From assembly GCA_016647705.1 (NCBI GenBank), contig CM028333.1:5239616-5303615 (forward strand): 64,000 nt of DNA. The letters are read 5' to 3'. A program made the position numbers and the translations under genes. Positions 1 through 64,000 of this stretch are shown in pieces. The first letter of the stretch is position 1. The number at the start of each line of letters is the position of its first letter. Under the pieces are notes generated by a model. The model ran no database searches. It saw only the letters and a program-made list of their open reading frames with translations, and was not told the origin of the DNA. The stretch is from Eucommia ulmoides (lineage: Eukaryota > Streptophyta > Magnoliopsida > Garryales > Eucommiaceae).

Positions 1-117
1 CCTCCCAACCCACCCCCTGTTGCAGGGGGTGTATTGCACCCACGCAACAGGGGCTGAAGTCACCCCCTATTACGGGGGTGAGTTCACTCCCTGCAACAGG
101 GGGTGGGGTGGGAGGGA
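1..117. repeat. GC-rich inverted repeat (palindrome)
   Basis: The first 31 bases are almost the reverse complement of bases 87-117 (about 29 of 31 match by eye), and the pairing continues inward through CACCC/GGGTG blocks. The whole stretch could fold into one long hairpin built on CCCCCTGTTGCAGGGGG-type blocks. It probably belongs to an element that begins to the left of the window. No coding function is claimed. Confidence 0.7.
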
Positions 118-430
118 GAAAGGGGAAGGGGAAGAAGAGGGAAGGAGGGAGAGAGAGGGGGAGGTGGCGGGAGAGAGAGAGAGAGAGGAAGGGGAGGAAG
201 AGAGAGAGAGATTCAAAAAAAAAATTATTTAAAAATGATTAAAAAATTAAAAAAAAAACGTTAAAAGACCATTTTGTCTCTAAGATTCTGTTGGTTTTAA
301 CAAAATCTTTAACGGAGGGATCATTTAGAAACGTTATGTTATGTAGAGGGTTTGAAATGAAACGTTTAAATTTAGAGGGACTACTTAGAAATGTGTCAAT
401 AGTTAGATGGTTTAAATTGTATTTTTCTCT
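118..430. other. Purine-rich tract and probable transposon edge
   Basis: Bases 118-215 are a GA-rich low-complexity run. From about 255 to 425 the sequence has the character of a plant DNA-transposon terminus: short phrases such as GACCATTTTGTCTC and GGGACTACTTAGAAA spaced through AT-rich DNA. The other end is not in the window, so neither family nor boundary can be fixed. The palindrome at 1-117 would be internal to the same element. Confidence 0.3.
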
Positions 431-811
431 TTTTTTAACTATACAATAAGGTATATTCGAACCAACTTACGCATACATCGACTAATCAATCATCTCCTTG
501 GACAATCTTGAGGATAAATATAAATTTTCCTACATTGGCATGATATATTCAAGATTAAATTTAAAAATTAATTTATAGTGTTCTCCAAGAGAGTCGAAAT
601 TTAGAAAGTCAAACATACTAAAATATTATTGCATTAAACATATAGCTACTATAGTTGACATTTTCTTACAATAGACACATACAAAATATAGTACACAAAT
701 TTATTTATTTTTAGTACATATATTGGAAAGAGAGAGGTTAAATTCTAAATCTCTTATAGGGAAAATAAACTAAATATCTACTAAGTTACAATCGATTATA
801 GTACACGAAAT
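431..811. other. AT-rich intergenic stretch, no gene seen
   Basis: No ORF, RNA gene or recognisable element. The last eight bases before the hAT element (804-811, CACGAAAT) are the left copy of its target duplication. Confidence 0.6.
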
Positions 812-1920
812 TAAGGTTGGTCATGAGCCGGGCTGGGCTCAGCCTAGAGTATTACAAGAAAATGCTAAGCCCGAGCCCGACCCGGCCCTAGGGCCAGCCC
901 AGCCCTGTAACCAAATACTGTACAAATCTAGGAACAAAACCCTAAACAAATGCCAAATTTATCGACGCCCAACCCTGTAAGCAAATACTGTACAAATCTG
1001 GGAACAAAACCCTTAACAAATGCCAAATTTATCGACAAACCCAATGAGTGAAAGGTAAGGGGTCATTATGCCCTTTCTAAATTGAAATGAAAAAGAACAT
1101 TCTAGGTAGATCTGAGTAGCAAAATAATTCTAAAAACAAAATAACATATGTAGAGAACGGGAGAATAGATTTACAGAGGAAGAGAGAGAGATTAATACCG
1201 ACGGTCGCAATCTGATGTCGCCATAAAAGGCGACGGTGACATCGTACAGTGGAATGCCGTTGGAGCAACGTAGCCTCGTCGCTTTCTCTGTGTCTTCGTC
1301 TATGTTCCGTGTGTCTCTCTCTCTCTATCTTCCATCACCAATGAAAGACAAGGCGACGACGATCTAGTGGAGTGGACCGCCGTCTCTTTGTCGCGCGCTC
1401 TATCTCTGTCTTCGATAACCGATGATCTCGTGGAGTGGCCGATCTAATCTTCTTCAATAGCCAACGGCGATGTCGTGCGATCATATGTCGCCAAAGCTTC
1501 TCCTTTTTTTTCCCCTCTCTATAAATTTAGCTGAATGGTAAAGCAAAAGGAGAATAGCAAAATGGACAAAAGGTCCTTTCTGGAAGCTACTAACAAGTGA
1601 GAATAATTACCAAATTGACCCACATTTTGCCAAATTATTACTTTAACTAAATTTGAAAAATAATAACAAAATTACCTCAAACATAAAATTACAAGATGAG
1701 CACTCAACTCTCTCTTATTATGTTACATACATATATATATATATATAAATGTCCGGGTCAGGCCGAGACTAAACAAAAATTGCCAAACCTAACCCGGCCC
1801 TAAAAATGAATGGGCCTTAGTCCTTGGGCCCTAGCCCTGCCCATGGGCTAAAACACTAAGCCCAAACCCTAAGAAAATGATGATGGGCTGGACGGGCCTC
1901 CAAGCCCATGATCATCCCTA
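812..1920. mobile_element. Non-autonomous hAT-type DNA transposon, 1.1 kb
   Basis: The ends are imperfect inverted repeats: TAAGGTTGGTCATGAGC on the left and the reverse complement of TAGGGATGATCATGGGC on the right. Exact 8-bp target duplications CACGAAAT flank it at 804-811 and 1921-1928; 8 bp is the hAT hallmark. Both subterminal regions are full of GGGC, CCGG and AGCCC blocks, as in many plant hAT elements. No transposase is encoded, so it was moved by an enzyme supplied elsewhere. Its GC-richer core (about 1180-1500) differs from the surrounding AT-rich DNA and may be captured sequence. The right end lies about 50 bp beyond the P450 stop codon. Confidence 0.88.
897..1036. repeat. 70-bp direct tandem duplication inside the hAT element
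   Basis: Two adjacent copies of a unit of about 70 bp, each starting near CCCTGTAA and ending with AATTTATCGAC, differ at only a few positions. The duplication lies wholly inside the hAT element, so it arose in the element or its parent. Confidence 0.8.
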
Positions 1921-1973
1921 CACGAAATGATGTAATACAACATAGGTGTTTTAGATGAAAAAGAAAAATTGAT

Positions 1974-2594
1974 TTAATTTTGAGAAAGATGATGTAGTAG
2001 TACAGGACGAGGGCGACACTTAGCCAACAAGGGTTGGGCCTTGGGCATAGTAAGCCCAGCCCCTTCTGTCATATCAATTGGGCCTCGACCCACATTTTCC
2101 CATTCAAAGCACTGGACAAGCAAGCCCAAGGCAAGCCCAACCATCCTCAATGCCAACCCCTCCCCGGGGCAACTCCTCCTACCCGACCCAAATGGCATCA
2201 GCTTGAACCCATCTTTCACCCCTTTGAACCCCTCAAACCTCTCGGGTTCAAACTTTCTCGGATCGACCCATATCTTCGGGTCGTTGTGTATGGCCCATAA
2301 GTTTACTAATAGCATGGTGCCACGTGGGATGTGATAATTGGCTACAACACAATCATCGGACGACTCGTGGGGTACGAGGAGTGGGCCGGCAGGGTACATC
2401 CGTAGTGTTTCGTTAATGATGCAATGGAGCTAGGGGAGATTGACCAAATCGGATTCGTCGATCAGGCGATGTTCACCAGTGAGATTGTAGATTTCGGCCT
2501 TGGCTTTTTCTAGAACATGGGGGTGATTCAGTAGGAGAGATAATGCCCATTCCAAGGTTCCAGCGGATGTATCTGCTCCGGCCGCTAACAATTC
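1974..2594 (-). CDS. P450 exon 2 (207 codons incl. stop; one internal TAG)
   Basis: Begins after the acceptor ATGTAG and opens with [10 protein letters not shown], continuing the I helix in frame with exon 1. It contains ETLR, PERF and the haem-binding loop [12 protein letters not shown], and ends in a TGA or TAA-type stop at 1974. An in-frame TAG at 2432-2430 splits it into 54 codons upstream and 151 sense codons downstream. Confidence 0.82.
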
Positions 2595-2601
2595 CTACAT
2601 A

Positions 2602-2990
2602 TCATATACTATATATTAAAAGTGAAAGGTAACACTAAAAATAAAACATAACTGAAAACAAAACATCTCTCAAATCTCTTTAGGAAAATATTTTTTTTCT
2701 ATTATTAATATTCTGACCCTAGATTTTCTATGAAGTAATCGTTCTTCACTTTTTGAAAATATACATTTTTATATTTTAAGAAAAAATCAATTACAATTTT
2801 TTAAAATTTCATATATTTCTCCTCTAACTTATATAAATTTTAAGTCAAATCTTAAAAATATTTATTCTTTAAAAAATACTATATAATTAATATGATATGT
2901 AGATTAAGAAATTAAAATTATAATATTAAAATATTCAAATTATATATATATATATATATATATTAGAGCCATTGCGGGTCTAAAAAATTA
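2602..2990 (+). mobile_element. Helitron-like remnant in the P450 intron
   Basis: Starts with TC after an A and continues ATATACTATATATTAAAAG, a form often seen at 5' ends of plant Helitrons. Near the right edge (2965-2988) is GCCATTGCGGGTCTAAAA, which resembles a decayed 3' hairpin. The CTRR terminus is not intact. The left edge is only 7 bp from the P450 splice acceptor. The call is tentative. Confidence 0.35.
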
Positions 2991-3028
2991 ATACGACACT
3001 CCAGTTATGAAAAAAAAGAATTAATAGT

Positions 3029-3238
3029 ATTTTACTTCCTGTAATTTGGATAATTTGCAGTTTATCTCCCTGTGGTTTAAAAATTACTACTTATTTTCCT
3101 GTGATTAAATATTTATTGCACTTATCCCTATATCAGGGAATAAGTGATTTAAAAATCTAATCACAGGGAGTAAATGACGATTTTTAAATCAAATGAAGTA
3201 AATGCAAATCGATATCCAACCACGTGAGGTAAAGTTTA
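3029..3238. mobile_element. Fold-back MITE in the P450 intron, about 210 bp
   Basis: Left arm TTTACTTCCTGTAATTTGG and right arm (reverse complement) TTTACCTCACGTGGTTGG are imperfect inverted repeats. A second internal pair, ACTTATTTTCCTGTGATTA against TAATCACAGGGAGTAAAT, completes a near full-length hairpin. The long arms and short length suggest a Mutator-derived MITE. It carries no genes. Confidence 0.6.
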
Positions 3239-3297
3239 ATTAACCCAAAAAAGAAGTTAGAATTATGATAAAATTGACTATGGATGAATTTTCTTAC

Positions 3298-4215
3298 AGT
3301 CATGATGCCTCTGATAATTTGATCGCTGTAATGTTCCGGTTCCTTTTCTTGGAGAGACAGCAAAACTTCAATCATCGTCTTCTTCTTTTCTCCGGCGACC
3401 TCCGGAATACTTTCTCCCTCTCTAGATCTCGTCGCCATGTTTCTTTTGTGTTCTTCGACCAGGTCTTGCATTGCCTTATCTCTCTTCTTGTGCAGCACCA
3501 TCATTCTTTTTTCCAGGCCTCTGGCCCCCACCAACCTCATCACCGGCAAGAAATCGACCATATTCGTCGCACCTATCAGACGGAAAGTTTCCTCTACTAT
3601 TTCTCTGAACTCACGCGCCGCTTCCGCCTCCGCCGAATTGTCCCCGTAGTATCTTTTCCCGGCTATCATCCTCATCATCACGTTCAGCGTTAACTCGAAG
3701 AAAACCGCCTTCATCTCCACCGTCCGATCGCCAGCGGAGTCGGCGAACAGCCTACGGATCATGAACTTGACCTCGTCGGCGCGCATGTCGTGGAGAAGTT
3801 GGAGGCGGTGGGAAGACAGCACTTCGATGGTCGAGATCCGGCGGATATTGCGCCAGTGGTGGCCGTAGGGCGCCCAGCCAATGGTGGAGTGGTTGTAGGC
3901 CAGGTGTTTGGCGCCGAGAAGCCGGGGGCGGTTCGCAAAGACGATGTCGTTCTTTGTAAAACATTCTTCCGCCGCCGACGGAGAGGAGACGAGGAGGACA
4001 CGGCGGGAGCCGAACTGGAGGAGCACTACAGAGCCGTAACGGTCGGAGATCTTGGATAAGGTCCGGTGGACAGGTTTCTTCAAGAGATAGAGGTGGCCGA
4101 TGAGGGGTAAATTTGGAAATGGGCTCGGTGGAAGGTTCTGTATCTTGTGGAGGAAATGCTTTGTGAAAGTGTATAGTGCTAAAATGAGCAGAGGGTATAG
4201 GATTAAGGTGTCCAT
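3298..4215 (-). CDS. P450 exon 1 (306 codons)
   Basis: Runs from the ATG at 4215 to ACT at 3298, followed by the donor GTAAG. It codes for the membrane anchor, hinge, substrate-recognition region 1 and helices A to H, ending in QIIRGIM just before the I helix. The start is the first in-frame ATG, lies in CCATGG context, and directly precedes the hydrophobic anchor. No stop interrupts this exon. Confidence 0.85.
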
Positions 4216-4254
4216 GGCTATTTCTTAGTGAAAATTTTGTAAGGTACTTTAGCT

Positions 4255-4285
4255 CTATTTATATCTATTCTAATTATATCACGTG
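4255..4285 (-). promoter_or_regulatory. Probable P450 core promoter: TATA box and G-box
   Basis: On the minus strand TATAAATAG lies at 4263-4255, about 40-48 bp before the ATG, and a perfect G-box CACGTG lies at 4280-4285, just upstream. G-boxes are bZIP/bHLH sites in plant promoters. The 5' leader would be very short, so the true start site is uncertain. Confidence 0.5.
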
Positions 4286-4374
4286 GCGCAAAATAATTCA
4301 AAGAGTAGACGTGTAATCACAACCACAACAACTCTTGAAAATAACATTTGAAACGTGTGAAATTAAAATGAAAT

Positions 4375-4616
4375 AATTAAAAGTGATTCAATAATTGAGG
4401 GACTAAATTGGTAAACCGACCAAACGTTTAAAATGTAATGAGTGATGATTCCAATCCAATTTGCATTTTGCAATCGTGCTCACGTGTGAAATATCTAACT
4501 AGTATTTTCATTTTTTATTCAATTTTCAAATTTATAAATATAATAAATAAATTAAATAAATAAAATATAATTTAAATTTATTATTTAAAAGTGGAGATGT
4601 GAAATTTTTTAAGGAG
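4375..4616 (+). repeat. Segmental duplication copy A, part 1 (P450 upstream flank)
   Basis: From AATAATTGAGGGACTAAATTGG to AGATGTGAAATTTTT this segment matches 55665-55920 in the same orientation, including TCCAATCCAATTTGCATTTT and GCTCACGTGTGAAA. By eye well over three quarters of bases agree, with small indels. It lies 160 bp upstream of the P450 start codon. Confidence 0.75.
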
Positions 4617-4869
4617 CGTTGACTGAGAAGTCCTAAAAGGCAATGAGATTAAACTCATCACTCTTTTCATGCACCAGCAACTCTTTTTGTGTTTTCTCTT
4701 ATCAAAATTATCCTTTTTATGTAACTTTTAATGCCAACATCAAAACACACAGATTTTTTCGTAATTCTTAATATTGTAAAATTAATATTTTTATACTATA
4801 TTAATCAGTAAAATGTCATTTTTTTTACAATATGTTAATCATATTTTTTGGATGTATAAATCGTATTAT

Positions 4870-5260
4870 GTGGGAATATTACATGTAACATCCAATTTAA
4901 CACTGTTTAATATTTTTAGAATTCAAAAAAATATTTTCAATGGATGTTACATTCAACATCTATATCAATAATTATTTTTCAAAAAAATATTTTCAATGGA
5001 TATTATATGTAATATCCATAATCAATAATTATTTTAAAATATATTTTCAATGGATGTTACATGTAATATCTATATCAATAATTATTTTCAATTAATGTTA
5101 TATGCAAAACATATTTTTATATAAATATTACATGTAACATCTATATTTCAGAGGATATTACATGTAACATTTATGCGATTTCTAATTTCTCTTACTAACA
5201 TAGACACACATTATCACTGACCCACATTTCTCTTATTATATTTCAAGGGGATATTACATG
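4870..5260. repeat. Degenerate tandem repeat with TTACATGTAA palindromes
   Basis: About five to six units of roughly 60 bp share TTTCAATGGATGTTACATGTAA and ATCTATATCAATAATTATTTT. Each unit contains the near-palindrome TTACATGTAA, so paired strands could form small hairpins. Confidence 0.65.
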
Positions 5261-5471
5261 TAACATTAATAAAGAGCCACGTTTTTCTCACTATAAATTC
5301 TCACCTCTCTGCATCTAAGTAAACAAACTGTAAATTGCAGGGTGCAATGTGTAAATAGTTAAAAATGAACTCCAAAACCTTTAATACTCACTTTACTATT
5401 TTTTTTTCTCATTCTAAATAAAGAAAATCCCACCAGAATGATGAAACAGAGCATAAATAAGGTGAGGGCAT

Positions 5472-5717
5472 CTATTGAAACACTTGGATCTGAGCTACGA
5501 AGGTGGTGTGGAGAAGTCGAATCTGGACGGTGACAATGGGGAAGGCGTCGGATTTGGAAGGCGACGGCGGGAGTTCGTCGGGACAGTGACAGCGGTGAAA
5601 TTGGATTGCGAATGCGTTGACGACGACGGCAAGGCGATGCTTGCCCGAAATAACGGGAGGGACAATTTCGATAATCTGGTTGCTGACCATTTTTACAAAA
5701 GGAACTAATCGGTGCAA
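5472..5717 (+). other. Short GC-rich open segment, function unknown
   Basis: Both strands are open for about 77-81 codons. The plus reading (5475-5708) is acidic in parts and has an arginine cluster (FGRRRREF). I recognise no domain. Base composition is much more GC-rich than the flanks, so it may be a captured host fragment inside the 4617-5945 segment rather than a gene. Confidence 0.2.
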
Positions 5718-5945
5718 GAAATCACCGGCATAAGAGTTTTTTGTGCAAGAAAAAGTAGGTAAATTTTATTGGTAGATTACTGTTAATAATGGTTCTAGCC
5801 AGTAATTTTTCTATTTTTTAATTGTAATTTTTTAATTTTTTAATTTTTTTTAATTATATTCATCTATTTCTTTTGAATCAATTTCACCTCTTAAAAGATA
5901 TTTAAAAAAATATTTTTTTTTTTATAATTTAATTATATCCATCTT

Positions 5946-6110
5946 TTTTTTTTTTAATCAATTCTAACTAACTCTTAAAATATATTTAAAAAAATATTAT
6001 AATTTATTAATAGATTAATTTGGTTTGATTTAGAATTCAAAAAGGCATTTTCAAGAGTGAAACCTTGAAAATGTTGTTAATAAGGTTTCAGTTAAAAAAA
6101 AAATTGTTGT
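5946..6110 (+). repeat. Segmental duplication copy A, part 2
   Basis: The stretch containing ATTATAATTTATTAATAGAT and AGTGAAACCTT matches 55955-56117 in the same orientation. Just before it (5850-5945) is a diverged tandem copy of its own beginning. Confidence 0.65.
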
Positions 6111-7078
6111 TAATATATAACTAAAATTTAATAATAAATATTATGTGTTTTATTGTTTTTTTTTAGATGATAGTCGATTAAAGGGGGTTATACATCGTAG
6201 AGTTGTTTACCAAATAATTATATTTTTAAAAATAAAATTTTAAAAACAAGTCTTTTTCTATCTTATTTACACAACACAAATCACCCGGAGTTAGTAATCC
6301 TGGGCACAAAAATCCGGGATTACCATTTCTGGATATTAAAAAATCCAAATTTTATAAATACCAAGTGTTCACAAAACCAGATATACGATCTTACTTCTTC
6401 TTTTTCTTTTTTAAGCTACACGCCGGGGTTACGAACCCGGGGTAGATTTGAGAAATACACATTTGTCGTTTGACCGTCACCCCATGTGGAGTTTTCACTT
6501 TTTTAGCCGATGAGTGGTACCATGGCGTTCCAAATGGGGTAGAATTCAAGATGAAAGATATTTATTTTTGTACACTTTTGTCCCCTTATAATTAATATAT
6601 GCCTTATTTAGTCCCAACAACACTTGATTTTGCTAATTAATTTGTAAATTTATGTCAATAAATAAATATTTTTTAAGCCAATTTTTTAAAATTTTCATTA
6701 TAAAATCAAGTTTGAGTTTTACAACGATTAAGGTTTACTTTTGTTTTTATGAGTCGTGCACTGATGCATAACTTGCAGTGACTTGTCTGTCCAGTATAAT
6801 TTTGCCAATTAGAGTACTGCTCCTTTTCTAGAAGTAATACTTAATAGATTAGAATTTGATTTATTATATATTATCTCATTTATTCTATTTTTTCACAGGT
6901 TCTCCTATTGCTAATTAACGATATTCAGAAAGGTGTTGATGTAAATTTTAACTTCAATTAATAAGGTATTACATCGATGGTTTTAGAGATGCGCAAATCA
7001 ATCAACATTAGGGGACATGTGAGATAACGAAAATAAATATTTATTCTAATATTTGTGAATGTTAATTAGAATTTAAAT
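6111..7078. other. Intergenic, no gene seen
   Basis: AT-rich DNA with no supported ORF. A GC-rich patch near 6285-6450 has inverted motifs (ATCCGGGATTACC; CCGGGGTTACGAACCCGG at about 6424-6441) and may be a MITE fragment, but its ends could not be set. Confidence 0.4.
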
Positions 7079-7615
7079 CTATCTATTCTTAAGTGTAATA
7101 TTTGATTTGCACGAATGATTTGACTTATATCTACCTCGGGAAATGAAGTATACTTCCCCAAGATATAGTTTGCAGCAGCAACAAACACCCCTCCATGTAG
7201 AATCGCAAACAAGCAAGCCATAAGAAATTGATACGATTTCAACAACAAAAACCAAGGCAGTAAGTGGCATCATGGTGATTGAGCCCCAATTGCCTAATAG
7301 AGGATCGTAAATTAAGAACTCTTTTACCTTCAATACCGTTATCATCTGCTTCTCGGAAAAAAGTAGTATCCTCAACTTGTTCTTCATTTTCAATGACTGA
7401 CATTGATAGGTCTTCGGGCGCTTTGAAAGAAACCCTGAACCCACAATCTCAGAGATTGTGATTCCGTCGTCCAGTATGTGGTCAGAAAACCCTAACTCGG
7501 AACTGAAGTTGCTAATTACGAAGGTGACATTGCGTTGTGATTTGGGTTTGGAACCAAATAGGGAGCGGCCATATTCCTCATCGCCGGAGTTGAAGTCATC
7601 TCCATGTGTGCCCAC
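7079..7615 (-). pseudogene. Unrecognised gene remnant, possibly membrane protein
   Basis: A 178-codon reading begins at 7615 with an acidic N-terminus (DDFNSGDEEYGRSLFG). I do not recognise it. A different minus frame between about 7465 and 7260 also reads like protein (GFRVSFKAPEDLSMSV..., rich in Glu and Asp). The other overlapping minus reading, 7248-7066, contains a hydrophobic stretch (FLMACLFAILHGGVFVAAAN) that could be a membrane helix. Protein-like text in more than one frame suggests a host gene fragment with frame changes or several exons, not one clean ORF. GC content is higher than in the flanks. It may be a real split gene; confidence in function is nil. Confidence 0.35.
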
Positions 7616-7941
7616 GTGGGAGAGGTAAGAGGGAGGAAGGGGGGGGGGGGGGGAGGGGTGTGATAGGGTACGTTGAATTGGAAACTACCAAAAATATCGA
7701 TGTGGGAACAGAGGTACTTGAGGATGAAGCCGAATCGGAGATTTGGTGAGGGCCTGGTAAGGACGAAGCTTTTCCTTTGGCGTTTGGCGGCGGTGTTGTT
7801 CGGCTGGGCAGTGTTGTTCAGTTCAGTACAGGTGGATATGTGATTATTAGTAGGAGGAGAGAGAGTTTACAGAGTGAATCATCTTCGCATTTAATTAGTT
7901 GGAGGAAAAGGGTTATTTGGTCAATTACTTAATTAGGAAAC
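7616..7941. other. GC-richer non-coding stretch with a poly-G run
   Basis: It contains a run of about 15 G (7638-7652) and GC-rich text up to about 7830. It could be the 5' flank or a further exon of the remnant on the minus strand, but no reading frame is convincing. Confidence 0.35.
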
Positions 7942-7969
7942 GGCTCATTTGGTTGGATAGAATGGAAAA
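7942..7969. mobile_element. Left fragment of a MITE-like repeat split by the gypsy insertion
   Basis: GGCTCATTTGGTTGGATAGA opens a repeat that resumes after the gypsy element at 28183 and ends near 29976. The same family, uninterrupted, starts at 29981 with GCTCGTTTGGTTGGACGG. Confidence 0.55.
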
Positions 7970-8027
7970 TGATATAGGAGAATCTCATCAATAGAAAATG
8001 ATATAGGAGAATCTCATCAAGTACACA
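7970..8027 (+). repeat. 29-bp tandem duplication across the 5' element boundary
   Basis: TGATATAGGAGAATCTCATC occurs at 7970 and again at 7999, each time preceded by GAAAA. Either could be the true left end. The duplicated unit covers the LTR tip plus the target site. Confidence 0.85.
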
Positions 8028-8678
8028 GCGTAGTCAATATACGCCCAAGTATAGAAGAACAACCAAACTGAAAGGTGAAATCCCCTCAGTGCTGAGCTAA
8101 GATGTCTTCCCAGCCGAGTTGAGGGTCGTCTCAGTGAAGAAATCCAGACTGGCAAACTGCGATCCGAATTGTCGAACTGACGAGTTGAGACACCCTCTGC
8201 TCGCCACTTCCACACTCGGGAGTTCACCAGGCCGTCGTGAGATTCTGGCCCATGGGCCTTTGCATATGGGCTCAAAAGCTAGCCCAGACGTTTAGAGGGC
8301 TAACCTGCCTGCTCATTGGCTGCCCAACGGGTTAGGTTAATTAACCCGAGCTCGGCTCCCTAATTTCGCGGCACTAATCAAGCACTAGCGTCTATAAATA
8401 CACCGGGGCACCCACTGCCCCAGAGGTACGTGACCACTATTGAACTCACTATACTTTCAGCTCTTCTCCCCCAGATACTTACTCTCACGCCGAAAGGACT
8501 TTACTGGGCAGAACCCCGGTGGGTCTTTGTGCAGGTGCTCGGAGTAGAAAAGCGGAGCTCAACTCGAAGATTGCCATCACCCCTGAATCCAACCAATTGC
8601 AGCACTGTCAGTCGTCTTGTGTCCCCGATATCCTCCCGGACCATACTGTTGACCCGTCACCACTTTTTGACATCAACA
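7999..8678 (+). repeat. 5' LTR of the Tat element (680 bp)
   Basis: Starts TGATATAGGAG, ends CATCAACA and matches 27499-28177 throughout. It contains a TATA-like TCTATAAATACA at 8391-8402, giving a plausible transcription start shortly after. A 29-bp tandem duplication at 7970-7998 repeats the first bases of the LTR together with the GAAAA target sequence. Confidence 0.9.
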
Positions 8679-8680
8679 GT

Positions 8681-8698
8681 TTGGCGCCGTCTGTGGGA
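8681..8698 (+). promoter_or_regulatory. Primer binding site of the Tat element
   Basis: TTGGCGCCGTCTGTGGGA begins two bases after the LTR terminus CAACA, the normal place for a tRNA primer site. The wording is shared by many plant Tat-type elements. I did not assign the tRNA. Confidence 0.85.
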
Positions 8699-8749
8699 AC
8701 GCACTAAAAGCCTCCCCTGATCGTCAGCTCCCCACGAAGTTAAGACTTG

Positions 8750-9258
8750 ATGATTACAAGGTCTGAGAAGGAAATCCGCCAGGCCGACCAAACGCTTGCC
8801 ACCAGCAGTAATCCACCACCCGTATCCGTGTAGAGTATGTCAAGGATTCCCAGGTCGGATCCCCAGGCACCTCCTGCGGAGAGTCTCCACCTGCCCGTCA
8901 TCCGGGCCGAGAGGACTGACCACTCAGCACGCCGCTCAGGTGGATCTAGTCCTGCCCCCAAGGCTGTTTGTTGGGCAGACTTCCGGAGCCCCTAAGCTAG
9001 CCCGCGTCGACCTCTTGGAACGTCAGCTCGGCGAATTCCAAACCTTCTTCCAGATCGTCCTGGCCCACTTGCCGCCGGCCCCTCCAATGGGTCTTCCGGC
9101 AGTCTAAGTCGCTGGTCGGGAGGAACTGGCGATCGAAGATAAAGAACATATCATCTATTCCGACGGGCATATCCCAAGGCCCCGGACCCACAACATCAGT
9201 CGGAGGGAGGTTGAGTTAGCACCCCCTAGGGTCTTGGGATCCCCGTCACCACCTCCAC
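8750..9258 (+). pseudogene. Tat element gag, N-terminal part (fossil)
   Basis: After the PBS the plus strand has an ATG at 8750 followed by a basic and proline-rich reading (MITRSEKEIRQ...), as expected for the start of a Tat gag polyprotein. It is broken, and is separated from the gag core by the first solo LTR. Confidence 0.55.
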
Positions 9259-10746
9259 TGATAGGTGTGAAAAATCTATCTATTTCGAAACTCAATTTGT
9301 TAGTTTTCAAGCGTATTAGTTATATTTAATTGTGTTTTAGTTTGTTTTAGTGTAAAACAGGTGAATGGAAGTTAAAGGGCGATAAACAAGTGAAAACGGT
9401 AGAGAAACGATGAACAAAATGTGAAAAACAGGGTTTCAGTGAATGAAGACCACCGCCTAGGCGGAAAAGAGGCAAAATGTTGCAGTGCTGAAGTGCTGAA
9501 CCACCGCCTAGGCGAGAAATCGTTAGAATGTTGTGCCAGCAGCCACCGCCTAGGTAGAGAAACCACCGCCTAGGCGAAGATCCGACAGAGGCTTAAACCG
9601 ACTTAAACCACCGCCTAAGTGGTGAACCACCGCTTAGGCGGTGACACTCTGCACAGAAATATCTGAAAACAGATATTTTGAAGATATTTTCCCAAATCTT
9701 CTTTTTAACCCCTTTCTCTACCAATTGTTAAGAACCCCCTAGACCCTCTTAGAAGTGAGATGAGGCTTGGTTGATATTTTGAGAGCTCCTTCCACTTTAG
9801 TTAGGTTTAGATAATTTAGGGAGTAGATTAGATTAGTTTAGAGACTATTCTTGGCCATTTCTTGAAGAGCTAGAAGTGGAAGTTCATCAATGGAGAAGAG
9901 GAAACTCGGGAGGATTGTTTCTTGGCGAAAGTGGACTACTCCACTTTGAGATTTGATTTTTCTTCCCTTGTTTCCATCTTTGTACTCAATGTTTATTGTT
10001 GATATTGATGATCTCCTCTTGATTTAATGTTGTATTGGTTAAGAACATGTTAGTTTAATTAAAGATTAGTTAGAGAAAAATGTAGTTGTGTAAATACTCA
10101 TTTGGTTTAATATATGCTTCTTTAACGGTTGTTGCTTTTAAATTCGATTGTGTTTATCATTTGATGATGATCTTAGTATGCTTGTAATGGTATTAGGGTT
10201 AGATTTGAGAAACTAGGGTTTGACACTCGGGAGAGGTAACCCTAGATTCGGATTAGGGTAAACACATCGTTACAACCTAACGACCCGGGAGAGCGTTAGT
10301 TAGTATGCAATCGATGACGTTGGGTCAAGACTCACGCGGCCTAGAGTTGTTAAGACATTGAGGGGGACCTCTTTGTCGACACGAAGTCGCATACTCCCTC
10401 GTCTTACACTCGGAAGAGGTGGCAGAGGAGTTTACGAACCGAGATTGTCGGATACCTAAACTCCATTATTGTTAACTAAACGAAATCAAACATGTATTAA
10501 GTGAACGAAATCAATCCCTAATTAATCAACGTAGTTAATATTAACCTACTAATTGTAATTTAGCTTAGATTAATTTTAAATAATTTCTTTTATCGTTAGG
10601 ATAACATGAGACTACGTAAATTGCGGAATTCAATTATTCACACTTTTCTCTGTGGGAACGATATCCGATCTTCAAGATCCACTATATTAAAACTTAGATC
10701 TTGTATACTTGTGAGAGTAAGTAGCGGTGTATTTCACGCCCTACGA
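9259..10746 (+). mobile_element. Solo LTR 1 of a second gypsy-type family, inside gag
   Basis: Starts TGATAGGTGTG and ends GCCCTACGA. It is nearly the same as 13134-14571 along its whole length, and ends with the CTGTGGGAACGATATCC block and CGGTGTATTT text seen near the ends of plant gypsy LTRs. No internal region, PBS or second LTR accompanies it. No matching target duplication was found here (TCCAC on the left, AGGTG on the right). The first 400 bp carry a cluster of the palindrome CCGCCTAGGCGG and its variants. Confidence 0.75.
9449..9640. repeat. Cluster of CCGCCTAGGCGG-type palindromes
   Basis: The 12-bp palindrome or close variants (ACCACCGCCTAGGCG) occur about six times in 190 bp. The same cluster is at 13324-13497 in the second copy. 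Confidence 0.8.
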
Positions 10747-10849
10747 AGGTGAAGGAGGGGCGACCGAGTCGAGTCTCCCCCCGCGCATAGTAATATCGTA
10801 TAGTCTGATCATCACCCCCGTCGCTTTCGGGGGGTAGATTCACATTCCC

Positions 10850-12000
10850 CACCACGACAGCTGCTACCTCGCGCCGCTTTCAGTCAGGCTCGAGTCCAGC
10901 CAGGGGCCGAGATAGTGGTGGAGAGGCGCCTAACTGGCATGGAGGAGGCAGCCTTACAACAGATCCGAGGGACCAGAGGCCCGGCCGGGCTTCCTTCGGA
11001 GGTAAGATCTCATTTCATTGATGAAATTTTGAGGGAACCCTTGCCCGCACGATACACCCATCCCAAAATGATCCTCTATGATGGGATCACTGATCCGACA
11101 GACTACTTGTCCATCTTTAGGTCCTATATGGACCTACACATCGCCTCAATAGCAATGAGATGCAAGACATTTCTCCTCACCCTTACGGGGGCCGCCAGGG
11201 CATGGATTCAAACTTTGGCACCAGACTCCATTTCTAATTTTCATGAGATAGAGCTGCTCTTCCTTTCGCGATTTAGATAGTCGCGGCGTAGGCCAAAAAC
11301 CATGGCCCACATCCTCGCACTCCAGCAGCTACCCGATGAATCATTGGGGGATTATGGAGAGATGTTTTATAAAGAGATCATCGGTTGCGATGAGCTCAGC
11401 GATGTGGTCGCAATGAGCGCATTCATCGACGGCCTGAAGCATCGACGTCTCATATATAACCTCTACTCTAACTCAGCTCCTACTCTAGATACTGCCTTGG
11501 AAAGAGGCACGAGGTTCCATAATGCTGATGAAAGGGAAGCAAGCCGAAAGAATTGAGGAGGAGGCCAAAAGAAGAATGGGAAGGCTGAAGAAGGGCCGAA
11601 CAAACATCATGGATCCAAAAGGCTGCAGGCAGAAGGAAGGCTGGGACCGTTGCTTGGGGATCGGAGACCATTCCCACCCCAGGGGAACTGCCAACAGAAC
11701 TTCATATCGCTCACGGTCTCGGTGGCCACCGTCTTCGCTGAGAATGCGGAGAGGGATTTCTTTCCTCTTCCTCTACCCCCCAGCGGAAAACCAATGGAGA
11801 GATCAATGGACAAATACTGTTAATTCCACAAAGATCGGGGACACTTCACCGAGAATTGTTTCTGACTTCGGGAAGAAATCGAGGCCTTCATTAGCAGAGG
11901 ATACCTTGGTCGCTATGTTCGAAGGGACGACTAGGCTCCCAGAACGGAAGACCACGACCCTCACGACGAGCATAGGGGTCGTAAAAGAAGAAGGAACATA
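10850..12000 (+). pseudogene. Tat element gag core (fossil)
   Basis: Readings between 10915 and 11556 match the retrotransposon gag (capsid-like) domain: YDGITDPTDYLSIF, a GAARAWIQTL segment, and the downstream LPDESLGDY block, which corresponds to the usual gag LxQxxxESLRDY region. A basic tail follows. The region is broken. Confidence 0.75.
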
Positions 12001-12039
12001 AGTTATGCCTCTCTCAGGTCAGAAGAGAGTAGGAGTAAT

Positions 12040-12690
12040 GACGAACAAATGATTAATAGTGAGATTAACGTCATCCATGGCGGGTTAGGCCTTGGGAGAG
12101 AGACTCTCTCTTCCAAGAAGAGATACGAGCACAAATCCAAGAGAAAAGCGAGTGAAGACGTATTCGAGGTAAGCACGGTTGATGCTGCGGAGCACAATGT
12201 TATTTTATTCAACGAGGTGGACCTCAAGGATATACGCGTCCCTCACGACGACGCCCTCGTCATTGTGGCTCTCATCAATCATTACAAAATAGGACGGATC
12301 CTAGTGGATGGTGGTAGTTCCACTGATATTATCTTCAAATGGGCGTTCGAGAAAAGAAATGTGGACTCCGGCACGATAAAGCCGTCGACAGCCCCTCTAG
12401 TCGATTTTGGAAGGGATGTTGTGAACGCTGCCGGGTGGGTCTCACTTCCAGTATCCATCGGAGCCCATCCACGGACCTCCACTGTTTGGACCAAATTCCT
12501 AATCATGGACAGGCTGTCACCCTATAACGTAATCATGGGTCAATCCACGGTAGTGGCCCTCAAGGCTGTCTGCTCACCATACCACCAATCGATGAAATTC
12601 CCCACGGAGGGAGGTGTGGGAGTAGTGAGGGGTAACCAAGAGTCCTCCTGGGCTTGTGCTCGGAGGGCCTTAGAGAAGGGGAAATAGCAA
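12040..12690 (+). pseudogene. Tat element protease region (fossil)
   Basis: The reading carries the aspartic protease signature DGGSSTDI at about 12307-12330, preceded by the typical segment ALVIVALINHYKIGRILV. It is followed by the conserved NVIMGQ block at about 12520-12540 (RP...YNAIIGR in relatives). The domain is mostly open; the polyprotein around it is not. Confidence 0.75.
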
Positions 12691-13133
12691 TCAAAGGCAA
12701 AGCTAGGGCTCGGAGATTCTGAACTCATGGCTCTGAGTCAGGGACCAGTACTTGTGCCCATCGATGATCCAAGAGAGGAGGAGGCCAGTCCCTAACCTCA
12801 CGAGGAACTAGAGGAGATTTCCATACACCCAACCATCGAAGAGCGAATCGTCAGGATCGGTGCTAGTCTCACATCCAAACAAAGGACTGAACTCATCCAA
12901 CTGCTCCAACAAAATTATGACGTCTTTGCGTGGTCCCATGATGAGTTGCCGAGTGTTGATCTGAGCGTAGCGATGCATCGCCTTCACGCTGATCCACACC
13001 ATCCTCCCGTGCGGCAAAAATGACTAAAATTTCATCCGGAGCGCCAAAAGATAATTGAAGTAGAGATGGATAAATTGATCAAATCTGGCGTCGTTGAAGA
13101 AGTCAAATTCCTTGACTGGTTGGCGAATGTGGT

Positions 13134-14571
13134 TGATAGGTATAAAATACCTATCTATTTCGAAACCGAATTTGTTAGTTTTCAAGCGTATTAGTTATAT
13201 TTAATTGTGTTTTAGTTTGTTTTAGTGTAAAACAGGTGAAGGGACATTAAAGGGCAATAAACAAGCGAAAACGGTGAAGAAACGGTGAACAAAACGTGAA
13301 GAACTGGGTTTTGGTGCATGAAGACCACCGCCTAGGCAGAAAAGAGACAGAATGTTGGAGTGTTGAAGTGCTGAACCACCGCCTAGGCGAGAAAACGTCA
13401 GAATGTTGTGCCAACAGCCACCGCCTAGGCGAAGAAACCATCGCCTAGGCGAAGATCCGACAGAAGCTTAACCAACTTAAACCACCGCCTAGGCGGTGAC
13501 ACTCTGTGCAGAAATATCTATTTTTAGATATTTTGAAGATATTTTCCAAAAACCTTGCTTTTAACCTCTTTCTCCCCCAATTGTAAAAGGAAAAAATGAT
13601 ATTTGGAGAGCTCCTTCCACCTTAGTTAGGTTTAGATAATTTAGGAAGTAGATTAGATTAGTTTTAGGAAGTGTTCTTGGCCAATTCTTGAAGAGCTAGA
13701 AGATGAAGTTCATCAATGGAGAAGAGGAAGCTCGGGAGGATTGTTCTTTGGCGAAAGTGGACTACTCCACTTTGAGATTTGATTTTTCTTCCCTTGTTTC
13801 CATATTTGTACTTAATTTTTATTATTGATATTGATGATATCCTCTTGATTTAATATTGTATTGACTAAGAACATGTTAGTTTAATTAAAGATTAGTTAGG
13901 GATATATGTAGTTGTGTAAATACTCGTTTGGTTTAAAGTATGTTTCTTTAACAGTTGTTGCTTTTAAATCCGATTGTGTTTATCATTTGATGACGATATT
14001 AGTATGCTTGTAATGGTATTAGGGTTGGATTTGAGAATCTAGGGTTTGACACTCAGGAGAGATAACCCTGGATTCGGACTAGAGTAAACACATCGTTACG
14101 ATCTAACGACCCGGGAGGGCGTTAGTTGGTTGCAATCGATGACGTTGGGTCAAGACTCATGCGACCTAGAGTCGTTAAGACATTGAGGGGGACCTCTTCG
14201 TCGACACAAAATCGCGTATTCCCCCGTCTTACCCTCGGAAGAGGTGGCGGAGGAGTTTACGAACCGAGATTGTCGGATACCTAAACTCCGTTATTGTTAA
14301 CTAAACGAAATCAAACATGTATTTAGTGAACGAAATCAATCCCTAATTAATCAACTTAGTTAGGATTAACCCACTAATTGTAGTTTAACTTAGTTTAATT
14401 TTAAATCATGTCTTTAATCGTCAGGATAATATGAGACTACGTAAATTGCGGTATTCAATTATTCACACTTTTCTATGTGGGAATGATATTCGATCTTCAA
14501 GATCCACTATATTAAAACTTAGACCTCGTATACTTGCGAGAGTAAGTAGCGGTGTATTTTACGCCCTACCA
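13134..14571 (+). mobile_element. Solo LTR 2 (same family), inserted between protease and RT
   Basis: Starts TGATAGG and ends CTACCA, flanked by exact 5-bp target duplications GTGGT (13129-13133 and 14572-14576). It splits the start of the RT domain. By eye it is more than 90% identical to 9259-10746. Its first bases form a small hairpin (GATAGGTA...TACCTATC). Confidence 0.88.
13324..13497. repeat. Second cluster of CCGCCTAGGCGG-type palindromes
   Basis: Five copies of ACCACCGCCTAGGCG-like palindromes, the counterpart of 9449-9640. Confidence 0.8.
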
Positions 14572-14572
14572 G

Positions 14573-15290
14573 TGGTTTTGGCTCCCAAGGCTGGCAATAA
14601 ATGACGCATCTACGTTGATTTTAAAGACCTGAATAAAGTCTGCCCAAAAGACTTCTTCCCCCTGCCCAGCATTGACATAATCATAGATGCCACAGAAGGG
14701 TACGAGCGCCTGAGTTTCCTCGACGCTTATGCCGGGTATAACCAAATCCCAATGTTCCCCCTCGATAAGAGCAAAGCATCGTTAATCACTGATAAGGGTA
14801 CATACTGCTACAAGGTAATGTCGTTTAGGCTGAGCAACGCCGAAGCCACTTATCAACGACTAGTGAACAAAATGTTCAAGGAGGAGATCAGGCGGACGAT
14901 GAAGGTTTACATTGATGACATGTTGGTCAAGAGCTCAAGGGTCCCTGACCACACCCAACATCTCCACAACTGCTTCGAAAAACTCTGGGCTCACCGTATG
15001 AAGCTCAACCCAAACAAATGTATTTTTGGAGTTTCTGTGGGAAAGTTCCTGGGGTACATGGTCTCCCAGCGTGGCATCGATGCTAACCCCGATTAAATAC
15101 ATGCGATCCTCGGGATGGCCTCTCCTCGGAATAAGAAGGAGGTGCAGATGCTGACAGGAAGATTCACTGTCCTCAACCGCTTCATATCTAGAGCGTCGAA
15201 GAAGTGTCTGCCGTTCTTCAAAGTGCTCAGAGGCAACAAGAATTTTGGGTGGACCGACGAATGAGAGTCGGCTTTCCAAGCGCTCAAAAA
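14573..15290 (+). pseudogene. Tat element reverse transcriptase (fossil)
   Basis: Readings contain the RT landmarks in order: the DFKDLN-like block, LSFLDAYAGYNQIPM, CYKVMSFRLSNAEATYQRL and the catalytic YIDDMLVKS (about 14911-14937), then NPNKCIFGV and GKFLGYMVS. It is broken. The upstream part of the RT domain lies before solo LTR 2 (about 12980-13133). Confidence 0.82.
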
Positions 15291-15720
15291 TTATCTATCC
15301 TCTACTGCTCTGCTCAACATCCCGAATGATGGAAAAACTTTATACCTGTATATTGCCACCTCTACAACAGCGGTGAGCGCTGCTCTTGTAAGAGATGACG
15401 CCGGTGTCCAGCACCCAGTCTTTTACTCTAGCAGGATCTTGTCGAATGCCGAGATAAGGTACACTAAATTTGAGAAGCTGGCTTATGCCCTACTGGTGGC
15501 TTCCCGGAAGCTGAAACAGTATTTCCAAGCCCACGAGATCGTCGTCCTCACTGACCAGCCGATAAGACAAATTTTATATTTACCAGACATCTCGGGGCGA
15601 TTAATGAAGTATAGCCTCGAGCTAGGTCAGGTTTATATTGAGTACCGCCCTAGGACAGCCATCAAGGGCCAGGTCCTGGTAGATTTCATCGCTGAGCTCA
15701 CGTTTTCTGAGGACCATGAG
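15291..15720 (+). pseudogene. Tat element RNase H (fossil)
   Basis: Matches the gypsy RNase H domain: LYLYIATSTTAVSAALV, HPVFYSSRIL, EKLAYALLVASRKLK and HEIVVLTDQPI, in the usual order directly after RT. Confidence 0.8.
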
Positions 15721-15779
15721 CCACCCACCATTCACCCAGAAGCTAAAACAGTGGGAGAAGGGGGAACGTTGGGGGACTT

Positions 15780-16200
15780 AAGCCCATATACCGGTCCAGC
15801 AACATGGTGGTTGTTCACCGATAGATCCTCTAACACCAGTGGTTGTGGAGAGGGGATGGTGCTCATTACCCCAGACAATGAGGAGATGGAGTACGCCATG
15901 AGGCTAGGGTTCAGAACGACTAACAACAAGGTAGAGTACCAGGATCTGTTGGCCAGGCTCCGCCTGGCCAGGGAGTTCAATGTGACGACGTTGTCCGTCT
16001 TTTGCGACTCTTAGCTAGTCGTCAACCAGGTCAACGGGGATTATTTGGCAAAGGATTCCAGTATGACCACGTATCTTGAAAGGGTCAAAACCCTGATGGA
16101 GAAATTTGAAAAAGTCAATGTGTCCCAAATATCCCGGGAAGAGAACCGGCACGCTGTTGCCTTGGCAAACTTGGCCTCGACAATAGCGTTGACCCTGAAG
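15780..16200 (+). pseudogene. Second, archaeal-type RNase H domain (fossil), Tat hallmark
   Basis: The reading has WWLFTDRSSNTSGCGEGMVL, then TNNKVEYQDLLARLRLA (the NNxAEYxAL block of archaeal-type RNase H), then a FCDS block and a SREENRHA block. A second RNase H between the normal RNase H and integrase marks Tat-lineage elements. It is broken. Confidence 0.8.
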
Positions 16201-16289
16201 TGAAGTGTGCCTGTTGAGTATCTGGATGCTCCAAGCATAGTGATTTCTGACCAGGTTGCTCCAATCTATGAGCTTCATGACCATCCCAC

Positions 16290-17540
16290 TTGGATGGACC
16301 TCATTCAGAGATATTTGGAAGACGGGACGCTACCCGACGACCACAACGAAGCAAGAAGGATGCGATACAGGTCTGCCAGATATGGCATTCTGGATGGGGT
16401 CCTTTATCGACGTTCTTTCTCTGGACCATACTCTCGGTGTTTACGGCGGGAAGAGGCCGACTACGTCATGAGAGAAATCCATGAGGAAATTTGTGGCAAT
16501 CACTCGGGGGGCAGGGCTTTGGCTGGCAAACTCCTCCGCCAAAAGTATTTTTGGCCAAAAATGTTGGTAGACGTGAATGAGTTTGTAAAAAAATACAACA
16601 AATGCCAACGTTTTGGTCCCAACCCCTATTTACCGCCAACAATGATGTTGCCCATGGTGAGCCCATGGCCCTTTGCCCAGTGGGGAATAGACCTGTTGGG
16701 CTCTTTTCCTCAGGCCACCGGTCAAAGGAAATTTATCTTCGTCGCTATCGATTACTTCACCAAGTAGGTAGAGGTCGAACCCCTGGCTCGTATCACCAAA
16801 TAGAAGATCTGGGACTTTGTATAGAAGTCGATGGTGTGCTGATTTGGGATCCCAAGGTCAATCGTATCCGACAACGAAACTTAGTTCGACAACGATTTGT
16901 TTGTTTATTTTTGCTCCGGCCTAGGTATCCGCACACACTTTGCGTCCCCTGGTCATTCACAAGCTAATAGACAAGTCGAGGTTGCGAATCGAATAATTTT
17001 GCACGATTTAAATACCAGGCTTGACAAAGCCAAGAGGAGGTGGGTGGAGGATCTTTACCCAGTCCTCTGGGCATACCACACCACTTCCCGAACCCCAACC
17101 AGAGAGACACCATTCACAATGACATTTGGATCCGAATCCGTAATTCCTACGAAAATTGGATTGCCAACCTTTCAAATGTCACTCAAGGGGCAGGACCAAT
17201 AGACGAATGACGCAATGCTGGCCCTTAACTTGGACTTTTTGGAAGAACGATAGAGAACGCTCGAGTATGCTAAGCGGCATAGCAGTGGGCAACTCGATAC
17301 TATGATAGAAGGGTGCGACCACGCCATTTTGACATCGGAGACCTGGTCCTCAGAAAGGTTACCCTAGCGACCAAGGAGTCAAATACGGGAAAGTTGGCCC
17401 CCAGCTGGGAGGGACCTTATCGCGTGATAAGTATTGCAAGACCGGGCACCTATGAGTTCGAAACTAAGGAAGGCGTTCCGCTATGATACCCGTGGAACGT
17501 CGACCATCTCAAGCAATACCACTGTAGGACTGAGGTCATT
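16290..17540 (+). pseudogene. Tat element integrase (fossil)
   Basis: The HHCC zinc region can be followed: HEEICGNHSGGRALAGKL, then KYNKCQRFG. The core WGIDLLGSFP (catalytic Asp block) and the later GQANRQVEVANR-like region at about 16950-16990 follow, and AYHTTSRTPTRETPF lies near 17070. The C-terminus reaches about 17540. It is broken in several places. Confidence 0.78.
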
Positions 17541-18129
17541 TTGTAATTGTTTCATTCGCATGCAAAGTATGAAGTATTTTGATATTAATATAGTGGCTTT
17601 TCAAAAAAAAAAATGCAATTTATTACTTAACTGATCTTCTGGCATGCTAAGATACCTAGTGGACTGACCCAATAAATCACGTCACAACCAGTAACACGAG
17701 CAGTGAAACTACTCCCACTATAGGCTGGGGGGCAAGGTGATCACAACCGTGACAACTATTCACCAAAAAGATTCCACAACAAATTTGAAGTGGTAAGTTT
17801 TGAACTAAGGTCTGTGAGGACTCGGCACACGTACAAGATTGTGGGATCATGAAATTATAAAGGTCTGCAACCCTATTCCGAGCACATGGGTTGGACTCAC
17901 GAACACTTGTCCGAGTTAGGGCAAAAGGTCAGAACAAATTGCCTACTATATCCTAGAGAAGGAGGGAGAGGCAAGAAGGAATTGAGAACAAGAGTCTAAA
18001 AAATTTGATGTGTTATATTCAGCAAAAAATGAGGGCTTACATTGGTAGGGTTCTTGCCCGTATACACAGTCAAAATATATTAAAAAAAAATAGCACAAAA
18101 AGAGTTCAACAAAATCCAAAAAAAAAATT
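17541..18129 (+). other. Spacer between pol and the antisense ORF region
   Basis: No coding signal. It is part of the Tat element and AT-richer than pol. Confidence 0.5.
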
Positions 18130-20790
18130 CTAAGTCTTCCAAAAAGGCCGGGCTGGGGACCTATTTCTCTCTAGAAACGCCCTCGACGTCCACAACGTCG
18201 ACATTGGTGTCTTCATCGCCCTCGGCCTCCTCACTGCCAGCATCTTCAGCACTAGCCTCGTGAGTTCGCCCCTCGAAAGCCCCTTCAACAACCCGTTCCA
18301 CCGCCAGCTCACCTTGTTGGGGAAACTCCATCCCAACGCCCAAGCAGTCAAACTTCATATGATGGCTCTGAAGGAAACGGAGCGTGGCCTTGTTGCTGTC
18401 ATCCTTGAATTCGGCAACAACCTCGTACTTCTGATTTTCGAATTCTTCACTGGATTTGTAATCCTCAACGGCTTTCTGCTCTGCTCACCGGATAGTCTTC
18501 CCTCTCTGCTGCTCTTCTCTCTTGAGCTTCTTCTCCAGTTCCTTCACCCTCTTCTCCAGGTCGACCTTCTGTCTTTCAAAGATGTCCCATTCTTTGGTAA
18601 CGAGGTCGTGCCTAGCTTGTAGGCTATGGTGGGCCTGGGCAGCGAGCTGGAGGTCGTCGATCAAGCGGTTCACCCTCACCTCGGCAACATTCTTCTCGGA
18701 CCTCAACATGGCCTCCTCCATTATGCTCTCAGAGATCCGGCCAAAAACCACCGACATCCGAAGCATGCACTGCGTAAGGACGAGAAATTCATCACACTTA
18801 GAAAAATTTAGTGGAAAAAAGCGAAACGAAAAGTAAACTGTGGAAGAGTTTTATGGAGACTTGATCATAAATGGCCTGGCGCATCATGTTGCCGATGCTC
18901 TCCCCCTCCATCAGTTCCTTATCGTTGGGAGGCATCATGCGACGGAGATAGCCCGACATCACCTCAGGGCTCTTCAGTAGCGCACAATCAGCCGGCAGCC
19001 TAGTGTTCGGGACCCCGAAAAAAGATCCATCAACAATCGGCTCGAATGAGGCCCCGGGCACAAACCTCGCCCTTTTCAAGTACTTATGCTTTTTCTGCTT
19101 CCCCTCGTGGGCCTTTCTCTTTCCCTTGTCAGAATGGCGGGGAGATGAGTCACCACTTAGGGTGTGCACAAATTGCCGAGAACCCGACTTGGATTAGGGT
19201 GTGTCCCTGATAACGATGCCCAGCAGGGCAGGTGAGCAACTCCAGGTTGGCGTCCTGGGAAGCCGTGTGGTTTGGACGGCTTGCGATCCTCCAGCATGTT
19301 CAGAACTAGTCGCCTTCTCCGCCTCGGCAGCCTCCTTGGCTTTCTTCTAGAGAAATTTCTGGACCGCCATCGCCTTGTCCATAGCTGCAATATTCAACAA
19401 TATTTTTAGAAATTCTTCTGTCTAGACCGACAACATCCGGTTCTATACAAGAATATCTACGTGAATCGAGCGTAACACATGTAAAATTACCAAGTATGAA
19501 GAATTGACATAGCAGAAAATTCCTTACCATTGTCTAAGTCGAGGAGGAAATCGAGTATGGCTGAGATGTCCTGTGGTAAAAACCAGAAGGCTATGAAGAG
19601 CTGAGAGGCGAGCAGGGTATTCACGTCCTTGAAGGCAATCCTCAAGACCTTGTCTCTCTGCTCGGTAATTTCTCTGCTCAGCTCCGGTCTTTTCTTCTTG
19701 GGTGGTTCTTTAACTGCAGAAGATCATGAAGACAAGGGTGTTAGTGTGCAGGCAATGGTAAACCTAAAAAATAAAACACTCTCCCTAAGGGACCGCAGCC
19801 TTACCAACTTTTTCCCATTACATCTGGAGGGGGTACCTTTCTTCTTCTTCCAAGCTGGATTGCCAACCGCTTCCTCCGATATAGAAGAACTGGGGCTTTC
19901 ATCGGTGAATGGAAGAGTTCAGGTCCTTCAGGAAAGTTGACTTGGACGAAATGTAACACCACCCAGCGCCCTAGGAGAGTGGCTTAAGGAAGAACAGAGC
20001 CCTGAAGAGCTCAGTGCTCGGCTCGAGTCCCTCGCCCGGAAGATGATATACAAAGCCACCAGGGCCCTTATACCATTTGGAGCAATTTGTGATGAACACA
20101 AATGGTACTCCGCACAAATGGCCCTGATCCACCAGTGGAGAGAAAAACGAATACCCGCCTCCAGTTGTTTCTTATAGACTGTCATGAAGCCAGATAGTGG
20201 CATACAGGCCCGATCGTCGGGCCCTGGAACAATGGTCGTGACCTCTTCTGGGATGAAAAATTCGCTCTGACAGTGGAGGACTAACTCTTCGGTCATGGTT
20301 GTTTTAGTGTTCTATACCGGACTCGAGGGTGGGACTTTTATGAATAGTTTTTTTGGCCCAGCGTTATGCATCTCATTTTCATAAAGTAACCTGGGGATGG
20401 AGACGCCGATATGGATCTCCACCACTGTGACGGTTTTGGGAGGGACCCCGACCCCAGTGTCAAGTGATGTAGATACCCCACCGCTCTCGTCGGTATGGCT
20501 CACCACGAATGCACAGTCTTCTGGACATGATTGGATAGCACCGCTTATTTCATGGATCCTGGCCATAGCACTCGAGGAGGTGTCTCCCGGAGCAGGACGT
20601 CGCTCTACCCTGAATTGAAGGGAGCCGGAGGACGACCGTTCCGAGGAGTCGGATCCCGAGTCGGCAATAGAACCAGAAGTGGAAAATAAAGAATGAGAAG
20701 AGGACCCCGACATTTTATTCGGACAAAGGAGACAAAAAGTACCATTGCCGAGGAGGAAGAATAAGCTCTGGAAATTTCGCAAGTGCTAAA
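18130..20790 (-). pseudogene. Antisense ORF region of the Tat element (fossil)
   Basis: On the opposite strand to pol there are several adjoining open readings. One, about 20782-20312, is Ser-rich with MSGSSSHSLFSTSGS. One, about 20296-19928, has PLSGFMTVYKKQLEAGIRF and CSSQIAPNGIRALVALY, the wording of the plant proteins annotated as putative transposon protein. One near 18766-18485 is coiled-coil-like (RVKELEKKLKREEQQ). Antisense ORFs between pol and the 3' LTR are known in some Tat-lineage elements such as Grande. Their function is unknown. The region may have introns; it is broken, and I do not join the parts. Confidence 0.65.
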
Positions 20791-20977
20791 TGAAAGGTAG
20801 GGGCCACCATTTATAAAAAGAGGGTGTGCCCAAACGAAAGGTCACCCAGGCCAACGACTGGGGATGCCTTGATTAAAACGCTACGACCACGTGGCATCCA
20901 TCCAACGATAGTGGTATAGCCTATCACGCAAGTCATAATGGGGGGCACATGTTGCGCATTTGCCACGTGTGAAAGGG

Positions 20978-23900
20978 AAGGCTCTCAAACTTCCCACCTT
21001 TTAGTAATCCTAAGGTATGGAAAATGGCTGACCTCACGAGCCTACGTACTGTCAGCTCAGATAAAATCAAGGAGGGGAAGGCTCTCAAACTTCCCACTTT
21101 TCAAAAAGTCTAAGGCGTGAAAATGGCCGAGCTCACGAGCTTACGTACTCTTAGCTCGGACAAAATCAAATGGGGGAAGGCTCTCAAACTTCCCACCCTT
21201 CAAAAAGTCTAAGGCATAGAAAATGGCCGAGCTCACGAGCCTACGTACTCTCAGCTCTGACAAAATCAAAGTGGAGAAGGCTCTCAAACTTCCTACCCTT
21301 CAAAAAAGCCTAAGGCATGGAAAATGATTGAGATCACGAGCCTACGTACTCTCAGCTTGGACAAAATCAAAGGGGAAAAGGCTCTCAAATTTCCCACTCT
21401 TCAAAAAGTCTAAGGCATAGAAAATGACCGAGCTCACGAGCCTACATAATCTCAGCTCGGACAAAATCAAAGTGGGGAAGGCTCTCAAACTTCCCACCCT
21501 TAAAAAAAGCATAAGGCATGGAAAATGGTTGAGCTCACGAGCCTACGTACTCTCATCTTGGACAAAATCAAAGGAGGGAAGGCTCTCAAACTTTCCACCT
21601 TTCAAAAAGTCTAAGGCGTGAAAATGGTCGAGCTCACGAGCCTACGTACTCTCAGCTCGGACAGAATAAAAGAGGGGAAGGCTATCAAACTTTCCACCCT
21701 TCAAAAAGTCTAAGGCATGGAAAATGACCGAGCTCACTAGCCTACGTACTCTAAGCTCGGACAAAATCAAAGGGGATAAGGCTCTCAAACTTCCCACCTT
21801 TTAAAAAGTCTAAGGCGTGAAAATGGCAGAGCTCACGAGCCTACGTACTGTCAGCTTGGACAAAATCAAAGGGGGGAAGGCTCTCAAACTTCCCATCCTT
21901 CAAAAAGTCTAAGACGTAAAAATGGCCGAGCTCACGAGCCTACGTACTCTCAGCTCGGACAGAATCAAAGGGGGGAAGACTCTCAAACTTTCCACCCTTC
22001 AAAAAGTGTATGGCATGGAAAATGGCCGACCTCACGAGTCTACGTACTCTCAGCTCAAATAAAATCAAAGGTGAGAAAGGCTCTCAAACTTTCCACCCTT
22101 CAAAAAGTCTAAGGCGTGAAAATGGCCTAGCTCATGAGCTTACGTACTCTCAGCTCGGACAGAATCAAAAGAGGGAAGGCTCTCAAACTTTTCACCCTTC
22201 AAAAAGTCTAAGGCATAGAAAATGGCTGAGCTCACGAGCCTACATACTCTCAGCTCAGACAAAATCAAAAGGGAGAAGGCTCTCAAACTTCCCACCTTTT
22301 AGTAATCCTAAAGTATGGAAAATGGCCGAGCTCACGAGCCTACGTACTCTCAGCTCGGACAGAATTAGAAGGGGGAAGGCTCTCAAACTTTCCACCCTTC
22401 AAAAAGTCCAAGGCATGGAAAATGGCTGAGCTCACGAGCCTACATACTCTTAGCTCACACAAAATCAAAGGGGGAAAGACTATCAAACTTCCCACCCTCC
22501 AAAAAGTCTAAGGCATGGAAAATGGCCAAGCTCACAAGCCTACATACTCTTAGCTCACACAATCAAAGGGGGAAGGCTCTCAAACTTCCCACCCTCCAAA
22601 AAGTCTAAGGCATGGAAAATGGCCGAACTCACGAGCCTACATACTCTTAGCTCACACAAAATCAAAGGGGTTAAGGCTCTAAAACTTTCCGTCCTTCAAA
22701 AAGTCTAAGGTGTAAAAATGGCCGAGCTCATGAGCCTAAGTACTCTCAGCTCGGACAGAATCAAAGGGGGAAAGGCTCTCAAACTTCCCACCCTTCAAAA
22801 AGTCTAAGGCGCGAAAATGGCCGAGCTCACGAGCCTACGTACTCTCAGCTTGGACAGAATCAAAAAGGAGAAGGCTCTCAAACTTTCCCCCCTTCAAAAA
22901 GTCTAAGGCATGAAAAATGGCCGAGCTCACAAGCCTACGTACTCTCAGCTCGGATAAAATCAAAGAGGGGAAGGCTCTCAAACTTTCCACCCTTCAAAAA
23001 GTCTAAGGTATGGAAAATGGCAGAGCTCATGAGCCTACGTACTCTCAGTTCGGACAAAATCAAAGTGGGGAAGGATCTCAAACTTCCCACCCTTCAAAAA
23101 AGCCTAAGACATGGAAAATGGTCGAGCTCACGAGACTACGTACTCTCAACTCGGATAAAATCAAAGGGGGGAAGGCTCTCAAACTTCTCACCCTCTAAAA
23201 AGTCTAAGACATGGAAAATAGCCAAACTCACGAGCCTACGTACTTTCAGCTCGGATAGAATCAAAGTGAGGAAGGCTCTCAAACTTTCCACCCTTCAAAA
23301 AAGCCTAAGGCATGGCAGATTGCCAAGCTCACGAGCCTATGTACTCTCAACTCAGACAAAATCGAAGTTGGGAAGGCTATCAAACTTCCCACCCTTCAAA
23401 AAGTCTAAGGCGTGAAAATAGTCGAGCTCACGAGCCTACGTACTCTCAGCTCGGACAGAATTGAAGGGTGGAAGGCTCTCAAACTTTCCACCCTTCAAAA
23501 AGTCTAAGGCATAGAAAGTGGCCGAGCTCACGAGCCTACGTACTCTCAGGTTGGAGAAAATCAAAGGGGGGAAAGGCTCTCAAATTTCTCATCCTTCAAA
23601 AAGTCTAAGGCGTGACAATGGCCGAGCTCACGAGACTACGTACTCTCAGCTCGGACAGAATTAAAAGAGGGAAGGCTCTCAAATTTTCCACCATTCAAAA
23701 AGTCTAAGGCATGGAAAATGGCTGAGCTCACAAGCCTGCGTACTCTCAGCTCGGACAAAATCAAAAGGGGGAAGGCTGTCAAACTTGTCACCCTTCAAAA
23801 AGTTTAAGGCATGGAAAATGACCGAGCTCACGAGCCTACGTACTCTCAGCTCAGACAAAATCAAAGGTGGGAAAGCTCTCAAACTTCCCACCCTTCAAAA

Positions 23901-24885
23901 AGTCTAAGGCGTGAAAATGGACGAGCTCACGAGCCTACGTACTCTCAGCTTGGACAGAATCAAAGGGGGGAAGGTTCTCAATCTGTCGACCCTTCAAAAA
24001 GTCTAAGGCATGGAAAATGGCCGAGCTCACGAGCCTACGTACTCTCATCTCGGACAAAATCAAAGGGGGGAAGGCTCTTAAACTTCCCACCCTTAAAAAA
24101 TTCTAAGGCGTAAAAATAGCCAAGCTCACGAGCCTACGTACTCTCAGCTCGGACAGAATTAAAGGGGAGAAGGCTCTCAAACTTTCCATCATTCAAAAAG
24201 TCTAAGGCATGGAAAATGGCCGAGCTCACGAGCCTACGTACTCTCAGCTCGGACAAAATCAAAGGAGAGAAGGCTCTCAAACTTCCCACCTTTCAAAAAG
24301 TCTAAGGCATGAAAATGGCCGAGCTCATGAGCCTACTGACTCTCATCTCGGACAAAATCAAATGGGGGAAGGCTCTCAAACTTCCCACCCTTCAAAAAGT
24401 CTAGGGCATAAAAAATGGCCGAGCTCATGAGCCTACGTACTCTCAGCTCGGACAGAATCAAAGGGAGGAAGGGTCTCAAACTTCCCACCCTTCAAAAAGT
24501 CTAAGGCATAGAAAATGGCTGAGCTCACAAGCCTACGTACTCTCAGCTCGGACAAAATCAAAGTGGGGAAGGCTCTCAAACTTCCCACCCTTCAAAAAAG
24601 CTTAAGGCATAGCAAATGGCCGAGCTCACGAGACTACATACTCTCAGCTCGGACAAAATCAAAGGGGAGAAGGCTCTCAAACTTTCCACCCTTCAAAAAG
24701 TCTGAGTCGTGAAAATTGTTGAGCTCACGAGCCTACGACTCTCAGCTCGGACAGAATCATAGGGGGGAAGGCTCTCATACTTTCCACCCTGCAAAAAGTC
24801 TAAGGCATGGAAAATGGCCGAGCTCATGAGCCTATGTACTCTCAGCTCGGACAAAATCGAAGGGGGGACGGCTTTCAAACTTCCC
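20978..24885. repeat. Tandem array A, about 39 units of about 100 bp
   Basis: Each unit carries GAGCTCACGAGCCTACGTAC, TCTCAGCTCGGACAAAATC, GGCTCTCAAACTTCCCACC and TTCAAAAAGTCTAAGGC. Adjacent units often alternate between two subtypes: AAGGCGTG with GACAGAAT and TTTCCACC, versus AAGGCATGG with GACAAAAT and TTCCCACC. That points to a dimer of about 200 bp as the amplified unit. The array lies inside the Tat element, between the antisense ORF region and the 3' LTR. Confidence 0.92.
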
Positions 24886-27237
24886 ACCCGTGAAAATTTC
24901 TAAGGCATTGGAAATGGCCAACCTCACGACCTGACACTCTCAGCTTGGCCACTTTCAAATGGGGGGAGGTTGTCGAACTTTCCACCTTGAAAAATTCTAG
25001 GCTTTGAAAATTGTCGACCTCATGACCTGACGGACATTTAGCTCGGTCACTTTCAAAAGGAGGGAGGCTCTCAAACTTTCTACCTTGAAAAATTCTAAGC
25101 ATTGGAAATTGCCGACCTTAGGACCTGACAAACTCTCAGCTTGGTCACTTTCAAAAGGGGGGAGGCTCTTAAACTTTCCACTCTTGAAAAATTCTAAGGC
25201 ATTGAAAATGGCCGACTTCACGACCTAACGGACTCTCCGCTTAGCCAATTTCAAAAGGGGAGAGGCTCTCAAACTTTCCACCCTTGAAAAATTCTAAGGC
25301 ATTGGAAATGGCCGACCTCACGACCTGACAGACTTTCAGCTCGACCACTTTCAAAAAGGGGGAGGTTATCAAACTTTCTACCCTTGAAAAATTCTAAGGC
25401 ATTGGAAATGGTCGACCACACGACTTAACGGACTCTCAGCTCGGCCACTTTCAAAAGGGGGGAGGCTCTCAAACTTTTCACCCTTAAAAAATTCTAAGGC
25501 ATTGGAAATGACCGACCTCACGAGCTGACGCACTCTCAGCTCGGCCACTTTCAAAAGGGGGGAGGCTTCCAACTTTCCACCCTTGAAAAATTCTAAAGCA
25601 TTGGAAATGACCAACCTCACGACCTGACAGACTCTCAGCTCGACCACTTTCAAAATGAGAGAGGCTCTCAAACTTTCCACCCTTGTAAAATTCTAAGGCA
25701 TTGAAAATGGCCGACCTCACGACCTAACGTACTCTCAACTCGGCCACTTTCAAAATGGGGGAGGCTCTCAAACTTTCCACCCTTGAAAAATTCTAGGCAT
25801 TGGAAATAGCCGACCTCACGGCTTGACGGACTCTCAGCTCGGTCACTTTCAAAAGGGGAAAGGCTCTCAAACTTTCCACCATTGAAAAATTCTAAGGCAT
25901 TAGAAATGACCGACTTCACGACCTGACGAATTCTCATCTCGGCCACTTTCAAAAAGGGGGAGACTCTCAAACTTTCCACCCTTAAAAAATTCTAAGGTAT
26001 TGGAAATGGCCGACCTCACAACCTGAGGGACTCTCAACTCGGTTACTTTCAAAAGGGGGAGGCTTCCAACTTTCCACCCTTGAAAAATTCTAAAGCATTG
26101 GAAATGGCCGACCTCACGACCTGACAGAATCTCAGCTCGACCACTTTCAAAATGGGGGAGGCTCTCAAACTTTCTACCCTTGTAAAATTCTAAGGCATTG
26201 GAAATGGCCGACCTAACGTACTCTCAACTCGACCACTTTCAAAAGGGGGGAGGCTCTCAAACTTTCCACCCTTGAAAAATTCTAGGCATTGGAAATGGCC
26301 GGCCTCACGGCCTGACGGACTCTCAGCTCGGTCACTTTCAAAAGGGGGAAGGCTCTCAAACTTTCCACCCTTGAAAAATTCTTAGGCATTGGAAATTACC
26401 GACCTCACAACCTAACGGACTCTTATCTCGGCCACTTTTAAAAAGGGGGAGGCTCTCAAAATTTCCACCTTGAAAAATTCTAAGGTATTGGAAATGGCCG
26501 ACCTCACAACCTGAGGGACTCTAAACTCGGTCACTTTCAAAAGGGGGGAGGCTCTCAAACTTTTCGCCCTTGAAAAATTCTAAGGTATTGGAAATAGACG
26601 ACCTCACGACCTGACGGACTCTCAGCTCGGCCACTATCAAAAGAGGGAAGGCTCTAAAAATTTCCTCCCTTGAAAAATTCTAAGGCATTAGAAATAGCCA
26701 ACCTCACGACCTGATGGACTCTCTGCTAGGCAACTTTCAAAATGGGAGAGGCTCTCAAACTTTTCACCCTTGAAAAATTCTAAGGCATTGGAAATGGCCG
26801 ACCTCACGACCTGACATACTCTCAGCTCGACCACTTTCAAAAGGAAAAATGCTCTCAAACTTTCCACCCTTGAAAAATTCTAAGGCATTGGAAATGGCCG
26901 ACCTCACGACCTGACGGACTCTCAACTGGGCCACTTTCAAAAAGGGGGAGGCTCTCAAACTTTCCACCCTTGAAAAATTCTAAGGCATTGGAAATGGCCA
27001 ACCTCATGACCTGACGGACTCTCAGCTCAGCCACTTTCAAAATAGGGGAGGCTCTCAAACTTTCCACCCTTGAAAAATTCTAAGGTATTGGAAATAACCG
27101 ACCTTACGACTTGACGGACTCTCAGCTCGGCCACTTTCAAAATGGAGGAGGCTCTCAAACTTTCCACCCTGGAAAAATTTTAAGGCATTGAAACTGGCCA
27201 ACCTCACGACCTGACGTATTTTCAGCTCGGCCAACAT
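24886..27237. repeat. Tandem array B, about 23 units of about 100 bp, related to A
   Basis: The unit keeps the A layout and length but differs throughout: GCATTGGAAATGGCCGACCT, CACGACCTGACGGACTCTC, GCTCGGCCACTTTCAAAAG, GGCTCTCAAACTTTCCACCC and TTGAAAAATTCTAAGG. The switch from A to B falls within about one unit near 24886. No clear dimer alternation is visible in B. Confidence 0.92.
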
Positions 27238-27480
27238 TCAAAACATGAAAGACTCCAAATTCTCACTGATCACCGCCACTTCAATCGGACTGTCGACCTG
27301 CCGAACAGACAAAATGTCTTATCATCAGCCTGGACTCTGCTTTTTGCCCTCTTTCTTACCGCCATTCTTCCCCCCCAAGGGTCAATGGTGTGCCGCTTTT
27401 GCATTTTGTGATCGTCTTTCACTACTACTACCCGTTTGCTCTTTCAAAATCTCGAGCCCGTCACGTTTCTCTCACGCCCT

Positions 27481-27498
27481 CGGGACTTGGGGGGCAAC
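27481..27498 (+). promoter_or_regulatory. Polypurine tract of the Tat element
   Basis: GGGACTTGGGGGGCAAC immediately precedes the 3' LTR start at 27499. G-rich tracts at this place prime plus-strand synthesis. Confidence 0.7.
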
Positions 27499-28177
27499 TG
27501 ATATAGGGGAATCTCGTCAGGTACACCACGTGGTCAATATTCGCCCAAGTATAGAAGAACGGCCGAACTGAGAGCTGAAGTCCCCTCAGTGTTGAGCTGG
27601 GACGCCCCTCCAGCCGAGCTGAGGGCCGTCTCAGTGAAAAAATTCAGACCAGCAAACTGCGATTCAACCTACCAAACTGACGAGCTGAGGCACCCTCTAC
27701 TCGCCACCTCCACACTCGAGAGTTCACCAGGCCGTCGTAAGATTCTGGCCCATGGGCCTCTGCATATGGGCTCGAAAACCAGCCCAGACGTTTAGATGGT
27801 TAACCTACCCGCTCATTGGCTGCCTAGCGGGTTAGGTTAATTAACCCGAGCTCGTCTTCCTAATTTCGTGGCACTAATCAAGCACTGGCGCCTATAAATA
27901 CACCAGGGCACCCACTGCCCAGAGGTACGTGACCACTACTGAACTCACTATACTTTCAGCCCTTCTCCCCCGGATACTTACTCTCACGCCGGAAGGACTT
28001 TACCGGGCACAACCCCTATGGGTCTTTGTGTAGGTGCTCGGAGTAGAAGAGTGGAGCTCAGCTCGGAGATTGCCATCACCCGTGAATCCAACCAATTGCA
28101 ACACTGTCAGCCGTCTTGTGTCCCCGATATCCTCCCGGACCATACCGTTGACCCGTCACCACTATTTGACATCAACA
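27499..28177 (+). repeat. 3' LTR of the Tat element (679 bp)
   Basis: Starts TGATATAGGGG, ends CATCAACA and is followed by the target duplication GAAAA (28178-28182). It matches the 5' LTR end to end. Confidence 0.92.
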
Positions 28178-28182
28178 GAAAA

Positions 28183-29976
28183 TAATTGAATAGAATTATC
28201 AATAGAATCACTATTGCATTCATTTGTTTGGTTGGTATGGAATGAGGGAAATAATGGAATAGTAAAATATAGTAAAATTTTCATTATGCCTTTATAAAAT
28301 TATTATTCCATTCTCTTATTTGATTGGTATGAAATGAGTGAAGGAATGAAATATAAAAATATTTTTTTTCCCTAAAAAAAAGGGAGTTAATACAAAATAT
28401 GAGATTTTTTTTTTAAAAAAAATTATGTTTCAATTTTTTTGATTAAGTTTCTAATATCCCATTTGGTTACTGTTTTTGTTTCCTAATTCTTGTTCCTACT
28501 CCCAAAATTTTGGGATTAATGTACATAAATGCGTTTGGTAAACATATTTTATTTTCAAAAATTTGGGAGCAATTTAGGACTATTTCATGAATTCCTTAAG
28601 AATTTCATAAACAAAAAAATATTGATTCTTATTCATTCCCACTAAATTATTCTCACTACCACTTGTCGGCCATCATCACCCGGTCGGCCACCATACATTT
28701 AAAGAAGAAAAAAAAAGGCAAATTAATAGAAACAATTTCAGGACAATGGTCGTTACCAAACATGTTTTTATTTCTTAAATACTCCAGATCGGAAACGTAA
28801 TTTTAATCCCAGGTAGAAACAGAAAAATAGAAACATTGACCGTTTTCAATTTCATTCCAGGGACTAACAACTATTAGATTATTTAATGCAAAATTGACAT
28901 GTGACCAATTTAAGAAGGGACGCATGTCAATTTTTGTTAAATAGTTAAACAGATAACAGAACGATTTCACAATATCAAGAATTATAGAATTAAATTTATT
29001 TTGTTCTCAAAATTGTAGAACAAATTTCGGGAACAAAACAAAATTATTTCTAAAATTTATATTTCTATTTCAAGTTTTTTGAGAGAGAAAAAAGAATTTT
29101 AGAAGGGAAAAACAAAAAAGAAAAAGGGGCCCAAGTATCTGTCGTTTTTATTATTTTTTTAATAAAAATAATGTGAAAATGCCAAAAAATTGATATTAAA
29201 TTAAATTTTTTTAACTAATCAATTTATTGGTAATAATGTAAGCCGAAGCCAATTTTGTGGAATACTGACACTAAATCAAACGAATCATGCGATGGGCTAC
29301 TAAGGTTGGATCGAGCTCGATCATGCGATGGGCTTGGTTGTAATTTAATTTTTATTCCATTGGGCTGGATTTAATTCCAGCCCATCTAATATGGAATCCC
29401 CTTTCCTTATTTTTTATTCCAATAAAATCACAAACGTTGCGTTTGGTACGTTGGAATGTAATGACAATAAGATTAGAATTAGTATATTAATAAAATGGAA
29501 TGGTTATTACCATTTGTATGTTTGGTGACGAAAAAGATTACATGCGGTATTGGAATGACATCAAAGGATAAAATAGTAATTTAATTGAAATTTCAAACGG
29601 TATAATAGTTAATTTAATTAAATTTCATTCCAATTCAAATATTTGCTTAATATTTGGTCTCGTTTTTTGGCTGATTATTGATTAAAATTTAATCCCATGT
29701 AATTGGGTTTAATCAATACCAAGATAATATCTTGGTATTAGTTAATTCAATACCTTGTGAGATTAGAGATTCTTTGATAATGAGAATATGATTAAATCTC
29801 ATGTATCAAACATAGAAATAGAATGATCATTCTCATGATCATTCCAATCCCATCTCGAATCTCACGTACCAAACGCCACCAAAAGTGATTCCATTGGAAA
29901 ATCAAACATTGGAACGGGAATCGAGGGCGGAATGATGATTTCATTCCCCCCCGATTCCGTCCAACCAAACATACCC
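28183..29976. mobile_element. Right part of the MITE-like repeat entered by the gypsy element
   Basis: Resumes with TAATTGAATAGAATTATC and TGTTTGGTTGGTATGGAAT, also found at 30090-30200, and ends with CCGTCCAACCAAACATACCC at about 29976. Those terminal words are inverted relative to GGCTCATTTGGTTGG at 7942. Other small elements are nested in it, around 28445-29080 and at 29434-29876. Confidence 0.5.
29434..29876. mobile_element. MITE, about 440 bp, TIR GCGTTTGGTACG
   Basis: GCGTTTGGTACGTTGGAATG on the left is mirrored by CGTACCAAACGC on the right, near 29866-29877. The interior is AT-rich and non-coding. Boundaries are good to a few bases; the target duplication was not resolved. Confidence 0.6.
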
Positions 29977-29980
29977 TAAG

Positions 29981-31072
29981 AGCTCGTTTGGTTGGACGGA
30001 ATGGAATGAGGGTGGAATAGAATGGAATAAGTAATGGAATGAAAGAAGGAATGAAAATGAATTGTCAATAAAATCGTTATTCCATTATCTTATTTAGTTG
30101 GTATGGAATGAGGGAAGGAATAGAATAGTGAAATATAGTAAAATTCTCATTATGCCCTTATGAAATTATTATTCTATTATCTTGTTTGGTTGGTATGAAA
30201 TGAGTGAAGGAATGGAATGAAATATAATAAAATTCTCATTATGCCCTTATTACAAAATTTTATTATATTTCACTATTCCATTCAATTTTAAATTTATGTT
30301 CTCTAATTTCTGTTTCTATTCTCAATTTTCAGTTTTTATTCTCTAATTTTTGTTTATGTTCGCAATTTTCAGTTTCTGTTCTCTAATTTTCTGTTTTTGT
30401 TCTCAATTTACAGTTTATGTTCTCAATTTTTTGTTTATGCTCTCAATTTTCTATTTCTGTTCTTAATTTTCAGTTTTTGTTCTCAATTTTCAGTTTCCGT
30501 TCTCAATTTTCTGTTCTCTAAATTTCTGTTTTTGTTCTCAATTTTTAGTTTATATTCTCATTTTCTGTTATCAATTTTCTGTTTTTGTTCTTAATTTTTT
30601 TTTTGTTCTCAATTTTCAGTTTATGTTCTCAATTTTCTATTTTTGTTCTTAATTTTCATTTTTTGTTCTCAATTTTCAGTTTTCATTTTCAATTTTATGT
30701 TCTCTAATTTTATGTTTATGTTCTCAATTTTTTGTTTATGTTCTCAATTTTCTATTTCTTTTCTCAATTTTTTTGTTCTCTAATTCCTGTTTATGTTTTC
30801 TAATTTTTGTTTCTATTCTTAATTTTTAATTTTTGTTCTCAATTTTTAAGGGCCTAAATATAAGAGTTATTATGTAATTTCGGATGTTGATTCCATTGGG
30901 TTGGAATCCTATTCTACCTCATCTCAAATGGAATCTCATTCCACCCTATTTCATCCCAATGGAATCATAAAAGTGATTCCATTGGAGAACCAAACAACGG
31001 AATAGGAATTGAGGGAGGAATGCGATTCCATTCCGCTCCCGATTCCATCTAACCAAATATGCCGTCAGGGTA
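29981..31072. mobile_element. Second copy of the TTTGGTTGG repeat family, about 1.1 kb
   Basis: Starts GCTCGTTTGGTTGGACGGAA and ends with CCATCTAACCAAATATGCCG, an imperfect inverted match. It contains GGAATGAGGG-type subterminal blocks and a long internal minisatellite. It has no coding capacity. Confidence 0.55.
30296..30845. repeat. Minisatellite of TTCTCAATTTT(C)AGTTTNTG units
   Basis: About 25 or more degenerate units of roughly 20 bp, each with GTTCTCAATTTT, CTGTTTTTG or CAGTTTATG variants, on a strongly T-rich strand. ORFs through it are a by-product. Confidence 0.85.
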
Positions 31073-31415
31073 ATAATGTCTTTGTTTTTAGAACATGATG
31101 GTTAAATTGGTCAACAAAATTTCAAAGGGTAAAAACGGAAGCTAATGTGAAGATGGGTCTTAGTGTGCCCTGACAAAATAGTACAAGGGGCCTTTCAATA
31201 CATTTTTAAAGTTAAGGAGATTTTCGTGATTCTATTAAAGAATTGAGTGGGTGTTTATGGTATTATTCCATCAATTAAAACTTACTTTTGTTGTATCAAT
31301 TTTTTTTGGTCACATTTGATTTTTCGTAAACTTTAGGTAATGTTTGAATGGGTTTTATCTTACAATGTTGTACTTATTTAGAGTGATGTTAAAAGGAATT
31401 TAAAAAAAAAAAAAA
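31073..31415. other. Intergenic, no gene seen
   Basis: Transposon-like AT-rich DNA; no boundaries or ORFs supported. Confidence 0.4.
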
Positions 31416-31589
31416 TTGACTCTTAAGGATGACAATTGAACCCGAATCAATGAGTAATCAAACCAAACCGAATCGAATGGTTTGGTTTTAGACATACGTA
31501 CAGTTGATCCTTTGATTTTATAATTCATATATTTTATGAAAATATAGAAAAAATGAATTTTAATATTAAAAAATAAAATAAAAATAAAA

Positions 31590-32470
31590 ATAAAAAATTA
31601 TTAGTGTCAATCTTTAAAATTATTAATGTCATCACTTATATTTAATTTCGGAAAAAAAAAAAAAAAAAAAAAAAAAAACCAACCTTCTAAAGGGACTTTT
31701 CAAAAGTTTTTAGCTATATATATATTTTTTAATTAATGTAAAAATGTATGATTAATTCCCTGCTTCACATTTTAAATTACTTCAAAAAATAATTATGATT
31801 CAAATAATAATTTCACCCAAAAAGAAAATAAATACGATATAAATTAATTAAATTAAAAAAAATCTTGCAAACGTTGATAAAATTAATCTTAATTTATGGT
31901 TATTTGTTTATTATTTTATAGTATATTACTAAAAATTAATATATAGAAATATTATTTTACTTTTTATTATTATTATTATTATTATTATTTATGTAATTTT
32001 TAATAGTATCTTTATTTTCAAAATTTATAAAAGTCATTATTTACTAAAATTTATGCATTTGCTCCCAGATATTGCAACCAAAGTAATCAAATAATACTGA
32101 TATGTTTAATACTTCAATATTATGAATTTAATAATATAATAGGTATTTTTTATATTATTTAATAGTTTCTATTATTTGGTTAAAAATTATTGGAATACTC
32201 TTTTGAGTAAATGAAATTTAATAAATTTTATATGTAATTAATAGATTGAGAGAGTTAAATGATTGGACAGAGAGAAGGCGAGGAAGAGATAAATCACATT
32301 TAATTAATTATAATAAAAACAACCATGAACTATTAGGATAAGTTTCACTGATACCCCTTGTCATTTGGATAATTTACCCAAATGATTTTTATTATTTTTT
32401 TTTTGAATTGTTTGGTGAAGTTTTCATATGAGAATTTAGTTAGTAATATTTTCAGTCAAATTAAAAAAGA
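31590..32470 (+). repeat. Left arm of a large imperfect inverted repeat
   Basis: Blocks such as GTCAATCTTT (about 31609), TATGTAATTAATAGATTGAG (about 32230), CTTGTCATTTGGATAATTTA (about 32358) and TTTGGTGAAGTTTTCATATG (about 32410) recur in reverse complement and reverse order in 35040-35985. Confidence 0.65.
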
Positions 32471-32499
32471 GCTTTTATATTTTTTAATTATTATTTTTT

Positions 32500-32921
32500 T
32501 ACTCTTTATTGTGTTTATATTTTTTTTATCTCGTTTTGTATATAAAATTATTTGAATAAGAAGAAGAAAAAAAATTATTACTTCTATCAACCCTTATATG
32601 AGAAACAAATAATGTAAAAAGAAAAAGATATATATATTTTTTTAAATAAAAAGTCTAGCAAGTATGAAATTATTTGCTTAAAAAAAAAACATTACTTTTA
32701 TCAAAACTTATATGAGAAATAAAAAATATAAAAAATAAAAAAGATTTTTTTTTTTTTTTTATATAAAAAGTCTAGCAAGTAAAACGTTTATAGTTTTTGT
32801 TTATTTATTTATCATTTAAAACTTATTGTGTTTGTACTTTTTATCTCGTTTTGTATATGAAATTATTTACATAAAAAGAAAAACAAAATCATTACTTCTA
32901 TCAACTCTTATATGAGAAACA

Positions 32922-32981
<60 letters not shown>

Positions 32982-33880
32982 TAAAAAGTCTAGTAAGTAT
33001 GAAATTATTTGCATAAAAAGAAAAAGAAAAAAATACTTCTATCAAAATTTATATGAGAAACAAAAAATATAAAAAACAAAAAAAAAGAATTTTTTTTTCT
33101 TATATAAAAAGTCTAGCAAGTGAAACATTTATAGTTTTCATTTATTTATTTATTTATCATTTAAAACTTATTTAAATAAAATGTTAATTAAAGAAAGAAA
33201 ATTGAAAAGAATAGATTTTGTGAGCATTTAATGGGGATTAAATGTGTGAATTGAGAATGAATGAGAATGCAAAAAATACATTTATTGAGCTCTCATTCAT
33301 TCTCAAATTTTGTATTTCACAATATAAAAAATTAAAAAGATTTTTTTTTTTAAAAATAAAAAGTCTAGCAAGTAAAACATTTATAGTTTTTATTTATATA
33401 TTTATCAATTAAAACTTATAGTGTTTGTACTTTTTATCTCGTTTTGTATATGAAATTATTTGCATAAAAAGAAGAAATAAATCATTACTTCTATCAATTC
33501 TTATATGAGAAATAAATAATATAAATATATATATATATATAGTAAGTATGAAATTATTTGCATAAAAAGAAAAAAAAAATTACTTCTATCAAAACTTATA
33601 TGGGAAACAAAAAATATAAAAAACGAAAAAGAAAGAATTTTTTTTTAAATAAAAAGTCCAGCAAGTGAAACATTTATAGTTTTTATTTATTTATTTATTT
33701 ATTTATCATTTAAAACTTTTTTAAATAAATATTAATTAAAGATGGAAAATTGAAAAGAATGGATTTTGTGAGTATTTAATGGGGATTAAAGGTGTGAATT
33801 GAGAATGAATGAGAATGCAAGAAATATATTTATTGAGCTCTCATTTATTCTCAAATTTTATCTTCTACTTTTAGTATATA
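32500..33880. repeat. Large tandem duplication, period roughly 550-600 bp
   Basis: The words AAAAAGTCTAGCAAGT, TTTTTATCTCGTTTTGTATA and GAGAATGAATGAGAATGC recur in the same order about 550-600 bp apart (for example 32767 and 33360; 33250 and 33795), with a partial third copy near 32505-32660. Between copies there is an (AT)n run at 32926-32977. Confidence 0.7.
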
Positions 33881-34285
33881 GATAGACACCTCTATTTTTT
33901 TGTTTTCGTTTTGTTTTTTTTTTTTATTACATGTGAATTTTATGTATTGTACTTTAATTATGTTTCGAATGTTTATTGTAACAATTAATGATTTTTTCGT
34001 TTAGTTTTGATTTTATTTTGAATTTATGTTTTGTATTTGATTTACGTTTTTCTTTACGATTTTATGAATTTGTATTCTTAGATAAAATTAATAAATATAT
34101 AAAAAAATCTTATCAGGTTTGCGATTTTTGTTTTATATAAAATTAAACAGTTTGATTTAGAAATGGACTTCTAAAGAACCGGCAATCTACAGTTCGATTT
34201 TGGGTTTGGTATTATCTAACAGTTTTGGTTTTGGGTTTTAGTGAAATTGGTGCAAAATCGAATCGTTGTCATCTCTATTGGCTCT

Positions 34286-34745
34286 ATTTAATAAAAATAA
34301 AAATTGAAATAAGTGATAAAATATAATTGTTAAAGAATGTGATGATTAATTTGTGATATCCAAGAAAGAGAAGTAGAAGAGAAAGAGTATTGTTTATGAA
34401 GTGAAGAAAGAAAAAAAGATTAAAAAAATATTTTTTAAAATAAATTATAGCAGGATTGAAGAGAGAATGTGAGTGTAAATTATAAAAGATTTTTTTTATA
34501 TATTACTAGTGTATGATCCGTGTCTTCACTAAAAAATGAATTTAATTCAATTTCTATAAATTTAATATTTTGATATTATTACTGTGATACCACTGAAAAA
34601 TTATACTTTTTGAAACATTATTTTATTAAAATTAAGTTAAATATTTTGGGGGAGTTATTTGTATATTATATAAATGTTATGGTATAGATGAATGTTTAAT
34701 AATTATTGGGGGTTATAAATGTAATTTTAAAATTTAATAATAATT
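34286..34745. other. AT-rich, no gene seen
   Basis: No coding signal. ACTAGTGTATGATCCGTG at about 34505 resembles a Helitron-family terminus in reverse orientation, but the hairpin is not convincing. Confidence 0.35.
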
Positions 34746-35039
34746 TAATACTAATATATAAAAGTAAAAGGAGATAAAAACTTTCAATGAGGCTTGAGAA
34801 TGACTCCTTCAAGCTTTTTGGTGAGTTTTTATTTTTTTTTTCATTAATTATTACTACCACTTCCTAATTTCTTATGTTTTTTTTTTTTTTTTTTCCTTTT
34901 TCTTTTTTCATCAATAAACCTCCTTCAAGCCTTTTAGAAATTTCACAAAAAATAAATAAGTAATAATAATAATATTAAAATCTATAATTATTTTAATTTA
35001 AAAAATAGTTATAATTACAAATAGAAAATCCACAAGGCT

Positions 35040-35985
35040 AATGTTTTTTAACCGAGTAAAAGTATTCGTAAATAAAATCTCATATGAAAACTTCACCAAA
35101 TAATTCAAAAAAAAAAAAAACTAAATTAAACAACTTATATATGAAGTGTAATTAAATTTAATAGTTAAAAAAATATTTAATTTTAGAGTAATTTTAAATT
35201 TAAAAATTTCAGCAATAAGTACTCTTTAAGTACTTAAAAAACACAAAAACCTATCGTTTGATCCCAAAAAGAAAAAAAAAATAGTATAGAAAATATATTA
35301 CATAAATCAACAATTTTTAATTCTCATAGTAATTTTAAATTCTAAAAAATCAGCACGAAGTACTTTTTAAATACTTAAAACATGTAGCAACAATCATTTG
35401 ATCCCAAAAATATTAAAAATAATTATAAATATATTTACATAAATAGAATTTAAAAACTAAAATTGTAATTATTTTAAGAGGGTTATAAGAGTAATTTTTT
35501 ATTAGATAGTTTTAATTAATTTTTTTAATAATATAGTATCAAGGATAAATATGTAATTTTATATTTAATATCAAAGGAAGTGAAGGTCAGAGATATTTTC
35601 CAAATGACAGCGGATATCATTGTAAGTTTTTCCAATGATAATGACTATAACCTTCATTGAAAATTCATATTTTAATTGAATATTATTTTTATTATAACTA
35701 ATTATACGTAACTTTATCTCTTTATCTCCCTTTCCCTCTCCAACCATTTAATAAAATTATCTATCTCCATCAATTAATTACATATAACTTTTAAACAATA
35801 TAAAAAAAAAAAAAAAAGACCTATTAGCTTACTTTAAAACTATTATTTAAAGAAAATAGAAAATTTAAAAAATCCTCTAGGAGATTATTTACCGATTATA
35901 TACAATTTTCTAAAAATAAATATGAGTGATGAACAATAATTATTTCAAAGATTGACATTATTTATTTTTTAGCTTATAATTTTAT
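35040..35985 (-). repeat. Right arm of the large imperfect inverted repeat
   Basis: Reverse-complement counterpart of 31590-32470, read from about 35985 back to 35040. It is probably part of the Helitron that ends at 36144. The left arm would be a second, opposite copy of the same family. Confidence 0.65.
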
Positions 35986-36113
35986 TTTTATGTTTCAGCA
36001 TTAACTTTTTTTTTTTTCAAACTTTCATAAGATAAATTAAATATAAAATTAAACGATTAATTGTTGTATATGTAATATTCAAATAAAAAATATATACTGA
36101 TATGATTTTTTCT

Positions 36114-36144
36114 AAACCCGCATATTATGCGGGTTTAAAACTAG
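36114..36144 (+). terminator. Helitron 3' hairpin and CTAG end
   Basis: A 10-bp perfect stem with a 3-base loop, an AAAA spacer and CTAG, with T as the next base. This is the signal that ends rolling-circle transposition in Helitrons; it is not a transcription terminator. Confidence 0.8.
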
Positions 36145-36591
36145 TATTATATAATATATGGAGTATTGGTGTACCTATTAAATTTTGGGTTAAAATGTAA
36201 AGAAAAAAAAATGGTGGAGCCCATATTTATTTATATATTTATAATTAGGGGTCATACTATTTTTCTCCCATGTGTCTTTGCCCTAAATCAGATACCTCCC
36301 CTATCATTTTACAAATACCAGTCAATTTTATTTTACCGATTTTTTGTGTGAAAAGACCTTAATACCCCTTATTTTTATGTGATTTTGTGCAAAAATAAAA
36401 AACTAATTAAAATGACCATTAAACCCTTTTGCCTTTCCAAGATGGATTGGATATCTTAAACTTTTTCCAAGATGAAAAAGTGGACTTTCTTTTTGTTCTT
36501 TTTCCAAGATTAAGTACTTTTTCCATTTCCACTCCACGTCCTTTCTTGCATACTCACTCCATCAAGTTATTTTAGATGGTCGTTTGAGAGT

Positions 36592-37000
36592 GTGAGAGAA
36601 GGTTCTTCGTCAAAGGCTCATCCATTCGTCATTTCATTTCCACACCGGAGCTGGAGGCTGCTCGTCGTCGAAAGCTCGTCGTTGAAGGCTCGTCCGTTCG
36701 TCGTCGGAAGCTCGTCGTCGAAGGCTCGTCCATTCGTCGTCGGAAGCTCATCGTTGAAGGCTTGTTCGTTCGTCGTCAGAAGCTCATAATCTTCTGAAGC
36801 TCATCCATTTCATTGAAGGCTACGTCCGTTCGTCGTCGAAAGCTCGTCGTCGAAGCCTCGTCCGTTCGTCGTTGGAAGCTCGTCGTCGAAGACTCGTCCA
36901 TTCGTCGTCGGAAGCTCGTCATCGAAGGCTCTTTCGTTCGTCACTGGAAGCTAATCGTCATCTAAAGCTTATCCATTTCGTTGAAGGTTGCGTTGGTCGT
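36592..37000 (+). repeat. 36-bp minisatellite, in-frame 12-residue repeat
   Basis: Units such as GTCGTCGGAAGCTCGTCG followed by TCGAAGGCTCGTCCGTTC recur about eight to nine times. Because the period is a multiple of three, the reading 36592-36789 stays open and gives repeated SSSKARPFVVG. Whether this was ever translated is unknown; it lies just inside the left MULE terminus. Confidence 0.7.
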
Positions 37001-37559
37001 CGTCGGAAGGTCATTATTGACGGCTTGAAGGATTGTTGTTGCAAGACCCGGACTTTAGCATGTACGTCATTATTTTCAATTTAGAGCATTTAGAAAAAAT
37101 TCGGGGTAAAAAATTGAGTTGATTAAAAACCAAATTAAAAGTTTATGGGTAAAATTTGTAAAATTGTCAATTAAAATCTAAATATTTAAAATGTGAAGGG
37201 TGAAATTATAATTCTAGAAACTCATAAATGTTGAATTGAACTAAAATGAAGATTTTAAGAAATTAGGGGGAGGGAAGAGTATTTAAGCACATGGGTCTTT
37301 ATATAAACTCATATATATAGTCATATATTCGTGCATGTGTGTGCAGTGAGGGCGAAAGACAGAGAGAGAAGAGAACCAGCGACGTGGCGTGAAGAGATCA
37401 AACATCCATCCACTTAATTCATGCATATATATAGGATTCATTCATGCTAGAAGGATTGGGAAAAGCTTAAGAAGAAGAAACTCAGAAATCTAGAAAGAGA
37501 GGAAGAGAATCGGAGTGTGTCCTGTTCACCGGCGGTGTATGGGTATCGTCGTCATCGAT

Positions 37560-37900
37560 CAACCGTTGATCAATATTGTGTGTTTCAGTGTGTGCATGTG
37601 ATCGGACGAGTGTGTATTCTGTGTGCACTGTGAGTGTGTGTTGATTTCACTGAAAACCAAACAGGGCCGGTGGGTGTGTTTTGACCCTCGCTGTCGACGT
37701 CGCTGGAGTTCGTGTGTGGGTTCTGTCCTGATGGGCTGGCGATTGTGGGAATGTATGGGTGTGTGTATTCTATTCGTCGTTGATGGTCGACAATGATCGT
37801 GTGTGTGTGTCCGTTCAAATGTTGTGGGGGTGTGTGCGTTTTGTTCGTCGTCGATGGTCGTCGGTGATCGGTGTCGTCGCCATCTGTGTGTATGTTGCTG

Positions 37901-37944
<44 letters not shown>

Positions 37945-38160
37945 CCGTCAATGGTGTGGTTGTGTGTGTCGTCATGAGTGTAGGAGGTGAGACTAGTGTG
38001 TGTGCGTGTGTTTTTCCGCCCGGCATGTGTTTGTGTGTTGTTTCGACAGCGTGTGTGGGTGTGTATGTAATTGGGGGTGTTGTGCGACTGTGGGTGTGTG
38101 TGTCGTTTGGTTGGACGGCGAGGTTGTAGGTGTTGTTCGCGTGTCGCCGCCGGTGAAAGG
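37560..38160. repeat. TG-rich microsatellite block
   Basis: Dense GTGTGTG runs, the longest about 37900-37942, interspersed with GTCGTCG. It explains the long overlapping ORFs on both strands. Confidence 0.85.
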
Positions 38161-38929
38161 TGTGAAGGGGTGTGTGTGGCCAGACGGCAGGAAGCCAAAA
38201 CAGAAATAGGAAACAAAACGGAAAAAGGAAAAGAGAGAAGAAGGAAAAAATAAGAAGAAGAAACCACACAAATGACCCCAAGAAATTTAAAATCCGTCTC
38301 GCAATCTGTGAACGATTCGGAATGGGTAACGTTTTTCCGTTAAGTTTATTTTAGTTTTGTTAAATTAAATTATAGTATAAAAATTTTGTAACCAGAATAA
38401 TAAATTTGGGGACTGTTAAATGAAAAATTAATCGAATAATAATTTTACATAATAAAATGTGGGGGCAGAAAAATAACGAAAATTAGGGCCTGCATTACAT
38501 GATTAGATGATTTTATATAAAATATTAATTTAGGCCATGTCACTATTAGGTTCGCAGTCATCGGAGTATCGGTAGAGGATAATTTGTAAAAATTGTTCGG
38601 AGCGGGTAGCCAGGTGAGTGTACTGTCTTCTTGTCAAACTATTTTTATATATAAATATGTGTGTAAAATAGTGTTACTTGGACTGTAAGATTTTATAAAT
38701 GATATGGATCAAGCAGGTTTTGGGTGAGTTAGGAAAAATGGATTTTCGGTAAATTATGTTGGTTTTATAAGAAAGTTGAAAAATGATTCGTTGGCTTTGG
38801 TGATTTAAAAGAGTGAAAAAATATCTGATTTTTTAATAATGCTTGGTTTTCTAAAACCAAAGGTGGAAAAATAGTTTTTTTACTAAATGGGTGGTACTTT
38901 TAAAAAGAGAGAGAAAAATGTGGTTTGGA

Positions 38930-39260
38930 AATTCTCCCCTGTAAGGGGTGTGGTTTGAATAAATGTAAGTTTGAAAATTCTCCCCGAAAGGGGTGTGGTT
39001 TATATTCTCCCCATAAGGGGTGTGAATTTTTGACGATCTGGTGTGAAAATATATTTCTTTCCGTAAGGGATGTGGATTTTTAACTATATTGATGGTTTTG
39101 ACGATGCCATAGTTGTTCTCCCCGAAAAAGGTGTGGTTTCTCCCCGAAAGGGGGGTGGATTATATTTCTCCCCGTAAGGGGTGTGGATTCTTCCCATGGG
39201 ATGTGGATGTTTCTCCCCATAAGGGATGTAGATTATATTTCTCCCCAAAAGGGGTGTGGA
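38930..39260. repeat. CTCCCCGTAAGGGGTGTGG minisatellite
   Basis: About eight degenerate copies of CTCCCC(G/A)(A/T)AAGGGGTGTGG separated by T-rich spacers of variable length. Each unit is a small hairpin (CCCC...GGGG). Confidence 0.8.
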
Positions 39261-40089
39261 TATTTCGTAGGAAGGCATTCCTACGAATGTTACGGTACCG
39301 TTGCAACTCCCGATCGTGAGGTTAAAACGATCACTATGGCTAGCCAGTGTGTGTTGTGGTGGAGTAGTGGTTTGAGATGTGGTGTTTTACTTATATTGGG
39401 TGATTTATTATTTATTATGGTGATTGGTATGATTTTATACTAGATGGATTTGGATGAAACTTATCTATATCGCTTTATTTTTACTGCTTCTATACTGGAG
39501 ATTTTACGAGCTATGTGGTATTTATATACTTACGCTTGATCCATTTAGATGTTATAGAATGATTTATTATTATAAAATATTTTTACTAAGAAGACAGTAC
39601 ACTCGCAGGTGGAGCAAATTTATGAGTCGGTCCCTTACTGGCACTAGTTAGAGTTATGCGTGTCATGCGATGGAGTCATATGAGAGTATTTTGAGATGAG
39701 CTGTCAGAGGTAAATCTAAGAGAGGTTCATGAGATCTATTCTGTTGTTCTTATTTTTGGGACAGGTGTGTCCCTATAGCACAAAATTTTGTATATGTTGT
39801 ATAGATGATTTTATATTGTTTTATGTATATTGTCTTTTTATGAGTTGGTTTGACGGTCAGGTGATGTCATGTCGACGTCACGTTGGCCCCACGGTGACGG
39901 TTGTCCGGGGTGGGGTGTGACAGTTGTCATCGAAATCTCTCCGCAATCGTCAAAATAAAACTCAGGTAAATTCTACGAAAATCTAAAAAATCCTTCTTTT
40001 TTTTTCCCAGGTTGTTTAGTGTAGTTTGCATCTGTTCAAAATCAATGGTTGTTTAGTGCAGTTTACACTAGGCTATTTAGTGTAGTCTT

Positions 40090-41370
40090 GATATCTGCAG
40101 TGACACTTGATGGGAATAATGGGTTGTTTCCATTAGCTTTTGAGATTACTGACGGTGAATCAATTGAGACATAGAGTTGGTTTTTGCAGCTTTGAAAGAG
40201 GCAATAGGGAGGGCAAGGTGTACTGCTCCATTCACTATTATGTCAGACTGGCACAAGGTAAATTGTATTAAAATTATTTTCATTTTAATTGAATTATATT
40301 TATTTTGGTTTTCATTAACTATGTATTGCATGATTATCGTTCTAATTTTAATACTTTCACAGGCTATTGAGACTTCTGTGGCAAAGGTATTTCCTCAAGT
40401 TAGTCACAGAAGGTGCTGCCATTATTTGCTAGCTAATTTTTTAAAAACAATTCCTTAGTGTGTTGATGAGGAATACGTTTTGGAAAGCAGCCCGAAGCTA
40501 CAATGAGAAAGCTTTTCTTGATGCAATGGAGAAGATGAAGGCATTAGATGAGAATGCATACAATTGGTTAATCGATCATCCACTGGAGACTTGGGCAAGG
40601 TATAAATTTGATGAGGCTGTGAAATGTGATCACATTATGAATAATCTTGTAGAATCATTCAATAGTTGGTTAGGGAACTTGAGAACAAAACCTGTGTTGT
40701 CACTATTGGAAGGCATTAGGACTAAGTTAATGGTGAGATTACAAAAACGGTATGAAAAAATGGTTGGTTGGGAGGAAAAGATTACTAGGAACATAAGGGA
40801 AAAACTGAAGAAGAATGTTGATGAAAGGAAAAAATGTACCGTGTTGTTTGTCGGCGGGCAAAAGTTTGAAGTGGTTGATGAGATGGGGGTTGGTCATGTG
40901 GTGGATTTGGGGAAGAAGACGTGCGTTTGTAGAGAATAGCAGATTAGTGGAGTGCCTTGTAAGCATGCTGCCTAGGCCATCAATTATAAGAGAGTAAGGT
41001 TAGAAGATTATTGCGATGAAGCCTTCTCGAAAGATACCTACTTAGTTGTGCATAAGGAGATGATTCACCCAATTCCTTATCACAAGCTCTAAAAGTACAA
41101 TCCTTCTGAAATGCTCCAACCACCCTTGTATAAAAGAGGAGCTGGACGACCAAAGCTAAGTAGAAGGAGAGGAGCAGATAAAGGACCCTCCAGGGAAGAA
41201 GGGCAAGGGGATTGCACCTCAAGAAGTCGGTGGGAAGATTAGGCAGACGATAAGATGCAAAATTTGCACTCAATTTGGTCACAACAAGAGAACTTGTCCT
41301 CTTAGACCACCACCACCACATCCAATTGCTGCCCCACCGCAAGAAAGTCAAGCCTCGGCAATTACTAGAA
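40090..41370 (+). pseudogene. MuDR-type MULE transposase, C-terminal half, degraded
   Basis: Reading begins near ISAVTLDGNNGLFPLAFEIT (relatives: LLxAVGxDANNxxYPIA, the DDE core). SDWHK follows, then a 105-bp GT-AG intron (40258-40362), then AIETSVAKVFPQVSHRRCCHYL, the usual core block. An open reading at 40460-40939 has YNWLIDHPLETWARYKF and NLVESFNSWL. The SWIM zinc finger TCVCRE...GVPCKHA is at about 40918-40975, and a CCHC knuckle (RCKICTQFGHNKRTCP) at about 41250-41300. An in-frame stop at about 40456-40458, another inside the SWIM motif after CVCRE (40937-40939), and further stops near 41090 break it. The N-terminal DNA-binding part is missing. SWIM and CCHC are typical of MULE transposases. 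Confidence 0.85.
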
Positions 41371-41379
41371 ATGATGAAG

Positions 41380-42030
41380 AAGCTGTAATTTATTTTGAAA
41401 AAACTGTAATTCTTTTACTAATGATGTAGTTTTTTAACAAACTACAATTTGTTGAACAAGTAATTTTTTGAAGAATGGTGTATGTTTTTGCAATAGCTAT
41501 ATGCTATTAAGTTTGGTTGATTTGTGGTTTGTTTCTATTGTATTTAGCAATTTTTTTATGGATTTTAGACTGGTTTTTACTACAGGTATAGGTCGATTTT
41601 AGATTGACTATTTTTGTGTTTTTTGTGTTTATGATGAGCTGAAATTAAAGAGTAAAAATTAAAAATTAACAAAAAAAAAAGACCACAACAGTGTAAAACG
41701 AATCTACAGAAAAATAAATAAAACAAACATTGAATAAAAACTGAACAAGCAATATAGAAAACAAGAAAAAAATTACAGCCCAAAAATGAACCAGTAGAAG
41801 AAAAAAATTAAAAAAGGGAAGTAAATAATAAAAAATCAAGAAATTAAGGGGAAAATGGCATATTAAATTGTCCAATATATTAAATTGTACAAGAGGGGTA
41901 TAATTGTCCAATACATTAAATTAAAAAAGGGAATTTGTGTCATTTAATTGAGGCTAAATTAATTTGAGGGCATTTTCGTCATTAAAAATATTGTGTTAGC
42001 AATTCTATATTGACAGGGGTAGTTAACTGC
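41380..42030. other. MULE 1 3' region, non-coding
   Basis: AT-rich DNA after the transposase remnant up to the right inverted repeat (about 42035-42131). ORFs on the minus strand here are hydrophobic by base composition only. Confidence 0.5.
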
Positions 42031-42140
42031 CTAAATGCAAAACTACAGGGGGTTGACTGATATTTGTAAAATGACAAGGGAGGTATTTGGTTTAGGGAAA
42101 AAAGACAGGAGAGATAAATGGTATAACCCCTTTATAATTA

Positions 42141-43200
42141 TATATACATATATATAGAGAGAGAGTTTTATTCTTTAAACCTTATTTTACTTTCTCTCTC
42201 CTCAATTAACCTTTTTTTTTTTTTTAAATATGATTTTTTATTTTTTTTAAACATTCTTATAAAAAAATTCTAACAATAAAAAAATAAAAATGGATGGACA
42301 TTTATACCCCTGTATAAAAATAAATAATCCTAACCCTAATACTTTATTCCCTCCTCCCATTTTTACCAAACCCTAATATTTCATTAACCACTATCGTTCC
42401 TCTCTTAATGCCTTGATATTCATTATTCATGCGCCAAACGACTGTCGTCAAACTACTGCCGCCCCTCTCTCTTAATGCGCCGAACTACTATCGTCCCTCT
42501 CTCTCAATACGATGAACCATTGGCACCCTTCCGGTGCTCGATTTGAGGACGAACAGGCGGTGGACGATTTGCAGTGGAGGATTGCGGTGGTTGATTGCAA
42601 TGAACATCCTTATTTCTTTCTTTTCATCTTTCTCTCTCTCTCAAATCCGAAAATCCCAGATCTTAGAAGTCTAGATCACATTTGTCCCTCTCTCTCTCTC
42701 TCTCTCTCTCTCAGTTTTTAGTCGTCCCTCTCTCTCTGCGCCAAAACATTGTTGTTTCCAATTTTTTTCCTCTTCGTTGGGCATCCATTTGCTGTGGTCG
42801 ATTACGGTGGTGGTCGATTGATAGTGGTGGTCGCTGTATCTTATGGTCTCTCTCTCTCTCCATTTCCAAATTTGAGATCAGAGAATGTTTTGTTGTGAAT
42901 GTTCATTGTGGTAAACTCACGGCATTGGCGGCGGCGCGATTACTAACGGACGAACGGCGGTGGTGACAACAAACATACGAACGGCCATGAACAAATAGAA
43001 AGAGAGAGAGAGAGAGCGCAGGAGAGCATGAGATCGAAGATCGAAGAGTAAGAAGTACAGATTTGAGATCGGAGACCGTGAACCGTCGCCACTGTGTCCG
43101 TTTCCTCGCCGCTAGTGCTCATGGTCGCTATCGTCGTCCTCTCCCTTTCTCTCTCTCTATTTCCATATCTGGAAAATTATAGATTTTCCAGATCTGATTG
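42141..43200. other. CT/GA-rich intergenic DNA, no gene supported
   Basis: Contains (CT)n runs at 42690-42715, 42730-42740 and 42850-42862 and a (GA)n run near 43000. Phrases such as CGTCCCTCTCTCT repeat. Short ORFs (42512-42721, 42682-42966) follow the simple repeats and show no domain. Confidence 0.45.
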
Positions 43201-43870
43201 AATGTTCATATAAAATATCCCAAATCTGAATGTTCATTCCAATGTGGCTTGGCGGATGTTCATTTGCGATTTGGTGAACATTCATGCCGATTTTTATTAG
43301 ATTTGTTTGTATTTGTTGATTTTTGTAGAGTTTTGCTTTTTGTGAATGTTCACACAGAGTTCAAATCTATTTTGATTTAGTTTTAGAGTGAATCTGTCAC
43401 TCGGAGTGAACATTCATTCTAGTGTATGGTTTGGAGGTTGTTCATTCAATTTAGTGAACGTTCATGTTGATTTTGTTAGATCTGTTTTGATTTTATGAAA
43501 TTTTTTGGAATGTTTTTTTTTTTATCTTAGATTTCTGTCATATTTCTTGGTTTTTTTTATTTGTGAATGTTCGCACAGGTTTTTAGATTTGTTTTGGTTT
43601 AGTTTCGGAATGAATATGTCTTTTGTGGTTGGTGAATGTTCGTGTCGATTTACATTTTGTTGATCTTAGGGGTTTTCAATATTTGCTCGTGGTGTTTTGG
43701 AGAACATTTATGTGGTTTGATGAAATATTCAAATCGATTTATTTTTTGGTTGATCTTAATTTATTTATTTTTAAATTTTTTGATTTCGGGTGATTTTGGT
43801 AAATGTTCATATCAAATTATTTTTTTATTTGTTCACGTAAGGAACAATTAACATTCACAATAGCAAAATG
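43200..43870. repeat. Degenerate repeats around GAATGTTCA / GTGAACATTCA
   Basis: The word (T)GAATGTTCA or its reverse complement occurs more than ten times from about 42895 to 43860, within units of roughly 150-200 bp also containing GATTT(T)GTTAGATCTGTTTTG. The inverted arrangement gives many small hairpins. Confidence 0.55.
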
Positions 43871-44345
43871 AGAGTTTAAAATCTATTGAAATGTTGAAAA
43901 ATAGCAGAATGAAAATATGAATATTCACGTTATGATTTTTTAACATAATGACATTTTACGTAAATAATAGAAAAAAATATGGACAAATAACGGATGATTA
44001 TTTTCTAAAAAACTTTGTATAGTGGCATAGTTTGTAAATACAGTAAACATAGAAGAGCAATTTTCAAGGACTAAATTCTGATAAAGCTACGGGGATCGAA
44101 AACTTAATTATAGCAATTGGTGGATCATTTTCTTATTAGTAATATCTTATAAAGACTAAATAATAATTTTTTCATATATTTATTATATATATATAAAGTA
44201 GTGGACCCATGATTTATTATGTACATAATATTATCTATCTAAAAATCAAGACTGGGTATATATGAACGGTCTCGATCAATGCTAAAGGAACAAATGGATG
44301 AGATTTAGTAAAAAGAGATAGGGTTGTAGTTCATATGGCTATCTA
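43871..44345. other. Intergenic, no gene seen
   Basis: AT-rich DNA including an (AT)n stretch near 44180. Nothing recognisable. Confidence 0.4.
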
Positions 44346-44352
44346 TGGTTGT

Positions 44353-44845
44353 TGGAATATTCGTGGTAAACTTTTAGTTTTTAATTTTTTGTAGGAGAAA
44401 TCGAGTAGTGGTCTTGGGAGATCGGGTCGTTACAATTACTAAATTTATTGTCTATATATTATTTCTATAATAGATAGATAGATAGTTGGACGAGGGAGAT
44501 GAGAGATCAGACGAAGAAGCAAAGAGGAGAAGAAAAGAAGAGGAGAAGAGAGAGTAGGAGAAGAAGATGAGAAAAATAGTTTATGTCAATTATCAATTTA
44601 TGATTTGTATTTAATTTTGTAATGATTTAATTATTGGTGCCATTGTAATAATCATGAATAATAATAAAGTAGTAGTTAGTATCAGAGCTTGAATCGTTAC
44701 ATTTGTAAAATTGATCAGATTTATGGGTGTTGGAATATTCGTGATAGACTTTTAGTTTTTATTTTTTCTTTAGGAGAAAGCGAATGGTGCCCCTAAGAGA
44801 CCGACTCGTTACAATTACTGAATTTATTGTCCATATATTATTTCT
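44353..44845. repeat. Pair of direct repeats of about 115 bp, with a tRNA-Met-like primer word between
   Basis: TGTTGGAATATTCGTGGTAA...CGTTACAATTACT at 44353-44440 recurs at 44730-44825. Between them TAGTATCAGAGCTTG (about 44675) resembles the initiator tRNA-Met primer site of copia-type and TRIM elements. The primer word is far from the first repeat and both repeats run into the same minisatellite, so a TRIM-like origin is only possible. Confidence 0.4.
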
Positions 44846-45143
44846 ATAATTTTCTTAAATATATCGTCTAAAATTTTCATATATTATATTTTATATTTTA
44901 TATTATTTATTTAATTTAATATTTCAGTATTATTACTATGTTTATATATTATTTTTATAATTTTTCTAAATTTAATTTCAATAATTTTCATATATTATAT
45001 GACGTATATTATATTTTCTCTTAATTTAATTTTCGTAAATTTAATATTTCAGTACTAAATTTAATATTCATATATTATTTATGTAAATTTAATGTTTCAG
45101 TATTATTAAATTGAATATCCATATATTATTTCTATAAATTCTG
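44430..45143. repeat. AT-rich minisatellite, left block
   Basis: Degenerate repeats of AAATTTAATGTCCATATATT and ATTTCAGTATTATTACT. The array resumes at 54392 beyond MULE 2, so the MULE landed in it. Confidence 0.75.
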
Positions 45144-45152
45144 TAAATTTAA

Positions 45153-45300
45153 GAAAAAATGACATTTTTGTCCCTGACAAATGGCTCGAGTGCTTAATTG
45201 GCCTCTGGTATTTGGAAGTCGACATATTGGGTCCTTAACATTTATTTTTGTCCCAAATTGACCATTCTATTAAGTTTTCTGTTAATTATTGTTAAAATAC
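45153..45300 (+). repeat. Left terminal inverted repeat of MULE 2
   Basis: Pairs with 54240-54382 at roughly 75-80% by eye. Confidence 0.82.
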
Positions 45301-45579
45301 ATTAATACCCTTTAAATTTTTTAATAGGGGTCATTTTATTTTTTATCTAAAAACTTGAAGGTCAAATGTGTATTTTCTATACCCATTCCCTGCAAGTTCA
45401 AGCAAGTTTAAACAAATGTGGCCGATCTCACAAGCCCTCAACCATCTACTGTCTCTCTCTCAAACAACATAAATCTCCTCTATTTCTCTCTTTCTCTCTC
45501 TTTCTATATTTCTCTCTCTATCTTCTGGGTTTATCTTCCTGGTAGTCCCCTTGCAAAAACAGAGTAATTTTTTCTTTAT

Positions 45580-46154
45580 CAATATTCAATGAGCCACTCT
45601 CACTGTTACCTCGATGTTCCGTAGCTTCAATAAATGTTCTGCCGTTTACCAAAGAGTTGTCCATTCCCCTCTTCCTCTCGTTTAGATGAAGCATAGAATT
45701 TAGGAATTGTTTCTCCTCAACTACTATCGATGCACCTGTTTTTGCATTGCAAAACCCTTCCTTAATTTTCCAAATTTAGCTCTTATTTTGGATAGCTCAA
45801 CTTTTTTGCTTCTTCATACCAAGAGATTGTCCTTTTGGTCTTGTCTTGTGAATCTGAGCCATCCATCCAATAACCAACCTGACTTCAAAGGCATCAAGAG
45901 CCCGACTTGCATCCTTCTTGTGCTTGAATCTAACAAAACCAAATTTCGTGTTATTTTTCCAAGCTCGGTTACGAGGAATGAACGCTTGCATTTGCAGCAA
46001 AGGGATTTCCAGCGCCTTACAAGCCTCTTGAGTGGAATATCCTGATTGAATAAGGGCCAACCATATCTGATTTTGAATTTCCCTCCACCTTATTATCTCA
46101 ATTGCTGTGTTCGAAATTCCCCACAGATTCACCAAAATTCACTTCAGAATTTGC
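45580..46154 (-). pseudogene. Host gene fragment with an RRM-like segment, carried in MULE 2
   Basis: The minus reading 46135-45797 contains FIPRNRAWKNNTKFGFVRF, which fits the RNP1 core ([K/R]xFGFVxF) of an RNA-recognition motif, followed by KKDASRALDAF as after RNP1 in such domains. Upstream text on the same strand lies beyond the copia element at 52918-53150. An RRM binds single-stranded RNA. This is a fragment with no start of its own, inside transposon termini, so expression as protein is unlikely. Some RRM-like proteins of this wording are linked to other repeats, so the donor gene is uncertain. Confidence 0.5.
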
Positions 46155-46667
46155 TGTTAGGAAATTTTATTTCCTAATCTAATTTTGGACAACATATTAT
46201 TAATACAATTATATTTGTTATTTAAATTTAATATGTTAAAATTAAGTGATCTAATTAATTTGGGTAAGCTCATAGACTATTAAAAAGAATGTGAGTTTAA
46301 ATGAGTAGATACCGAAAACTGTTGGGGGTAATTAGGCGATTATGGGAACCCTAATCACACCATATAAATACATAATATTAGGGTTATGGTCCCCAATAAT
46401 ACCAAATCGTCTTAAAGACTCTCTTTTTCCTATCTAGAAGAAATCGCTAATCCCATCGAGGAACTCTAGAGATTTGTTTGAGGAAAATCATGTACCCGCT
46501 CAATCCGTGTTCTTCTTGTGATCGATTATCATAGGATTCCGCATTAGAAGTCAATTGATCGTAATGGATCCAGGTACGTAATTTACGTGTACATTAGAAC
46601 TCTTGGTGATTTGACATGTTGATTAAGGTATTATAGATTTAGGTCTATAGGGATTAAAATCCCAATA
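46155..46667 (+). repeat. 5' LTR of copia element 1 (513 bp)
   Basis: Starts TGTTAGGAAA and ends ATCCCAATA, matching the 3' LTR end ATCCCAACA. It contains CCATATAAATACATAATA (a likely TATA box) at about 46359. Confidence 0.88.
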
Positions 46668-46669
46668 AG

Positions 46670-46682
46670 TGGTATTGGAGCC
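46670..46682 (+). promoter_or_regulatory. Primer binding site of copia element 1
   Basis: TGGTATTGGAGCC, a diverged form of TGGTATCAGAGC (initiator tRNA-Met), two bases after the LTR. Confidence 0.75.
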
Positions 46683-46929
46683 TACTTCATGTTAAATTAT
46701 TAGGGTTCTTAAGATTTTCAAGTTCGTAGAATTTTAGAGTTTGTGTTTTCTCCATCAAAGTTGGCTTATTTGTGAAAATAATGGGAGAAAACATTAAGGT
46801 TTATTATGTGTTTTGCATGATTTATATGATTTATTTCTAAATATTATGGATCTAAGGGAAGAAAAAAAATCCTAAAATTTGGATTTTTTGGGGTATTTTG
46901 GCCGCAGAAATGAAAGAAACGAACCAGAT

Positions 46930-47480
46930 CTGGACAGGTTAGTCGACTGACCCTTTGATCGGTCAACCGATCTATTCATAGACGATTCAGATAGTTTTGG
47001 GACGAGTTCGTATTTCAGCCATAACTTTCGCATACGAACTCCGATTAAGGTGATTCAAAATTCTATGAAAATCTCAAAATGAGATATACAACTTTCATGT
47101 TTTGAGTTATTCCAAAATAAAATTGAATCATAGTTAAAATTGGGATTTAAATTGGATCTGGTTGAATTAGGGTTAAATCGGTCAACCGATTCAATAAAAG
47201 GGTGTTTTTGGGCTCTGAATCGATCTGTCCACCGACCTTTCTCCATCGATCGACCGATTGATTCAAGATGTCAATTTTGGGGTTTTGATCAATCGGTCGA
47301 CCAACCCTTTATGGTCGGTCAACCGATCGATACAGGATGTTAAGGTTGCCCAATTTTGGTTGACCGAACGTTTTCGGTTAGTCGACCGATTAATTCAGGA
47401 TCCCAACCTTTTCCTAGGATGACCGATCAGTCGACCGATCCTTCATGGTCAGTCAACCGACGGCTTAAGAACAGATCCAA
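46930..47480. repeat. Cluster of CGGTCAACCGATC-type words (TTGAC cores)
   Basis: About a dozen copies of GGTCAACCGAT, GGTCGACCGAT and near variants on both strands in the leader of copia element 1. Each contains the TTGAC or GTCAA core. A cluster of similar words lies at 59980-60370. Confidence 0.8.
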
Positions 47481-48169
47481 TCATTCCAATTTTAAGAACA
47501 AGTTAACCAATTGAATGCCCAACGTCGAAAACTTTAACTCGTTTCACGACATTCGATCAACGGACCATAAGAACGGTCAACTAATATAATCTTATATCTT
47601 GAAATAAATTAAAATTAACCAATATGTTACCAAAGTAATCTCTGTTGTGTAGTTTATTTTATTTTGGGATATTGAGATATAAATGTTTATTATTTTATGC
47701 AAGCAATAGCTGGCCCAAAGGAAGACTATTGTTTGGCCAAATAATAAACATTGATGTTTGTTATTTATGCAAATCATAACCGGCCCAAAGGAAGGTTGTC
47801 GTTTAACTAAATAATAAACATCGTTTAAGATTAGTATGATTATTATCTATGCAATCAATAATCGGCCCAAAGGAAGGTTATTGTTTAGCCAAATAATAAA
47901 CATACCTGCGGGAATAAATGTGAGATGATTATCAAATTTCCATGTGAACAATAAGTCAGTCCAAAGAAATGCTTATTTTTTTACAAGACCTATTATCAAC
48001 ATTTGATTCATGCACTGAGAGTATCAATTACAGTTAATTCATCTATCCAAAGACTAGGAATTAATGTTGTGTTAGGTATCTTGATGGGTCCCCATATTTA
48101 GATTAATTGTATGTGTGCTTGTTTATTTTGTTTTCTATTTAGTTACTGCTACTATTACTGTCAACATAA

Positions 48170-48930
48170 ATTTTATTCAAGTGCTTAACGGCACAAACTT
48201 TAAGGATTAGAGAGAGAACATTTCAATTGTTCTTGGTTGCATGGATTTTGACTTCGCACTAAGAAAAGAACATCATTCATCTCTCGCTGAAGAAAGTTCC
48301 CCTGAGGATAAAAGAAAATATGAGATATGGGACCATTCTAATCGCATAAATCTTATGATGATCCAACGCAGCGTTCTGAAAACATTTAGGGGTGGTATAT
48401 CCGATGAGGTAACTACCGAGACGTTTCCTACGGAATATAGAAAAACATTTTGTAAAAAACAAAAATGTAAAGACAAGTACGCTTTTAGCTAATCATGTCT
48501 CAATAAAGTATAAAAGGAAAAAAAGAATGTAATGGAGTACATTATGGAAATGTCCAATGTCGCTTCGGAACTAAAGACACTAAAGTTAAAGTTGTCTAAG
48601 GATTAGCTCATGCATTTAGTACTCATTTATCTTCCTGCACAATACAGTCAGTTTACGGTGAGTTATAATACTCGGAAGGATAAATGGACTCTTAATGAAC
48701 TCATATCTGACTGTGTGTAAGAAGAATAAAAGAATTAAGTGAGAAAAAAAAAAGTGCTTACTTAACCACTATCTCTAAGGGTAAGAAACGACAAAGAAAT
48801 AAAGGTCAAGAAGCTGCAGTTGGAACACAACAGTCCAAATTGCAAAAGAATCAGGGTCAGGATTTTACCTATTTCTTCTGCAAGAAAGTTGGACATATAA
48901 AAATAGAGTGTTCCAAGTACGCCGCATGAC
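48170..48930 (+). pseudogene. Copia element 1 gag (fossil)
   Basis: Readings include MDFDFALRKEHHSS and NRINLMMIQRSVLKTF, as in copia gag. Near 48880-48920 a CCHC knuckle can be read (YFFCKKVGHIKIECSKY). It is broken. Confidence 0.7.
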
Positions 48931-48939
48931 GTCTAAAGA

Positions 48940-50300
48940 AGAGTATGCTTCTCACTCTGGTTTGTTCTGAGGTTAATTTAGCTTCTGTACCTAGTCACAC
49001 TTGGTGGGTAGTTTCTGGTTCTACTACTCATATAAATGTATTTATACAGGGTTTCCTATGGAGCCAAAAGCCAATTGATGCTGAAAGATGCATCCATGTA
49101 GGCAATGGCAAAATAGTTGTTATTGAGGCAATAGGGACTTTTTGGATTATCCTTAAAGACTGGTTACTTTTTGGATTTGAAAGAGACATAAGTAATACCG
49201 TCATTTAGACAGTATTTGATTTCTATTTCTATTTTGGACAAATTTGATTTTTCTTGGTCATTTGGAAATAATAACCTCGATCTTTTTCGAGATTCAAATA
49301 TTATTACAATTGGTTCTTTAATTGATAATCTACAGTTGTTGGATACTATTGTTTTACGTAATAAAACCTTGCAAACAACTGATCGTGGTACAAAACGCAA
49401 ATTAGCTAATGGAAATTTTGTCATACTTTAGCACAAGCGTGTAGAACATATATCTAAACAAAGAATATAGATGCTTGTTTCTGACAGAATTCTTGATCCC
49501 CTTGATTTAACAAATTTCAAAATTCGTATTGAATGAGTAAAGGGGAAACAAGCAAACATAAGGAAATTGGGTACTAATAGGAGTTCTAGTGTCTTAGTTT
49601 TAATACGTATTGCGGACCATTCCCTACGGCATCTTGGAATGGACAACAACATTTTATTACATTCATAGACGATTACTCTCATTATGGGTATCTATATTTA
49701 ATTCATGAGAAGTCTCAATTCTTGGACGTACTTACGTCTTTCATGCTGAAGTTGAACTTCAACTTGGAAAGAAAATTAAGGTTGTTAAATCGGACCATGG
49801 TGAATACTACGGGATATTTGACGAATCAGGAAAAAAACGTCCATGACCTTTTGCTAAATTCCTAGAGAAATACGAAATCGTCCCAAAGTACACCATGCCG
49901 GGCAAACCTGGCATGAACTGTGTTGCTGAGAAACGAAACAAAACGCGTAAAGACATGGTAAGAAGTATGATAATTCATTCTTCTTTACTAGAATCACTCT
50001 GGGGATAAGCACTTAAGATTGCATCATATATCCTGAATAGGGTACCAAGTAAAGCGGTGACTGAAACCCCTTATGAATTGTGGTTAGGCGTAAAGCTTAG
50101 CATAAGACATTTACACATTTGGGGTTGTCTAGATGAGGCATGGCCTTACAGGCCAAATAAAAGAAAACTGGACTCAAGAATAGTTAGTTGCTGCTTTGTT
50201 GGGTACACTAAACTATCAAGAGGATTTAAGTTTTACGATCCCACATCAAGATCCTTCTTTGAAATGGGAAATACGAGATTCCTTGAGAGTGTTGAGTTTA
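48940..50300 (+). pseudogene. Copia element 1 protease and integrase (fossil)
   Basis: The protease region near 48990 reads TWWVVSGSTTHIN (relatives: WxxDSGATxH). Integrase text follows: the GEYYG and KPGMNCVAE blocks near 49800-49930, then TPYELWLGVKLSIRHLHIWG and DSRIVSCCFVGYTKLSRGFKF at 50069-50240. It is broken. Confidence 0.75.
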
Positions 50301-50739
50301 AGGGTGGAGGAGAACAAATGTTGTCTTTAAAGAAAAATATGTTATTGAAGGTGATTAGGTCTTTGTACCTATTGTTGTTCAAGACACGATTTTCTTCGAA
50401 GGGGAACATGTTATTGACAGTGATCAGGTCTCTATAAATATCGTTGTTAAAGACATTGTTCCGACTGGATAACAATGTTCAGGTTCAGGCTTCTTTTTCC
50501 TGACATTGTTCCAAACCAAGACAACAATGAGATTCTTCCTCAAAAACAACCTATAGAACAAAGTCAACAACCTCAACAAGTGTCATTAAAGAGATCCACT
50601 AAAGAAAGAAGAAGTGTAATTTCGGATGAATATATCGTCTTTCTCCAAGAACATGAAGATGGTGTTGGTTTAACAGAAGATGACCCAATCAACTTCTATC
50701 AAGCCATGCATAGTTCTAATTCTAAAAAAATAGATTGAT

Positions 50740-51960
50740 GCCACGAAGGATGAGTTGAACTCTATGAAAGACAATGACGTTTGGGATCTCGTCGAGTTAC
50801 CTGAAAGTGCGAAGCCCATTGGTTGTAAATAAATATTTAAAACTAAGAGGAATTTGAAGGGTAACATCGATAGATATAAAGCTCATCTAGTCGCCAAAGA
50901 CTTTACTCAAAAGGAAGGCATAGACTACAAAGAGACTTTATCTCCGGTATCTTCGAAAGACTCTTTTAGAACTATTATGGCACTGGTGGCTCATTTTGAT
51001 CTAGAGCTACATTAGATGGATGTCAAGACTACGTTTCTCAATGGAGACATTGATCAAACGATATATACGGTTCAGCCAGAAAACTTTGGATCAAGCAATC
51101 CAAAGTCTATGGTTTGCAAGTTAAAGAAATCTATTTATGGTCTTAAACAAGTTTCCCGTCAAATGGTGTCACAAATTTCATCAAATCATTGTCTCATATG
51201 GTTTTGAGGTAAATGAAGTTGATGATTGTGTATACCACAAGTTCAGTGGGAGTAAATTCCTTATTTTTAGTGCTATATGTCAATGACACATTGATAGCTA
51301 GCAACGATATAGGCTTATTGAATAAAACCAAGAGATTTCTAACTAAGACTTTTCTTGGGGACGTTTTTTTTGTATTAGAAATAAAGATACACCGAGATCG
51401 CTCTTGGGGTACCTTTGGGTTATCACAAAAGAGTTATATCGATAAGCGACTTGCTAGATTTGGCATGAAATATTGTGCACTAGGAAATACTCCTGTCGCT
51501 AAAGGAGACATGTTTAGTCTCACTCAATGCCCTAAGAATGAGTTGGAAAAGAAAGAAATATAGAAGATTCCTTATGCGTCGGCAGTAGAGAGTCTTGTGT
51601 ACGCTCATTATGTACGCGTCCGGATTTAGCGTTCATATTTAGAATGTTGGCAGATACTTAAGCGACCCTGGAATGAATCGTTGAAAACAAGCCAAATGGG
51701 TTATAAGGTATTTACATAAAACAAAAGATTACATGCTCACTTATCGGAAGATAGATTATTTGGAGATCATTGGGTATTCTGATTCCGATCAAGTTTTTGG
51801 TTGCTAATGAGAGAATTCAGAGTAGGATTATATCTATAGAACATATGGGAACAAACTCCATGATTGCAGATCCGCTCACTAAAGGTTTGTTACCTAAGGT
51901 ATTTCTTAAGCACGCTGCTCATATGGGTGTGGTTTTATTTGATAATATGCTGATTTAGTG
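50740..51960 (+). pseudogene. Copia element 1 reverse transcriptase and RNase H (fossil)
   Basis: RT landmarks in order: WDLVELPESAKPIG, YKAHLVAKDFTQKEGIDY, MDVKTTFLNGDIDQ, KKSIYGLKQ and LYVNDTLIAS (relatives YVDD). RNase H near 51770-51950 ends with SIEHMGTNSMIADPLTKGL, a typical copia C-terminus. It is broken. Confidence 0.8.
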
Positions 51961-52403
51961 AGAGTTTGTATTTGTTAAATATTCTTTTATTAGATATATA
52001 TATTTGATTTCTGCAGAACAAAATTGATGGATTAAATTTTTATTTACTCTGACTGTATTCTTTCTAATTGTGATTTAAAATAAGGAAAGAAAGACTAAGA
52101 ATTGATCTCACTAAAGACTAAAGTTAGACCAGTTGGAAATAGAAATGTCTAACATCACATTGCATGTAATTTTTATGCTACTCATCCATATTTGATCTTT
52201 GTCATTGAGTGTATTGGTATGGTGATCATCGTGATTTAGTCACGACTGTATTGTGATATAAGTTGTGATAATTCCATTGTTGGTATATAAGATGGACCAG
52301 ATTGTTTAAGGAGAAATTTAAGGATAAATAGCATACGAATGCACGCCTAAGAAATTTTGTGATTTAATTGTTTCAGGAATAATATGTAGCCCAAGTGGGA
52401 GAT

Positions 52404-52917
52404 TGTTAGGAAAATTTATTTCCTAATATAATTATGGACAACATATTATTAATACAATTATATTTGTTATTTAAATTTAATGGGCTAAAATTAAGTGATC
52501 TGATTAATTTGGGTAAGCCCATAAACTACTAAAAAGAATGTGGGTCCAAATGAGTAGATACCGAAAACTGTTGGGGTGATTAGGAAATTTTGGGAACCCT
52601 AATCACACCATATAAATATATAATATTAGGGTTATGGTCCCCAATAATACCAAATCGTCTTGACAGCTCTCTTCTCCCCATCTGGAAGAGAATCACGAAT
52701 CTCATCGAGGAACTCCGGAGATTTGGTTGAGAAAGACCACGTACCTGTTTCGATCCGTATTCTTCTCGTGATCGATTATCATAGGATTCCGCATCAGAAT
52801 ACAATTGATCGTAATGGATCCAGGTACGTAATTTACGTGTACATTAGAACTCTTGGTGATTTGACATGTTGATTAAGGTATTATAGATTTAGGTCTATAG
52901 GGATTAAAATCCCAACA
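52404..52917 (+). repeat. 3' LTR of copia element 1 (514 bp)
   Basis: Starts TGTTAGGAAAA, ends ATCCCAACA and is preceded by the purine tract CCAAGTGGGAGAT. Confidence 0.9.
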
Positions 52918-53160
52918 TTAGCTTCTTTTGCCATTTCGTTTGAATTAGGGTTCAAATTGTGGTCTGCCAGAGGCTTCTTCTCCAAAACCTCAGCTCCAAT
53001 AAGGTTATCCATGGTTAAAATCAGAGCTGAATCAATGGAATTATCTCCCACAACATCAGCCGCCTTTTTCCTCAACGCAGCCTCCTCACCTCCTCCTTTA
53101 ACCGCTTTACCCTCCAAAACCCTAATTTCAGATTTTATTTCGAATCATTGATAACAGGAT
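52918..53160 (-). pseudogene. Host gene fragment, upstream piece, in MULE 2
   Basis: The minus reading from 53117 begins MEGKAVKGGGEEAALRKKAA and stays open to the copia boundary. It is on the same strand and, before the copia insertion, was next to 45580-46154. It is low in recognisable domains; the acidic, Ala-rich text could be an N-terminus. Only its position links it to the RRM-like piece. Confidence 0.4.
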
Positions 53161-53504
53161 TTTCAACCACCTGAGGCGATGAGAAATCCGACGGTTTGTC
53201 GTTTTCCTCCCCTTCGATTATTGTTTCCATGTTTTCTTCCTCCGACTCACCAACAAAAACAAAAGTTTCTTACTTCGTCTCCAGCCATCTGGGTCTATAA
53301 ATGGAAGAAAACAGGCGGGGCTTTAGAGAAAAAAGAAAAAAAAAATAGAGAAAGAGAGAGAAAGAAAGCTTGAATGAGCGGCGGCTGTAGTTCACTGTTG
53401 GAGCGGCAGTGGTGTTTGGTTCGTCGTCACCGAGAGGAGAAGGGGCTGGGGGAATGAAACAAAGGGTAAGGTTGGGGCAGGGGCATGAACCAGTAGGCAG
53501 TGGG

Positions 53505-54075
53505 TAGGGGTATCCAACGGATCGAGTCAACCCGCAAACCTGTACCGCAAAAAACCACTCAATACTAACCCACGCATTGCGTGGGTGTTAAATCTTGAAG
53601 CTCGCACATGAATGGGCAGGTTACAGTTTGACCCATGTTCTTACAGGTTCAACCCGCCCGTCGGAATATGCACAAAATGACATCGTTTTAGACTTTATTA
53701 CTTACGTTTGTAATTTTTTTCTATTTTTGTGATGGTTTACAAATTACATTATAGTTTTTTTTCTTGTTTTTTTGTTACTATAATTTTATCACAATTTTTC
53801 TATAAATTTTTGTAATGTAATGATTTTTCTTTTTAGCAACATTTATTATATTTCAAGAACAATCCACGGTTCTAATTAGTTCAACCCGAAAATAGGCTTA
53901 ACATGTACACTATTGGGTAGCGGATGGTTTAAACTAACCAACCCGTACAATCCAACCCGCCCCAACCCGCGCATCATTAGGCGGTCCACGATTCAAACTA
54001 ACCCAACTCGCCTAATATTGGTTTGGTTCGCAGTTTTAGCCCAACCCATCCCAATCTGCCCATTGCCCACCCCTA
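53505..54075. mobile_element. Non-autonomous hAT element, 571 bp, inside MULE 2
   Basis: Ends TAGGGGTATCCAACGG and (reverse complement) TAGGGGTGGGCAATGG. Flanking 8-mers GCAGTGGG (53497-53504) and GCTGTGAG (54076-54083) agree at 6 of 8. Subterminal regions are rich in CAACCCG and CCAACCC, as in plant hAT elements. No transposase. Confidence 0.7.
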
Positions 54076-54239
54076 GCTGTGAGTGTGGGAAGGGGGCTTC
54101 GATGAAAATAATTAATTATATTTTTTACCCTTAAGTTTAGAATAATGTACAAATAGATTCTATTAAATTAGTTTGAATAAAATGACGAAATTACTCTGAT
54201 TTTTTTTAACATGAAATGACCAAAATATTCTTACTTACA

Positions 54240-54382
54240 CGTCGACCATTAATGTTAACCTAACAGAAGAGCCAATTTGAAACGAAAATGAAATGTTAAG
54301 GATCCAATGTGTCGACTTCCAAATACCAAGGGCCAATTCAGTGCTCGAACCATTTGTCAGGGACCACAAAAATCATTTTCCT
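54240..54382 (-). repeat. Right terminal inverted repeat of MULE 2
   Basis: Reverse-complement partner of 45153-45300. Confidence 0.82.
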
Positions 54383-54391
54383 TAAATTTAA

Positions 54392-55570
54392 TGTCCACAA
54401 ATTTTTATATATTATATATCATCTTTTATATTATTTCTTTAATTTAATTTATATAAATTTTATGTTACAACATCATTACTAAGTTAAAGTCCATATATTA
54501 TTTCTAGAATTTTCTTAAATTTAATGTCCAAAATTTTCGTGTAGTATATTTTTTCTTTTGCATTATTTATTTTATTTAATTTATGTAAATTTAATATTTC
54601 AGTATTATTACTAAATTTAATATGTATTTATTATTTCTATAATTTTTGTAAATGTAATGTCCATAATTTTCATAAACTATATTTCTTCTTTTATATTATT
54701 TTTTTAATTTAATTTTTGTAAATTTAATATTTATGTATTATTACCAAATTTAATGTCGATATATTATTTCTATAAGTTTCATAAATTTGATGTTCAGAAT
54801 TTTTATATATTATATTTTTAATTTAATTTTTATAAATTTAATATTTCTGTATTATTACCAAATTTAATGTCTATATATTATTTCTATAATTTTCTTATAA
54901 ATTTGATGTTCATAATTTCCAAATCGAAAATTTTCTCTTTTATATTATTTCTTTAATTTAATTTGTATAAATTTAATATTTTAGTATTATTACTAAATTC
55001 AATATCCTATATATTATTTCTATTTTTTTTAATTTAATTTCTATTATATTTTCTCTTTTATATTATTTTTTAAATTTAATTTCTATAAATTTAATGTTTC
55101 AGTATTATTACTAAATTTAACGTCCATATGTTATTTGAATAATTTTCATAAATTTAATAATTTAGTATTATTACTAAATTTAATGTCCATATATTATTTT
55201 TATAATTTGTGCATAATACTGTATATTATATTTTCTCTTAATAAATTTAATATGCATATATTATTTCTAATTTTGTTAAATTTAATATCTATAATTTTTG
55301 TATATTATATTTGTTTATTAATTTTTAATTTAATTTTCATAAATATAATGTTTTAGTTTTATTACTAAATTTAATATCTTATATATTATTTCTAAAAAAA
55401 AGTTAAATTTAATTTTTATAATTTCTATATATTTTTTTATTTTTTTAACTATAAATTTAATATTTTAGTATTATTATTAAATTTAACGTCCATATATCAT
55501 TAATAAATTTAATATCTTATATATTATTTCTAAAAAAAATTTAAATTTAAATTTTAATATTATTACTAAA
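54392..55570. repeat. AT-rich minisatellite, right block
   Basis: Many degenerate copies of AAATTTAATGTCCATATATT, ATTTCTATAATTTT and TTTCAGTATTATTACT, continuing the array of 44430-45143 across MULE 2. ORFs in it are compositional. Confidence 0.8.
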
Positions 55571-55654
55571 TTTAAGGTTAAAAAAAATGGGTTAAAATAT
55601 GAAAAGACTTATAGATTGAGGAACTAAATTGGAAAAAGAAGAAGAAATCGAGAA

Positions 55655-56117
55655 GCAAAATAAAAGTGGTTGAATAATTGAGGGACTAAATTGGTAAACC
55701 ATCCAAAAATTGAAAATGTAATTGGTGATGATAGCTAGCATGATCCCAATCCAATTTGCATTTTTCAAGTGTTGCTCACGTGTGAAACATATAAGTTGTA
55801 TTTTCATTTTTTATTTGATTTTCAAATTTATAAATATAAAAACATAATAAGTAATAAAACTTAAATAAATAAAATATAATTTAAGTTTATTATTTGGAAG
55901 TAGAGATGTGAAATTTTTAGATCGTAACTTAATTTTTCAAAAAATTTCATAATTTAAACATATCAGTTTAAATCAATTTCAACTCTTCATAAAAAAATAT
56001 TTAGAAAATATATTATAATTTATTAATAGATTAATTTGTTTTGGTTTAGAATTCATAAAGGTATTTTCAAAAGTGAAACCTTATTTGGTTTCTGTTAAAA
56101 AGAATTGAAATTAATAT
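55655..56117 (+). repeat. Segmental duplication copy B of the P450 upstream flank
   Basis: Matches 4375-4616 and then 5946-6110 in the same order and orientation, without the 1.3-kb segment between them. Shared words include TTGAGGGACTAAATTGGTAAACC-type text, GCTCACGTGTGAAA and ATTATAATTTATTAATAGAT. No P450 coding sequence lies on either side here. Confidence 0.72.
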
Positions 56118-56575
56118 GGCGTGGCACTGATGTGGCGCCACGTGCTACGACTGATGTGGCGATTTCGAGTGGGATCTACGGCAGACCAGCCAAAAGTTTG
56201 GATGGCCCATGAAAGCACATGAGCGGTTATTTTGGAACATGGTTGGTGTGGTTTGCTTCGTACCAGAAAGACGATTCCAACAGTGTGATCAGAGTTGATG
56301 TCAGAGCAACTTTGAAGCCTATAAGACTCAACAAAGTAGAGGACATTTCCAGCACTTTTGGAGGTGCATGAGAGCACGCGTTTTGGTGATTGGGCTTCTC
56401 TCTAATGGCGTTGGACTCACCATTTCAAGACAAGTATGATGGTGGTCCATGATTTGACATAGGGTTGTGAAAAAATGATATTGTGTTGTTGGCAACGGTA
56501 AGACAATGAAAGGCTTTGAAAAAAATTAATTTTATGGTTGCAAAATTTTAGAAAGAATACGGTTAAGAAAAGTTT

Positions 56576-56588
56576 GCTCTGGATACCA
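56576..56588 (-). promoter_or_regulatory. tRNA-Met-type primer site beyond the LTR
   Basis: The minus strand reads TGGTATCCAGAGC, close to TGGTATCAGAGC. It lies downstream of an LTR that also has a purine tract upstream, so this LTR is shared by two element copies or is a recombinant junction. Confidence 0.65.
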
Positions 56589-56605
56589 TATTAGAATAAT
56601 TAAAA

Positions 56606-56906
56606 TGTAGAATATTGAGACAGAATATAAGATGATTGTACTGATGGGTGAAATATATATTTTAGAGACATGTAGAGAAGTGTCTATATATAAACGACTA
56701 AAATTTCCTAATGAAAAAAGATATAAGGAAATAGGAGAAGAATATATTGTATTGTATTGATATGTTCAGAATGGGTTCTATATCCCTAATTATATAGCCG
56801 CAAGAGCAGGCTAAATTTGGAAATATATCATCGGAATAAATGGGCTAATAATGTCCTACAATCAAGGTACCAAAATAATAAAATACATAAATATCGTATT
56901 TCAACA
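56606..56906 (-). repeat. LTR of copia element 2 (301 bp)
   Basis: On the minus strand it starts TGTTGAAATACG right after CTTGAGGAAGAG (purine tract) and ends ATATTCTACA. A primer-like word follows 17 bases later. Confidence 0.75.
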
Positions 56907-56959
56907 CTCTTCCTCAAGTTGGGGCGAAAATATTGATGAGTCGTAACTTACCAATAGCT

Positions 56960-57600
56960 GACTGAAGAAGAGATGGTCATGTGGACTAGGTGAAAATATC
57001 AGCAGTCTGTTTGGGAGATGAGATGAAGGTAAGTATGATGATTCCCGATTGAATTTTTTCACGAATGAAGTAGATATCTACCTCGATGTGCTTTCTCATT
57101 TCATGGAGGATTGGGTCTGAGGATAGCATTTTAGAGAATTTGTTGTCACAAAATAGCTTAGATGAGTTTCTCAAGGGAAGTCCCAGCTTGGTCAGAAAAG
57201 AATGAAACTAAAGAAGTCCACACGTTCCTTGTGCTATGGAACGATACTCACCTTTAGCAGAAAATTGGGAGACGACGAATTACTCCTTACTCTTGCACGA
57301 GATTAGGTGTCTCCCATGAATTAAAGGTGCATAGGCTAGAGGTCTATCGTCCTTCGATCCTGCGTAGTCAGCATCTGTAAAGCGTGAAAGTTCCTCATGT
57401 GCCCCTATCATGTAAAAGAGGCCAAGACCAGGGCATGTTTTGAGGTACCGAAAGATATGGTTGACAACATCCATGTATCGTGTACGTGGTGAGTGCATCA
57501 ACTGGCTCACAACACTGACAACATACGTAAGATATGGTCTTGTATTAGTCAGATAGATGAGGCGACTCACACAAGTCGTTGATATACTGACGGATCTGAT
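56960..57600 (-). pseudogene. Copia element 2 RNase H (fossil)
   Basis: The minus reading has RLIYLTNTRPYLTYVVSVVS and DVVNHIFRYLKTCPGLGLFY, then DADYAGSKDDRP, then IREKIQSGIIILTFISSPKQ near the end. These are standard copia RNase H blocks. It is broken. Confidence 0.78.
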
Positions 57601-57789
57601 AATAATTCCCTCAAGTCTGCTGTTAACTCAAGGTTCGGATCCATGGGAATAGAAGCGGATCTATATCCAAGCATCCCAATATCCTGAAGAAGATCAATGG
57701 AATATTTCGTTAAGATAGAGAGATACCTCTCCGAGACCGAGACTGAGAAAGTAACGGGAGATGACCCAAATCCTTGATGTCAAAAATCT

Positions 57790-58500
57790 GTTTAGAGATC
57801 CTTCTTTACCTGTTGAATGTCAGGTGCGTCATCTCTTGTGATAATAATGTCATCCACATAGACTGAGATAATGATGCATTGTCCCTAATGTTGGCGACGG
57901 ATAAAGCAGCTATGATCTGAGTGACACTGGGTAAACCCCATAGTGAGGATGGCTTTCCTAAATCGGCTGAACTATGCACAAGAAGACTGCTTAAGTCCAT
58001 AAAGAGATTTTCGGAGTCGATAGACTTTGCCCGAATGTTCCCCTTGAGTTCTAAATTCTAGTGGAGGCTCAATATCGATAGTCTCAGCCAAGTCACCATT
58101 AAGGAATGCATTCTTGACATCTAACTGGTGCAGAGGCCAAGAATGGGATGCAACCAATGAAACAAAGAGCTGGACAGTAGTCAACTTTGCAACCGGGAAA
58201 AAAAATGGCGCCAAAGTCTTTGCCCGAGATTTGTGTGTAGCCCTTAGCAACAAGTCTTGCTTTGTACCGATCAATCGATCCATCAGCCAGATATTTGACA
58301 CTAAAGACCCAATTACAACCAACCGGTCATTCACCAGTCGGCAAGTCAACCAATTCCCATGTCTGATTCCACTGTAGGGTATCCATCTCTACCTGCATAG
58401 CGGCCACCCACTTTGGATTCTGGTAGGCCTCATGAACGAAGCAAGAAATGACGAATGAAGCGAGAAATGACAACCGAATCAATTTGTTTAAGGAAGGATT
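57790..58500 (-). pseudogene. Copia element 2 reverse transcriptase (fossil)
   Basis: Minus readings contain PLHQLDVKNAFLNGDLAETI and KVYRLRKSLYGLKQS, the conserved copia RT core, and further on the region of the catalytic motif near 57850. It is broken. Confidence 0.78.
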
Positions 58501-58506
58501 TATATT

Positions 58507-60761
58507 TGTTGGCCCAATGAGCTACCCAAGAGGGGGGTGAATTGTGTAGTAACAAAAATTTAAACAATGAAATCTTTCAACACTTAATTATCAAATAATA
58601 ATTTTTTCTTAAATCAATTATTATCTTCGTTACACAGCGGATAAGTGTTTAATTCTAGGTGCACACCCAAACAGAATATAATGAAAATAAAGCATGCAGC
58701 ATACCAAGATATATTCTAGTTCAGCAAGTCAGCCTTGCCTAATCCAGTCCCCCGAGCTCCACAGAGATTCGCAACCTCTAAGCCCTTTATTTTTTAAAAA
58801 AGTAGAAATCAAACCCTTACAACGATTATTTTTCCAAGCTCAGAATCAACCTTTATAATTTTCATTTTCCCAAGCTCAGGAAGAACCTAATATTTTATCA
58901 AGCTAAAGGCTAACCTAATCTATTATAAGAAGAATCAAAACCTTACCACGCTCTTAAGTATCATTTTCATAGGTAAAGATTAAACTTTTACAATTCACTC
59001 AAAATTAATTCAATTACAGAGAGAATCAAAACCTAGTTCTTTTCAAGGGAAAAAAATAACCTAACCTTTTGCAGAATAAAAATCAAACCCTAATCTTTAT
59101 CACAGAAAAAAAAATCGAAACTTAGCTACCATGACTAGACACCAGCCCAACCATGTCTAATCCGCTCAAACTCACAAATACAGAAAAATATGAGTTTCTT
59201 TTGATAAGGAACTTCAACCACCTCAATACAGATATATTCAATTAATGTCCCGAAATTTACTACGTGAGAGATACAATGTGAGGTAGATTAATATCTGATT
59301 AATAAAAAATGTGGGTAGCACAAATTAAAGTACGTAATCAGATAAACACACAAAATCGTTTTAAAAAATATTTGCAGGCTTTTAAGCTTGAAAATGATTT
59401 TCTAGCAATCTTATAACCAAGCAATCAATAATAATATAAAATCAAAATAAAGAACAATAGCTTGAAAAGAACTCATTGGGAAAACACCAAAGATTGAAAC
59501 AAAATTGCAAAATAGCATAAATTGGTGATGCCAATTTAACAGCGCTTTAAATCAAGAACTTCACACAAATTTCTTACAGAAATCTCAGCGTAATAATCAC
59601 TCTTATAAAAGCTTAGAACTAGTGGTTCTTGATGTTTTTTACTCTCAATCCCGCAGGTCTATATATATAGATTGATAACAAACCCTCCAATGACTACTTT
59701 TCAAAAGATATGCCTCTAATGGGGTAATCCACTTAAAAATAACTCTTAAATCTTTCAAATAAGTCCATGAAATATTTCTCAATTTAAAAACACAAAAATA
59801 GGAGTATTTAACTACTTAAATTAAGAGAATCGTGAATTACAAGGACCAAACCAATAGGGATATTAAAATACATGTACCATATCTTTAATAAGATCAGATC
59901 CCTCAATTATCTCCCTTGGAATTATAAAAAATGGCTAGTTTTTTACGGGAAGACCAAATTCCTCGAAATCTCAACCGAAATAGTCGATTGACTGATCCCT
60001 GGTGTTCGGTTGACCGATTGAAAGAGCATCGAAACCAGGCCAATCCATAAACTCTAGTCGGTTAATCGATCCATCCAATTCGATTGACCAATCAGTGCAG
60101 AGACCATGCCCTACCAAACTTCTACCCAATCGGTTGACCAATTTTCTCCCAATCGGTTGATTGATTTCTTCCGTTCGGTTGACCGAATGTTGCAGGGAAG
60201 TTCCAATTTGCTCTGAAAACCTCATTAACTTAAACAGTTGACCGATTCCTTTTAATCAATTGACCCATTGAAACTGGATGGTCCTTTCATTCACCAATTC
60301 CACTCCAAAACACACTGTTTGATTTAGTTAACTGATTGTTTTTCTCAGTTGACTGAATTGACTCTAAAATTCAACTTTTTATACTTTGAACCTTATTTTC
60401 AATTAGGTCAATTATCATTTTCAATTTCACATAAATAGCACATATCAAATCTTTAATTAGGATCCTAAATTCTATCATATCAATATCAAAACACACATAA
60501 AGATAACTCGTTTAATAGTGTCGTGTGTGATCCTAATTCGGGTTACATTAAGAGTATTGAGTTATTTTCACCTAATTTCTTCATGATCTTCAACACTCTT
60601 CATTTCTTCATTGCATTCATCTTTGCACCCTTTACATCTTCTTCATGATATCTTTAACATAATCAATTAAATGGAACTCTTGTTCTGAAATACTCAGCAA
60701 ACACGTTAGTTCCACAAAAAATAACAACATTTAATTATCCATCAAAATCTAGGGATCAACA
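58507..60761 (+). mobile_element. Solo LTR, 2.26 kb, inserted in copia element 2
   Basis: Starts TGTTGGCCCAATGAG, with AAGAGGGGGGTGAATTG soon after, and ends AGGGATCAACA. Exact 5-bp target duplications ATATT at 58502-58506 and 60762-60766. The GGGGGGTGAATT opening is typical of long-LTR plant copia families. No internal region. Confidence 0.85.
59980..60370. repeat. Cluster of CGGTTGACCGATT-type words inside the solo LTR
   Basis: About ten variants of CGGTTGACCGA, TCGGTTGATTGAT and AGTTGACTGA in 390 bp. They share the TTGAC core with the cluster at 46930-47480. Confidence 0.8.
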
Positions 60762-60769
60762 ATATTGAT

Positions 60770-62440
60770 CCGAGAGATCCTGAAAAGACAAATACTTGAA
60801 AATCGAATGATTAGTACAACATGAAAAGGGATAGCGGGATGGTGGGCGACATGCTCGAGTCTGGTAACGAGGAGGAACAGGGTCACAGGGTCAGAGATAA
60901 TGGAAAATGGAGATATACCTGAGTTCGGAGAAGATGTCAGTAGGAGATGTGAGACACGTGGACGACGAGAGTAGACCCGTAAGGGGGAGGGTGAGGGGTT
61001 AGGTGGTGGGTGTGATGTGGGCGGGAAAGATATATCTAATAAAAGAATAGGACGCAGAAGTGGGCGGTAGTGGCTTCCTCAATAGGTTGAGAAGGTATAA
61101 TACCGAAAAAATAGGATACAATTTCGAGGAACGTAACATCGAGATAATGGTAAGTATGGTAAGTAACTGGATCGTAGCACCTATATCCTTTCGACATGGA
61201 AGAATAGCCGAGAAAAATATACCGGATAGATTTATCATCTAACTTAGTGCGAGTAAGGCTCCAATTTGGACAAAACACATACAGCCAAAGACACAGGGTA
61301 GATACAGAAAATGGTGCTAGTGGGTTGTAGTATATGAAGGGGGTTTTGCCTGTAAGGACACAGCTCGGTGTGCGATTAATGATATAGACAATAGTAAGAA
61401 TTGTCGTGTGCTAAAAAGATTTGGAAACATTCATTACTCGCAAAAGACAACAGACTATAGACATGATGCGATGGTTCTTACGTTCCGCCACACCATTTTG
61501 TTCAGGGGTATAGGGATAAGAAAGTTGTTGAAGGATGTCTTGCTTATTAAACTCAACCCGAAATTCATCGGATAAGTATTCCCGCCCATTATCTAACTTG
61601 ATATTGCACACAGCGATTTTATATTGGATTTTTATCATTTGAAGGAAGTGGGTGAAGTGAATATAAACATCTGATTTGTGCTTCATTAAATAAACCCAAG
61701 TGCACCAACTATAATCATCTATGAAGGTAACATAATGGCGGTGTTTGGAAATGATTGTAATAGAAGAGGGTCCCCAAATATCAGAATGGATAAGATCAAA
61801 TGCTTGGGAGGTACAGTGCATGCAAGGAATGTAAGAGGTACGTGTGTTTAGACAGTTCACAAACCACACATTGAAATTTAAAATCCGTGCAAGCTTTATT
61901 AATAGACAGAAACGACCAACATAAATCCTGAAAATTTCCACGTCCTAGATGGGCATGCCACAAGTTTAAATTTTTGAAAGAACAGATAAAGGAATCAAAA
62001 ATAGATAATACATAAGCTTGCATACTAAAAGGTGGAACGGTTGGAGGTGGAGGACTTCCAAAGTAGTAGAGGCCATTGCGTTCATATCCTCTGCTAAAAA
62101 TGTTCCTCGTAGTCAGGATCTGCAAGAAGCAATGATCAAGTAAGAAAACAACGATGTAGTTAAGATTTTTAACAAGACGACTAACCGATAGTAGATTATA
62201 GGTAAATTTAGGAACATAGTAAACAGAGTGAAGAGTGATATCGGGGGACAAGCAGGAATCTCCTTAACAACGAATAGGGATAGAAGTATCATCTGCAATG
62301 CACATAGATTGGTTGATAGGCGAAACAAGAGAGGAAGAGGTAGAAAACTCACCAGTCATGTGAATGTTAGCCTCGGAGTCCAAAATCCAAGTAGGGCGAC
62401 CAGAGTTACAATGAAGCGCAATAGGAGAACCCGAGGTCAG
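60770..62440 (-). pseudogene. Copia element 2 protease and integrase (fossil)
   Basis: Minus readings: WILDSEANIHMTGEF near 62400 (protease DSGAxxH region), then NLWHAHLGRGNFQDL near 61950, CSWCTWVYLMKHKSDV-like core text, KLDNGREYLSDEF and YTPEQNGVAERKNHRI near 61500-61600, and IRYIFLGYSSMSKGYRCYDP near 61150-61230. The blocks are in standard copia order. It is broken. Confidence 0.8.
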
Positions 62441-62469
62441 AGCAACCATGGGGCCAAAAGATGATGCCA

Positions 62470-63420
62470 AAGTGGTTAACTAAGCCTGAAGCTAGGCAAG
62501 TTGGGCCTGGACGTGGGAAAGATCCAGGGGAGCTGGTAGGGGATCTGTCGAATCGGGCACAATATCAGCAATAACACCAATATTTGGTCCTCCTTTTCCT
62601 TCCCTCCCTCTTAGGTTTCGAGGTTTTAATTCAAGATGAAGATTATAACAATGGTCAATGTGATAACCAGGCTTTTGGCAGTGCTGACAGTATGGTTGCG
62701 TGCCTGATGGGCGAAGACCAGAGGGAGCCGAAAAGGTCATTTGCTCAAGGATTGAAGAAGTGACTTCACGTGGGAGAAGAAACCTGCGTTTTGAATCGTT
62801 GGCAACTGTAGAGAATGCATTATATAGGTTTGGCATTGGTGATGTGTTTAAAATCTAAGTGCGAAAATTCTCGTACTCCAAATTTAAATCCATCAAGAAA
62901 TGGTATGTGTGACGATGATCCTGGCGCTTGGCTTCAATCTCAGCAGCATTCTCAGATAATTCACTCAAAGGTTTATACTGCGCAAGTTCCCCTATTAAGA
63001 TTGAAGGTAGTCGAAGTAATCCGCAGTTGAAAGTCCCAAAGATGCTTGGGAGGCATGGAAAATCTCACAGTAAAGCTTGAAGATCCATGATTCATTGTAA
63101 GAGTAGGCATACATCTCCGTAAGAGCAGACCATAAACCTCTGACAGTCTCATAGAATATTAAGATATTATAGATCCGGTCCCCCATAGAATTGAAGATCC
63201 ACCCGAGGATGGTTCAATTATCATCATCCCACTGAGCAAACTTATGATCATTGATATCTGGTCTTGGCTCGATGCCGTCAAGTCATCCAGTCTTACGTTT
63301 TCCACCATGGTAGAGACGGAGAGAGCGAGACCAGACAGAAAAATTCACCCCATTGAGTAAAACAGCGGTAACACATTGGACTGTTACCTTTTTTTCCGGA
63401 TGCCATTGATACAGATGAGA
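62470..63420 (-). pseudogene. Copia element 2 gag (fossil)
   Basis: The minus start region near 63405 reads MASGKKGNSPMCY. Further on are LWSALTEMYAYSYNESWIF (a common copia gag block) and the zinc knuckle YCQHCQKPGYHIDHCY near 62645-62695. It is broken. Confidence 0.75.
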
Positions 63421-63499
63421 TGAGATTGTAGCAATGAAACAAGCTGACAAATGCTACGGAAGACTGACCAGGCTTTGAAAAAATAAGGTGCAATATGAG

Positions 63500-64000
63500 A
63501 AGGGTAATCAGAGACGTAGTTACCTAATCATTCAATAAATTGAAGAGATGGTCGTGAGCTTAAGACATCTAGAACACCAACAAATGGAGAACAACGGCGA
63601 CGAGCAGCAAAAATTTACTTATTCGGACGAAGAACAGTCTGACTACCTGATGATGGATTGATGTTGGGCGGCAACAAACAGAGCACAATAATCACGATTA
63701 GTTCGCACAAGATGGTGCACAAGGGTCTGGTTTTGGGAGTTTGTTGGTCGCGAAGGGTTCGTGAGCTTGCAACAAATGATGGCGGTGAGAATTGGAACTT
63801 TGTAGGTGATGGCAGTTGCTGGATGGCGAGGTTGCTGGTTAGGGTTTCAAGTTTGTTCGAGTGGTTCGCAAGGTCCACAAGGTTGTAGCAGGTGACGACG
63901 GCGGCTGGTTAGGGTTTCGAGTTGGGCGACGGCTGGTTAGGGTTTCAAGCATGCGAAGGGTTTGCGAGCTCGCAGCAAGTGATGGCAGCGGCGGCTGGTT
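63500..64000 (-). other. Leader of copia element 2, with short tandem repeats
   Basis: GC-richer DNA with repeated GGCTGGTTAGGGTTTC words (63835, 63905, 63930, end of window). It is probably the untranslated leader of the copia element; no coding domain was recognised. Confidence 0.4.

What the first reader, a model, noticed from the sequence alone, without database searches (positions are those of the whole stretch)
20978..27237. Two related 100-bp satellite-like arrays placed end to end inside one retrotransposon
Arrays A (about 39 units) and B (about 23 units) have the same length and layout but differ throughout, and switch abruptly near 24886. Tandem repeats near the 3' LTR of Tat/Ogre elements are known to seed genomic satellites. 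Here two divergent families in one element suggest two separate amplification rounds from one ancestor, and a likely source of satellite DNA in this genome.
Basis: partly seen in the sequence, partly recalled or inferred. Interest (0 to 1): 0.75.

Follow-up and report, generated by a model that had tools for sequence, protein, structure and literature searches.

The report
Retrotransposon repeats that became satellite DNA
A plant retrotransposon carries two tandem arrays of 100-base repeats, and elsewhere in the same genome those repeats appear to have grown in place into satellite blocks of tens to hundreds of thousands of bases, a known route to satellite DNA seen here unusually clearly.

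Summary
Window 20975-27242 is one 100-bp-period array: 39 A units, one A/B hybrid (switch at about 24883-24892) and 23 B units. It lies inside a Ty3/gypsy element (7999-28177) with Retand-type anatomy. The pair is a family trait: A nearest pol, then B, in 11 of 12 copies read. Unit divergence (12.7-12.8%) is close to LTR divergence (11.0%), so both arrays were nearly uniform at insertion.

A forms blocks of about 435 kb (C74, to the contig end) and at least 249 kb (C10), both seen by sampling; B forms one of 46.8 kb (C8). The C74 and C8 blocks are still joined to an element's antisense gene. The commonest letters of the units match the element's at 99 of 100 columns in each block. Arrays that long must have grown in DNA after insertion (inference).

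This is a new, well-resolved member of a known kind: satellites from 3' repeats of Tat-clade elements. Direction from element to satellite is inferred. Centromere location and any function are untested.

The parts
7994..7998 (.). 5' target site duplication GAAAA (partner 28178-28182)
   Evidence: identical 5-mers beside the LTR ends
7999..8678 (+). 5' LTR (TG...CA)
   Evidence: direct repeat with the 3' LTR, 88.9% identity, p = 0.110, K2P = 0.122; ends read
8679..8701 (+). putative primer binding site (GTTTGGCGCCGTCTGTGGGAACG)
   Evidence: sequence directly 3' of the 5' LTR; that such a motif is a PBS is recalled
10804..12687 (+). gag and protease region, ORFs in pieces
   Evidence: Retrotrans_gag E = 0.0026, below cut-off; no Pfam hit for 11935-12687; the stretch matches copies L027, L031 and L035 at 84-86% over most of its length
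14605..15096 (+). reverse transcriptase
   Evidence: RVT_1 E = 1.2e-20
15265..16014 (+). RNase H, followed by the start of a second (archaeal-type) RNase H at about 15799-16011
   Evidence: RT_RNaseH_2 E = 8.7e-18; RNase_H 0.014 and RVT_3 0.016 in the window piece, below cut-off; RVT_3 E = 2.2e-6, above cut-off, in family copy L030 between RH and INT
16204..16767 (+). integrase
   Evidence: Integrase_H2C2 E = 4.2e-10
18485..20785 (-). antisense accessory gene (broken ORFs); Transposase_28-like stretch within 19928-20311
   Evidence: Transposase_28 E = 0.0039 here, below cut-off; above cut-off (31.2 against 26.2 bits) in family copy L027:9602-10000:-
20786..20974 (-). promoter-like spacer of the antisense gene, between it and array A: TATAAA at 20810-20815, CACGTG at 20888-20893 and 20964-20969
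   Evidence: aligned in 12 copies: TATAAA in 10 of 12, at least one CACGTG in 12 of 12
20975..24864 (+). array A, 39 units of about 100 bp
24865..24962 (+). A/B hybrid unit, switch at about 24883-24892
24963..27242 (+). array B, 23 units of about 100 bp
27243..27498 (+). spacer between array B and 3' LTR, ending in a polypurine tract (GGGACTTGGGGGG)
   Evidence: matches 10 other copies (L026, L028-L036) at 84-90% over nearly its whole length; tract read
27499..28177 (+). 3' LTR
28178..28182 (.). 3' target site duplication GAAAA

Best explanation
The two arrays are the family-wide 3' tandem-repeat region of a Retand-type (Tat clade) LTR retrotransposon, lying between its antisense Transposase_28 gene and its 3' LTR. 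Within the transposing lineage, A and B were each kept nearly uniform and were carried into new insertions together. After insertion most arrays simply decayed, unit by unit. In a few insertions the array instead lengthened in the chromosome by repeated exchange or slippage between units and blocks of units, and became satellite DNA: A to about 435 kb on C74 and at least 249 kb on C10, B to 46.8 kb on C8. Shown: the arrays, their family-wide order, the long arrays (C74 and C10 by sampling), their junction to the antisense gene in two cases, the same commonest unit at 99 of 100 columns, and block duplications. Inferred: growth after insertion (the arrays are far longer than any retrotransposon RNA), unequal exchange as the means, and the direction from element to satellite.
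For: Family trait: A next to the antisense gene, then B, in 11 of 12 copies read; the 12th (L035) has B only. Long arrays: 16 of 16 C74 stretches read from 145,476 to the contig end (7 of 10 kb, 9 of 0.8 kb, about 66 kb of array in all) hold A; 6 of 6 C10 stretches read between 27,712,010 and 27,900,800 hold A, and exact 34-mers run on to 27,961,201; 6 of 6 C8 stretches read between 41,158,071 and 41,204,902 hold B. Junctions: the C74 block starts at the same point beside the spacer as in ordinary copies; the C8 array (7 A units, then B) starts there too, but with the last 28 or so bases of the spacer missing. Same unit: with no unit sorted out by type, commonest letters differ at 1 of 100 columns for C74 and C10 against window A and for C8 against window B, and distances between block and element exceed a star by 0.5-1.1%. 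Exchange: 1,622 bp at 99.3% repeated 1,378 bp further on in C10; exact 34-mers spaced by 1,065 bp on C74; hybrid units with at least two breakpoint positions and a second hybrid unit in L028. Uniform at insertion: unit divergence 12.7% and 12.8% against LTR divergence 11.0%; the young C array is 3.7%.
Against: Units in the long blocks are more divergent (16-20%) than those in the elements read (8-16%), so the blocks are older, or mutate faster, than these insertions; the elements' arrays could in principle have been captured from a satellite. Neither C74 nor C8 shows a retained 3' end: C8 ends in unrelated DNA without the spacer and LTR in the 4 kb read, and C74 ends with the contig. No junction with an antisense gene was read for C10. 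C74 and C10 were sampled, not read through. On C74 the orientation is reversed at 400,001, and 283,001-287,400 holds no array.
Confidence: 0.82

Rival explanations
1. Capture: A (and B) were already chromosomal satellites, and an ancestral element picked up pieces of them, which then spread with it.
For: The long blocks are more diverged within themselves than the element arrays (0.180, 0.203 and 0.159 against 0.082-0.156), so they look older than the insertions read.
Against: The C74 and C8 blocks begin inside an element, beside its antisense gene. Unit distances fit a star around the element's own unit, though the trees are unrooted and mostly unresolved. Tandem repeats at this place are common in the Retand lineage generally (Vicient 2025, abstract and passages).
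Confidence: 0.12
2. The long blocks are ordinary satellites that only happen to have element copies inserted at their edges.
For: Elements do sit near the C10 block: a C-type element lies at about 27,965,001-27,969,870 in the opposite orientation.
Against: On C74 and C8 the break falls inside the element, with array and antisense gene in the normal order and orientation; a chance insertion would bring its own 3' LTR between gene and block.
Confidence: 0.04
3. The long blocks are assembly artefacts made by collapsing or chaining many element copies.
For: No reads were available; C74 is a 580-kb contig of unknown place.
Against: Units inside the blocks differ from each other by 16-20%, so ordinary long reads would place them uniquely (inference). 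The five C74 stretches of 10 kb that are array throughout contain no LTR or coding pieces of the family. C10 and C8 blocks lie inside contigs of 53 and 80 Mb.
Confidence: 0.04

Closest known systems
Retand lineage of plant Ty3/gypsy elements (Vicient 2025, PMC11963269: outline, abstract and passages seen; Neumann 2019, PMC6317226: passages seen)
   Same: Long pol-to-3' LTR region, antisense gene with Transposase_28, archaeal RNase H between RNase H and integrase, tandem repeats before the 3' LTR.
   Different: Here two diverged families of equal unit length lie end to end in the same element and both have grown into long blocks; the Retand passages that I saw do not describe satellites made from them.
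Ogre-derived satellites of Lathyrus sativus (Vondrak et al., PMC7004042: passages seen)
   Same: Short arrays downstream of pol, occasionally expanded into satellite arrays; one pair of satellites (FabTR-54 and FabTR-56) adjacent in a fixed direction.
   Different: Ogre, not Retand; shown from single reads there, from assembled contigs with the junction inside one element here.
Grande of maize and its antisense gene 23 (from passages of PMC7264820; the original papers were not seen)
   Same: Antisense gene before the 3' LTR, driven by its own promoter upstream of it.
   Different: No expression was tested here; the promoter is judged only from a TATA box and CACGTG motifs.
82-bp repeat of Gypsy/TAT elements in Coffea pericentromeres (title only, in a reference list seen)
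   Same: Tandem repeat of the 3' end of Tat elements found as pericentromeric DNA.
   Different: Different unit length; text not seen.

Membership tests
Tat clade, Retand lineage | Ty3/gypsy order of coding domains (RT, RH, INT) | tested here: met
   RVT_1, RT_RNaseH_2, Integrase_H2C2 in that order
Tat clade, Retand lineage | archaeal RNase H between RNase H and integrase | tested here: met
   RVT_3 E = 2.2e-6 above cut-off in family copy L030; window piece E = 0.016, below cut-off
Tat clade, Retand lineage | antisense ORF with Transposase_28 between pol and 3' LTR | tested here: met
   PF04195 above cut-off in L027; below cut-off in L034 and L032 and in the window; no hit in the five antisense pieces of L030 and L029 scanned
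Tat clade, Retand lineage | place in a tree of RT-RH-INT with reference elements | not tested
   no labelled plant reference elements were on hand
Ogre | extra ORF upstream of gag (recalled) | tested here: not met
   only 571 bp lie between 5' LTR and the gag match in copy L027, too little for such an ORF
satellite DNA | long contiguous tandem arrays (tens of kb or more) | tested here: met
   46.8 kb B on C8; about 435 kb A on C74 and at least 249 kb on C10, by sampling
satellite DNA | heterochromatic or centromeric location | not testable with these tools
   C10, C8 and C15 arrays lie at 0.52, 0.52 and 0.54 of contig length, a C14 array at 0.79; centromere positions unknown

The most novel reading that the evidence does not exclude
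The 100-bp unit is a repeated control module of the element's antisense gene: the arrays lie directly upstream of its promoter-like spacer, A and C units carry a dyad (CCGAGCT, 19 bases, AGCTCGG), and the antisense protein, whose Transposase_28 domain others predict to bind DNA, binds the unit. Array length would then tune the element's own expression, and the satellite blocks would be large reservoirs of binding sites for a retrotransposon protein.
Probability: 0.08. Interest if true: 0.8.

Novelty: new member of a known kind. Interest (0 to 1): 0.42.

Why it matters
It shows in one genome the stages of a path from a retrotransposon's internal repeat to satellite blocks of hundreds of kilobases: uniform short array in a young subfamily, decayed array in old insertions, lengthened array still joined to its element, and long block. 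It also shows both of two neighbouring repeat families doing so, which allows growth and decay of A and B to be compared within the same elements. The kind of event is already known.

Tried and rejected
RNA structure of the unit. Single units fold somewhat better than shuffles (z -0.7 to -2.5, 6 folds). On 18 units 87.2% of cells pair (at most 54.2% when the partners are slid), but no pair changes on both sides and the shuffled mean is 88.0%. No covariation, so no support for a selected RNA fold.

Higher-order period-2 repeat in the window's A array. Lag-2 identity is 86.2 against 84.7-85.8 at the other lags, too small to matter.

Elevated decay at CpG as the sole reason for the divergence of the long blocks. 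CpG columns do differ more (0.19 against 0.10 in C74), but the transition/transversion ratio is 1.2-1.5 in the blocks and 2.1-3.1 in the elements, so extra age is the simpler reading.

C10's 3' LTR as the end of the C10 block. Rejected, because it belongs to a C-type element in the opposite orientation.

Closer precedents in the pea CEN6 and hop centromere papers (PMC10027222, PMC12371157; passages): none in what I saw.

Mended on recheck. In one search I had dropped units of unclear type (27 of 636 on C74, 1 of 63 on C10, 5 of 245 in other copies), and 79 of 1,302 units had already been dropped for having under 90 columns. Types had been assigned with 12 of the same columns that the tree used. 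Without that sorting, the commonest letters differ at 1 of 100 columns in each of the three blocks (0, 1 and 0), and a tree without the 12 columns needs 3 changes instead of 2. I had also first taken the C8 junction to be identical to the others; it lacks about 28 bases.
Full report
WHAT IS IN THE WINDOW. Self-match at lag 100 is 0.619; the highest value in 200 shuffles is 0.274. It splits into 39 A units, one hybrid and 23 B units. Mean identity is 85.7% within A, 84.3% within B and 73.0% between them; the two commonest-letter units are 84% identical. The hybrid unit (24865-24962) is A at its first two diagnostic columns and B from column 27 onward, which puts the switch at about 24883-24892.

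THE HOST ELEMENT. LTRs 7999-8678 and 27499-28177 (p = 0.110, K2P = 0.122) run from TG to CA and are flanked by GAAAA on both sides. Between them lie gag pieces, RT, RNase H, integrase and a set of antisense ORFs at 18485-20785, then the arrays, a 256-bp spacer with a polypurine tract, and the 3' LTR. RVT_3 lies between RNase H and integrase in a family copy. Transposase_28 passes its cut-off in one copy's antisense ORF; it is below cut-off in two other copies and in the window, and five further antisense pieces gave no hit. By the features given in Neumann 2019 (passages) and Vicient 2025 (abstract and passages), this is Retand-type anatomy. An RT tree was not possible. Copy L027 has only 571 bp between LTR and gag match, which leaves no room for the upstream ORF that I recall for Ogre.

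A SPACER THAT LOOKS LIKE A PROMOTER. Between the antisense gene and array A lie about 190 bp that align in 12 copies (including those on C74 and at the C8 block), with TATAAA in 10 of 12 (not in the C74 copy) and one to three CACGTG in 12 of 12. Maize Grande gene 23, an accessory gene of this kind, has its own promoter (PMC7264820, passages). The arrays are therefore the upstream region of an antisense gene. That this matters for expression is untested.

THE PAIR IS A FAMILY TRAIT. Twelve copies had this region read: the window, L025, L026 and L028-L036. They were chosen from the best matches of three searches and so are not a random draw. In 11 of 12, A lies next to the antisense gene and B beyond it; one (L035) has B only. 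In L025, the copy at the C8 block, no LTR follows B. The window's 39 A units are the most; the other ten with A have 6-17. Two copies (L028, L031) have a hybrid or B unit inside A. The A-to-B switch falls between columns 18 and 33 in 6 of 11 copies (window, L025, L028, L030, L032, L033); L026 and L036 are compatible with that; L034 is a mosaic; L029 and L031 switch between columns 68 and 86, and L031 also has a B-to-A switch. Hybrids thus seem to have arisen more than once, by exchange between the arrays.

ARRAYS WERE UNIFORM AT INSERTION. Units differ within the window element by 12.7% (A) and 12.8% (B, with the hybrid counted in), against 11.0% between its LTRs. Three other LTR pairs (two of them partial) give 9.1-13.3%, and arrays of the ten other loci scored give 8.2-15.6%. 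Units of one element are hardly more alike than units of different elements (A 87.0 against 86.0%, B 86.6 against 85.4%). Most divergence is therefore decay since insertion, from near-uniform A and near-uniform B.

LONG BLOCKS. In the held genome (946,670,599 bases, 391 contigs) the A pattern has 601 matches at up to one mismatch, the B pattern 118 and a third type, C, 4,282; reversed controls 0 in each. On C74 (580,526 bp) an element (RNase H, integrase, antisense gene) runs into A at 145,476, and 16 of 16 stretches read from there to the contig end hold A; about 66 kb of about 435 kb was read. The stretch at 400,001 is inverted, and 283,001-287,400 is not array. On C10 6 of 6 stretches between 27,712,010 and 27,900,800 hold A, and exact matches run to 27,961,201; probes at 27,705,001 and 27,970,001 hold none. 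On C8 B runs from 41,158,071 to 41,204,902 (6 of 6 stretches read), then 7 A units, the spacer and the antisense gene. Its other end is unrelated DNA with no spacer or LTR in the 4 kb read. C15 has a piece of the antisense gene at 31,600,001 and A at 31,604,887-31,623,066 (pattern matches and one stretch); its ends were not read. By the match rate per unit in C74 (63 of 690) and C10 (3 of 71), those two blocks would account for about 500 of the 601 A matches (extrapolation).

JUNCTIONS. The C74 block meets the spacer at the same base as the window and L034 do. At the C8 block the join is at the same place, but about 28 bases of the spacer end and a few of the first unit are missing.

THE BLOCKS ARE MADE OF THE ELEMENT'S UNIT. 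With no unit sorted out by type, the commonest letters differ at 1 of 100 columns between window A and C74 (636 units), window A and C10 (63), and window B and C8 (163); A and B differ at 17. Distances between block and element exceed a star by 0.5, 1.1 and 0.8%. In a tree of 227 of the 1,223 aligned units, A, B and C are each one side of a branch, at support 91, 79 and 95. Those labels were partly set with the same columns; with the 12 diagnostic columns left out and labels by place, 207 units need 3 changes (A and B then not exact sides, C still one at 92; shuffled mean 72). Most inner forks are unresolved. The blocks' own units differ by 16-20%, so the blocks are older or faster-mutating than the insertions read.

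A THIRD TYPE. C units lie in a sister subfamily. Its LTR is 74% identical to the window's. At the 17 columns where A and B differ, C sides with A at 8, with B at 7 and is private at 2. The last unit before its spacer is B-like, so the A-like then B-like order seems to predate the split of the subfamilies (inference from one end read, with a hint from a B-pattern match at C10:20,809,145 beside an LTR at 20,809,450).

MECHANISM. Blocks of 47-435 kb cannot have passed through a retrotransposon RNA (established knowledge of element size), so they grew in DNA. Block duplications (1,622 bp at 99.3% in C10; 1,065-bp spacing on C74) and repeated hybrid units fit unequal exchange. C10, C8 and C15 arrays lie at 0.52, 0.52 and 0.54 of their contigs, as would suit pericentromeres, but centromeres were not located, and a C14 array lies at 0.79.

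NOVELTY. That tandem repeats of Tat-lineage 3' regions become satellites is established for Ogre in Lathyrus (PMC7004042, passages), including one pair of neighbouring satellites in a fixed direction. Searches asked for satellite origin from retrotransposons, Retand repeats, Tat repeats and array expansion; among the listings and passages seen I found no description of this A/B pair. That is no proof of absence, and the plant was not identified.

Noticed in passing
9259-10744 and 13134-14571: Two copies (87.7% identical) of one sequence interrupt the element, one before gag and one before RT. The second starts TG, ends CA and has a 5-bp duplication GTGGT, so it looks like a solo LTR of another family; pieces of it also lie in or near other stretches (L022, L025, L028, L036, L051).
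   Followed up: partly
G000, e.g. C1:32476640-32478146 with LTR at C1:32478567; L079:1-4562: A sister subfamily of the element, apparently younger, carries a third 100-bp unit type, C (4,282 pattern matches; units 3.7% diverged in L079/L066), mixing A and B letters.
   Followed up: partly
L040 (G000:C74:400001-400800): The long A block is inverted here relative to the other 15 C74 stretches read.
   Followed up: no
L037-L039 (G000:C74:310001-370800): These parts of the C74 block have 26-bp duplications and periods of 126 and 226 besides 100.
   Followed up: no
25558-25757 and 26055-26246: Two successive B units look duplicated within the window's B array, 497 bp apart; the first of each pair has the unusual start GGGGGAGGCTTCCAACTTTCC.
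   Followed up: no
1974-4224 (-): ORFs resembling a plant cytochrome P450 gene in two exons (family recalled, not searched).
   Followed up: no
36662-37009: 36-bp period repeat within a larger 168-bp period.
   Followed up: no
54375-55501: AT-rich array with nested periods of about 63, 118, 133 and 367 bp, also matching 44814-45152.
   Followed up: no
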